From NCBI GenBank assembly GCA_036874045.1, contig CM072339.1, positions 3,665,501 through 3,729,500 on the forward strand: a stretch of DNA of 64,000 nt, in the 5' to 3' direction. Positions 1 through 64,000 of the stretch are shown piece after piece (position 1 is the stretch's first letter; the number at the start of each line of letters is the position of its first letter). Both the position numbers and the translations under genes were made by a program. The notes under the pieces are model-generated. The model had not been told where the DNA came from and did no database searches. It was given only the letters and a program-made list of their open reading frames with translations. Source of the DNA: Cymodocea nodosa. Its lineage: Eukaryota; Streptophyta; Magnoliopsida; Alismatales; Cymodoceaceae.

Positions 1-1060
1 AAGATGCAATATAATTAACGACTAAAATAGCTTTGGTGCAATATATTCGATGTCTGGGTACCCTGACATAGGCTTTTGCTTCATGCTTTAGTATTTATGA
101 ACTGATTTGTGTACTTTTATCCGTGCGATCTTTGAGATTATATTAAATGAAATATCTTTTTCAACACTTGGGATACTAGTGAGTTTTACAAAGCTCGGCA
201 CACCTCAGAATGACTTCTCTCATAATATGTTGCTGTTTACTTAAATGCTTCAACTCAATCACATAAGTAACATGATTTTAGGCCAAATAAACTCATTTAA
301 TGTGCTACATCTTAAACCATAGTGTCTTGGCATGATTTAATATTTTGTGTATATTAAACATATCATATAAGGGGAGATTTAAATAGATTAAAATTTGGTT
401 GTATGCTAGCATACAGTGCCATACATTTATCTTGGTTAGATATGCTGAGTTTTTAAATATCAAAATCTAAATTCACCGATCTCTAATTTGCGTCAGGTTC
501 TGCCACACTATAATTTCATTTTTTAATTGACCATTGTTTAAAATATTCAAAATTGATAAAGAAATTTATTTAGATCTACTGGAAATTTGGGATCTTAGTG
601 TCTGAACTTTAGAGGAAACAGAGCTATTGATGAGAGTGCTGATTGGAAGTTATGTCACCATTGTAGTAGACACTTTTTCCGAAAAAGAAAAAGGTTTGTA
701 GTTTTTGAAAGCATTTTCGAGGATAAATAATTTATTCAGGTATTAAACAGATGTTTGAAGGAAATCTAATCTGTTAAACAAACATCAGTCATTAATCATT
801 TAGATGGCCACTTATGTTTTTATGGAAATAAATAGACACTTAAGTGGTTTTTGGAGGCTTTTTTATATTTTTTTTATTTATCCCCTTTGATCCTCATAAT
901 GAAAATGGAGAAAAATATTTTAATTTTTTGTTTTTTGAGATTTATTTTATTAATTTATAGTTGTTTTTTGCAGTATTCTGATTTTCTATGGATTTCTTAA
1001 TGATTTTATGTAATTCATGTCCAGCTGAATGCTGTATCTTTACCTTTTACACTTACCTTT
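1..1060. other. AT-rich non-coding DNA
   Basis: No gene recognised. One short open stretch on the plus strand (599-730, 43 codons then TAA) has a CxxC pair (CHHC) and a basic run (FFRKRKR), but it has no start codon, no convincing splice borders and no family match I know. It could be a stray exon of a gene beginning outside the window, or chance. Confidence 0.4.
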
Positions 1061-1064
1061 TGGT

Positions 1065-2395
1065 TTTGTATTGTACAACAAAAATAACCATAATCAATGC
1101 TTAATCCATGTGACTAATAACATGAACCCTTTTCCTCTTGTTTTTGTTCCAGCTTTAAATCTTCAATAACTATACAATATTTAATGCCTTGATCATACCT
1201 ACTATGTGGGGTCGGCCACATGCATCCTTTACTTCCATTTATTTCTATGCAAAACTAAATATTTGATTAAATTCTATAATTTTAAATCTATTTTTACTGT
1301 TACTAACCATGCATATTTTGTTCTTCCTCTACCTCTTTAATTTTACCTACATTAATTAGTTCTTCTATCTTTACAAGCACATCTATAGACTATCTATGGA
1401 TTTGACCAAACCATCTAAGTTATTTTTTCTTATTTTATTTTCAATTAGTGCAACTATCACTTTATTTTGGATGAAGTCATTTTTCAACATATCTCTTGTA
1501 GTTTTGTCACTCATCTATCTTAACATGTGCATTTCTGTTGTACTAACTTTTTGAACATGTTCTTGTTTAATGGCTTAACATTCTGCATTATAAAATTAGC
1601 CATGCAAATAGATATTCTATAGAAAATTTCTTTTATTTTTAAGAGCATTTTTATCACATGACACTCTAGATGCATTTCTCTACTTTATCCAACCTACTTT
1701 AACTTTTTTGGAATAAAATCTTCTATAGTTTCTACATTATTGCTTATTATAGATGTTAAATATCTAAAATTCTTATTTCTATGGATCTCAAGATCATCTA
1801 ATTTTACGTTGTTATCATTGTTGCTATCATTTCTAAATTAATACTCCATATCTTTAGTCTTTGATCTACTTAGACTAAGCTGTTTGGATTATAAGTTATC
1901 TGACCATAATTTTAATATAGAACTAATTCTATCTTATTTTCATTAACTAGAATTATTTTATAAGTAAATAGCATGCATTAAGATATTTTTCTTGAATTTT
2001 TTAGTTATTTCATCCATAATTAAGACAAATAGGCAAGAAGTTGATATGATCTTTGTGCAAACCAAAGTTAATTGAAAATTATTTTTTCTCTTTCTATTGT
2101 TTTAATGTTGATTACTACATTGTCATAAACATCTTTTGTGATATCAATATAGTCAATGAGTACATTTTTTTCAATACTCACACAATAACCATCTAAGTAC
2201 ACTATCATATGCTTTTTCTAAATCAATGAATATCACATGGGGGTCCTTTTCTTATTATCTAAAATCTTGTAAATTTTCAATCTTCACTTACCTCTTTTTG
2301 TTTCATCTATATCTTTTATTTCTTCAGTTATCATAAATTTTATTTCACTTTTTTAAAAAGTTGTTACTACTCATCCATCTTAGTTTTCACTTACA
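1065..2395 (-). mobile_element. Decayed RTE-type LINE, RT C-terminal half
   Basis: Read on the minus strand, several frames carry recognisable pieces of the plant RTE-clade non-LTR reverse transcriptase in the right order. From about 2255 down there is an FIDLEKAYD block (RT motif with catalytic Asp), then an SRSKTKDMEY block near 1850, an FRYLTSII-like block near 1760 and an NAEC-AIKQEH block near 1580. The plus-strand text GTGGGGTCGGCCACATGCAT near 1207 is the conserved 3'-region signature of these elements. Frameshifts and stops are frequent and no ORF above 60 codons survives. The 5' half (endonuclease) is not seen, as expected for 5'-truncated LINE insertions. No clear poly-A tail or target-site duplication was found. 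Confidence 0.7.
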
Positions 2396-2892
2396 ATTTC
2401 AAAGCTTTTTTATCATGCAAAATCTAGATGTACTTATCCATTTTATCCAACTTCAATTCTATAAGCAGTTCTTCTATCATATTGTTACTTTTAGAGATCT
2501 CATGTGCATTTAATATTGGAAATTTGTTACCATTACTTGTAATGCTGAATTTGTATTGTATACACAATTTTAGCTTTCCTTAATTTAAATTTTGTATTCT
2601 AAAGCATCCTGCTGTTTAAAACCCAACCATGCCCTCAATTCTAATTTAGCATTTATTCCTATTTTACTTTCTCTGCCAATCTTATATCATAAGTGAATAC
2701 CAAGCACTGTTTATTTCTCCATAAGTATGACAAGTAATTTATTACTCCATTATGTTTAAGTAATTTTGTTTTGGATCAAACAACTAATTTAATACATCAT
2801 TACTTTATTTATTAGTAGGAATTTTTAACTTATAAGTAGGAAGAAAAGATTTTTGTTGCTTATTTCACATGATCAATTATTGTTGTTGTTTG
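2396..2892. other. AT-rich DNA between LINE and copia-1
   Basis: No gene seen. The stretch around 2415-2470 resembles 1650-1700 of the LINE relic (a shared 'tttatccaac' context), so it may be a second, more decayed piece of RTE sequence. Low certainty. Confidence 0.3.
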
Positions 2893-2897
2893 GTTAT

Positions 2898-3012
2898 TGT
2901 GGTTAAAGAACCTTAATCCTCGTTAGATTGCAAAACAAGGATTACAAAAGGGATATATAGTAGGATCTTATATGGCTCCTTATATAGATCCTAAGAATTA
3001 CATATAATACCA
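2898..3012 (-). repeat. copia-1 3' LTR
   Basis: 115-bp copy starting TGTGGTTAAAG and ending TACCA on the plus strand. It aligns with 7592-7720 except for a small length difference in a repeated TATATGGATC(C/T)TT block. Confidence 0.92.
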
Positions 3013-3024
3013 CTCTCCTTCAAG
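3013..3024 (-). other. copia-1 polypurine tract
   Basis: On the minus strand TTGAAGGAGAG directly precedes the TGG start of the 3' LTR. This is the position and composition expected for the plus-strand primer. Confidence 0.75.
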
Positions 3025-3029
3025 CTGAA

Positions 3030-6000
3030 ATGCATATATTTTTCATTCCTAGTTTGTTACAAATAGCTTAAAAAACATTAGAATTCAACCCTTTTGTAAG
3101 AATATTTGCAAACTCTTGTGATGATGGAACATACAGGGTGGAGATGATTCCTTTGGTTACTAAATTATGAACATAATGATAATTAATCTCAATATGCTTT
3201 GTACATTCATGAAAAGTCTCATTTTTAGCTATATAGATCGTTGTTTGGTTGTCGTAGTACATAGACAATGGCTCTTGAACTACAACACCAAACTCTTATA
3301 GTAAGGATTTTAGCCAAGATAGTTCTTGACTTGTCTTAGCCATTGACCTATACTTTACTTTTGCACTGGAACAAAAGATGACACTTTGCTTTTTACTTTG
3401 CCAGGTTACAAGATATCCCCTATAAAGGTAAAATAACCTAAGGTAGACTTTTTATCTCTCCTGTTACTAGCATAACCAAAATCTGAGAAGGCTTCAACCT
3501 TGAGATGACCATAAGCTTGATATAAAAGAACTCTGTTAGGGGTGCCTTTGATATAAGCAAATACCTATTAAGTTCCGGCCTAATATACAAGTCTAGGTTG
3601 ATGAGTAAATTGACTTGGTATTCCAACAGAATAAGTTAAATCAAGTCTAGTGACGATAAGATAGATAAATTTTCCTATCAATCGGTAATATTGATCAAGA
3701 TTGTCTAGATGTTCTCATAACTCATTCCAAAATGATGGATTTTGTTCAATAGAAGTAGTCTTAGGTTTGCACTCGAGATTACCAGTCTCCTTCGGTAAGT
3801 CTAAAGTATACTTCCGTTGAGATAACACAATTTACCCTTTGAGTAGGCAAACTCAATGCCTAAGTAACATGGTTGTCTTTGGTATCAAAAACTTTTGAGA
3901 GATGCACTTTTGTCTTAGCAATACCAACATTGTCACTTTTGGTGAGAATGATGTCATCAATATAAACTGTTAGGATGATACATTCACATAGTGTTTGTCG
4001 AATAAAAATGGAGTGATCCATTGTACACTATTGAAAATCATTGGAAAACATAATTTGACTAAACTTTTTAAACTAAGCTTGTGGACTTTAAGGCTGTAGA
4101 TAGCATTTTTTAATCTGTATACTTGATTCTCCCCTTGAGCAACATATCCATGAGATTGCTCCATATAAACTTCTCCAACAAGGTCATCATAAAGAAAGAC
4201 ATTTTTAACATTTAGCTGGTGTAACTTCCATTATTGATTCACTACAATAGATAGAAACACATGAATTGAGCTACCAATTAGAGAAAATGTTTTTGCATAG
4301 TCAATCCCATATTCTTGAGTAAAACCACGGGTAACCAGACGAACCTTGTATCAAACAATTATGTCATCTGGTTTGTATTTAATAGTAAAGATCCACTTGC
4401 AAGAGACAATGTTCACATCTACAAGGCAAGTAACAAGATCTCAAGTGCCATAAGACCTTAAGGTATCCACTTCTTTATCAATAGTTGTCTTTCAATGAGG
4501 TAACTATAAAGTTTCCTGATAGTTCCTTGGAATTAACTCAGAAGAAATGACTAAAGAAAAAATTTCAACATGAAAGGCTCAGGTGATTATAGGAAACACA
4601 AGAGGCAATGAGATGTAGAGTGCATGAGTGGATATCTTTACGTAGGGCAATAGGAAGTGAATTTTGGTCGGGTTCACCTCTCTCAAAAGTAGGTGGTGAA
4701 TCAGCAAAATGTGTAGGATCCACATTTGAGGAGTTGGCAGGTGTAACTAGAAGTATAGTTGGAGTGTATGTTCATCGATGATACACCTATAGTGGTTGAT
4801 CGGATGCATGATTGTCTACATTATAATCACCACTTGTGCTAAGCATGGGATTAGGAATGGGAACCATCACAAGATTATCACCCATCTGATGAGCCTTAGA
4901 GAAATAAGATTGATCTTTAAAGAATGTGACATTAGTTAAGATGTAGTAACATTTTGTAGGAGGATGATGGCAACAATAGCCTTTTTGAGTTCTAGAATAC
5001 CTCATAAAGATGCATTCGATAGATGGGTTGACAATTTATCTTGACTTAGGGATAAGTCCTAAACAAATGCCACACACCTGAAGACATGAGGAGGGAGACC
5101 AAAAACTTCCTTGTTAGGATAAATATGATGAAGAGGGACTTCCCCACTTAGTGGTGTGGAGGGTAATCAGTTTACCAAGTAGGATGCAGTAAGAACTACA
5201 TCAACCTAAAGATACTTAAGGCCATTAATTTAAGTAAGGTATAGGTAAAATGAAGAAGGTGATAGTGTTTTCTCTTGGCCATCCTATTTTGTTGAGATGT
5301 ATGAGTATAAGAAGTTTGGTAGATAATTTCGAGAGAGGAACACAAGTCTTGAAATTTTGTACTAACAAACTCCAAGTCGTTATCAGTTTGCAAACATTTT
5401 GGAACAACAAAAAATTGATTTCTCACTTCATTAAGGAAATGTTGAATAATAGATACAATATTTTGATGATCTTTCAATAGATAGGATCATGATACTCTAA
5501 AATAATCATCCACAAAAATAATATAGTAGTGGTAACCACTGATAGATGCAACACGACTTGGTCCCTAGATGTCATAATGAATCAAGTCAAAGATACTACT
5601 GTTAGAAGCAAGATCAACATGAGGAAAAGAAGTACAACACTATTTGCCTAATTGATAAGACTCACAATTAAACTCAAAAGGAGAAATCCAGGGAAGTACT
5701 TGTTGAAGCCTTTGAAAGGATGGATGACCCAAATGGTAGTGTCATAAGGTGGATGACTCAATAGAAGATAGTAGTGCAACAAGTTCACTTGATAGAGCAT
5801 CGTGAACTAGGACGTACACTTCAAGCTATCCTTACGGTCCAAGCCAATCCTCACTTTCGTCTCTAGATTTTGAAAATATAGTGAGATGGAAAGAAAGTTG
5901 ATGTATAATGACACTAATAAATAAGAGGTTAACAGGTAGTTCAAGAACAAATAAGGTGTGATCCAATCGAATTTTGAAAGTGACTTGAATAGTGCCTCTA

Positions 6001-7577
6001 CTAGTGACTTGACAGGATTTTGACCATCAGCAATAGTAATGTTGTGAATGTTTGGGGTATAGCATAGTTGGTGAAAAAGGTTAGAACTATTTGTCATATG
6101 TTTGGAGACTTTTGAGTCAATAATTCAGAAACTATTGCCTTTTGCTATCATAGTTATATCCATACCTGAAGTGGATGCAAGGGCGTTCATGGCATTGCTA
6201 TCAGTTACTTGGAAGTTGTAGGAAACAATCATAGTCTGCTTGTGAAATCTTCACCATTGTTGGCTCATCAGGAGAGGAGTTACTAGCCATAAGAGTCTTT
6301 ACATGATCAATGGAGTCAGTAGCCACCTTTTCCCATGCTAGCTTCCCATATTTCTCCCAATAGCGTTTAGGTCTATGATTAGTTTTCCCACAATGAACAC
6401 AAGAACTTTTATGTTTTCCATTTGGATGACTTCCTCTAGGTTGATTTCTAGCAGCTAAAGTAGACGATTCGTATTGAGGTGGAGTACATGTTGAGATCCG
6501 AAGTATGTAGGCAAATGTAGTAGACAAATCTGGAGTTGAGTCCCCTTTTAGAATTTGACCATGCACTTGAAATGCTAAATTTGATGGAAGACTTGTCAAG
6601 AAAGCAACTACCTGCAAATCATTTCTATATTGGGGTAAGATGGTAGCATTTGTAGTTGGTGGTTGATGTGTTTCAAGCTCCTCAAATAAGGCTCTCATAT
6701 ATCCATAATGTGACCAAAAGGGTTGATCTATTATATGTAGTGTAACAATCTACTCATATATCTTGTACACATGCAAAATGTTTTTCTCTTGAGCATACAT
6801 TAGTTTTAACGTTTCCTAAATCAACTTGGCTGGATGGAGCATCATAACTCCTTGAGCAATGCTTGGCTCCATACTGTCAAGTGATAATTGCTGAATCTTC
6901 CACAAACTAGTCATCATATGTTGCATCTTTAACATTTAGTGAATCTTTGATTAGATGACTGTGCTTTCGTTAAGACGTTGCAAAGGTGTAGAAACTCTTG
7001 GACCACATGAGATAATTTTTCTCATTTAGTCGTTTAGTTGTGATTGAGGTGTGGCGCACTATTGACTCCTATGTTATCAGAAACATCCTTCTTTTTTAAT
7101 AGTTGTACAAATAGAACACAACCCAACCAAGGCAGTAAATTGACCCTAATGTAGACACCAAATGTGTGGATTCAACAATCATACATCTGTAGAAGTACAC
7201 CTAAGAACCCACTGTCATCCAATGGGCAAAAACCCGTAGTTTGTGCACTAACATGTGCAATCGGTCACAGATGATCAGCTACCATGCAGACTTGAACAAG
7301 ATTTGGATGCACTTCTGTCAGATGCATACCACCTTGCAAACGAGAGTTGGTCGTGATCACAAGTTGGACTGGTGGACGCACACTAACCATGCAAGCTACT
7401 GATAGACGTGCATTGACAACATGAGCTACCAATGGACGTGCATTGACAATGCTAGCTACCGATAGATGCACACTCGTGGATTGGAACACAAAGACAGGCT
7501 GGAATAGTGAATGAATTTCTGACCCTCTGTGTGGGTTGGAGGAGACAAATGATGGTGGGTTGGATTGAGGAAGATTA
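3030..7577 (-). pseudogene. copia-1 gag-pol pseudogene
   Basis: Reading the minus strand from the right: a gag segment (6698-6201) carries a damaged CCHC knuckle (CVHCGKTNHRPKRY, last Cys changed to Tyr). Integrase pieces follow at 5477-5196 (a central-domain stretch with TDND and TSQQNRMAKRKH, equivalent to the family's second Asp and Glu region) and at 5005-4787. RT pieces include an EQSHGYVAQGENQVYRLK block (4164-4110) and the YIDD active-site motif near 3960-3970. The RNase H C-terminus (TKHIE..YVPSSQEFANILTKGL) is at 3268-3068. Frames change between blocks and stops are common. The domain order is that of Ty1/copia (integrase before RT). Confidence 0.88.
7366..7480 (-). repeat. 33-bp tandem repeat in copia-1 5' region
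   Basis: About three imperfect 33-bp units, each with GTAGCT.GCATTGTCAATGCACG-like text on the minus strand. They are in phase with an 11-residue repeat (VASIVNARP / VAHVVNARL / VACMVSVRP). They lie between the primer site and gag. Confidence 0.65.
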
Positions 7578-7591
7578 GAGCTTTGATACCA
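7578..7591 (-). other. copia-1 primer-binding site (initiator Met tRNA type)
   Basis: Minus-strand TGGTATCAAAGCTC abuts the 5' LTR. It differs at one base from the usual plant copia TGGTATCAGAGC, complementary to the 3' end of initiator tRNA-Met. Confidence 0.85.
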
Positions 7592-7720
7592 TGTAGTTAA
7601 AGAACCCTAATCCTTATTAGATTGCAAAACAGGAATTACAAGAGGGATATATAGTAGGATCTTATATGGATCCTTACATGGATCTTTATATGGATCTTGA
7701 TAGTTACATATAATGCTACA
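7592..7720 (-). repeat. copia-1 5' LTR
   Basis: 129-bp copy starting TGTAGTTAAAG and ending GCTACA on the plus strand, followed by the GTTAT duplication. Confidence 0.92.
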
Positions 7721-8749
7721 GTTATAATGTTAAATTTTTATTATGTTACCCAATATTTGTTGTTTGAGTTGTTTATCCAGATGAGTTTATATTGTCATTT
7801 TTAACTACCATCAAATGCCTCTAAAGAAAATGTTTTGTTAATGACGTATATAATGCATTAAAATGATACTAGTTTCGAAAGTATGGATATATGTTTCTCT
7901 TTTGAAAATTAGGTGTGGGAATATATATATCATTATTTGAAAATTTGTAGAATTGGATGTCTGTTTTTACTCCTTACATGTCCTGGATCCTAAGGGCTAT
8001 AAGGATGTACAAGTTAGAGGACAGTGTATACCATTATTTTCCCTCTTGAGCGAACGGCTCCGAACTGTTACGACCATATGTTTTCTTTGTTTCAGGTGGT
8101 TTTATTTTTAGGTGAAAACGAGGAATGCCCTTCTTCTGGGTCTGCATAAAGAGAACTTTCTTGTCTAGTATTGCACTTCAAGGATTTATTAAGGCACCAA
8201 GGTGGTGCCTATACGTCAATGAAAAATTGGGAGATATATATTCAGTGTTAATATTACTTTTATTTGATATTAATAAATGCATTTATGCCTTATATTTATT
8301 CATAACTTATCACAACAAAATAACATGGAAAATTTATTCCAAAATAACATCCTAGCATGAAAATAGACATATTGACATCATATTTATTTGAAATCCTAAA
8401 AATATTAGCATCAATGTAAAGTTAAATAAGTTAAAATAAGCTATCATTGTGAATCGACATTAACATTGTAGTATCTAAATAAGTTAAAATAATAAGAATT
8501 AAATTTTTAACAAGTCAATTAAGCAAAGCAGGGTAGAAGAGAACTGTAGTTATACCCTTAAGTCTTAATCGAACAATATTATATAAATCTCAAATTAGAC
8601 TAATCAACGTATAAAAGCAACAAAAAACAGCCCACAAAACAAAAAACGTAACACTTGATTGAAGAACAAAACAAAAGACATGATCTAATAATAAAAAATG
8701 ATATAAAATTTGAAATTAATTCCTCAGTACATGAGAATAATAAAAACAG
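7721..8749. other. AT-rich non-coding DNA
   Basis: No gene recognised. A short open stretch near 8095-8150 follows a TTTCAG acceptor-like site but is too short to call. Confidence 0.4.
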
Positions 8750-8881
8750 TTTATAAAAGGAAAAAAATCAATTTTGGATCTGCCAGAGGATCTGTTTAGT
8801 GAAAAGCATAGACGGGGACGTGTAACAAAAACCACCTGGGTGCCTAAGTTCCTGCCTTTGAGAACAATGGGTGTGTGCTGA
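8750..8881 (+). other. Coding-like stretch, unknown (possible exon)
   Basis: After an AAACAG acceptor-like site there are 43 codons followed by TGA. The text is rich in charged and structured residues (LPEDLF, KHRRGRVTKTTWVPKF), unlike the surrounding AT-rich noise. The opposite strand is also open here (8955-8716, 79 codons), and I cannot tell which, if either, is real. No family recognised. Confidence 0.25.
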
Positions 8882-9167
8882 ACTTGTGCTTGTAATGTGT
8901 CGTAGTCATAAATAAATATATCCTCGTGGGAATGATACCGATTCCTACCATCCATCTATTCTTAGGTGTAAACTTCTTGTGACCATCAAGGTATCTAGAA
9001 AATGCCATTTTATTTAATCAGGTATTAAGTTATGGATTCCCTCATTGCTAATTTGTCAATAATTCTGAAGTAAGCTACATATAACTGGGGATTCTGTATT
9101 TAATTATTTTTTATGGAGATGCACAGAAATTTTTATGTTTTATGATAAAATTGCTGTCATCTGACAG

Positions 9168-9305
9168 GAACGGAACCGAAATCAGAAAATACTTGATAAG
9201 ATGCGGCTGGTTCTAGAGCTCATTTTTACGTTAAACCTGCCTGACATCCGAACTCGTGTGTTTCATTTATCGATGGACATAAAGTTGCAATCTTCACTGT
9301 CGTGA
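9168..9305 (+). other. Coding-like terminal exon, unknown gene
   Basis: The site TCATCTGACAG looks like a 3' splice site. It is followed by 45 open codons (KILDKMRLVLELIF, LNLPDIRTRVFHLS) and TGA. Composition differs from the flanks. It may be the last exon of a plus-strand gene whose other exons are upstream, possibly with the LINE and copia-1 in its introns; that link is inference. Family not recognised. Confidence 0.35.
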
Positions 9306-10908
9306 CTATTTTGACAGCTTGTTCTGTTCCGGTCCTTTTGCTGGATTTTTCTACAAGTACTTGTTGCGAAGTTAGGCTGCCATCCATGTAGCTTTACGAC
9401 TTGGCATTGGGTTTGTGGAGCCCGACATTTGCTTTATGTCATGTTGATTATCTTCGGTAGACTCTGATCCAATATATCTCATTGAAATATCATAACAATG
9501 CCGTAGAAAATAAAATACAAGAGAAATATTAGTTAGTGCGTTGAATATAGATAATCCATGGGCTTTCTGGAGGAGGGGGCTTGATTCATCCACATAATTA
9601 CCAGTTGATTTGGATATCCAAATTGGAGATTCAAGTGTTGGTTAATTGTCTTTTGTGCAGACTTGTATTAGCCTTCCAGTAAAAAAATATATTAGTGGAA
9701 AACATCTGCAAATCACAGGTAAAATATATTTTATATTATTAAACAATAGATTAAAACAATAATAAGATTATTGTTAAACTTAGATTTTAAGTGAATGATA
9801 ATTAGGATTCATTTAGAAACGTGTAAAACGAAAGATTTGCACTGTGCATACAGAAGAAAAAGGGTTAGACTTTTGGTTTATATTTTAACCATGAAATGCT
9901 TGTAGGAGAATGCCAGAAAACGAAATCTTGTCGGTTGGATCTTCACCGTCTGAGGAAGAATGAAATGTTGCAGGGAAAACTGTGGACTGATTTCATCAGT
10001 TTATTTATGTTAGTAGCTTGATAAAAAGGTCGTGTTTTTTCCCCCAGCAAGATGTTACCGAAACATTTTCTTTGCTGTCCCCTTGTATGTCTTATTGTAT
10101 GGTTTTGACTTCGTGGATGATATGCGTCTTTATGTATTTGAAGAAAACTAAGTTCAAATGTTGCCTATTTCTTCTATATCAACCAAAACGATTTATGGTT
10201 AAATTTCTTTGTACTGCCCTTTACCACCTTGACATCAATTTCACCAAGCATTGATTCCTTTGTCGAGCATTCAATCGACACGCCCAGCTAGGTGACAAAT
10301 TAAGGACCAGCAAATTAACCACTTTCTACATGTCACACATTTAGAATGGAAGGCTTTGGTATCATTGGAGATCTTTGACCTTACCTAACCGTACAAAGAT
10401 TTTCTATTACCACTTTCACGAAATGGCCATGGATGGCTCTTGTCCTTGTACATGGAGTACGTCCAAGGAACAAAGGACTGGGCACAATCAATTTCAATAT
10501 TTAAATGGTTGGTTCTATATTATCTATATATATATTTGCTGTGGGTGCCGATCTTCACGTGTTCGCGCAATATCCATCTCGCGTCCGTCGGCGTCTTCCG
10601 TATGCGTTCGTCCGTCGGCGTACGTGAACGACCATGCGCCCCCAATTATAGTCATCTAATGCTTTTTTATTTTTAAATGTTTGACAATAGATTGTTTTAA
10701 ACCCCATTGGTAACTTTCTAGTAATCTGGAAGCAATTATGTTTTTCGTCTTCCTCGATCGGTAACTTTCTAAATGAAAACAAATGCAACATGAACGATGG
10801 GAGAGAATGCATCTTCATGCCTTCATTAAGGTTACGAAAGTAAACATTTGTCAACACATAATGGAGAGCACAAAAGATCACGAGTGAGTGAGGGTGTCTA
10901 TCAGCAAG

Positions 10909-10943
<35 letters not shown>

Positions 10944-11469
10944 CGTCTATCCTTTGGTTTTTTAAAAAATTTCATTTAAAGGTTTAATTCTTGTCAATTT
11001 AACTTTTACATGAACTTTTCAAATTATACTAATACCAAAGAGATGATTTGTTGCAGGTATCATTTGGAGAAGAATTTTTTTGGTATAAAAAAAAAATTAA
11101 AAATATTTTCTTCACTGCAATTCAAAAGAAACAATCTCAGATATAAACCAAAGGATCCCTGGGTCATTGATCGACTAAAATGAATGATACCGGGATGTGA
11201 GGAATTTTGGAGTTTGAAAACAGGCTCGGCCTTAAAAACTTAATGATCTCTTGTTTCAGCTGTTGTTAAGTTTGTCACACACATAACAGATAATGTAGGA
11301 TTTACAAATATCTACAAATGCACACCTGATAGCCAACTCTAAGTTTCATAAATTACAGGGATCTGCACATATACCTCACACTATGATGCCAAAACAAAAG
11401 AAGGGATGTCAAGCACAGGTCCAATCAGTAGTCTGTACAGGCAACGCTAGCAAAGAACAGGGTCAGGTG
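9306..11469. other. Intergenic DNA and 3' flank of the U-box gene
   Basis: No convincing gene. It contains a (GA)n tract at 10913-10941. The last 200 bp or so before 11470 are probably the 3' UTR of the minus-strand U-box gene. Confidence 0.4.
10913..10941. repeat. (GA)n microsatellite
   Basis: About 14 consecutive GA dinucleotides. Confidence 0.95.
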
Positions 11470-14400
11470 TTAGCGCTTTGAGAATTTGGAAAATTTTCTT
11501 CCAAAAAGTGCAGATAATTTACTAGTTGAACCTTTCTTACTGGATTTGTTGTGACCCATGGGAGTTTGTGAACCTGATCCGTCACAAGGAAAAGAAAAAT
11601 TTTCAGTATGATTATGGTACCCCTGAAGATTCTCATTGTCGGAGTAATAATGGATGGGATCTAATTTGGTGGTTGATGGTGAAGGTGAGGGAAGATCTCT
11701 CATTCCATCAGAGCTTTCGGGACAATCACTGCGTCTACCAAGATCCCTCAATATTTGGAGCAGCTCTGTAGAGTCCCTTCTGCTTTGATCATTTCCATTG
11801 ACAGATAAATCGACAAGTGATGGGATGACACCCTCTTTCATGACCAAGTCTGAATTCTCAGGACTCCAAGAGCATAAAGAAAGAAGCACAGAGACAGCAA
11901 CAGCTTGCTCTTCCCGACTGCCATATTCAAGATTCTCGACGATAGAAGACAAACAACCCTCAGCATTGGCAATCGCTGTCCCACCCTCCTTGGTCTGACA
12001 GAGGTTTTGCAGAATCTTTAAGCAGACTCTAGCAAACTCTTTCTCTGTTATTAGGGAAGACAATTTCAGCAGACACACTGGGGATGAAATAAGCAATACA
12101 GCCTCCTTAACTGATGATAACTTGTCAAGGATGTCCAAAGCAGCTTCTTGCAACTTCTGCTCATCAGAGTCGAGGGTGTCTATAATTTGCCAGGTAACAT
12201 CTGAAGCTACAATGGCAGATTTACAACCTTGGTAGGAGCAAAAAGCACGGATTATCTTTAGAGCTTCCAAATTTACATTCTTGGAATCTAGGAAGCATGT
12301 CAACAAAGAGCACACCTGATCGCTTCTTGATGACAAGTCAACCCTGGACATCACATTGAAATCTGTCATAACAGTAAGCAAGAGTTGGAGAGACTGAGGT
12401 GAAAGCCTCATCTCCAGTAGATTCCATATGACTCTGAAGTATAAATTTAGGCAGATTCTCTAAAATAGCAAAGATCAAAATAAAACAACAAAATATCATA
12501 ATAAAACTACAAAGAATAAAGTACCAGATGAATAATATTCTACGAAGGTAAGCTGATGTAAATGCTACCTGTTGTATTTTAGAAAATCCAGAAGAATTTG
12601 TACACCTGCCTTTTGTGCAATTACTTGTGATGAATCATATGCATCCTTCAAGAACATTACAAGGGACTCTAGAAATCCATTGGAGAGCATCAAACAACAA
12701 ATACTGTCTCCCTTACTTAAAAGGAGTTTCAAATCCTCCAGAGCTTTGCAGTGAACTTCTACTGGAAGTTGTGATAGTTCTGACAGAAATTTTAGATATG
12801 AATCATAGGAGAAACAGGAAAATGACTTATACTTTTGATAATCATCACTCCACATAAACATATTAGCATGATTAACATCAGCCAAGTTCAAAATGCCCTT
12901 AGTGTGAGATGAAGCAGATATCCAGCTAGCCTCAGAAGATATTATTGATGTATTGCTCGAATTGCTTTGGAAAATATAGTCTTCGTTTCTGCTACCTAGA
13001 GTAACTCCAGAAGTACCGTTAAAGGAATTAAAGCTAGAACTCAGTGTGTCTGAGGACCAGGAGCAAAATGGTTCAGAATTCATCTGCAGGTATGGACCTT
13101 GCAAGATAATTCCTTGTGTTTCACACCACTGATAAATGCAGCCCTTGAGATATGCATTTGGAGTACATTTGAGGTTTGGCAACTTAATTTGTGCCTTTGG
13201 GCATATATTGTGACCCTCCTTAAACCATTTCTCTATGTGCTGCCTTTCAAATGTTTGTCCAGATGCAATGACTACGGGATCATACATGAGTGTAGATGTT
13301 ATAGGACACAGGAATTCCTCAGGAATTAAAGCTCCACTAGATAAATTTGATTCAATATCATTTTCTGGATGAATTTCTTTTTGTACTTCCTCTATGGGTG
13401 TAGAGATCTGAAAACTAACTTCACCAGAAGAATGCCTTTTTCTTTGTGTTTCTGTACCCACTACAGAAACATTTTCATTGTACTCAACTGCTCCAGTCTG
13501 AACTTTCTTTCCATATGTTGTTAAAAGATGGATGAGATATTTCAAGATCCCCTCTTTCTTTGAGCCAGAACCATTAAGTAATTTCTTGACAGATCTTCTC
13601 TCTACGAGAAGTGCTTTTGAAGATGTAAGATGTAACTTAGAGGCTGCAATTTGGAAGGCCTCTAATTCTGAACTTTCGGTTGGATAATTCTGCCGTAGTA
13701 GTGACAATAATGCATTGCGAGCTTCCTTTTCAGAGGAATCAATAACAAACTTGGTGTCTCTAAGAGAATCAATAGCATTTAAAATCTGTGCAGCAATGCA
13801 GCAGACTATGTCACTGTGAAAAAAAAACTAGAATACAAAAAATGAAATATACAGCTTTCAAAAGACAACTGTGCCATTTGTAACAGCAGCAGATTGAATT
13901 ATACATGTGAAAATATGATAACAAGCATAATGTCTGGGGCTAGAAAAAATAAAATAAAAAATGAAGGCAACTTGGTATAAAATACAGGATCTAGATGATA
14001 AGAATATACGTATGGAGAAGTTGTTCCATTTAATTTAGTCATTTTGTAACGTTGGTGCAAACATTTTGGAATACTTTGGCTGATTTGACTACTTGTCTCA
14101 CATGCTAGTTGGTGTAGTTGGTTAGAAAGGGTTCGATCCATGCTAGTTGTTAAGTTCTTGATGAACATGTTTGAATCATCTCCCAGTTATTTTCAAAAAA
14201 CTAGAAAGGATGCTCTTGAAGAAGCATTCTATAGGGATCCCATGAATGAAACTACTACACTTTTTTATTGGATTGAATGCCTTTTTGTATGATTCTCTTA
14301 TTATATTTGACTTCTTGAATTTTTGGTGTATTCTTATATTTGTTGCTTGTCTCGATTGATCACTGATCTCCTTGCGTTTCTTTGCCTTTTTAATAAAAAT

Positions 14401-17400
14401 TGGCCTTGCTGGTCTAAAAAATAAATAAACTATAAAGATAAACAAACAATACACAATTAGAAAGTCAGCAACTCATGTGTACATTAATTACTATGTTTTT
14501 TCACACGTTTTTAAACAATTAGTATACTTGTCAAGTCACTCCGACATTTAAAGATGTGAAAATTTGACGAACCTGAGTAGATAGTGGTTCTGGAACCATG
14601 GTTTGAATATGGCTCAAACTTTTGTCTATTGCATTCCGTAGGTGCTCACATCTTGAAACAGATGTATCTCCTGTGATTACCTGGACATTTCAAGATCATA
14701 AATTTGGGAAGAAGATGATGTTTCAAAAAATAAATAGTAAAATTTTGATTATTTATTCAAAGTAATATATATTCATTTTTTACATGGGAAAAAAATTTAC
14801 AAAGGGTCAATCAGCACAGTAACCTAGAAATGAACCAATGCAATTTATTCCATAAGAAAATTAAAGATACAATTAGAAAAATATGGCCATCAAAGTAGAT
14901 TTTCAGATAATTTCAAGTAAAATTTTGGGCTATATGTAAAATTTATATTGCATGTTGAATTATATTTTGAAACTTATGATAGATTTACAACGGATCAATA
15001 GGTGAGCAGAACCATTTCCGCACTTCTTTTTGAGGGAAAATGACTAGACAGGACCACAGCCGTTTCTTCTTCCTTTACCTTTACAAAAATCATGAAGTAC
15101 TTCAAATTTGGAAACGTAGGTTACACCTTTTCTTTAATCAGTGCACTATATGTTTTAAGGGAATGCTAGATACTCATATGTTCTATAGTATTACTTTAAA
15201 ACTAACACATTAGAATATATTTTCTGCAGTATGACAGAAACCTTTCAAAAGAAAAACAGAACACTCAGTAAACTGAAACATCTATGAATTTGAAGAAGTA
15301 CAAAAAAGCCACTCCAAAGTAGATTGTTATCATTACTATGGACAATTACAGAGAAGATTGTACGGACAAACAATGAACAAACTTTCAGTATGGGATCTGT
15401 GTCAACAACAATGTTTGTGGTTTGATCAATTTAAGTGATTTTACAAGGAAGCTGAAAGTGTGCTTATGCCAGTAAGTAGCATAAACAATTGAAGAGTGGC
15501 ATTAGGAACTACTTATGGACTGCAGCAGCTTTTGAAGAGAAAAATTATGAAAGCATTTCAAAAAACATTGAAGTGCATCAAAAAGTAGTTGAGAAATACC
15601 AAATAGAGTTTGCTAGACTCAGCAAAATGCTCAATGAGTCGCTTAGCTTTCTCAAGAGAATTATTTAGAGAACAAAGCTCCTCTATTCCCAATTTGCAGC
15701 CTGGTTGAGCAGATTCTATTTCTGGAATAAGAGATGAGATTTTATCCTTAAGTGTCCTAAGCTCGTTGCACATTGAGGCATGAACCTGCTATCACCAAAC
15801 AACTTAGAGATATAGCACGACGAAACACTCTAACAAACTTAAGAAAGATGGAAGATGATATTAATGACAAAAAGCATAATAACTATTCCACATAATGTTA
15901 ATGGGAAAGAATTACTCAGAAAATTAGTTTGAAAAAACAATTTGCTATGTGAGGACAGAGATTGAGAATCATACAGCACACTGCAAATAAACACCATTTC
16001 TAGTGGAATAAGAGGGGTTTTGCCCAGAATATTAGCAAATAGCATGTGCACATTATTTGATTATAGATTTCCTAATATTTCAAGATATGACACTACAAAA
16101 TATTATCATAACAAATAAATTTTGTTTGGGCTGCCTTATCTAGATCTTTTCTAGGATCAGTTAGGAAACCCAACTTGTACTTTAAATGTCTCGAAGTTCA
16201 CTGTAAAGGTGATTTCTAGGAGAAGCAGCATGGAGCTCACTTAATTCCCTTATACAGGTCATTTCTTCCACAAACTTCACTTTTTTCCTAAGTCTATAAA
16301 GTACCAAAAAGTGTAGTTGACAAGAAAATCTACATAGGAGCAGATTCTGCAGCCAAATCCACAACCATTACCAAGAATACAAGAGTAGCAGGCTTCCTAC
16401 GGCTTGTGCCATTCTTTCTATCAGCCTCATTATGAATCCCAACCTATATATCCAACTCCATAAGCATATCCACTTCAGCCATCATATCTGACTTAAAATA
16501 TCTATACTCCCTTCACAGTAATTGAACAACATCCAGCTATAGACTTTCTCATTAACTAGCCTTTATATCAATACCATGGATATATCATCAAATACAAAAC
16601 ATATTATACCCATATGTCATGGTAAGGTTGTCATTTGGAGGGATTCCCAAATATGACAAAAAAAATACCAAACTATGCATAAGAGTAGGAGCGACATCAA
16701 AGGGACTTTGAACTAGCTAGGAATTTCCACTTGGTATTAAGGTGTCCTTGTATTGTAGTATTTTTTGAATGTTAAAAACAATTTCTCTAATAGTATATTG
16801 CCTTTTTATTGAAATTTGCAATTTTGATTACTTAGCTTGTCTTAAGATTTCACATTGAAATTCATGTTTTTTAGATCTTTTAGGGACTTCTGTGATTTTA
16901 CCAAACTTCAACCGAAATTGTCACTGAAGACCAACATGTTTCCTTTTATACGTCAAAATCAAAGTTGTATTCCATAGTTTTAAGTAGATGATAAACCCTA
17001 GCAATTTATCTAATACTTATAAACTATAAAATAGAGATTGAAGAAAATAACTATATAAATTTGAGATTTCTGTAAGTTAATATTTAAGGACTTAAATGAA
17101 ATTATCTGAGTTAAGCAAGTCATTAAACACCTAATAAAATTCCACATAAGTGATCTATAAGACATTATTAAGACCTAATAATTCTATGCAAGAACTACGA
17201 TCGAAATTTCACCATTAAACTGAAGGGCACGAATGAACGCTCCTAGAATACAATCGAGCAAGGCATAAATGGTTAATCTTAGACCATAAGTTAGAAGGGC
17301 TTACAACAGGAGAACCTCTGGATAGTTGAGAAACTTCAGCGACATTACACCCCATCACTAAGGGCTAATGTTTATCTGCAAGGAGCTTTGGAAGTGTCAA

Positions 17401-17813
17401 ATATTCTATTTTTGGACAAATGTTGAGAAAAACAGAACATGAATTACTAGGTGAAATGAAGCTTCAAAATCTTCAGTTTTTTTCTACATATAAAATTGGA
17501 AGTAGGAATTTCACAAGCCAAAAGTTTCACGGCCCCCACCAAAAATGCTGCAAGGATAAAAGAATCCCTAAGACGAAGGTCTATGAGTGTAAAAATTGTG
17601 CCCAGATACGAAAACGTCAAAGTAGAAAAACAAAGTTGGAATTGAAGGGATAGAATGTTCAGGAGTTCGAACCAAAGCACAGGTCCTTGAATTCTCAAGA
17701 TAAGTAGGAAATCAAAGGGAAATAAATCTAAACCAACTATTTTTTCTTAACGCCCAGTCGCCTACTTTGGATTCCTCACTACGAAAATGGATTTCACTAG
17801 ACTCGAGCTCCAT
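11470..17813 (-). CDS. PUB5-like: U-box/ARM-repeat E3 ubiquitin ligase, PUB5-like (5 exons)
   Basis: Exons on the minus strand are 17813-17766, 15785-15600, 14680-14573, 13827-12569 and 12343-11470 (stop). Joined phases give 824 codons plus stop. The protein should transfer ubiquitin from an E2 to substrates. Residues about 17-230 form the U-box N-terminal domain (K|VHASMC start, ESAQPGC, SLNNSLEKAK, SSKLYL). The U-box is near 282-350 (IPEEFLCPITSTLMYDPV, SGQTFER..IEKWF, CP). ARM-type helices follow from about 480, and the end is basic (KLSALFGRKFSKFSKR). Domain order and ends match Arabidopsis PUB5; that protein is about 720 residues, so this one is longer. Exon 1 (MELESSEIHFRSEESK) was chosen because its donor leaves Lys before Val-His, as in PUB5. 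The exon 4 acceptor is chosen at TCTAG before nine T's, since the nearer CACAG would give a stop. The 12343/12569 intron was chosen because it restores the ARM alignment. Substrates are unknown. Confidence 0.88.
15786..17765 (-). other. Intron 1 of the PUB5-like gene
   Basis: A 1.98-kb intron with GTAGGC donor and GATAGCAG acceptor. I see no transposon or RNA gene inside it. Confidence 0.65.
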
Positions 17814-18460
17814 TGGTGGCACAGATGAGGCAGAACAACTACCCACTTCCAAATATACATGCCTCTTGCTTCCAAGGTCAGTGAAAAGGAACACGGTCAA
17901 GCATGCCAACGAAAAAAAGAAAAGAAGAACCCTTCCTAAGGTTACACAGACTTCGAGCTTCTAAAGCAACCATACATGATCACACGATTAACATGGTTCG
18001 GGCTTTCTCAGAAGTGTGCAACTGGAGAAGCAAAGAGAAAAGGACAGAGAAAATAAGACATGTAGCGAAGAAGACGACGTGCCTTTTGATTTGAGGGTAT
18101 TAGATGGAACAATCTAGGACCCGAGAAAGTCTGCAACTTGCCGATCAAATCAAGAGGGTTGAAGAAATCAACCTACACGATTTGGAGTACGTATTCACTT
18201 GGAAAGGCCAAGGTTGTTTGGTGGGGAGTAGGCGTACACGGAGAGCAGCCCGGGTGACCCCGAGCTATCCCCGGCATGGGAGGCCGCCTCGTACGAATAA
18301 GAAGAAGGAGAAGAAGAAAGACGGGCTGAAGCAATCAAGGAGTATGCCACCGGTGGTGGACGGAAGGCCGGTACTCCTCCTTCCTCGAAGCAATCCGTCG
18401 GGTGGACGAGTGGGAGGTGGACCGACGGTAGATTTGACCAGAAATGAAACATTATTCTGT
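17814..18460 (-). promoter_or_regulatory. 5' flank of the PUB5-like gene
   Basis: Immediately upstream of the chosen start codon. The 18190-18440 part is clearly more GC-rich than anything nearby, with several CpGs, as expected for a 5' UTR or proximal promoter of a housekeeping-type gene. Open frames exist on both strands here (18104-18463 plus, 18452-18195 minus), but they look like a consequence of base composition. Confidence 0.4.
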
Positions 18461-20248
18461 TAAATTTAAAATAATAATTTTTTCATTCAAAAATTCTTAA
18501 CGAATATCGTTTAGATTATTGTTATTACTACCTAGATATTATTTAGCCGTTCCTTTTTAACGATGGGCAAGCTTTGGCTTACGAAGATTTCTTTACTTAT
18601 TTTTAAAATTGTTTAATACTCATCTCTTCTGCTTTTGCTTTAAAACATGTAGATCAACGAAAATCATGAGGTTCTCAGGTGCCTCGTAGGGAATATCTCC
18701 TCGATGTTTAATAACATTGCAAATTGTCCTTACTTTTCGTTGAAGAACTTTACTGTTGATATTGCTGTTGACGTTATGAAAATAATAAAGGTGGCGGGCT
18801 GATGCCACCAAAGAAGATGTCAACCATTGTGTGTGTGTGTGTGTGTTTTTTTTTTTTTTTCTTTCTTTGTGGCTTAGCTGGCTTGATTTTGATTTGTAAT
18901 TTTGGAAAACTTTTTTTAACGTCTTTGACAAAAAATAAATTATCACATAGAGTAATTATTTATATCATTATTTTCAAATTTTTAAAATAAGACAGGTGAC
19001 GCACAATATACTTTTCCTCACATAAACACTTGCTGGGGTGGTGGTTGAACCAAATCTTCATATTACTTTCCCTTTTTTTTTTAATCATTCTCCAGGTGGC
19101 AGCCCAAAGGCCAACTCCACCTTCTCCTCGGTTGGTGGGAACACAATTTTTTTAATCAATTATCGAAAAAAGAAACACAAATTTTTAATTTATTAATTAA
19201 TTTATCGACGACGTAAGAATGCCCACCGGATTAGACGTACGTGGCGGCGTCATTCATCTGAGTTCTACGTGATTTATTATTTGAAAATTTCTAATCTTTC
19301 CTTCTTTCAATTTCGTGGTAATTGCCAAGAAAAGTGTACGGTTTGGTTTTGTGCCCAACATCATCCCTTCAGAAGTAAATAAATTATTTTAGATTTCGTG
19401 TTGCAACTATGCATCAGTGTCACGTCAGGAGTGTGCTGACGTAAGCACGTACCATTGTCTTTCGGAAAAACGTAGACACCATGTATTTTCATATGATTTA
19501 CACCTTCCGTCGGTTCCTACATCTTTCTGCATGCGTGCGTTTCTACCTCGCTAGTTTATTTATTGCCTTGATCGATTACATACGTTTGTACGTGTTCTGC
19601 GTCTCCAAATTAGTCCAGCAGATCATGGGAGTTGGTCTGATGTTCTTGATTAGGGTCCCAACCTGATTGTATTATTTTATTGATCTCATCTCAGAGAACC
19701 TTCCAGATGCCACCTTAAATGGAGGCCTGTCTCACACCACGTGTACTTAATTCTATAGGCTGCTGTTTATGGTACCGTACGATTGACACATGTTTTTTAA
19801 GGTTGACTTTGGTTTTGATTTTTTTTTTTTTTTTTTTCTTTTAGAAGAAGAGTTGACTTGGACGAGCAGTTAAGTTTTTTTTTTTTTAGGTGCGAGGAAG
19901 AGGTTAGGTTTTCGTAAGGAGGGCGAAGCCTACAATAATAAAATTTGTGTTTTAAAATCGGGAAATAAAGACGTATGAATGGTAACATCTTTTTTGCTTT
20001 ATTTTCATTTAAAACAAATTAAGAATGAACGAATCCTTTATTTAGATCATTTCTCCGTCTACTTTTTCTTGTAGCTCATTCTTTCTTTCTTGTGATCCTT
20101 TTATTTTTCTAATTATGTAGGAGGCTATATGCAATATTTCTTATCTTAATTTGAATGGGATGGTTGTGGAAATCGAAGACAAAAAAGGAAAAAGAGAGAG
20201 AAAAAGAGATATTAGGATTTTTGAGGTTTCGATAGTAAGGGTAGTGGC

Positions 20249-20249
<1 letters not shown>

Positions 20250-20283
<34 letters not shown>
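20250..20283. repeat. (GA)n microsatellite
   Basis: About 16 GA units. Confidence 0.95.
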
Positions 20284-20286
<3 letters not shown>

Positions 20287-20873
20287 CCTTTCAGAGATCA
20301 ACGTGACAGCAATGGAAGATATGCGTTTGGTGGCTTGCACAACTGTAATGGGCAGCTGGTGTTCACTCATGTAGAGCAGATCATGGTAGATGACGTGTAA
20401 CCTAGTTAGTGGTTAGTGTTTGATGATCTTCCTCTATTGTTGACTCATGTAAGAAGGTGGCTTCAAACTCTTGTTGGTGCTATTAACAATTGAAGTCATT
20501 TGTGACTGTTATTACTTGAGATTTGCATTCAAGTAGTTTATTTTTCATATAGTTGGATGATGATGATGATGATATATGTCTTGAGCCTTTTGGTTTGAAA
20601 AGTAGAATTTTGTAATTCCTTTGAGATTAGCGTAATATTGAATTGAAGGGTTTTTCCACATTACATTTTATATGTTTTGATTGATTTATTGTGATTTACT
20701 TGCTTGATTTTTAAGCCACTTTTCCTATCATCCTTATTCTATTAAATAGACAGATCAAAAGAACGGAATTGTTCTTCACCTTTGAAAGTAACAAGATGAA
20801 ATATAACCCACCCACGAAAAAAAACCCGCTTGATTAATTGTGATTATTTTTTATAGTAGTACGTACATACTAC

Positions 20874-20875
<2 letters not shown>

Positions 20876-20928
<53 letters not shown>

Positions 20929-20929
20929 G
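20876..20929. repeat. (CT)n(TA)n compound microsatellite
   Basis: About 15 CT units run directly into about 11 TA units. Confidence 0.95.
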
Positions 20930-21266
20930 ATATATGAAAAAAATTATATATGAAATTTCTGCTGTAAGAAAATGTAACAACCTTATATCTCAATTAAAGT
21001 GTATTATGAGTTCTGTCACGTACAAGGGTTGTAAAATTTTATGCCCACTTCCAATAATATAAAGTTGTGGAAGTTAGGTCATTACAACCTTGTTTGGTTC
21101 TTTGATATTCAATATCTTGTCGGTACACGTATACAATTAAAAAGTAGCTAAAAAGAAGATTTCTTCCTTTCACAAACTTCTTACTGATATAGACAGATTG
21201 AGGTAAATAGGAAAATTTTGAAGAAGATAAGTCTCCCAAGGTACACAAGTCAGGCTGTTTTCACAC

Positions 21267-21665
21267 CACTACAAAAAAAAATTAAGATTTTGTAACAATA
21301 ACGTCTATCCCAATAGATAGCGAAAATGATCGTAATAGGATATTTGTGACCAACGTGACATTACAATAGGTATGTATGAGATTACCACAAAAAGTCACTA
21401 ATTGTTGACACCACCAGTCTGTCATTATATCTAAATATTATATGGTAACGTCTTATGAGTATCATGAAAGAAATACATTTATAGTGACGGTAAAATTAAC
21501 TTATCATGATATTTTAGTTTTTTGTGACTAATCGTGTATGTTCCATAACGAACAAAAAGCATGTTTCATTTTCTATAGCTTTTATAACAGGCATTTCGTC
21601 GTTAAAGGTGATCGATAAACCTTTTAGAATGTCACAATAACATAGATATTTAGTGATACATAATT
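21267..21665 (+). mobile_element. Possible CACTA-type DNA transposon fragment
   Basis: Begins CACTACAAAAAAA, the usual CACTA terminus, followed by several scattered GTGAC/GTCAC-type subterminal motifs. I did not find the matching TTTTTTGTAGTG end or a 3-bp duplication, so it is either truncated or a chance match. Confidence 0.3.
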
Positions 21666-22440
21666 TTTACGTGTGACTGTATGTGTGTGTGTATACATAT
21701 TATATGCTTTTGTTTGCAGATAATCCCCATGTTCTTTCCTACGGGGCATCCTCCAGTCCAACGTAGACAAATCTCCATGTTCCTTAGCCTAAGCAAAAAA
21801 TTAATACTTTTTTCTACAAGTGTTATTTAGTTTAGCATGAAAATGAATCCCTCCCTAGCCTCTTTGATCCAGGAAATTTGTAGGTGTTAAACACAGGGAT
21901 AAATAGGAACTTAATTTACCTAGGAGGCCCACTTTTTTACGGTAAAAATAAAACCCAAGTCTTACAATTTCTTGGTTGATAAAGTTAGAAACAAGTTACA
22001 TGAGTGGAGCTCGTTCTTATTAATTTGGTCCTTTTGGCATTCCCCATGTTCTATTTCTCTATTTCTTTAATTGACCTCAAAACATGTTTTCCTACGACCC
22101 ATCAAATAATATAGAGATATATTAAACTAATATACGATGAATCTTTTTATTCATCATTAATTAATTTTAAGATGAATTTATATTAAAGTAAGTTTATATA
22201 CATCCGTCGGTAAACTATATTGGTAAACTTAAATGTACCACAAGTGAAACCTTTCCACCCATCACCAATTGACTTTGAAATGAAATATGTCTATATGTGT
22301 TGAAAAACTTGTTGGTAATAATATTTTTCTCGCATATAGCCTAAAATTAAGTTTTGAACGTTGATAGCATGTTGAATGAGCACACATATTACATCAATTT
22401 ATTCTTGAATAATTAATGGATAAGGATGGGAAAGCACACA

Positions 22441-22450
22441 TATAAAAGAG
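22441..22450 (+). promoter_or_regulatory. TATA-box-like site
   Basis: TATAAAAGAG, about 210 bp upstream of the ATG at 22661. Confidence 0.35.
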
Positions 22451-22660
22451 AGTAGAGTAGTACTCCAGTGGATCGGATTTACTAAAAGAAAAGACCGGCA
22501 TTATCTATAGAAATCTTGGTTCATAATGCACCAAATGGGTAATAATATTCGCTTCTTGACTAACCTCAGGATATTTTACGCGCCCGGGCAAACGACACAC
22601 GAAAATGTATATCGTTCCAATCCAGAGAAAGAAACGGAGAAGAAGACAAATTAAGAATCA

Positions 22661-22852
22661 ATGGCAGTGACAAGATCGTTGTCTTTCACCTCCCCCTCCT
22701 CCTTCTTCTTCTTGCCATGCATATTGCATGGTTTCCAGAAGACTTTGGTGGTTTCACAAGATAACGATAGAGCCTTCTACTCCAACCTCAACTTCCTTGG
22801 ACGCGAAGACTTCGGCATGTTTTGCTTACGCGGACGTGCAGTGGCCAGTTGA
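22661..22852 (+). CDS. Hypothetical 63-residue ORF or first exon
   Basis: ATG in a good plant context (TCAATGGC) and 63 codons to TGA. The first ~25 residues are Ser/Phe-rich with a hydrophobic run (SSFFFLPCILHG), which could be a signal or transit peptide. The rest (NLNFLGREDFGMFC) matches no family I recognise. A TATA-like box lies about 210 bp upstream, and GC content is higher than the flanks. It could be a small gene, the remnant of one, or chance. Confidence 0.3.
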   Translation: MAVTRSLSFTSPSSFFFLPCILHGFQKTLVVSQDNDRAFYSNLNFLGREDFGMFCLRGRAVAS

Positions 22853-24162
22853 TGTTGTCATTGATAAGATAAGACTGTATAAATAGGTGAAAACGATTGT
22901 ATATATCAAGCTCGGAGATAAGCTAAAGTAATTTGTGATAAGCATATATACACAAATATTTAGATGATTTTTTTAAACAATTGTATGTTATGCATAAAGA
23001 TAAGAAAATAATTAAATCATGCAAAACTAACAGAAAATAGTCAAAAATATCAAATGATTTAAAATATAATCAAATCATATACAGCAAGATCGATCGATTC
23101 CAAGTTAAATGCTTTAGACTGCATGTGTAATGATCCGTCTGCTATTACTGCCTCTTACTTGTGTTATCACCACTAATTTCCAACGTTTTCCTCTTGTAAT
23201 GATATGACAATGATTCATAGACATGTTAGTAAGATGGCTTGGCTTTATGATCTTAATCTTGAGTGGCATGGGTGAAGAACCCTCTCTTGTCAATGAATTG
23301 AGTAGCTTCTAAATCTCAAACTGAGAAATATTACTAACATCATCCAAAGACTGTAGGATCATCATTAGAGTCTGCTGGTTCTAAGCTTGACTTCTTTCAA
23401 CACCACGAGACTTTGAAAAAGAGCTTGATCATATGCTCATTAATATCAACACCTAATTGCCCAATAACATGTTGGTCTAACCTTCTACCCTCATCAATAA
23501 CAAGTTTGACATTCTCCTCCATCCATTCTATGATAAGATCTGTCACTCAATTTTTTTTGGATAAAAGTGATATCAATTAATCAACTTATTGCCGTCTTCT
23601 ACCTTGTAATTAATCAACAAAGACCAAATCAACCTTGTAAAAGTGACATCATTTTATAATCAACAAAGACCAAATCATTCAACCTTTATGCCCATAATTT
23701 GTTTCTTTACTTTGTGTGGTTCAAGTTGAATGAACTGTGATTTTTTTCATGTCAAGAAATAGAGATAGTTGAGAAAGAACTCTAATTGCAATCTTCCTAT
23801 GAATGATCTATGTTAATCATTTATTTTATTTTATTTTATCCTCCAGGAATATCCATGGAGGTGATAATATGCGAGTCTCAATGGACATTCAAATGGCCTG
23901 ATATACACTAAGAGTATTCAAGGAGGTGAAAGCTTGTAGGAGGCATTGCTAGACCCCAACATGGTAGATTTTTCCAAGTATTGCATATTTTGTCCCATAG
24001 AGATTCCCAACTAGTTGGGGGTACCTTAAGTGGCCCCATCCACCAACTTGGTTGAGATTACTAATTGAGGTAAGACTCGCAATGTTGGCATGTGAATTAG
24101 GTAAGTAGTGCACACACCTATAGCTTACCAATGCTTAAGTAGAACTAGCACTACTGCCCATA
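22853..24162. other. Intergenic DNA
   Basis: No gene seen. The last 240 bp (from about 23920) probably belong with the 5S-derived relic that follows. Confidence 0.4.
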
Positions 24163-24262
24163 AGTATTGCATGAGAACTTCCTAGATGGTCACCCATCCT
24201 GATTTTTACTTCCGCCCAAATACAGTTAACTCCAGAGTTTTTACATGAATGGGTGCTTGGTA
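24163..24262 (-). repeat. 5S-rRNA-derived relic (Cassandra-type TRIM or 5S SINE)
   Basis: On the minus strand the text follows plant 5S rRNA from about the AACTCCGCAGTTAAGC position to the 3' end. The box C motif GGATGGGTGACC is exact at 24199-24188. Box A (AGTTAACTGTATTTGGGC) is mutated, and the tail GGAAGTTCTCATGCAA is recognisable. The first ~20 bases and the intermediate element are degraded, so it is not a functional 5S gene. Short transposons carry such sequence in Cassandra LTRs and in 5S-derived SINEs; I could not fix terminal repeats to decide between them. Confidence 0.7.
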
Positions 24263-24682
24263 ATAGGTGTAAATGCACCTACCTATACTAATCAATTAGG
24301 CTTAGCCAAATCGGGTCAGCCTAACATGGTTTGGAGATGGAACATTGTGACAAAGTTTCAAGTATTTTAGTTTTGATACATGGTGAAGCTATCGATGGTT
24401 TGATTTGAGGGTCACCATACTTGTAGAAATTGTATTGCAAAAATGGAGTTTGTGTGCCATGAGCTAATTAAGTTGGTAGCACCATATATACATATATAAT
24501 GGCTGCCACCATCATCTTCTCTTCCACCTCCTCCTCCTACCAAGTGTGCATTAATTCCTCTCCCCTATGTTTATATATTGACCAACCACCATCTACTTGT
24601 TGACATATGAGTTTGTTAGGTGGTTATTTTTTGTTATGATAGATTTGGGTTACTTGAATTTGATTGTGCATATTATATATAT
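24263..24682. other. Non-coding spacer before copia-2
   Basis: No gene seen. The first 100 bp may be flank of the 5S-derived relic. Confidence 0.4.
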
Positions 24683-25205
24683 TGTTGGTACTTAGACCAG
24701 ATGAATAAGAAAAATACACTAAGTGTTATTTAGCCCTAGTGTTTTCATGGTTAATTGGCAATTGTCACTTTGGTCTTCTAATTTCTAATCCTAGGTGCTA
24801 AATTGGTGCTTCCATGGTATCTGTTGTAGTATGTGTCTTGAATGTATTTTTAGTTAGGGGCTTTTCTGTCATTCTCTTGTTGGACGGTTTGTTACCACCT
24901 ATGCTATATACATAAGCAAAAGGTAGTTTGAGTAAAAAAGCCCAAATCGTTTTTGGTACTCCTTTGTTCGTTAGTGAAGTTGCCCTCCACCTCTCCATTC
25001 GTGGACATACCCTAAGGGGGAACCACGTAAAAACCTTACTATTGTGTACATGCTTGGAATCCCTCCTTCCCTTTCTCTAGATTCATCACCACGCTCGTTG
25101 TCTGTTGAATTTGAGGGAGCTTTGGCATTGCGTCATCCCTTGACCTTGTTGGAGCATAGATTAGGTTGTTCCATTGCTGATTTTTTCGATCCTATTTGCA
25201 TAACA
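24683..25205 (+). repeat. copia-2 5' LTR
   Basis: Starts TGTTGG and ends ATAACA four bases before the primer site (523 bp). TATA-like text GCTATATACATAAG near 24902 could be the promoter. The left border is inferred from TG alone, since the other LTR is missing. Confidence 0.65.
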
Positions 25206-25209
25206 AATT

Positions 25210-25221
25210 TGGTATTAGAGC
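25210..25221 (+). other. copia-2 primer-binding site
   Basis: TGGTATTAGAGC, one base from the common TGGTATCAGAGC initiator tRNA-Met site. Confidence 0.85.
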
Positions 25222-25467
25222 AATTAAGGCTTGAAGGAAGGTTTTGGGGGTTAAGAGGAGACAACGGCGTGGAGGTCCTAGTGGCATCATGTGGTGCGGC
25301 AGCTACTTCTTGGGAGGAAGGACAACCACTAGTCTTCCTTACTATTGGAAGACCCTAAAGATTTCTAATCATGGCTAGGGCTTTTCTTTCAAGTTGCAGG
25401 TCTATATAGCTCTCCATTCTAGCACTTGTGTTTTAGTGTTTTCAAACCTTACATTCATGATTCCATC

Positions 25468-27312
25468 ATGACCACTCATGCACTGAAGGTGGAGAAATTC
25501 ATTGGAAAGAACAACTTCAATTTATGGTAGATCAAGATGAAGGCTTTATTGAAATAACAAGGAATTTGGGTTCCTCTCAATAGGGAGTCAATTTCCTTTA
25601 TGGTGGAGGAAATTCAGGAGGAGAAGGCTCATTCCACTATCTTGTTATGTTTGGTTGATGAGGTCATTATTGAGGTTGTAGATGAGACTTCAACTTCGAG
25701 CCTTTGGAAGAAGTTAGAGAGCTTGTATATGACCAAGTCCTTGATGAATAAGTTGCTATTGAAGCAACGTTTGCTTTCCCTTAGAATGAAGGAAAGGATA
25801 GCTTTGAAGCAACATTTAGATAAGCTTAACACCATTCTCATGGAGTTGAGAAATATAGGTGTCACCATTAAGGATGAGGATGCAACCCTCATTCTACTTG
25901 TTTTACTTCCACTTTCTTATAAAAATTTTGTGCAATTATTCATGGTGGGACGTGATACCATGGCATTGGAGGAAGTAAGGTTCAACCTTCATTCAAAGGA
26001 GTTGTGACACATGACAACTCATGATAGCAATGATACACATGGTTCTACTCTGTCTATGCATGATTCAGAGCAAAGGGGGTGCCATGATAGAAGGAACAAC
26101 AAGAATAGAGGGAGAAGCAAGTCAAAGGGGAGGTACTCCAATGATACATGCAATTATTACAAAGAAAATGGGCATTGGAAAGCAAACTGCCCAAAGCTGA
26201 AATCAAAAGGGCATGTTGCCATAGTGGAGAAAGATGATTCAACATCAGAATGTGACTTTGCACTCACTATTTCTTGCAATCCATATTTAGACCACACATG
26301 GATTATGGCTTCAGGTGCTTCCCACCATATGATTCCTATATGGGAGTGCTTCCATTCTTATGAGAGGGTGGATGGTGGAAATGTGACATTGGCAAACAAT
26401 GAGGTTTGCAATAGGGCTAGTGTAGGCATTATTTACTTTAGGATGCATGATGGCACGATTAAGACACTTGAAGGAGTTTGGCATGTGCCCAATTTGGGAA
26501 AAAGTTTGATATCTTTAATGACACTTGATTCAGCTGGATACAAGTATTCAAGTGGAGGAGGAAAACTTCAAGTCTTGAAGGGTTCCATGGTAGTAATAAA
26601 AGGTGTCAAAGATGGGCCATTATATATTCTTCAAGGGTCACCTGCTATTGCTTCCATAGAAAATTAGCAACTAAAATCTGCTACTTGGCACACAAGGTTG
26701 GGTCATTTGAGGTAGAGAGGAATGCAAAATGTTAGCAACATAGGTGTGCCTAAAGGCCACAAGTTTGTTGATATTAACTTGTGTAAGCATTGCATCTATG
26801 ACAAGCAAAAACATGTATAGTTTGAAAAGGGGGAGCACACCACCAAGAAAATATTAGACTATGTCCATACTGATTGTTGGGGGCCTTCCCAACAACCATC
26901 CCTAGCAAGTTCAAGATACTTCCTTTCGATTGTTGATGATCATTCACACATGACTTGGATTTATGTTATGAAACAGAAGAGTGAAGCTTTCAAGAATTTT
27001 AGGCAATGGAAAGCTCTTGTCGAAAATCAGGTTGGGAGGAAAGTGAAGTATCTTCGCACAGTTAATGGGCTAGAGTTTTGTTCCAAAGAGTTTGATGAGT
27101 TTTGTAAGGATGTAGGAATTTCTAAGCATCATACGTTTAGAGGCACTCCACAGCAAAATGGAGTTGCTGAATGCCTCAACTACACTTTGCTAGAGAGAGC
27201 ATGATGCATGCTCTCTTATTCAAGGCTGGGAAAGGAGTTTTGGGCTAAGGCCATCAACACAGCTTCTTTTCTTGTCAACATATCTCCATCCAATGCTATA
27301 AAAGACCAAACA
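25468..27312 (+). pseudogene. copia-2 gag-protease-integrase pseudogene
   Basis: Starts at ATG 25468. The gag region reads EKFIGKNNFNLW and SLWKKLESLYMTKSL, typical of Tnt1/Tork-like copia gag. A zinc-knuckle remnant lies near 26149-26190 (CNYYKENGHWKANC; second Cys changed to Tyr). The protease active site is damaged (MASGASHHM where DSGAS is expected). The integrase N-terminal zinc motif (WHTRLGHLR...CKHC) and core (DYVHTDCWGP, VDDHSHMTWIY, GTPQQNGVAE) follow. Stops sit near 25529, 25555, 26005, 26665, 26713 and 27202, plus one in between, but there is no frameshift. It ends where the solo LTR was inserted. Confidence 0.9.
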
Positions 27313-29310
27313 TGTTGAGTATTTTGTTTTGATGATGTGTGCTAAATGAATATAATTATATTTACTCAATTACTATTGTTTATGAAAGTAAATTAAGAAC
27401 ATCAATTAATACAGAAAAAGTTTACTGATATAAATACTTGTTTGTAATGGATCTGAGATTATATTAAGATAAATAACTAGTCGTTCAGTTATACTAACTT
27501 TTATTTTAACTAAACATTAAGTTAACGTGTGTTTTTATTGTAAAGCATGATATGTTTTAAAGTTATATTTCCTGTATCATGTACAATTCACGTTAAGACA
27601 ACTCATTGAGTTAGTACATTATTTGTATAAAGGTCATGTGAGAATTCATTGAGTTATATGCTTAAATGTTGAAATAGGTCACGTGAGAACTCGTTGAGTT
27701 AGTGAACAAAAGAGCAAAAAGAAAAGACGAACTCGTTAAGTTAGTATTGTGCATATGGTGAAATTAAAGTTTACGAATGTTATATTGTATCACATGAGTT
27801 GCACATATTTAACACGTTAAGTTAACATAACTGCACACGTTGAGTTGTGTTTAGCTTTTCCATGCACGACACTAGAAAACCTGATTGGATCTCCAACAAC
27901 GTACCAGAAAAACTTGGATTTGTTAACTTCTGTTTTTACTTAGTTAATTTATCTTTATGCCTATTCTTTTTCTTTTAGAAGTAAATAAACAACATTTAAT
28001 ACAAATTAGATATTAATTCCAATTTGCACTTTAACTGCAAGTGCACAGTGTCTATTATATTAGTGTGCAAGCACAGGTCGATCCCATAGGAAATTGCTTA
28101 AGAATTTAGAATTGTCCGTTTGTTAACAATTAAATTTATATATTTAATAAGCTCTCTGTTGAGTTATAGTTAACTCAATGGACAAAGTTCGTTGAGTTAT
28201 GGCTAACTCAATGGACTAACCTCGTGGACTTAAGTTAACTCCACGAGCCTGTCTTTTCTTTTTAATACTACTAATTACAGAAGAATTCAGCCAACCATTG
28301 GGCAATTCCACAGATTGTAAATAACATCAATTAAGCTCTTTAATATTAGTAAACACTGGATTTATCATTAAGCATACTAACATTTAGATAATTCAAATAG
28401 TAACCATTAAAATCTTTAAGTCTTTTGAATGAATCGATTTCAGTAAACTGTAAAACTAAAACAAACATAAATCAATCATAACACTGACAAAGAAAACATT
28501 AATCATGATACAACACTCAAATACAAAATACAAACACAGATAAATTATTTTGGTATTTTTGTTTTAATATGAACATGGAAATGGGCGAAAGATGAAATGT
28601 AAAGTAATCTCAATCGATAGTAAATACTTCCGTCACTACATACAACGCGATTACACCACTGAAAATTAAACCACTTATAATTCTATCTCCTCTCCCTATA
28701 GAATCGCGAGTCCAGAATTGCAAGATGATCTCCTCTTTAGCATACAGGCATTAACCCGAAGCCAAGGCTAGAAGCTTTACGATCTCCTGAGATATGAGTC
28801 GGCGCTTGGTGAAAATGACTTCCCTTCCCGCGACGCGATCACTCCTCACAGTGGTTGTCAGACATTATGTTTGGCTCGGAATCGACCCGACATTAGGAAA
28901 GTATCCTCACAAACCTCCGATGGTTGGTGATTATGGTGGTGGTGATGATGGTTGGTGTGGTACTTCAGAGAATTACCGACGCTGCCTATAAAAACCTCGG
29001 TGCTCCTCCTCTATACATACTGACCATACCCATCGATCACACACACACCTTTACTTCTTTTTCTTCTTTTCTTTTATATTTCTTCAGTGGTAACTACTTT
29101 TGCTTGAATGGTCGATTGAATTTCCTTCATTCATATCAACGGCGATGCTTTCTTCTCCTTGTGCGATACATGCAATCATGGTTTTTCTTCCAACTGTCCT
29201 ATTTCTACAACCACTACAATGGCATATTAGAAAATAAATAGTCCGTGGAGTTACAGATAACTCAACGAACTTTTCTCGTTGATTTAACTATAAAACATGT
29301 GCATAAATTT

Positions 29311-29475
29311 AACTATCCGATGCTCAAGTGTATTTCGGATACTTACAACTTAACTATCTGATGCTCAGATGCATTTTGGATACTTACAAACTTAACTATC
29401 CGATGCTCAGATGCATTTCGGATACTTACAAACTTAACTATCTAATGCTTAGATGCATTTCGGATAGTTACAGAT
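29311..29475 (-). repeat. 42-bp tandem repeats in gypsy LTR
   Basis: Four units at 29311, 29352, 29394 and 29436. Each holds AACTATCCGATGC...TTTCGGATAGTT-like arms that can fold back. Confidence 0.85.
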
Positions 29476-29830
29476 AACTCACCGATATATAACTTAAGTA
29501 AATCTACCAGATCTCGACACGTGTCAGCAGCAGTTTAATAATAAAAGAAACATTTTGGAGAGTTATAGGTCTAACTATCCGATGCTTAGTTGCAATTTCG
29601 GATAGTTAGAGATAATTCACTGAAAATCCACTTAAGTCACTTTCCTAGAATATGACACGTGTCCACAACTATTTTATAAATAAAAAGAGATTTCGGAGAG
29701 TTACACATATAACTATCCGATGCCCAACTACAATTTCGGATAGTTATAGATAACTCACCAAAAGTTCACTTAAGTCATACATTATGGTTTCAACACGTGT
29801 ACTTTAGGAAATAATAAAATATTCTTTTAA
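29475..29830 (-). repeat. 138-bp tandem repeats with G-box palindromes in gypsy LTR
   Basis: Three units, each with AACTATCCG/CGGATAGTT arms, a CTTAAGT and an ACACGTGT palindrome. The G-boxes are at 29516-29525, 29654-29663 and 29793-29800, 138-139 bp apart. CACGTG is the core bound by plant bZIP and bHLH factors. They lie upstream of the LTR TATA box in the sense direction. Confidence 0.85.
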
Positions 29831-30126
29831 AACATAACTGTTCGACAATTTAAACATAACTATCCGATACATGTTCGGTATGTTAAACATAACTGTCTTA
29901 AATATCAGAAAATTCGGATACTTAAGAATTTCACAACCTACAACTTACTGACAGTTCAGAAATGTACTAAATTAACATTAATTCCCCCAATTTAAGCAAA
30001 TTCTTTAATTAAAGCTTATAATAGTGCAATTATAACATAATGGCTTAATTCTCATATGATAAACTAAATATTATGCAATTAACCATCATTTAATTGTTAA
30101 TATTATGCACTTTTTCATTCTAAACA

Positions 30127-30139
30127 CTTCCCCATACCT
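30127..30139 (-). other. gypsy-1 polypurine tract
   Basis: Minus-strand AGGTATGGGGAAG directly precedes the TGTTTAG start of the 3' LTR. Confidence 0.9.
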
Positions 30140-31916
30140 AAATTTTGCTAGTCCCTTAGCAAACTAAGATCTAATTAATTGGTCTTTCTAAAAGTGCTAG
30201 AATTAATTCTTCTTCTTTTTTTTTCTTCTATTCAGCATAAGAATTATTATATAGATATTCTGTATGTTTCAGTAATCAACCTGCAAATATATTTAGAATA
30301 TATGCAAATTACATACAAAGTATATCATCATCACATATGTGTTAATTATATTATCGTGTTTTCTTTTTTGCATCATTTGTCATCCTGAATTTTCCAATAA
30401 GATTTCTAGAAGAAATTTCAACAATATACGAATCAAAGTACAATCCAATTCAATCTGATTAAGACAAGTAGAATAAAGAATTGTATCTCCATTAAACAAC
30501 TTCAAAAGTCAATTCTTGATTCATATTTTAACAATTCTAGATAACAGAAAATATACTCGATTCATAAGATATCTGTATTTCACAAAACACTTGTATCTTT
30601 TCAGAACAGTATATGTATTTTTTTGTACTTTAAAAGTTAATTTGACAAGCTTGAATCATATAGGAGCTTTCTAATGTACCCATGTAACGAGCTTTCAGTC
30701 AACAATCTCAGATCTGATTAGGATCTTAGGTTGCGAGATTTCAAGAGTCTCTTTTCAGGTCAACAATCCTTACATACCTATCTGCTCAAGTACAAAAGGC
30801 TTGTGATCAAACAAGTCAATAAACTCTCAAAGTTTACCTTTTTTTTTTCTTCTTTTTTTCTTTCTTATTCTCTTTTTTTTTCTTCTTTTTTTCAATCAAA
30901 ATACAAACACAAAACAAAACATTAATCACATACTGTATATGTATGTATTTCATTAATACAGATGCAGTAATCACCAATCTCATATAGTCCTGCTTCTATC
31001 ATTTACTGAAAATATGAATCCATAACAATAGGCTCATACTTTTTCTATAGTTTAATAAGATTTACACATAAATCATTCTACAAGTTCAATTAGTCAAATT
31101 AAATGTATCTTTAATCATATGTGTTTCATTTAATCTAGAATTCACATCTCAGCTCCTTCAAGACTTCAGATAATTTTTTTCATTAAGCATTCTGATTTCA
31201 TTTTAAAATCGTGAAACTGTTAAACTCATGAAATTCAGAAAAAACATAAGATACTATATCTAGATTTGCATAAATAGTAAATTCTATAGCATCTTATAAA
31301 GCCTTCTAAATATAACATTCAAGCAGTTACAAATTATAAAAATTTTACAGTCTCAATTTTCGGATAGTTACAATAAGTTCATAAAAATTTTCAATTTCCA
31401 CAAAACTTTGCAATACCATTTTAATTCCTTTAGTTAACAAACTTACATGGCTGTTACTTTAATTACCTCCCCCCCATACCTACATTTTGCATTGTCCTCA
31501 ATGTAAAGGATTTGACAATAAATATAGTAATTGTAGCAAGCATGAATACAGTTTCTTTGATTTAAAATTCAGGATAAGTAATCAGTTACATACATTGTTT
31601 CGTTTGTATCTTCTTCTGCATATTCTGATTTTTGATTCTGAAAAAATTTTCATTCACAGCTAAAAGCAGAATATAAAACAAAATAACATTTAACAGATAT
31701 TGATAAATAATTGTCTTGTGTGGAACCCATGCTCCCATGCCTTTGGTGGCTCACAAGCAAGCTAGTTGGTTTCCCAGAACAGATACCAATAAACTGGATT
31801 GATATTTTGTTTTTTTTTCTTTTATAAAATAAAATAAAAACTATATTATTTTCTCTCTTTTTTTTTCTAAAAATAAATGCAGAATACACATAACATTAAA
31901 CACACAAAATCACAGC
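30140..31916 (-). other. gypsy-1 3' non-coding region
   Basis: About 1.8 kb without ORFs between the F-box stop and the PPT. It is AT-rich. The same sequence, diverged, follows the F-box relative at 57297-59144, so it belongs to the family. Near the end TTTGCTAAGGGACTAGCAAA is a small palindrome also typical of this group. Confidence 0.7.
31465..31483 (-). other. gypsy-1 internal polypurine tract
   Basis: Minus-strand GTAGGTATGGGGGGGAGGT follows ATTGAGGACAATGC. It resembles the terminal PPT of the same element (TAGGTATGGGGAAG) and occupies the place of the internal purine tract of Athila/Tat elements. The relative has the same at 57797-57814. Confidence 0.65.
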
Positions 31917-33053
31917 TTAAGAACATGATTGAAAAGTAGAAACAAATGGAATAAACGTGTCAGTCCAACCAAACTTTTTAGGCATAGTTCTTCTTGCTAT
32001 TAATTCTGTTTTAATGTAGTTCTTGTTCCTTCTTAATTTGTAAATGTGTAATATATTATAAATTCCAAATACAAGTGTCTTACCACTAATGATATGAAAT
32101 GCAGAAAGGGATCCTTTTTGATTCCAAGGTAATGTAGCAGTTTCTATTTCTACATCTATTTCAATATACTTCTCTTCCCACTTCCATTCATTTATGTCTT
32201 TCATAATCCATATTTGAAATTTCATTAATTCATCCCACCATCTTATCAAACATAAAGTAGGATCATCATCTTCATTATACCACATTCCTATTTGAATTTT
32301 ATTAAATTCTGCAGATGGTGGTTTAGCTATTTCTCTCGGTATAGGTAAAATTTCTATATTTTCATCATAACTATCTATGCTCACTATGTATAAATCAGAT
32401 CCAAATGCTATTGATATATTTGTGACTAGATATATATATCCATCAAGTATGACATGCATGTTGTTAATTACTGATTTCTGGCTTAGATATATCATAATAT
32501 TTTCAGTCCAAGATCTATTCAGAAAATTATACACACTTAAGCGTAAATCTTCATCCCAATTTCCTGTAGGTCTCCAATAATATAATTTTTTAGGAATTGT
32601 AGAATTTTTATCAGAAAATATTAAAGCCGATCCACAATTTATAGTTGGTACTTCATATCTATTAGGTCTTCCTATATTCCATTCTTCTCTTGTTATAGGA
32701 TTTCTTATCAAAATATCAGGTAATAAACTTGCATACCTTGGTCTCGTCCTGTATATGATTAATCCTTCATCTATCCCCATAATATGATCTATTCCTTCTA
32801 ATGTATTGGGTGGAATTCCAGTAGTTTCTTCCATAGCTAGATATTCATGGTTAATTGAACTACGATTAAATGACCTCCATATGAATCCATCTCTAATCTT
32901 AGTCATTTTTGCAGCTTGTAGTCCCTGAAAATATTTTTCTTCAATACAATCTTTAATTTCCTTTGATACACAACACAGCCTGCATAGATCTTTAGCTGAT
33001 AAATTACTTAGTACTTCCCTTAGTGCATCCAACGATAATTGCATCAATTCCAT
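31917..33053 (-). CDS. F-box protein carried inside gypsy-1 (intact)
   Basis: ATG at 33053 and 378 uninterrupted codons to TAA. Residues about 5-45 form an F-box (LSLDALREVLSNLSAKDLCRL, CVSKEIKDCIEEKYF), which would bind Skp1/ASK in an SCF ubiquitin ligase. The rest looks like an F-box-associated or kelch-like beta structure: ILIRNPITREEWNIGRP, LYYWRPTGNW, FQIWIMKDINEWKWEE, LVFGIYNILHIYKLR. It lies on the element's sense strand between gag and the 3' polypurine tracts, inside the LTRs, so it would be part of the genomic RNA. Retroelement ORFs around it carry stops, while this one carries none. A relative (about 69% identical over the last 65 residues, counted by eye) sits at the same place in the element at 51.8-60.6 kb. 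It could be a captured host gene or a later insertion; shared position favours an old capture. Confidence 0.85.
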   Translation of the reverse strand: MELMQLSLDALREVLSNLSAKDLCRLCCVSKEIKDCIEEKYFQGLQAAKMTKIRDGFIWRSFNRSSINHEYLAMEETTGIPPNTLEGIDHIMGIDEGLIIYRTRPRYASLLPDILIRNPITREEWNIGRPNRYEVPTINCGSALIFSDKNSTIPKKLYYWRPTGNWDEDLRLSVYNFLNRSWTENIMIYLSQKSVINNMHVILDGYIYLVTNISIAFGSDLYIVSIDSYDENIEILPIPREIAKPPSAEFNKIQIGMWYNEDDDPTLCLIRWWDELMKFQIWIMKDINEWKWEEKYIEIDVEIETATLPWNQKGSLSAFHIISGKTLVFGIYNILHIYKLRRNKNYIKTELIARRTMPKKFGWTDTFIPFVSTFQSCS

Positions 33054-33124
33054 TTGTCGATTCTTTATAACACAAACAAAAATTTAGCAAAGACAAAAAT
33101 TAACATAACTACTGCACACCCTCT

Positions 33125-33165
33125 AAGGCATAACTCAACGGACTAAGTTCGTTGAGTTAAGGACT
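33125..33165. repeat. GTTGAGTTA inverted repeat between gag and F-box
   Basis: TAACTCAACG...CGTTGAGTTA arms with an intervening GACTAAGTT. It lies about 70-110 bp upstream of the F-box ATG. Minus-strand TATA-like text (TATATATATTTTT) is near 33200. Confidence 0.75.
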
Positions 33166-33233
33166 AACTCTACGATACTATTAACTATAAATAAAAATAT
33201 ATATATACAGATAGTTGTTTCAGATATGCTGCT

Positions 33234-34577
33234 TCATTTAGCTACCCTCCCAGAAGAGATATCAATTTCATTAACAGTTCTATTGATAGGGTTAGGTATT
33301 GCTTGTATTGGCAATCCTCTAGTAGGTCTAACTTCCCTTGGTTTCTTCTGTCTAAGTGGTATATTTCTATTCTGATTTTGAATTGCAGCATTTCTAAATA
33401 CAAAATCTAGACGATTGTTTAATTGTTGGATTATCTTCTTTAATTTCTCTATTCTAGATCCTTGTTCAAGTAATGCTTCATAACTTATATTCTTCTCATT
33501 TATATTTTCTCCTTCATGGAAATTGTTGTTTCTCTAGGATAAATTCGGGTGATTTCTCCAATTAGGATTATAGGAATTTCCAAAGTTATCTTTCTGGTTT
33601 CTAGCATAAATAATATCTAAATCATTTATGTTTGCATTCTTTTCTGCTAGCTTTTGATTTAATGATAACTCTTCTATTTTCTTTGTTAATTCAGTTAATT
33701 TCACTTCAAGCATAGTACTTGAATCTATTTCATGCATTCCTCTTGGCAATATTTTTTTATCTACAATAGCTTCAGCCGAGTTTTCCCACTGTGTAGTTCT
33801 TTTTACAAAGTTTTCTAAATATGCCCATGCTTCTTCACTACATAACTTTAAAAATCCATTTTGACAAGTAGATTCTAATAAAGATTTCGTTGAAACATCT
33901 ATGCCTTCATAAATTATACCTATTAATTATGCTTTACTCATTGCATGATGTGGACATTGAGTCAGCAAATCTTTAAATCTTTCAAAATATTTCCAAAATG
34001 ATTCACCCTGTTTTTGGCTACACATTAATATTTCTTTTTTCTTTTTAATCGTTTGATGTGTTGGATAATATTTTTCTAGAAAAACAGAGCAAAATTCAAT
34101 CCATGTAGAAATTGAATCAGGCGACAGAGTGTATAACCATCTCTTAGCTGTGTCTTTTAAAGAAAAAGGGATATATCTAAGTTTAATAGCATCTATACTC
34201 ATGTTCAGCATTTTCATCATTTGACAAACTTCATTAAATTCTCTAAGGAAATAATAGGCATCCTCTCTTTCTAATCCATGAAAATGTGGCAATTGACTAA
34301 TATAATTAGATTTCAATTGAAACCTATCTCCTTTAAAGTTTGGCAATCGAATACATGAAGGTTCATCAACTAATTTAGGATACAAAATTTCTCCTAATGG
34401 TTTTTCTATTGGAGCAACCATCTCTACGTTCTCTTTTAAAGAAAGGTTAGCTACACTCCAAAGAATTTCGTTAAAGTCCAGTTCAGAAAATTTTTCAGTA
34501 CTCCTCTGCGATGAAAATTCCTGGGTAGGTGTTCTTACTAATCGTTTAGTGCTTAGAGAACGAGTCCATGTGCTCAT
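33234..34577 (-). pseudogene. gypsy-1 gag core, located 3' of pol
   Basis: ATG at 34577 and 447 codons to TGA at 33234 in one frame, with only two nonsense codons (33927 TAA, 33534 TAG). The retrotransposon gag signature is clear: SCIRLPNFKGDRFQLKSN, LPHFHGLEREDAYYFLREF, YIPFSLKDTAKRWLYTL, WIEFCSVFLEKYYP, GESFWKYFERFKDLLTQCPH, IYEGID. It ends with the Athila-type NSYNPNWRNHPNLS, where the TAG replaces the usual Trp. A basic tail follows. It has no zinc knuckle of its own; the knuckle is 8-9 kb away at the 5' end of the element. Gag in this group normally precedes the knuckle and protease, so the module is displaced. Confidence 0.9.
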
Positions 34578-34930
34578 AAATAAATAGCAGAAGATTAATT
34601 ACATACCAGTCTGAAGCTTTCCATTCAGTAAATATTTGTTGACGGATGAAGTTGAATCAGTTGCTTCGCCTTCCAGTTCCTCCAATGCATTCTCCTTTCT
34701 TTTAAAAGTGCTGGTAACTCGTAAATAACATTCTGTTTTATATATATAATGCACATCCATAAAGTGAATAAATCTCGTTGCAAGACACGTTCTTGCAACA
34801 TACATCGTGGTTCCTATTTTTATGGGTACGTGTACCACTACTAATTTCAAATTTTGGTAACCGCTAAACCAATGAAGTTTCGTTCGTGGTTAAAAGAATA
34901 ACTGTTCTGCTTAATCCACGAACTAACCTC

Positions 34931-35090
34931 GTCGAGTTATAGATAACTCAACAGAACACAGTCGGTTACTGTTGCTAACTCCACGGACTAACTTCGTTGA
35001 GTTACAGATAACTCAACTGAGTGACCTTATATTATATTATTGACCTCGTGGAGTTATGTTTAACTCAACGAACTTACTTCGTTGAGTTAA
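34931..35090. repeat. GTTGAGTTA hairpins between the acidic ORF and gag
   Basis: Three or four stem-loops: near 34931-34952, 34996-35017 (GTTGAGTTA / TAACTCAAC, loop CAGA), 35048-35070 and a half site at 35080. Confidence 0.8.
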
Positions 35091-35589
35091 CACTTAGCAA
35101 CCTCTAAGTTTTACTCCTCGTAAGTATCTCTCTACTTTTTTTCTTTCTCATTCTGCTAACTGAAATAAAGTTAAATCTGTGTCATTAATGCATCATTCTA
35201 ATCAAAATTCGTTTAAATCTGAACATTATATAAATATTTAACTTGCATGTCATTTTATGTTATGCAGAATTTACATTTTACCTTGTAATATGTAGAAATT
35301 TTTAAGCATCTATCCTGTCATTTAGCAAATTGTAAATCTGTTAAACATTCATTCATAAAGTTCCACAAAATATATATATAACATTCAATACATTCCATTC
35401 ATTTCACATTCAAAACACGTATGAAAAGTACATCTGAAAAATTTATATTCATTAATATGAATCAATTTACATTACAAGTACATCATACAATTTTCATACA
35501 ATTCTATACAAGTAGATGAACAATACAATTTAGTCTCTATTCCTAAGTTCATCTACTTCCTTCTAGAGTTTTTCTAATTGTAGCTCTAA

Positions 35590-37746
35590 TTAATTAATTC
35601 TTTCTACAGCTCTTGTAATTCCTTCAGAAGGTACAACTATCTCTGCAGCTACAAAATTTCTATATTCTTTCACTGAAATGGTTATTGATCTGATCCTTTT
35701 TGATGCCCATTTCGTGAAATCAATACAATCCACCATCAGTAGTGGAATCAAATCTCCATAAAATAATTTCTTCTTTACTATTCTAATCTTGGAGATAAAA
35801 ACTGCAGTCCAATTTATTTGAATTTTATTTACAACTGCAAATGTGGCCCATTTGACAAATTGACTCAATTCTATGTTATGACATTGTCGTTGATAGACAT
35901 TCTTAATCAAAATGTTAGCTACCATGCGTGCTTTACTATTTAAATGCTTCAGTCTATTTAATAAAGGCACACTAGGATTAATAGCCAAACTATCATTGAT
36001 TTCTTGTTCTGTCCATTCAACAGCAGTTGTACTTTCCAAAATTTCCTGCCCTTCATTCTTTAATCCAAAAATGTAGTGGAGAAGCTCTGGTGTTATCTGT
36101 ACATCAGCTTCCTCCACGTTGGAAATTAATCCTCATTCTCTTTCTCTTAAATTTGCATAAAAACAGGGCACTAGATTCTCATATACTGCATGCCCTCTTT
36201 CTTGAGAAATAAAATTCAGTAGACCTTGGAATTCAAATAATTCTTTGATTTATTACATTCCATCCTAATTTATTGGTCTACTGTAAATAATATCATAACC
36301 CCTAATTTCTTGGTATTTGATATAAGCTTCCTGACTCCAAAAATGTACTTCATTTAGAACTACTATTTCAATCGGGTTAGGAATGTGACTTTGTTGTTCC
36401 AAAGGGGTTTGTTCTTGATCTTCCTCTAACGTAGGCTGCACTTGAACATTCTCTACAGATTCCTGAATTTTTGCTTCTACTTCTGTCTGTGGTGGTGAGT
36501 CGGTAGAACTCTTCACTCTGTCTTGAATTCTCTCCATAAATTGCTGAAGAGTTTCTTGCTCTTCAGTGAAATCTGTAAAGTCATTTTTGTCTAAATGACT
36601 TCTTTCAGTTTCTTCATTTTCTACTCTTTCTTCTTCCTCCTGACTACCAATCTGCTCTATCACTATTCTTTTTGATTCTGTAACAGATTGGAATGGAGTC
36701 ATGGGCAATTCAGTTTCTACCCTAATTTCTGTTCTTTCTTCTTGTACAGGCTGCAGACTAATTTCAGCCTATTTTTCTTCTTCTTTTTGCTCCTACTACT
36801 GCTGCTCTTGCTTCTCCTCAGAATCGGATAGCAGGTTTATAAAAATTGGCTCCACAGGCCCTATTAAAATTGGTACCTCAGATTTAATCTCTTTATATTT
36901 AGGCACTTTCTCTTTTCCTTTCCTTTTTCTGATTAATTGTGCCTATTCTTCCTCTTCATCATCTGAGATTAAATCTAGAAAAGTAGGCTCTACAGGCCTT
37001 CGAGACACAGGTATTGGTTCTTCCAGTTTAATTCTCTCTATAATTACTGGTCTCGAAGGACCAGCCTCAGTTTCTCTTGCAGCACTTGATTTAGCTACTG
37101 CCTGATGCTGTTCAACCTTAATTATGTACTAGGCCCTTAACTTTTCTTTGGCCCTTTTTCTCTTAATGGCATCATATAAAATATGTGCCTTAGCTGTAGC
37201 TATTTCTTCATTATCACCTTGGTCTCTTGTTATTTTGACCAAGCTAGTAAACTCTTTCTCTTCTTCATCAGTTCTCAGCCAAGCAAATGCTACTCGTGGC
37301 AATGACTCTGTTGGCTGAACTAGAGGTCCTGACTGCTGTTCGTCAGGAACAGGTCTTTCAGCAGTCGACTCTTCCTATTCTCCTACTTGTTGCTACTGCC
37401 ATATTTCCCAACTTCCACAACCCGCAATGCACCTTTTGAACCATAATTTGGCCTTGCGCTTGATTAGCTCTAGGGCTATTTCATTGTTTGGCTGGATTTT
37501 TCTTTCTTTGCTAACTGCAATTTTTGTTGCTACTTTGATTCGGGTCTCCATTATTTGAGGTATTTGTATACCACACTCTACTAACTTTCTTCTTAATTTA
37601 AAAAGTTCAGATTTTACCTTCTGTAAATCTTTTTCTCTTATCGTATTCTAAATCTTTTGTCGCGTGTGCCATTTTTTTGATTCCTTTAGAAACTGTGCTG
37701 TGTCAACTACATCTTCCTAAAACTCAGGTGTCATCTTCCTCATCAT
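35590..37746 (-). pseudogene. gypsy-1 acidic ORF with plant-transposon-type C-terminal domain
   Basis: A single 718-codon frame from a double ATG at 37746 to the stop at 35590, interrupted by about fourteen in-frame stops, most of them TAG, with no frameshift. The N-terminal half is charged and acidic. It holds two repeated patches, RPVEPTFLDLISDDEEEE and GPVEPIFINLLSDSEEK, with a hydrophobic core followed by acids, as in SUMO-interacting motifs. The C-terminal third (ENLVPCFYANL, ITPELLHYIFGL, INWTAVFISKI) resembles the 'putative plant transposon protein' domain (Pfam PF20167 by memory) found in plant gypsy ORFs. It occupies the env-like position of Athila elements. No signal peptide or membrane span is seen. 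Function unknown. Confidence 0.72.
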
Positions 37747-37927
37747 GGAGTTACACAATAGCACGAAATCCCTCTGATTTCTACTATTCTAGATTCTAAA
37801 TGATTTACCAGATAATGCCCCCAAAACCCTAGGTTTTAGTTTAAATAAGCCCTAAGTTTAGGCGGGTAATCGGGTCATTTCCTAAACCAACTATTGCTCT
37901 CTCATTCACGGTCTTAGCTACAGTACT

Positions 37928-38018
37928 CCGTTGAGTTACAATTAACTCAACGGAATAAACTCGTTGACTAACTCAAGACTCAACGGAGTAAGCTCGTTGA
38001 GTTAAGCGTAACTCAACA
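37928..38018. repeat. GTTGAGTTA hairpins between integrase and the acidic ORF
   Basis: Two stem-loops: 37928-37953 (11-bp perfect arms, loop CAAT) and about 37996-38017 (GTTGAGTTA / TAACTCAAC, 4-base loop). Confidence 0.85.
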
Positions 38019-38239
38019 GACTTACCATACAAACAGATATAATAATAAAAATAGTAAAGATAATAGTTTTTTTTTTACCGGTTTAATTGATACTATGTTT
38101 CGGTCAGACCTAATTTTTTTCTGAAAATTAATATACATATTTTTTTATGTTCCGGTCATACCGATAGATCTAGTCGATTGAACCGCAACGATTTTTATAT
38201 TTTATAATTTTTTATGTTTTTTTTTTATATATAAACATA

Positions 38240-39484
38240 AAAATTGATTTCTTACTAAGTAAATCTCGAGTAGTCCTCTACTCTGACTTCTTCTATAATT
38301 CCAAAGGAGCTTTTTGGTGTTTTCAAAATAGGTCTAAGTATTTGTCCATTTACTTTAAATATATCCTGATTTTTAGGATTTTCAATTTCAATAGTTCCAT
38401 AAGGATAAATATTTCAAACTATGTAAGGTCCTGCCCATCTAGATTTTAATTTTCATGGATGGTTATGGAGTCTAGCCATATAAAGATATACTTCTTGTCC
38501 TATTTCAAAGCTTTTTTGAATAATTTTTCTATCATGCCAGAATTTCATTTTCTCTTTTTCTCTTATAGTCTTCAAATAAGCTTCATTTCTAAATTCTTCT
38601 AATTCAATTAATTGCATTTTTCTATTTTCAACAGCTTGATTTAAATTAGTGTTCAGAGTTTTTAATGCCCAATAAGCTTTATGTTCTATTTCAACTGGTA
38701 AATGACAACTTTTTCCATATACTAGCCTAAAAGGTGACATACCTAAGCTTGTTTTATAACCAGTTCTATAAGCCCAAAGTGCATCTATCAATCTATTATC
38801 CTAATCTGTTCTAGTAGGATTTACTACTTTTTCTAAGGTTAACTTAATTTGTTTGTTAGCACTTTCTACTTGTCCACTTGTTTGCGGATGATATGATATT
38901 GCAATTTTGTGGTTTACTCTATATTTCTTCATTAAGGCTTCAAAACTTCTATTACAAAAATGAGTTCCTCTATCATTGATAATAGCTTTAGGTATTCCAA
39001 ATCTGGCAAATATATTGGTTCTTGTAAATTGTATTACCACTTTGTTGTCATTAGTTTTTGTAGGAATAGCTTCTATCCATTTAGATACATAATCCACCCC
39101 CAACAATATGTAATTAAATTGATTAGACATAGGAAATGAACCCATAAAATCTATTCTCCACACATCAAAGATTTCAACCTCAAGAATAGGATTAAGAGGC
39201 ATCATATTCCTTTTTGATATTCTTCATATTTGTTGACATCTTAAACAACTTAAGCAATATTTATGAGCATCTTTGAATAGTGTTGGCCAATAAAATCCAC
39301 ATTGCAGAATTTTAGCAGTAGTTTTTCCTAAACCAAAATGCCCTCCACAAGCTTGGTCATGATAGAAAGATAATATGCTCGGATATTCAGTTTTTGGAAC
39401 ACACCTCCTTAAAACTAGATCAGGACATTTCTTAAATAAGTATAAGTCTTCCCAATAGTAATATTTTACTCTTGAGAAAAACAA
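38240..39484 (-). pseudogene. gypsy-1 integrase
   Basis: The HHCC zinc domain is at 39484-39224 (H..H of FYHDQACGGHFG; CLSCLRCQQ). The core shows all three acidic positions: VWRIDFMGSFP, INDRGTHFCN and TSGQVESANKQ. The C-terminal part includes [27 protein letters not shown] and a GTIE-type end near 38380. In-frame stops sit between the zinc domain and core (near 39221), near 38798 and near 38450, all in one frame. Confidence 0.92.
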
Positions 39485-39502
39485 TTTTTTATTGTGTCTA
39501 TT

Positions 39503-40251
39503 TCAATCCTTAGCTGTTAAACTAGTAACTAAGTAATTAACTATGTCTACATACCAAGGTATTGTGTTGATGGTCATTAATTGTTCATCAGGAAAATTAT
39601 CCTTAATTTCAATATTTGATTTTTCTATTTGTAATCTTGATAAATGATCTGCTACTACATTCTCACAACCTTTTTTATCTTTAATTTCTAGATCAAATTC
39701 TTGTAATAATAATATCCATCGGATCAATCTAGGCTTAGTCTCTTTTTTCTTTATTAGATATTTTAGAGCTAAATGATCTGTGTATACTATTACTTTAGCT
39801 CCAATCAGATATGATCTAAACTTTTCTAAAGCAAACACAACAACTAATAATTCTTTTCAGTAGTCGTGTAATTAACTTGAGCATCATTTAAGGTTTTGCT
39901 TGCATAATGAATCACTCTAGGAGATTTTTCTATCTTCTGTCCCAACACTGCTCCTATAGTAAAATTAGAAGCATCGCACATTAATTCAAATGGATGGTTC
40001 CAATCAGGTGCTTGAATTATAGGAGTTGAAATTAAGCTAGTTTTCAGTCTGAAAAATGCTTCATTGCAATTTTTATCAAAGTTAAATGGAACATCTTTTA
40101 ATAGATTAGTTAAATGTCTAGCTATCTTGCTAAAGTTTTTAATAAATCTTCGATAAAAACCAGCATGTCCTAGAAATGATCTAATATCTTTTACTGATTT
40201 AGGTTCTAGTAGATTAGAAATTACTTCTATTTTAGCTTTATTTACTTCCAA
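39503..40251 (-). pseudogene. gypsy-1 RNase H
   Basis: The RT connection (SFLGHAGFYRRFIKNFSKI) leads into RNase H motifs [36 protein letters not shown] and the end VADHLSRL. A stop and a frame change lie near 39840, inside the domain. Confidence 0.92.
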
Positions 40252-41000
40252 CCCTTTCTTAGAAACAACATGCCCTAAGACTATTCCTTATTTAACCATG
40301 AAGTGACATTTTTTCCAATTTAAAACCAGATTTTTTTCCACATAGCGTTTTAATATTAAGTCTAAATTTTTTAAACAAACTTCATATGGTTGCCATATAC
40401 TGTAAAATCATCCATAAATATTTCTAAAAAATCTTCAATCATTCCAGTAAATATACCCTACATACACCTTTGGAAGGTAGCCGGTGCATTGCATAATCTG
40501 AATGACATTCCCTTAAAAGCATAAGTTCCATTAGGACAAGTGAAAGTTGTTTTCTCTTGATCCTCTAATGCTACCTGAATTTGATTATAACCTGAATACC
40601 TGTCTAGGAAACAAAAATATTCTTGCCCTGCTAATATTTCCAGCATTTGATCTATAAAAGGTAAGAGAAAATGATCTATCTTAGTCACAACATTTAAATT
40701 TCTATAGTCTATACATACTCTCCAACCTGATTGAATTCTAGTAGGTATCAAGTCTTGACTTTCATTCCTAATAACTGTTAATCCTGATTTCTTGGGAACT
40801 ACATGGATTGGACTCACCCACGAGCTATCAGAAATCGGATAAATTATGTCATTATCTAACCATTTCACTATTTCCTTCCTGACTACTTCTTTAAGGTTTG
40901 GATTTAATCTCCTCTCAAGAATTCTAACAGGTTTAACATTCTCTTCTAAATATATGTGGTGACAACATAAAGTTGAACTTAACCCTTTTATATCAATCAT
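40252..41000 (-). pseudogene. gypsy-1 reverse transcriptase
   Basis: RT blocks in order: RRLNPNLKEVVRKEIVKWLD, SSWVSPIHVVPKKSG, GWRVCIDYRNLN, CFLDRYSGYNQI (catalytic Asp; usual DGYSGY), TFTCPNGTYAF, CNAPATFQRCM, and the catalytic FMDDF at 40415-40407. It is in a different frame from the protease, so a frameshift lies near 41.0 kb. The thumb region after FMDDF is disrupted. Confidence 0.92.
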
Positions 41001-41209
41001 AGTCCATCCTATTGTTCTTTATAACTTTTTACTACATCTTTTAATTTAGCAATTTGATCCTCTTTTAAATCTGAAGCAATAATGATTGGACAGGTTCGTT
41101 TCTCTTCCAAAAATATATAGGTTAATTTAGGTGGTAAAGGTTTTAATTCTAAATGTTGCCCATCAGAAGCTAGAGCTCCTAATTGAACATCATCATTTTC
41201 TAAATTAAT

Positions 41210-42922
41210 TTCTTCCTAATCTACTTCTATATTTATGCTTTCACTTCCCTCTAAAGTTTCAGAATTGATTTGCCTATTTAATTCTTCTTGAATCACATCA
41301 TCTAACATATCTCTTTCATCCTCTAAAAAGTCTATGGTATGTAAGGACATTTCTAACTCCTCAAACCTTTCTGGTTTGAAAATATTTAATTGAGTATTCT
41401 CATTACCATATGCTAACTTCATTACTCCAGTTTTATAATTTATAACAGCCCTTGATGTTGCTAAAAATGGCATTCCCAAAATTAAAGATGTATCACTATT
41501 TTTATGCTTAATTTGTTGGGAATCCAAAATTACAATATCAATAGGATATATAAAGTTTTTGATTTTAATTAAGACATCCTCTATTTTTCATCTAGGGTAT
41601 CTTATACTTCTATCAACTAATTGAATGACCGTACTAGTAGGAGTTAAGCCTTCTAATCCTAAAGATGCAAATATATCACTTGGTATAACATGTATACTTA
41701 CACCTAAGTCTATTAAGGTTATTTCTAGAATGGTATTTCCTATAGTGCATGATATAACAGGGATTCCAGGATTAGATAACTTTATAGGAATTTTTGGCAG
41801 AAATAGGGAACTACTTTGCTCAGCTAAAAAGACATTTCTAAGAACTTTTCGCTCTCTTTTCTTAGTACACCAATCCTTCAAAAATTTAGCACAAGGTGGC
41901 ATTTTCTACAATAGATCTAACAAAGGAATGTTAACTTGTACTTTTTCAAAAATTTCTCTGATTTTTTCTTGTTTTTCAGGTATTGTTTGTTGTAATCTTT
42001 TAGGATAGGGTGCTAAAGAATGTGATTTAAAAGATTCTTTTTCTTTCGTTTGATTTGTTTGATCATTTTTAGCCTCATTAGTAGATGCAGATTGTTCTTA
42101 AGTGATTTTTAGATTTTCACCTATTACATTTTCATTATCATTTTGATTTTTACTCTTATCCACCTTCATCTTATTTTCATTTTGAGTTCTTGGTGGTATA
42201 TCAGTTCCAGATCTTAATGTTACACATACATCTTCTAGATTTTCGTTACTCTCATGATGTTTTTGTATATCATTTTCGTGATTATGATCTTCAATTGTTT
42301 TTAGTTTTAAAGTGCATTCTTTAAATTCTCTTGCATTAATATTTTCTGTTTGCTGTATATTTTGTAAATTATGCAGGTCTAAAACATTATAATTTTCATT
42401 GTCCTATTGCATAACTTGTATTTTCATTGTATATTCGTCCAATGCTTTTAGTTTTCTTTCCAGATCATCTAATCTCATTGCATTCAATTTTTGATCAATT
42501 TTCATTATGGTTTTTTTAGTTTCGTAAATTATATCCTTTTTAGGTTCTGAATATGCTTCTTTATAGTTTAATTGGTTGACTTCTTGTTGCTGACACATAA
42601 AGTATTCTAGTTTGTCTAGGTTTTGCTCTATACTACGCTACAGTCTATCATACTTATCCCAAACTTCAGTGTCTCTCAACATATTACACATTCTATACTG
42701 ACCATTAGTTGGGTAAACTATAGGATTCTCATACTCAACTCTATTATATTTAGGATAATTCATTTGTTGTTCATGGGATTTAACCATCTGCAAACGTCTT
42801 AATTTCAAATAGTCAGAAATGTCGTGTCCTTCAGAATTGCAAAATTCACATATGCTAATTACAGGTTTCAGAAATCTTTGAGCATAAGCATATGCCATAT
42901 TCTCAATTACAGAAGAAAACAC
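41210..42922 (-). pseudogene. gypsy-1 zinc-knuckle ORF and aspartic protease
   Basis: One frame runs from the ATG pair (MFSS.., MAYAYAQRF) about 80 bp after the primer site. A CCHC-type knuckle CEFCNSEGHDISDY appears near residue 27; its last Cys is Tyr here but Cys in the copies at 46.9 and 54.1 kb. A charged linker (LDDLERKLKALDEY) follows. The protease is at 41902-41216 with the Athila-type active site DLGVSIHVIPSDIF and the flap/C-terminal block LILGMPFLAT. In-frame stops interrupt it near 42636, 42402, 42108, 41900, 41585 and 41213. At least four are shared with the copy at 54-55.6 kb. There is no capsid-type gag core between primer site and knuckle. Confidence 0.88.
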
Positions 42923-42975
42923 AACTCTGGCTATTAAAACGAAACAGCTCTAACAGTTGCTTATATTAATTCAAT

Positions 42976-42993
42976 TCCCCGGCAACGGCGCCA
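42976..42993 (-). other. gypsy-1 primer-binding site (tRNA-Asp)
   Basis: Minus-strand TGGCGCCGTTGCCGGGGA, 18 of 18 bases complementary to the 3' end of plant tRNA-Asp(GTC) including CCA. It starts seven bases after the LTR. Confidence 0.95.
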
Positions 42994-43000
42994 TAAAACT

Positions 43001-45275
43001 TGTTTGGCTTTTTCATGCACGACACCAGAAAACCTGATTGGATCTCCAACAATGTACCAGAAAAACTTGGATTTGTTAACTTCTATTTTTACTTAGTTAA
43101 TTTATCTTTATGCCTATTCTTTTTCTTTTAGAAGTAAACAAACAACCTTCAATACAAATTAGATATTAATTCCAATTTGTACTTTAACTGCAAGTGCATA
43201 GTGTCTATTGTATTAGTGTGCAAGTACAGGTCGATCCCACAGGAAATTGCTTAAGAATTTAGAACTGTCTGTTTGTTAACAATTAAATTTATATATTCAA
43301 TAAGCTCTCCGTTGAGTTACAGTTAACTCAACGGATAAAGTTCGGACAAAGTTCGTTGAGTTATGGCTAACTCAACGGACTAACCTCGTGGACTTAAGTT
43401 AACTCCACGAGCCTGTCTTTTCTTTTTAATACTGCTAGTTATAGAAGAATTCGGCCAACCATTGGGTGATTCCACAGATTGTAAATAACATCAATTAAGT
43501 TCTTTAATGTTAGTAAACACTGGATTTATCATTAAGCATACTAACATTCAGATAATTCAAATAATAACCATTAATATCTTTAAGTCTTTTGAACAAACCG
43601 ATTTCAGTAAACTGTAAAACTAAAACAAACATAAATCATTCACAACACTAACAAAGATAACCTTAATCATGATACAACACAAACAATACAACACCCAAAT
43701 ACAAAATACAAACACAGATAAATTATTTTTGTTTTAATATGAACATAGAAATGGGTGAAAGGTGAAAGGTGAAATGTAAAGTAATCTCAATCGACAGTAA
43801 ATACTTCTATCACTACATACGACGCAATTACACCACTGAAAATTAAACCACTTACAATTCTGTCTCCTCTCCTTATAGAATCGCGAGTCCAGAATTGCAA
43901 GATGATCTCCTCTTCAACATATAGGCATCAACTCGAAGCCAAGGCTAGAAGCTTTACGATCTCTTGAGATATGAGTCGGCACTTGGTGAAAATGGCTTCC
44001 CTTCCCACGACGCGATTACTCCTTACAGTGGTTGTTAGGCACTATGTTTGGCTTGGAATCGACCTGACATCAGGAAAGTATCCTCACAAACCTCTGATGG
44101 TTGGTGTGGTACTTCAGAGAATTGCCGACGCTGCTTGTAGAAAGCTCGGTGCTCCTCCTCTATGCATATTGGCCATACCCATTGATCACACACACACCTT
44201 TACTTCTTTTTCTTCTTTTCTTTTATATTTCTTCAGTGGTAACTGCTTTTGCTTGAATGGTCGGTTGGATTTCCTTCATTTATATCAACGACGATACTTT
44301 CTTCTCCTTACGTGATACATGCAATTGTGGTTTTTCTTCCAACTGTCCTGTTTCTGCAACCGCTACAGTGGCATATTAGAAAATAAATAGTTCGTGGAGT
44401 TACAGATAACTCAACGGACTTTCCTCGTTGATTTAACTATAAAACACGTGCATAAATTTAACTATCCAATGCTGTGGTGCATTTCGGATAGTTACAACTT
44501 AACTATCCGATGCTCAGATACATTTCGGGTACTTACGAACTTAACTATCCGATGCTTAGATGCATTTCGGATACTTACAAACTTAACTATCCGATGCTCA
44601 GATGCATTTCTGATAGTTATAGATAACTCACCGATATATAACTTAAGTAAATCTACTAGATCTCAACACGTGTCAGCAATAGTTTAATAATAAAAGAAAC
44701 ATTTCGGAGAGTTACAGGTCTAACTATCTGATGCTCAACTGCAATTTCGGATAGTTAGAGATAACTCATCGAAAATCCACTTAAGTCACTTTCCCAGAAC
44801 ATGACACGTGTCCACAGCTATTTTATAAATAAAAAGAGATTTCAGAGAGTTACACATATAACTATTCGATGTCCAGCTACAATTTCGAATAGTTATAGAT
44901 AACTCACCGAAAGTTCACTTAAGTCATGCATTTTGGTTTCGACACGTGTACTTTAGGAAATAATAAAATATTCTTTTAAAACATAACTGTTTGGCAGTTT
45001 AAACATAACTATCCGATACATGTTCGGTATGTTAAACATAATTGTCTGAAATATCAGAAAATTCGGATACTTAAGAATTTCACAATCTGCAACTTACCGA
45101 TAGTTTAGAAATGTACTAAATTAACATTAATTCCCCTAATTTAAGCAAATTCTTTAATTAAAGCTTATAATAGTGCAATTATAACATAATGGCTTAATTC
45201 TCATATGATAAGCTAAATATTATGCAATTAACTATCATTTAATCGTTAATATTATGCACTTTTTCATTCTAAACA
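43001..45275 (-). repeat. gypsy-1 5' LTR
   Basis: 2275 bp. On the minus strand it starts TGTTTAGAATGAAAAAG and ends AAAGCCAAACA. It carries the same internal repeats as the 3' LTR (see 29311-29830) and a TATA box at 44221-44230. Confidence 0.95.
44221..44230 (-). promoter_or_regulatory. TATA box of the gypsy-1 5' LTR
   Basis: Minus-strand AAATATAAAA within ATATAAAAGAAAAGAAG. The same motif recurs at the equivalent position in the other LTR copies. Confidence 0.55.
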
Positions 45276-45813
45276 AGTTGCTATATTGAATACTAAGGCA
45301 ATGCGTTAGGTTAGCGTTATAAACTTAAAGTTATGTTTATTACACGTGGTAAATATTTTATTGTTTAAAACATTTGTTTATTACTGGTTCGTTGAGTTAT
45401 CAGTAACACAACGGAGCTGGTTCATTGAGTTAACTGTAATACCACGAAGCTGGTTTGTTGAGTTAGCATAATACCATAGACTTAATTCATTGAGTTAGCT
45501 ATAGTACTTGTCACATGATTTAGCACATGATGAACTTGTTGAGTTAGATACGTTAAGTTATAAATATACTTGTTTTACTTGTTTAGTTAACATTAATACA
45601 ATGACTTGCTATTACACTTGATGGAAAATTTTGGACGAGAAAGTTTATTTTGTAGAAAAATTTTCAAAGATCCAGGATAAATGATTAAAGAAAATTCAAA
45701 AGGAAAAAGTGGGTTAGAAGATGTGTATTTCGATGAAGGAAAAAGAAAAGACATGAAGAGTAGAAAATTGATAGTGATTAAACGTGGAGGATATGCATGA
45801 AGTGAAGATACAG

Positions 45814-45822
45814 TATAAAAGG
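45814..45822 (+). promoter_or_regulatory. TATA box of the solo LTR
   Basis: TATAAAAGG, a canonical plant TATA box in the sense orientation of the LTR. Confidence 0.6.
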
Positions 45823-46028
45823 CAAAGAATTCTCATAAATTAATTATCCTTGCACACCAAACGAAATATATTTTCAGGGATCAAAACAACTCTTCAGGGA
45901 AAAACTCTTAGATAGAAGAAAATTTAGTGAAGTAGAGAAAGTCAGATTTATGTCACTAAAGATCTGAAGTATCAAAGAAAAGAAAATTCGGTGAAGTAGA
46001 GAAAGTCAGATATTTGTCACATAAGAAT

Positions 46029-46063
46029 TGCAGAAGAAGAAGAAGAAGAAGAAGAAGAAGAAA
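46029..46063 (+). repeat. (AGA)n microsatellite in the solo LTR
   Basis: About ten GAA/AGA triplets. Confidence 0.9.
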
Positions 46064-46341
46064 AATCTCAAATAGGGAGAAATGTTTTAAATTTCGTAAA
46101 TTAGTTTTCTCTGTTTATAGTTGTGAAATTGGTTAGATGAAATATGATATCGTTATATAATTGCATCTACAATTTCTGAGGAGAATTGAATTGTATATTT
46201 GTAATTGAAACCTTAAATAAAATGATTTGATTAAAACAATGTCTTGACTTGTTTTTAATTTTAAAGTTTCAATTATTTGTTGAAAATGTTGAAAAACACA
46301 ATTCACCCCCCTCTTGTGTAGCCATTCTATCCTACAAAACA

Positions 46342-46398
46342 CCTTATGAAGTTTGGATGGGTAAGGTTGTCGATTACTCTAAGTTGAAAATATTTGGT
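46342..46398 (+). pseudogene. copia-2 integrase continuation
   Basis: The frame continues from 27312 after the AAACA duplication (PYEVWMGKVVDYSKLKIFG). It is cut by the next gypsy insertion. Confidence 0.9.
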
Positions 46399-46444
46399 TG
46401 TTTGTCTTGGATTTGCTAACTTCTGTTTTTAAACTTGTTTAATT

Positions 46445-46920
46445 TCATTGAAATTCGTCCAATGTTTTTAATTTTCTTTCCAAATCATCTAATCTCATTG
46501 CATTCAATTTTTGATCAATTTTCATTATGGCTTTTTCAGTTTCGTAAATGATATCAATTTTAGGTTCTGAATATTCTTCCTTATAGTTTAATTGGTTAAC
46601 TTCTTGTTGCTGACACATGTATTGTTCTAGTTTGTCCATATTTTTCTCTAAGCTACGCTCCTGTCTATCATACATATCCCAAACTTCCTTGTCTCTCAAC
46701 ATATTACACATTCTAAACTGACCATCAGTTGGGTAAACTATAGGATTCTCATACTCAGCTCTATTATATTGAATATAATTCATTTGCTGTTCATGGGATC
46801 TAACCATCTGCAATCGTCTCAGTTTCAAACAATCAGAGTTGTCGTGACCTTCCAAATTGCAGAATTCACATATGCTAACTACAGGTTTCAGAAATCTTTG
46901 AGCATAAGCATATGCTATAT
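46445..46920 (-). pseudogene. gypsy zinc-knuckle ORF, copy 2
   Basis: Intact CCHC knuckle CEFCNLEGHDNSDC and a long charged linker, open from the knuckle to 46445. It reads DRQERS where two other copies have a stop. The ATG used in the other copies is ATA here, so the start is lost. Confidence 0.8.
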
Positions 46921-47021
46921 TCTCAATTATAGAATAAAATACACAACACTCCTCTACTATTAAAACAAAACAACACTCAGTTGCTTAGCTTCTCAATCCT
47001 CGGCAATGGTGCTAGAAAACT

Positions 47022-49005
47022 TGTATTGATTTGTTAACTTCTGTTTTTAAACTTATTTAATTTGTCTTTATGCTTATATCAATAATTACTTTTAGAAGTA
47101 AACAAACAACCTTTCACACAAATTAGATATTAATTCCAATTTGTGTTTTAACTGCAAGTGCACAGTGTATATTGTATTTGTGTGCAAGTACAGGTTGATC
47201 CCATAGAGATTAAGTAACAATTATGTACTGTTTCAATTTTTGTATTGGAGTTTATATGTGTTCAGTAAGTACTCCGTTGAGTTACAGTTAACACAACAGA
47301 CTTAGTTCGTGGAGTTATGGCTAACTCAATGGACTAACCTCGTGGACTTAAGTTAATTCCACAAGCCTATCTTTTTAGTTAAATACTGCTATTTACAAAG
47401 GAATTCAGCCAATCATTGGGCGGTTCCACAGATTGTAAATAACATCAATTAAACTCTTTAATGTTAGTTAATATTAGATTTATCATTAAGCAACACTAAC
47501 ATTCAGATATTTCAAATAGTAACCATTAAAATCTTTATGTATCTAGAATGATTCAATTTCAGTAAATTGTAAAACTATTTTCAATTTTCTAAATCAAACA
47601 AACATAAAACATTCACAATACTGACAATAATAACATTAATCACGATATAAAATAAACAATACAATACTCTAATACTAATGTAAACATAGATAATTTGTTG
47701 TTTTTGATATTTTTGTTTTGATATGTTCTTGAAGATGAATGAAAGGTGAAATGTAAAAATCTCTATCGACAGTAAAAACTTCCGTCACTACATGCGACGC
47801 GATTACACCACTGAAAACTTAATCACTTACAATCTTGCCTCCTCTCCCTATAGAATCGTGAATCCAAAATTGTAAGATGATCTTCTCTTCAGCATACTGG
47901 CATTAACCTAAAACCAAGGTTAGAAGCTTTACGATCTCTTGATATATGAGTTAGTGCTTGGTGAAAATGGCTTCCCTTCCTACGACGCGATCACTCCTCA
48001 TAATGGTTGTTAGTCACCGTGTTTGGTTCGGAATCGACCCGACATCAGGAAAGTATCCTCATAGACCTCCGATGGTTGGTGATTTTGGTGGTGGTGTGGA
48101 GCTTCAAGGAACTTCTGATGCTGCTTGTAGTTAGTGCGGTCCTCTACCTTTGCACACACACTTTCTTCATCTTTCTCCTCTTCTTTTATATTTCTTTCTG
48201 TAGTAATTGCTTCTGCTTAGATGATCAGTTGGATTTCCTTCATTCATATCAACGATGGTGATTTCTTCTTCCTTCCATGAGTGAATTTCTGTGTGATACA
48301 TGCAATCGTGGTTTTCCTTCGAATGTTCTATTTCTGCAACTACGATAGTGGCAAATTAGAAAATATATGGTCTATGGAGTTATAGATAACTCAACAGACT
48401 TACTTTGTTGATTTAACTATAAAACACGTGCAATAAAGAAATAACTAGTTCAGATGTTTCAGATATTTACAAACCTTAACTATCCGAAACTTATATGCAT
48501 TTCGGATAGTTAGCACTTAACCTTCCGAAAGATAACTTAAGTCAAGTTTTCAGAATGTGACATGTGTCCTCAAGTAGTTTTATGATAAAAAGCTATTTCG
48601 GATACTTAAAAATCTAACTATCCGATGCTCAGATGCATTTCGGATAGTTACCAGATAACTTACCGAACATTCACTTAAGTCATGCATTATGATTTCAACA
48701 TGTGTACTTCAGAAAATAATAAAATATTCTTTAAGCATTTAAAACATAATTATTCGGTACATGCAATATAACTCTCCGAAATAATAGAAAATTCGGATAC
48801 TTAAGAATTTCACAGCCTGCAATTCACCGATAGTTCAGAAATGTACTTAATTAACATTAATTTCCTGAAATTATGCAGATTCTTTCATTAAAGCATATAA
48901 TAGTGTAATTATCACATAATGACTTAATTCTCATATGATAAACTAAATATTCTGTAATTAACCATCATTTAACCATTAATATTATGCACTTTTTCATTCT
49001 AAACA
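47022..49005 (-). repeat. gypsy LTR (1984 bp)
   Basis: Shares both ends with the gypsy-1 LTRs but has fewer tandem units and is closer in its 5' part to the LTR at 50025. Confidence 0.9.
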
Positions 49006-50024
49006 ATGTCCTACCTACTATCATGTGAGTAATGATAAGTTGGAATCGAGAGCCAAGAAGGGCATCTTTGTTGGCCATGGTATGGGAGTAAAAGGGTACA
49101 AGATCTATGATTCAACTTCTCATAAAGTGATACACAACTATGATGTCACTTTTAATGAGAATTTTCTCATGTAGAAAAGAAATGAGGATGCTAATTTAAA
49201 TAGTCCAAATGCTCCTGAACAAGTGGAGTTTGATGTGCAGCAACCATTAGATGATGAACAACCCACGTCCAATCCAAATTTGCCTTCTAATTCAAGTAGC
49301 TAAGTTGAAGATCAAGTTGTGGAGGTAGCCCAGCAAAGAAGTATTACTAGAAAAGGAGATTCAACGTCCTAGGAGGGATGTTCAGCTTCCACAAAAGTAT
49401 GGTTACAACAACTTGATAGCTTATGCATTGCAAGCCGCAAAGGAGATTGAAGAAGATGTTGATCCAGCAAACTATGAAGTTGCTATCAAGGGACCTAATG
49501 CTATAAATTGGGTGGCTGCCATAGAGGAGGAGCTACAATCCCTACATAAAAATTAGACTTGGGATTTGGTAAAGCATCCTCAAGGAAAAAATATAGTTGG
49601 CTGCAAATGAATCTTTAAAAGGAAGATTGGAATGTAGGAAAATCAAGATGTTCGATACAAAGCTAGGTTGGTAGCCAAAGGTTATTCACAGTAGGAACGT
49701 ATTGATTTCAATGAAATGTTTGCTCTTGTTGTGAGACACACTTCAATTAGAGTTCTATTAGCCATTGTTGCTGCAAGGAACATGGAGTTAAAATAGCTTG
49801 ATGTCAAGACTAACTTCTTGCATGGGACCTTGAAGAAGAAATCTGGATGGCACAACCTAAAGGCTTTGTTGAAGGGGGAAAATCAGATCATGTATGTAAG
49901 GTCAAGAAATCTCTCTATGGGTTGAAGTAGTCCCCTGCTAATGATATAAAAGGTTTAATACTTTTATCACCAAGATTGGTTTTGATAGGTGTTCCTTTGA
50001 TTCTTGTGTGTATACCAAGAGACT
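49006..50024 (+). pseudogene. copia-2 integrase end and RT start
   Basis: PTYYHVSNDKLESRAKKGIF..GYKIYD is the end of copia integrase. RT text follows: NAINWVAAIEEELQSL, TWDLVKHPQGKNIVGCK, RYKARLVAKGYSQ, LDVKTNFLHGTL. Several TAG/TGA stops and frameshifts are present. It is truncated by the LTR at 50025. Confidence 0.88.
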
Positions 50025-51816
50025 TGTTTAGAATGAAAAAGTGCATAATATTAACGGTTAAATAATGGTTAATTACATAATATTTAGCTTATCATATGAG
50101 AATTAAGCTATTATGTTATAATTATACTATTATATGCCTTAATGAAAGAATCTACATAATTTCAGAGAATTAGTGTTAATTAAATACATTTCTGAACTAT
50201 CGGTGAGTTATAGGCTTTAAAATTCTTAAACATTCAAAATTTTTGTTATTTTGGAGAGTTACATTTTATGTACTAGACAGTTATGTTTTAAACACTTAAA
50301 GAATACTTTATTATTTTCTAGAGTACACATGTTGTAACCTTAATTCATGACTTAAGTGGATTTTCGGTAAGTTAGGTGCTAACTATCTGAAATGTGTTTA
50401 AGCATTGGATAGTTAGGTTTGTAAGTATCTGAAATATCTTTTTATCATAAAACTTACTAAGGACATGTGTCATGATCTAAAAACATGATTTAAGTGTGGT
50501 TTTATAGTATTAAGCATGATCTATTTTATTTGCACATATTTATATCATGTACAAGTGTATAGTAATAACTCGTTGAGTTAATGTTGTTTTTATTGAAAGA
50601 TCACATGCCAACTCATTAAGTTACAAGTTTAAAGGTGTAAGAAGAACATGTGAGAACTTGTTGAGTTAGTGACTAAAAATTGTAAGTTGTATATTTGAAC
50701 TCGTTAAGTTAGAATTATGCACGTGTTGAATTTAAATGCTTTATTATGTCACGTGAGCTGCACATGTTTAACTTGTTAAGTTAGCATAACTATAGGCGTT
50801 GAGTTACTTGAATATACACTAAGATAACACGTTGTGTTAGTGTTATAAGCTTATAAGTATTTCTTTACTCCATGTGTTTTATAGTTAAGTCAACGAAGAA
50901 AGTCTGTTGAGTTATACTAACTCTACGGACTAGTTATTTTCTAACATGCTACTGTAGTAGTTGTAGAAACAGGAAATACGAAGGAAAACCATGATTGCAC
51001 GTATCACGTAGGAATTAACTTGTGGAATGCAGAAGAAATCACCATCGTTGATATGAATGAAGGAAATCCAACCGATCATTTAAGTAGAAGTAGTTATTAT
51101 TGAAAGAAATATAAAAGAAGAGGAGAAAGACGAAGAAAAGAGTGTGGAGGACTGCGCTAACGATAGGAAGCGTCGGAAGTTCCTTGAAGCTCCACAACAC
51201 CATCAAAGTCACCAACCATCAAAGGTCTGTGGGGATACTTTTTGGATGTCGGGTCGATTCCGAGCCAAACATGGTGATTGACAACCACTATGAGGAGTGA
51301 TCGCGTCGTAGGAAGAAAAGTCATTTTCACCAAGCACCAACTCATATCTCAAGAGCTCGTAAAGCTTCTAGCTTTGGTTTTAAGTTGATACCAGTATACT
51401 GAAGAGGAGATCAACTTACAAGTCTTGGTTTGTAATTCTATAAGGAGAGGAGGCAAGATTGTAAGTGATTAAATTTTCCTGATGAACAATTAATGACCAT
51501 AAACACAATGCCTTAGTATGCAGACATAATTAATTACTTAGTTACTAGTTTAACACCTAAAGATTGGAATAGATAGGATAAAAAATTGTTCTTTTCAAGA
51601 GTGAAATATTATTATTGGGAAGACCCATACTTATTTAAGAAATGTCCTAATTTGGTTTTAAGGAGGTGTGTTCTAGAAACTGAATATTAGAGCATATTGC
51701 CTTTCTGCCATGACCAAGCATGTGGAGGACATTTTGGTTCAAGAAAAACTACTACCAAAATTCTGTAATGTAGTTTCTATTGGCCACCACTATTCAAAGA
51801 TGCTTATAAATATTAC
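50025..51816 (+). mobile_element. gypsy fragment: truncated LTR joined to pol piece
   Basis: An LTR from its true 5' end (TGTTTAGAATG) to about 51477, then an abrupt join to the end of RNase H and the integrase zinc domain (51478-51816: [39 protein letters not shown]). It is interrupted at 51817 by the next element, with ATTAC as the left flank. Confidence 0.85.
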
Positions 51817-53999
51817 TATTTAGAATGAAAAAGTGCATATTATTAACGGTTAAATGATGGTTAATTGCATAATATTTAGCTTATCATATGAGAATTAAGC
51901 GATTATGTTATAATTGCACTGTTATATGCTTTAATTAAAGAATCTACTTAATTTCAGGGAATTAATGTTAATTTAGTACATTTTTGAACTGTCGGTAAAT
52001 TATAGACTATGAAATTCTTAAGTATCCGAATTTTCTGTTATTTCGGATAGTTATGTTTAACATACCGAACATGTATTAGACAGTTATGTTTAAATTGCCG
52101 AACAGTTATGTTTTAAAAGAATATTTTATTATTTCCTGAAGTACACATGTCGAAACCATAATGCATGACTTAAGTGAACTTTCGGTAAGTTATCTATAAC
52201 TATCTGAAATTGCAGTTGGGCATCGGATAGCTATATGTGTAACTCTCTGAAATCTCCTTTTATTTATAAAATAGCTGTGGACACGTGTCATGTTCTGGGA
52301 GAATGACTTAAGTGGATTATCGATGAGTTATCTCTAACTATCCGAAATACATCTAGACATCGGATGGTTAGACTTGTAACTCTTTGAAATGTTTCTTTCA
52401 TTATAAAACTGCTGCTGACACGTGTCGTGATCTGGAAGATTGACTTAAGTTATATATTGGTGAGTTATCTCTAACTATCCGAAATGCATTTAGGCATCGG
52501 ATAGTTAAGTTTGTAAGTATCTGAAATGCACCTGAGCATCAGATAGTTAAATTTATGCACGTGTTTTATAGTTAAATCAACGAAACAAGTTCGTTGAGTT
52601 ATCTATAACTCTATGGACTATTTATTTTCTAATATGCCACTATAGCGATTGTAGAAACAGGATAGTTGGAAGGAAAAACCACGATTGCACGTATCGCGCA
52701 GGGAGAAGAAATCATCATCGTTGATAGGAATGAAGGAAATCTAACTGATCATTCAAGCAGAAGTAGTTACCATTGAAGAAATATAAAAGAAAAGAAGAAA
52801 AAGAAGTAAAAGGTGTATGATCGATGGGTATGGCCAGTGTGTGCAGAGGAGGATCAACGTCGATAATTCTCTGAAGTACCACACCAACCATCATCACCAC
52901 CACCATAATTACCAACCATCGGAGGTTTGTGACGATACTTTCCTGATGTCGGGTCGATTTCGAGCGAAACACAGTGCTTGACAACCACTATGAGGAGTAA
53001 TCATGTCGTGGGAAGGGAAGCCATTTTCACCAAGCGCTGACTTATATCTCAGGAGATCGTAAAGCTTCTAGCCTTGGCTTCGGGTTGATGCCTGTATGCT
53101 AAAGAGGAGATCATCTTGCAATTTTGGACTCACGATTCTATAGGGAGAGGAGACAGATTTGTAAGTGGTTTAATTTTCACTAGTGTGATCGCGTCGCATG
53201 TAGTAACGAAAGTATTTACTGTCAACTGAGATTACTTTACATTTCACTTTTCGCCCATTTCCATGCTCATATCAAAACAAAAATACCAAAAACAACTTAT
53301 CTGTGTTTATATTTTGTATTGGAGTGTTGTATTGTTTGTTTTGTATCGTGATTAATGTTATCTTTGTCAGTGTTGTGATTGTTTTAGTTTTATAGTTTAC
53401 TGAAATTGGTTCATTCAAAAAACTTAAAGATTTTAATGGTTACTGTTTGAATTATCTGAATGTTAGTATTGCCTAATGATAAATCCAGTGTTTACTAACA
53501 TTAAAGAGCATAATTGATGTTATTTACAATCTATGGAATTGCCCAATGGTTGGCTGAATTCCTCTGTAAATAACAGTATTAAATAGGAAAGGCAGGCTCG
53601 TGGAGTTAACTTAAGTCCATGAGGTTAGTTCGTTGAGTTAGCCATAACTCAACGAACTTAGTCCGTTGAGTTAATTGTAACTCAACGAAGAGCTTATTGA
53701 ATATATAAATTTGATTGTTAAAAATGGAACAGTTCTCAATTCTTAAGCAATTCCCTGTGGGATCGACTTGTACTTGCACACTAATACAATTGACACTGTG
53801 CACTTGCAGTTAAAATACAAATTGGAATTAATATCTAATTTGTGTGAAAGGTTGTTTGTTTACTTCTAAAAAGGAATTCAGGAATAGACATAAAGATAAA
53901 TTAACTAAATAAAAACAGAAGTTAACAAATTCAAGCTTTTCTAGCTCGTTGCTAGGTAACCAATTCAAGTTTTTTGGTGCTGTGCTGGAGATCCATACA
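51817..53999 (+). repeat. gypsy-2 5' LTR
   Basis: 2183 bp, ends CCATACA seven bases before the primer site. Same subtype as the gypsy-1 LTRs, with the G-box repeats. Confidence 0.9.
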
Positions 54000-54006
54000 A
54001 GTTTTC

Positions 54007-54024
54007 TGGCGCCATTGCTGGGGA
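54007..54024 (+). other. gypsy-2 primer-binding site
   Basis: TGGCGCCATTGCTGGGGA, two changes from the tRNA-Asp complement, both of the kind expected from cytosine deamination at CpG. Confidence 0.9.
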
Positions 54025-54100
54025 ATTAATATAAGCAACTGTTAGAGCCGTTTCGTTTTAATAGCAAGAGTGTTGTGTGTTTTCTTTTGTAATTGAGAAT

Positions 54101-54832
54101 ATGGCATATGCTTATGCTCAAAGATTTCTGAAACTTGTAGTTAGCATATGTGAATTCTGCAATTCTGAAGGTCACGACATTTCTGACTGTTTGAAACTGA
54201 GACGTTTGCAGATAGTTAGAACCCATGAACAACAAATGAATTATCCTTCATATAATAGAGCCGAGTATGAAAATCCTATAGTTTACCCAATTGATGGTTA
54301 GTATAGAATGTGTAATATGTTGAGAGACACTGAAGTTTGGGATAGGTATGATAGACTGTAGCGTAGTATAGAGCAAAACCTGGACAAACTAGAATACTTT
54401 ATGTGTCAACAATAAGAAGTCAACCAATTAAACTATAATAAAGCATATTCAGAACCTAAAATGGATATAATTTACGAAACTGAAAAAACCATAATGAAAA
54501 TTGATCAAAAATTGAATGCAATGAGATTAGATGATCTGAAAAGAAAACTAAAAGCATTGGACGAATATACAATGAAAATACAAGTTATGCAATAGGATAA
54601 TGAAAATTATAATATTATAGATCTGCATAATTTGCAAAATATACATCCAACAGAAAATACTAATGCAAGAGAATTTAAAGAATGCACTTTAAAACTAAAA
54701 ACAATTGAAGATCATAATCACGAAAATGATATACAAAAACATCATGAGAGTAACGAAAATCTAGAAGATGTATGTGTAACATTAAGATCTGGAATTGATA
54801 TACCACCAAGAACTCAAATGAAAATAATATGA
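54101..54832 (+). pseudogene. gypsy-2 zinc-knuckle ORF
   Basis: Starts MAYAYAQRF 76 bp after the primer site. Knuckle CEFCNSEGHDISDC, then the charged linker. In-frame stops follow IDG, DRL, CQQ and VMQ. Those after DRL and VMQ are at the same codons as in gypsy-1. Confidence 0.85.
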
Positions 54833-55095
54833 AGGTGGATAAGAGTAAAAATCAAAATGATAATGAAAATGTAATAGTTGAAAATCTAAAAATCACTTAA
54901 GAACAATCTACATCTACTAATGAGGCTAAAAATGATCAAACAAATCAAATGAAAGAAAAAGAATCTTTTAAATCACAATCTTTAGCACCCTATCTTGAAA
55001 GATTACAACAAACAATACCTAAAAAATAAGAAAAAATGAGAGAAATTTTTGAAAAAGTACAAGTTAACATTCCTTTGTTAGATTTATTATAGAAA

Positions 55096-55590
55096 ATGCC
55101 ACCTTGTGCTAAATTTCTGAAAGATTGGTGTACTAAGAAAATAGAGCAAAAAGTTCTTAGAAATGCCTTTTTAGTTGAGCAAAGTAGTTCCTTATTTCTG
55201 TCACAAATTCCTAAAAAATTATCTGATCTTGGAATCCCTATTATATCATGCACCATAGGAAATATCATTCTAGAAAGAACCTTAATAGACTTAGGTGTAG
55301 GTATAAATGTTATGCCAAGTGATATATTTGCATCCTTAGGATTAGAAGGCTTAACTCCTACTAGTATGATTATTCAATTAGCTGATAGAAGTATAAGATA
55401 CCCTAGAGGAAAAATAGAGGATGTCTTAATTAAAATCAAAAACTTTATATATCCTATTGATATTGTAATTTTGGATTCCCAACAAATTAAGCATAAAAAT
55501 AGTGATACATCTTTAATTTTGGGAAGGCCATTTTTAGCAACATCAGGGGCTGTTATAAATTGTAAAACTGGAGTAATGAAGTTAAACCAC
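55096..55590 (+). pseudogene. gypsy-2 aspartic protease
   Basis: PPCAKFLKDWCTKK, then active site DLGVGINVMPSDIF, QLADRSIRYPRG and LILGRPFLAT. Intact until it breaks off at GVMKL (55585), where non-element and inverted LTR sequence begins. Confidence 0.88.
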
Positions 55591-55611
55591 CTACTTTCAA
55601 ATTAAACCACT

Positions 55612-56826
55612 TATAAATCACTACATGCGACGCGATTACACCAGTGAAAATTAAACCACTTACAAATCTTTCTCCTCTCCCTATAGAATCGTGAGTCCAA
55701 AATTACAAGATGATCTCCTCTTCAGCATACAGGCATCAACCTGAAGCCAAGGCTAGAAGTTTTACGATCTCCTGAGATATGAGTCGGTGCTTGGTGAAAA
55801 TGACTTCCCTTTTTGCAACGCGATCACTCCTCACAGTGGTTGTCAGTCACCGTATTTGGCTCAGAATTGACCTAACATTCAGAAAGTATTTTCACAGACC
55901 TCTGATGGTTGGTGATTTTGGTGGTGATGTGGAGCTTTAGGGAACTTCTGACGCTTCCTATAGTTAGCGTGATTCTCCACCTCTCTCTCTACCACACTTT
56001 CTTCGTCTTTTTCCTCTTCTTTTATATTTCTTTCAATAATAACTACTTCTGCTTAAATGATCGGTTGGATTTTCTTCATTCATATCAACGATGGTGATTT
56101 CTTCTTCATTCCACAAGTGAATTCTTGCGTGATACGTGCAATTGTGGTTTTCCTTCAAATTTCTTGTTTCTGCAATTACTTCCGTGGCATGTTAGAAAAT
56201 AAATGGTCCGTAGAGTTAGTGTAACTCAACGGACTTACTTCGTTGATTTAACTATAAAACATGTGTAAATAAGAAATAACTTATAAGTTTATAACACTAA
56301 TACAATGCGTTACCTTAATGTATATTGAAGTAACTTAACACGTATAGTTATGCTAACTTAACAAGTTATACATGTGCAGCTTATGTGACATCATAAAACA
56401 TTTAATTTCAACACGTGCATAATTATTAACTTAATGAGTTCAGATATACAACTTACAATTTTTACTCGCTAACTCAACGAGTTCTCACGTGATCTTTTTA
56501 CACATTTAAACCTATAGCTTAATGAGTTATTACTGTGTACCTGAATATTCTTTTAGCATTTAAAACATAATTGTCTGGTATATGAAATATAACTCTCCAA
56601 AATAACAAACAATTCGGATACTTAGGAATTAAAAATCTTTTAATTTACTAACAATTTAGAAATGTACTTAATTAACATTAATTTCCTGAAATTATGTAGA
56701 TTCTTTCATTAAGGCATATAATAGTGCAATTATAACATAATGACTTAATTCTCATATGATAAGCTAAATATTATTCAATTAACCATCATTTAACCCTTAA
56801 TATTATGCACTTTATCATTTTAAACA
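55612..56826 (-). repeat. Inverted, truncated gypsy LTR inside gypsy-2
   Basis: Minus-oriented, with its 5' terminus at 56826 intact (TGTTTAAAATGATAAAG) and its 3' part missing. The terminus abuts F-box codons directly and no duplication is visible, so it marks a rearrangement rather than a clean insertion. Confidence 0.85.
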
Positions 56827-57296
56827 ATAAGCATAGATAGTTATGATGATGACTTTATAGAAATATTGCCTGTACCTAATGATATAGTTGAACCATCATC
56901 TATAGAATATGATAAAATTCAATTAGGAGTGTGGTACAATAAATATGATGATTTTACTTTATGTTTAGTAAGATGGTGGGATGAATTGATGAAATTTTAA
57001 ATATGGATTATGAAAGACCTAAATGAATGGAAGTGGGAAGAGGAATTATTGAAATATATGTAGCAATAGAAGCAACTACATTATCTTGGAATAGAAGAGG
57101 ATCCCTTTCTACATTTCAATTGATTAATGGTAATACACTTGTATTTAGCATTAATAACATATTGCAAGTTTACACATTAAAAAGGGAAGCAAATTGCATT
57201 AAAACAGAATTAAGAGCAAGAAGAATGATGCCGAAAGGTTTTGCTTGGACTAACACGTTTATTCCATTTGTCACTACTTTTCAATCATGTTCTTAA
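56827..57296 (+). pseudogene. gypsy-2 F-box protein, C-terminal half
   Basis: Aligns with residues about 225-378 of the gypsy-1 F-box protein (SIDSYD start; RWWDELMKF; IWIMKDLNEWKWEE; the same end FIPFV.TFQSCS). It has a TAA after MKF and a frameshift after WKWEE; the rest is open to TAA at 57296. The F-box itself is missing. About 69% identity in the last 65 residues, counted by eye. Confidence 0.88.
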
Positions 57297-59144
57297 ATTG
57301 TGATTTTATTTTTTTTATTAAAAAAAACAATATAAAAAAACAAAAAGCCAACTTTTAGTTTCTATTTTATTTATTTTTAGAAAAGAAAAAAACAAACAAA
57401 ATATTAATCCAGTTTGTTGGTATCTGTTTTAGGAAACCAACTAGCTTGCTTGTGAGCCACCAGAGGCAGAGGAGCCTGGGTTCCACATAAGACATTGATT
57501 TAACAATTTATGTTTTGTTATTAAGCTGTTATTTTGTTATATATATTCTACTTTTATTGTGAATGAAAAGTTTTTCAAAATCAAAAGTTGATAAATATTG
57601 AAGGAGATATAAAGAACAATGTATGTAATTGATTACTTATCCTGAATTTACATTCAAGTACATTTCATGGAGTTATTCATTAACTTAACGAATTAAGTTC
57701 GTTGAGTTAGGTACTAAGTCAACGAAACATTATTCATGCCTTCTAACATTTTCTATATTTACTATAAATCTTTTACATTGAAGACAATGCAAAATGTAGG
57801 CATGGGGGGGAGGTAATTAGATTAAAATTCAAGTAACTTTGTTATTAGAGGAATTAGGATTGTGCTGTAAATTTCTATGGAAACTGAAAATCTTTTATGA
57901 ATTTGCTGTGACTAATCGAAATTTCCTATAACTATCCAATAATTGAAACTATGATTTTTTTTTTTTTGAGAATTGTAATTGCTTGAATGTTATATTTAGA
58001 ATCTTATATAAGATGCTACAAAAAATTTAATATTAATACAAATCTAGATATAATATCTTGTGTTTTTGTTGAATTTTATGAGTTTAATAGTTTCACAATT
58101 TTAAAAAGAAATCAGAATGCTTAACTGAAACTCAGGAAATGATCTGAAATCCTAAAAGAGTTGAAATATTGATTTTTGGATTAAATGAGATACATACGAT
58201 CAAAGATACATTTAATTTGATCGATTAAACTTGTAGAATGATTTACATGTAAATCTTATTAAACTACAGAAAAAGTATGAGCTTATTGATATGGATTCAT
58301 GTTTTCAGTAAATTATAGAAACATGATTATATGAGATCTATGTTTTATTGCATCTATATTAATGAAGTACATATATATTGTGTTGAAAAGAAAAAAAAAA
58401 AAGAGGAAAGAAAAGAGAAAAACTTTGAGAGTTTATTGCTTTATTTGATTATGAGTCTTTTGTACTTGAGCAGATAGATATGTAAAGATTGTTGACCTGA
58501 AAAAGAACTCTTTAAATCTGGCAACCTAAGATCTTGATTAGATTTGAGATTGTTGACTGAAAGCTTGATACATGGGTATATTAGAAAGCTTTTGTATGAT
58601 TCAAGCTTTTCAAATTAACTTTTAAAGTAAAAAAATATACATATACTATTCTGAAAAGATAAAAGTGTTTTATGAAGATACATATATCTTTTGAATTGAG
58701 TATATTCTTTGTTATCTATGATTACTGAAGTATGAATCTAGAATTACACTTTTGAAGTTGTTTATTTGAGATACAATTCATTATTCTTCTTATTTTAATC
58801 ATATTGAGTTGAATTGTGTTTTGATTCGTATGTAGCTGAAATTTATTTTGGAAATCATATTGAGAAATTTAGGATAGCAGATGTTTGAAAAGAAAAAAAA
58901 TGATAATATAATTACCACCTATGTGATGTTAGTATATTTTGTATGTAATTTACATATGTTTTAAATATATTTTCAGGTTAGAGAGGAGAAAACAATGCTA
59001 AATTAGATTACTGAATTAATAAAGAATATTTTACATTAATCTAATTTATGTATTTTGAAGATATAAAGTGAAAAATTAGTTATAGCACTTTAGAAAGACC
59101 AACTAGTTAGATCTTAGTAGTTTGCTAAGGGATCGGTAAAAGTT
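57297..59144 (+). other. gypsy-2 3' non-coding region
   Basis: Counterpart of 30140-31916. It has the internal purine tract at 57797-57814 and an extra ~60-bp GTTGAGTTA hairpin cluster at 57667-57726 that gypsy-1 lacks. Confidence 0.75.
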
Positions 59145-59158
59145 AAGTATGGGGGAAG
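59145..59158 (+). other. gypsy-2 polypurine tract
   Basis: AAGTATGGGGGAAG directly before the 3' LTR. Confidence 0.88.
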
Positions 59159-60631
59159 TATTTAGAATGAAAAAGTGCATAATATTAACGGTTAAATAAT
59201 GGTTAATTGCATAATATTTAGCTTATCATATGAGAATTAAGCTATTATGTTATAATTACACTATTATATGCCTTAATGAAAGAATCTACATAATTTCAGG
59301 GAATTAGTATTAATTAAGTACATTTCGAAACTGTCGTTGAGTTATAGGCTTTGAAATTCTTAAGTATCCGAATTTTCTATTATTTTGGAGAGTTACATTT
59401 TATGTACTAGGCAATTATGTTTTAAATGCTTAAAGAATACTTTATTATTTCCTAGAGTACACGTGTTGTAACCTTAATTCATGACTTAAGTAGATTTTCG
59501 ATAAGTTATGTGCTAACTATTCGAAATGTGTCTAAGCATTGGATAGTTAGGTTTGCTAGTATCTGAAATATCTTTTTATCATAAAACTTACTAAGGACAC
59601 GTGTCATGATTTGAAAACATGATTTAAGTGTGGTTTTATAGTATTAAGCATGATCTATTTTATTTGCACATATTTATATCATGTATAAGTGTATAGTAAC
59701 AACTCGTTGAGTTAATGTTCTTTTTATTGAAAGATCACGTGCCAACTCGTTAAGTTAGCATAACTATATGCATTGAGTTACTTGAATATACACTAAGGTA
59801 ATGCGTTGTGTTAGTGCTATAAACTTATAAGTATTTCTTTACTACACGTGTTTTATAGTTAAGTCAACGAAGAAAGTCCATTGAGTTACACTAACTTCAC
59901 GAACCAATTATTTTTTAACATGCCATTGTAGCAGTTGTAGAAATATGAAATATGAAGGAAAACCATGATTGCACGTATCATGCAAGAATTAACTCGTAGA
60001 ATGAAGAAGAAATTACCATCGTTGATATGAATGAAGGAAATCCAACCAATCATTTAAGCAGAAGCAGTTACTACTAAAAGAAATTTAAAAGAAGAGGAGA
60101 AAGACAAAGAAAAGGGTGTGGAGGGCCGTGCTAACTGTAGGAAGCTTCTGAATCACCATCGTTTTATGTTTATTTGATTCGGAAAATAGAAAATAGTTTT
60201 ATTGTTTACTAAAATTGATTCGTCCAGAATACTCAAGAAATCTTAATGGTTGTTACTATTTGAAATATCTGAATGTTAGTGTTGCTTAATGACAAATCTC
60301 AGATTAACTAACATTAAAAAGTTTAATTGATGTTATTTATATTCTGTGGAACCACCCAATGGTTGGCCAAATTTCTCTGTGAATAGCAGTATTTAACTAG
60401 AAAGGTAGGTTCATGGAGTTAACTTAAGTCCACGAGATTAGTCCGTTGAGTTAACTGTAACTCAACGAAGTGCTTAATTGAACACATATAAACTCCAATA
60501 TAAAAATCAAAATAGTACACAATTCTTACTTAATCTCTGTGAATCGACTTGTACTTGCACATAAATACAATATACACTGTACACTTGCAGTTAAGAACAA
60601 ATTAGATTTTAAATCTAATTTGTGAAAATTA
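59159..60631 (+). repeat. gypsy-2 3' LTR, truncated
   Basis: Same subtype as 50025-51477 (contains the solo-LTR-like segment near 59690-59835). It breaks off after AATTTGTGAAAATTA. Confidence 0.85.
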
Positions 60632-60704
60632 CAGTTATATTGTCAGTTGAAAGTCCACTCTTTAGCCCATAGTATCTTTGTCTACCATGGTTTGGGTGAA
60701 TTTT
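60632..60704. other. 73-bp spacer between two inverted LTRs
   Basis: Not recognised. It lies between LTR arms of opposite orientation. Confidence 0.5.
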
Positions 60705-61977
60705 GTTTGCTTAAATGTATGTTTATAATTTCTTTTAGAAGTAACCAAATAATTTTCACAAATTAGATATTAAATCCAATTTATTTTTAACTACAAGTGC
60801 ATAATGTTTATTACATAAATGTGCAAGTACAGGTTAATCTCACAAAGACTGAGTAAAAATTTCATACTATTTTGATTTTTATAACTAAAGTTTTTTTTAT
60901 GTGTTGAATTACGCACTCCATTAATTTACTGCTGACTCAATGGACTTAGTTCATTGGGTTACAGTTAACTTAATGAACTATCCTTGTTGATTTAAGTTAA
61001 CTTCATGAACCTCACTTGTAACTTCCAATTAACTTTGTTGTTCATAGAGGAATTCAGTCATCCATTAGGTAGTTCCATAGAATGTAAACAACATCAATTA
61101 AGCTTTTAATATTAGTTTATACGATATTTATCATTAATAAACACTAATATTTAGATATTTCAAATAGTAACCATATTAATCAGGATTTCAAAATTGAATA
61201 TGAACTAGTTTCAGTAATCAATAAAACGATTTTTTTGTTTTAGGAATGAAATAAACATAAAACATTCAATAATACTAACAGTACTAAACAAATGTTACAA
61301 CACTGATTTGATAAATATAAAAAACATATAACAAGTTTTTAGTTTATTTTTGTTATGATATGTTTTTGAAGATGAATGAAAGGTGAAATGTAAAATTCTC
61401 TATTGACAGTAAAAACTCCCGTCACTACATGCCTCAATTACTAAAAATACATCCTCTTTTATATTACTAAAAATTTAATCACTTACTGTCATACATCCCT
61501 CTCCCTATAGAATCACGAACCGAGACTTGTAAGTTGATCTCCTCTTCAGTATGTTGGCATCAACCCGAAACCAAGGCTAGAAGCTTTACTATCTCCTAAG
61601 AGATGATTTGGTGATTGGTGAAAATGACTTCCCTTCCTACGATGCGATCACTCCTCACAGTGGTTGCCAATCATCGTGTTTGGCTAGAAATCGACCTGAC
61701 ATCCGAAAGGTATCCTCATAGACCTCAGATGGTTGGTGATTGGTGGTAGTTTTTGGTGAAACTTTAGGGAACCACCGACACTTGTTGTAGTTAGCATTGT
61801 TTTCTACCTCTATTCTTCATTCTTTCTTTCTTCCTTTTATATTTCTTTTAATAGTAATTACTTTCACTTAAATGATCGGTTGGATCTTCTTCTTTCAATT
61901 CAACGATGGTGATTTCTTCTTCATTCCATGATTTAAATCCTATGTAATACATGCAATCATGGCTTTCTTCAAATTTC
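60705..61977 (-). repeat. gypsy LTR, minus orientation, truncated at both ends
   Basis: Matches the LTR family from near its 3' end to the region downstream of the TATA box, then joins an integrase C-terminus at 61978. Confidence 0.85.
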
Positions 61978-63255
61978 CTTCATGAAGTTTAGTCATGTAA
62001 AGATATACTTCTTGTTTGATTTCAAAAGTTTTTTTGAGTAATTTTCTTATGATGCCATAACTTCATCTTTTCTTTTCTTTTTTACAGTTTTCGAATAAGC
62101 TTCATTCCTAAATTCTTCTAACTCAATTAATTGTATCATTCTATTTCCAATAGCTTGATTTAAATTAGTATTTAAAGTTCTTAATGCCCAATAAGCTTTA
62201 TGTTCTACTTCAGTAGGTAGGTGACAACTTTTTCCATATACTATCCTAAAAGGTGACATACCTAAGCTTGTTTTATAAGCTGTTCTATAAGCCCAAAGTG
62301 CGTCTATTAATCTATTAGCCCAATCTTTCCTATTAGGATTTACTACTTTCTCTAAAATTAATTTAATTTGTTTGTTTGCACTTTTTACTTGTCCACTTAT
62401 TTGTAGATGATATGAAGTTGCAATTTTGTGATTTACTCTATATTTCTTCATTAAAGCTTCAAAACTTCTATTACAGAAATGAGTTCTCTTATCACTAATA
62501 ATAGTTTTAGGTATTCCAAATCTAGCAATTATATTAGTTTTTATAAAATGTATTACTACTTTGTTGTCATTAGTTTTTGTAGGAATAACTTCTATCCATT
62601 TAGATACATAATCCACACCTAACAATATATAATTAAACTGATTAGATATAGCAAATAGACCTATAAAATCAATTCCCCATACGTCAAAAATCTCAACTTC
62701 AATAATAGGATTTAGAGGCATCATATTCCTCTTTGATATCCTTCCTATTTGTTAAAATCTTAAACAACTTAAGTAATATTTATGAGCATCCTTAAATAGT
62801 GTTGGTCGGTAGAATCCATATTGTAAAATTTTGGCTGTAGTTTTTCCTAAACCAAAATGTCCTCCATATGCTTGGTCATGACAGAAGGATAATATGCTAT
62901 GATATTTAGTTTCTAGAATATATCTCCTTATGACTAAATAATGATATTTCTTAAATAAGTATGGGTCTTCCCAATAGTAATATTTTACTATTGAAAAGAA
63001 CAATTTTTTATCTTGTCTATCCAGTCCTTAGGTGTTAAACTTGTAACTAGATAATTAACTATGTCTACATACCAATGCATTATTTTTATGGTTATTAATT
63101 GTTCATTAGGAAAATGATCCTTAATATCAATGTTTGATTTTTCTATTTGTAACCTTGATAAATGATCTACTACTACATTCTCACATCCTTTTTTATCTTT
63201 AATTTCTAAATCAAATTCTTGTAATAATAATATCCACCGAATTAGTCTAAGTTTA
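61978..63255 (-). pseudogene. gypsy RNase H end and integrase fragment
   Basis: On the minus strand: RNase H C-terminus (near 63200-63120), zinc domain (63003-62752: FCHDQAYGGHFG; final CLRF), and an unbroken 225-codon core (62724-62047) with VWGIDFIGLF, ISDKRTHFCN and ISGQVKSANKQ. The last has Val-Lys where the catalytic Glu should be, so this copy would be inactive even without truncation. GKSCHLP is present. It is cut at 61978 by an LTR join and at 63255 by unrelated DNA. Confidence 0.9.
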
Positions 63256-64000
63256 TGTATAGATGATATTTGTGCACATTTTTATATGATAATTCATGCA
63301 TTCTATGTCTTGAAACTCAAGTTATATGCACTTATACAAGAAAATACATGTTAATCACATTTTTATGACATTGCATGAATATGTGCACAAATGCACCCCT
63401 TTAATGCAATTTTCATTAAACATACTAGATGTTCATATGCTTGAATGTATGATTTAATAATTCTTAGGCCAAGAAAGAGATTTTAAAGGTCATCAAGGTA
63501 TTGAAATAATTTGATATGACCACATATATTTTATATACTATGGTTATGAACTTGTGGACATTAAATGCAATAATGTGACATTGGTTATGAATAATTTTAA
63601 ATACATGTTACTAATTGATTCATTCATGGATGAAATTCCATTCCACATGTGTAAACATGTTAAATTGAATGTTACATACCTTAGAAATAAATATATTTCA
63701 AGTTCATAACTAGACTTATTTTTGGCATGTATTACTAACATTACATGCATGAGTTAAATGGAATTTGTTATAGGTGAATGTTGGTCCTTGGATCAAGCTT
63801 TGGGATCATCAACTCTTGGATGATCAAAAATCTCTATAAATAGGCCTTGTAACCCACGATCTCACCCTCTCCCAACTCCAATTTTCGGAATTCCCCTTGG
63901 TACTCCAAGCAAGGTGAAGGAAGAGCTCCCCCTTTAGTGTCTTCTCCTCCAAATGTCTCTTGGAGGTAAGGTTCTTTTTCTTCTTGTCTTCTCCAATACT
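63256..64000. other. Unrelated AT-rich DNA with LTR-like promoter
   Basis: No gene. TATAAATAGG at 63835-63844 is followed by a C-rich stretch and a CT-rich leader (63865-64000), as in retrotransposon LTRs or a gene 5' end. Whatever it drives lies outside the window. Confidence 0.45.
63835..63844 (+). promoter_or_regulatory. TATA box
   Basis: TATAAATAGG, a strong plant TATA consensus, oriented off the right edge of the window. Confidence 0.55.

Follow-up and report, generated by a model that had tools for sequence, protein, structure and literature searches.

An Athila-like retrotransposon family of Cymodocea nodosa carries an F-box gene that is probably expressed by splicing out gag

Results

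Organization of the element and its F-box gene

The DNA analysed here, called the window, is a 64,000-nucleotide stretch of the Cymodocea nodosa genome. On its minus strand lies a 17.4 kb Athila-like LTR element (45275 to 27848), which reads in the order 5′ LTR, primer-binding site (PBS), zinc-knuckle/protease-like ORF, reverse transcriptase (RT), RNase H, integrase, a long frame called X, gag, F-box gene, 3′ region and 3′ LTR (Table 1). The two LTRs agree at 93.2% of 2241 sites, the differences being 139 transitions and 13 transversions, and are flanked by the perfect AGTTG duplication that a previous sequence-only reading had described. We take the PBS, TGGCGCCGTTGCCGGGG, to be of the tRNA-Asp type. 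The zinc-knuckle and protease labels of the ORF behind it are presumptive, having been given by eye and, for the protease, also by position; a Pfam scan of the 41588-41902 piece of this ORF returned no match. Two scanned pieces of frame X likewise matched no family, a weak Cupin_8 match falling below cut-off.

Table 1. Features of the F-box-bearing element and of a second F-box fragment in the window
Feature	Coordinates	Strand	Remarks
Target-site duplication AGTTG, 5′ side of element	45276..45280	.	read in sequence
5′ LTR (TGTTTAG...AAACA)	43001..45275	minus	
Primer-binding site	42977..42993	minus	7 bases past LTR
Zinc-knuckle, linker, protease-like ORF, decayed	41216..42898	minus	own ATG; without capsid part
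Reverse transcriptase fragment	40458..41000	minus	PF00078
RT end / RNase H, two pieces	39503..40251	minus	PF17919, PF17917 on 39844-40251
Integrase, two pieces	38453..39205	minus	PF00665 on 38801-39205
Long frame X	35530..37770	minus	in-frame stops; no family
TATA-like box, candidate internal promoter	34736..34748	minus	5′ of first exon
Putative intron GTATGT...AG, containing gag	33063..34606	minus	donor 34607/34606, acceptor 33063/33062
gag (capsid part 33927-34577)	33228..34577	minus	PF03732, E=1.8e-17; two premature stops in window copy
F-box gene	31917..33053	minus	378 aa, stop-free; ATG 9 bases past putative splice junction
Upstream polypurine tract	31466..31480	minus	
Polypurine tract adjoining 3′ LTR	30127..30140	minus	
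3′ LTR	27848..30126	minus	
Target-site duplication AGTTG, 3′ side of element	27843..27847	.	read in sequence
Second F-box fragment	56830..57293	plus	residues ~224-378; 67% identical; one stop, one frameshift

The same reading had proposed an uninterrupted ORF of 378 codons, in sense orientation to the element and placed between gag and the polypurine tracts. Both the ORF, with zero stops, and its position are borne out, with the gag ORF 5′ of it and the two tracts 3′. It had also seen an N-terminal F-box followed by an F-box-associated C-terminal part. The former stands, since residues 4-41 match PF00646 with 35.7 bits against a cut-off of 20.5 (E=7e-9), but the match of residues 113-333 to the NCBIfam F-box-associated model TIGR01640 reaches 34.2 bits, below the cut-off of 37.9 (E=1.6e-8), and that to FBA_1 is weak and likewise below its Pfam cut-off. 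In other copies TIGR01640 scores 26.0 (L006, under the cut-off), 50.0 (L031) and 39.8 (L041, both over), and the F-box domain scores 29.4 in L006 and 32.3 in a piece of L031, both over 20.5, and 15.0 in L041, which is below it. The F-box domain of L031 thus still exceeds the cut-off in a copy with 34-42% F-box identity.

A single-sequence structure model of the F-box protein had a mean pLDDT of 35.9, and a fold search was therefore omitted. Outside its own genome the protein gave no protein match, no PDB relative of note and no viral contig; gag, used as a control, found 3 metagenome pieces only, so that the negative results carry little weight for plants. The PF07734 profile gave 0 matches on the own genome, where its control was silent too. 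Three short metagenome proteins (P0001-P0003) are 52-72% identical to the window gag, on contigs of 1.1-1.7 kb that are too short to show an F-box after gag.

Several repeats accompany these features. A 19-base repeat at 30130-30148 and 31472-31490 holds the two polypurine tracts, 1.3 kb apart, and the second copy in the window also has both, at 57.8 and 59.1 kb. Short repeats of the CGTTGAGTTA...TAACTCAACG type lie between modules, at 37930-38020 (integrase/X), 34940-35090 (X/gag) and 33130-33165 (gag/F-box); they recur in the LTRs, and one of 65 bases is extra in the second copy. The second F-box fragment runs into the same 3′ region, polypurine tract and LTR as the element of Table 1. Between 46432 and 63255 the window contains several further LTRs and fragments of the family, nested and in both orientations; one is an integrase piece (61982-63255) that has a 225-codon frame (62724-62047). 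Elsewhere in the window we noted, by eye, host gene pieces resembling a U-box/armadillo ubiquitin ligase (11470-13707, minus strand) and frames resembling a copia gag and zinc knuckle (25600-26667, plus strand).

Copies of the F-box gene share their neighbours

The plant's own assembly (374.6 Mb, 28 contigs) was searched for further copies. Among 7024 candidates, 109 scored F-box matches each span at least 375 of the 378 residues; they are spread over 20 of the 28 contigs and, the window's own match aside, are 89-93% identical to the window protein. Twenty of the 109 are free of stops and 89 contain them. The F-box-associated model matched 145 places, and all 30 that were fetched proved related to the window F-box, at 34-88% identity. 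These 30 and 30 close copies make up the 60 loci whose surroundings were examined.

The 3′ region of the element was present in 58 of the 60 loci and gag in 53. The seven gag-less loci comprise L002, L003 and L042, which have the spliced form described below, L043 and L045, in which an LTR lies within the F-box, and L034 and L057, which retain just the spacer beside the F-box. Within the first 30 loci, 28 have gag 5′ of the F-box and in the same orientation (partial in two), and the F-box ATG is retained in 29 of 30 copies. The F-box gene is therefore not peculiar to the window insertion, being found at the 109 close matches and 30 more distant loci, and no separate target duplication was seen around it: 30127-33300 has no direct repeat of at least 9 bases with a copy in 33054-33300. 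The proposal that the F-box gene is a built-in ORF of the element is strongly supported by the 109 close matches and by the neighbours shared in most of the 60 loci, and gains further support from a sign of selection and from splicing of gag ahead of the F-box.

The capsid gag lies downstream of pol

Integrase and X precede the capsid gag in the window, and the zinc knuckle and protease linker remain behind the PBS. The capsid gag adjoins the F-box gene downstream of pol, a layout that was missing from the sequence-only reading. Wherever they can be read, two further copies, each incomplete on one side, agree with this gene order; their identities to the window are 95.5 and 94.9% for the F-box, 94.8 and 94.1% for gag, and 94.3 and 94.3% for the integrase part, making the F-box the segment most like the window's in both, by a small margin. 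Exact PBS sites number 305 in the genome. All 5 that were sampled besides the window's, among them L068, a distant relative, lead into the zinc-knuckle ORF without a capsid.

Two side observations concern gene order. L067 (C1:6416900-6418000) and L070 (C3:10234310-10235410) both lack protease, RT and RNase H, their zinc-knuckle ORF being fused to integrase at an identical point; this deletion derivative, present at two places, seems to have moved. At L031 (around C7:17066464-17068600), and with it L061 and L062, the order is F-box then gag, with a gag that is 66% identical; a copia-like element lies upstream of L031, and its surroundings are heavily broken.

The Athila domain order is given as GAG-PROT-RT-RH-INT (PMC6317226). 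The element has the RT-RNase H-integrase part of this order (PF00078, PF17919/PF17917, PF00665), as well as LTRs, a PBS, polypurine tracts and a target duplication, but gag does not come first in the window, in the two further copies or at the 5 sampled PBS sites. The two scanned pieces of X did not match the Athila ORF-1 domain, which only 16% of Athila elements are reported to have (PMC6317226). Since the gag-first order is lacking and the comparison is one of domains and layout, we limit the name to "Athila-like".

Exact loss of gag at splice-like junctions

Among the 30 close copies, two (L002 and L003) have CTTCAGACTG (CTTAAGACTG in L002) joined directly to AATCGACAAATGG. The junction corresponds to window position 34607 joined to 33062, an exact loss of the gag-containing segment, which has GTATGT at its start and a T-rich stretch and AG at its end. 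The acceptor AG is retained in 28 of the 29 unspliced copies compared, and the divergent L042 shows the same exact loss of gag. Genome-wide we found 208 junction sites with at most 3 mismatches, 74 of them exact, against 0 for the reversed control. L003 keeps integrase and X upstream of the junction, so that just the gag intron appears to have been removed, from a long RNA; L002 has a rearranged order there. Two features of a spliced subgenomic gene, as retroviral env is, were thus found at the DNA level, namely GT...AG signals and genomic products with the exact junction.

Seven spliced copies were placed in a tree: L002, L003, L042 and four at which F-box matches and junction sites coincide. 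Spliced copies fell beside different gag-bearing ones (L074-L021, 0.969; L076-L029, 0.954; L075-L026, 0.941; L042-L054, 0.837), the values for the remaining spliced copies being 0.733, 0.316 and 0.088. A single clade of spliced copies was rejected for all seven (p=1.1e-11) and for the six that belong to the main group (p=0.0015), in a test whose group was defined by the junction rather than the tree and which was made with the tree already seen. As the seven do not form one clade, splicing appears to have recurred; recombination between RNAs could also bring the junction onto different backgrounds. The plain reading of the junctions is that gag is regularly spliced out and the product reverse-transcribed. 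Gag would then act as an intron, and its removal would place the F-box ATG 9 bases past the junction. Some 130 bases 5′ of the donor, the window, L002, L003, L063 and L064 share a TATA-like box from which a shorter RNA may start; in L015 it was not found.

Selection and decay

Stops occur in gag, X and pol of the window element and none in its F-box gene. LTR decay amounts to 0.14 of CG, 0.17 of CHG and 0.05 of CHH sites changed per copy, a pattern as in methylation decay, and these rates predict 2.0 C-to-T stops in the window ORF, with a probability of 0.14 of finding none. The intact ORF of the window is accordingly weak proof of function, and the case rests on other copies. Between the two window F-box copies, indels number 2 in 464 coding sites versus 35 in 1692 non-coding sites, and substitutions are equally frequent in both (72/464 coding, 266/1692 in the 3′ region). 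Pairwise dN/dS for the same two copies was 0.83 (0.47-1.55), or 1.17 (0.68-2.26) with transition weighting. Because these values could not decide, we contrasted variants that are shared among copies with those found in a single copy.

A tree of 51 full-length copies took the form of a ladder of nested subfamilies, from which we defined group A, the youngest 30 copies, and group B, 18 older ones; L038, L048 and L044 were left out of group B. Group A singletons comprise 163 amino-acid-changing and 50 silent variants and 21 stops, and variants common to at least 4 of its 30 copies comprise 38, 30 and 1, respectively (p=0.0018 against singletons). Fixed differences between the groups number 37 amino-acid-changing and 25 silent (p=0.014). 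The contrasts exclude variants in 2-3 copies (group A: 51 amino-acid-changing, 22 silent, 7 stops), 9 multi-hit codons among the fixed differences, and 9 of the 60 loci that lack a single near-full-length match. Shared variants are thus poor in amino-acid changes, a sign consistent with purifying selection. With gag as a control, the same contrast gave 15:10 versus 82:30 for the capsid part, leaning the same way (p=0.23), and 8:6 versus 65:12 for the C-part (p=0.029). Group B has five stop variants common to at least 4 of its 18 copies, pointing to dead lineages or to recurrent mutation.

Discussion

We are highly confident that the F-box gene is built into the element, has been under selection and is expressed by splicing, as the copies, their shared variants and their junctions suggest. 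A high-copy Ty3/gypsy-type (Athila-like) family has long had the gene as one of its own and has carried it along through nested subfamilies, and gag-spliced RNAs, with the F-box ATG nine bases past the junction, appear repeatedly to have been made and reverse-transcribed. Unspliced RNA would then yield Gag and spliced RNA the F-box protein, so that splicing would set the balance between the two, comparable to the gag-pol/env split of retroviruses.

Other origins for this arrangement were weighed. Copy number and shared neighbours rule out the F-box gene as a single capture or a nested insertion. A separate insertion into one element might seem natural in a window full of nested elements, but the same neighbours recur in most of the 60 loci, no direct repeat of at least 9 bases flanks the gene and 109 close matches exist, leaving this reading a vanishingly small probability. 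We consider it improbable that a host F-box gene, once captured by an ancestor of the family, was merely spread by the element's success as a functionless passenger. Pairwise dN/dS near 1 between the window copies, the stops in 89 of the 109 scored copies and the known capture of host genes by plant LTR elements (PMC7264820) all speak for a passenger; yet the shared group A variants are poor in amino-acid changes and nearly stop-free, the reading frame has been kept against indels, the F-box domain is recognisable at 34-42% identity, and splice acceptor and ATG are retained. Still less credible is an origin of the gag-less junction other than splicing, either by insertion of gag into a gag-less ancestor or by one deletion that spread. 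Gag is unusual at this place in itself and the 208 sites may in part descend from a small number of events, but GT...AG ends with a T-rich stretch ahead of the AG, an identical exact junction in group A and in the divergent L042, and rejection of a single clade of spliced copies all argue for splicing.

F-box proteins bring targets to SCF ubiquitin ligases. A splicing-made F-box message suggests that the element exploits the plant's protein-disposal machinery, and it is reasonably probable that the protein acts through SCF. It would dock on host SKP1/ASK within the ligase, and its putative FBA-type C-terminal part would select a target whose removal favours the element. For the built-in, selected and splicing-expressed gene taken together with this general SCF reading, our confidence is good. 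The likeliest use would be to eliminate a protein restraining the element, with silencing factors as first candidates and an element protein such as Gag next. In our judgement the chance that the F-box protein targets a host defence protein, and not one of the element's own, is somewhat below even. Turnover of the element's own proteins, for example Gag or integrase, is a rather unlikely alternative to which some weight is lent by the RNA unit common to F-box and gag, in which splicing removes gag where the F-box protein is made. A more specific scenario is offered tentatively, as probably wrong in at least some part: the lineage moved its capsid gene behind pol as an intron, a single splicing choice yields either capsid or an SCF receptor through which a host silencing factor is degraded, and the gag-less daughters (~200 sites) live on capsid from unspliced relatives. 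With a clear F-box, a sign of selection and genomic traces of spliced RNA in hand, the target can be sought directly.

The literature searched, with supplements and most subscription papers beyond its reach, described neither a plant LTR element bearing an F-box ORF nor one whose capsid gag is placed 3′ of pol within an intron; the former absence is further limited by a domain list (Additional file 4 of PMC6317226) that may hold F-box. Extra ORFs of plant LTR elements are described as mostly lacking known domains (PMC9289625, PMC6317226). In one large survey, elements with an unexpected domain order were, by its account, always removed as likely mispredictions (PMC6317226), so that families like this one could have escaped notice. 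A capsid gag that is both 3′ of pol and intronic would break a rule by which Ty3/gypsy elements are sorted.

Gene-like sequence within an LTR element is known from the gene transduction by maize Bs1 (PMC7264820), but here the F-box gene recurs in a great many copies and in several subfamilies, and shows a sign of selection. The large gypsy element Gypsy_Pa_2799 of Phalaenopsis similarly carries a host-like extra ORF, for an AlkB-type RNA demethylase; it differs in the protein family and in that its Gag and Pol form a single ORF (PMC9289625, in whose main text, supplements aside, the term "F-box" is absent). Athila, Calypso and Bagy2-type elements likewise have the order LTR-PBS-RT-RNase H-IN, a sense env-like ORF 3′ of pol and two polypurine-like tracts, and a spliced env has been reported for Bagy2 (PMC7264820), whereas the ORF of the element described here is an F-box gene and its capsid gag lies 3′ of pol, within a putative intron. 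Plant FBA-type F-box proteins share the N-terminal F-box and, presumptively, the FBA C-terminal part, here borne by an LTR element. The sequences of the F-box proteins P0 and Clink of plant viruses are, to our knowledge, unrelated to the element protein. These parasite-encoded proteins, of poleroviruses and nanoviruses respectively, turn to the host SCF machinery (PMC3588083) and resemble the element protein in this origin, differing in being viral. If our interpretation is correct, the element would be a transposon that uses the host ubiquitin system, in parallel to these plant viruses.
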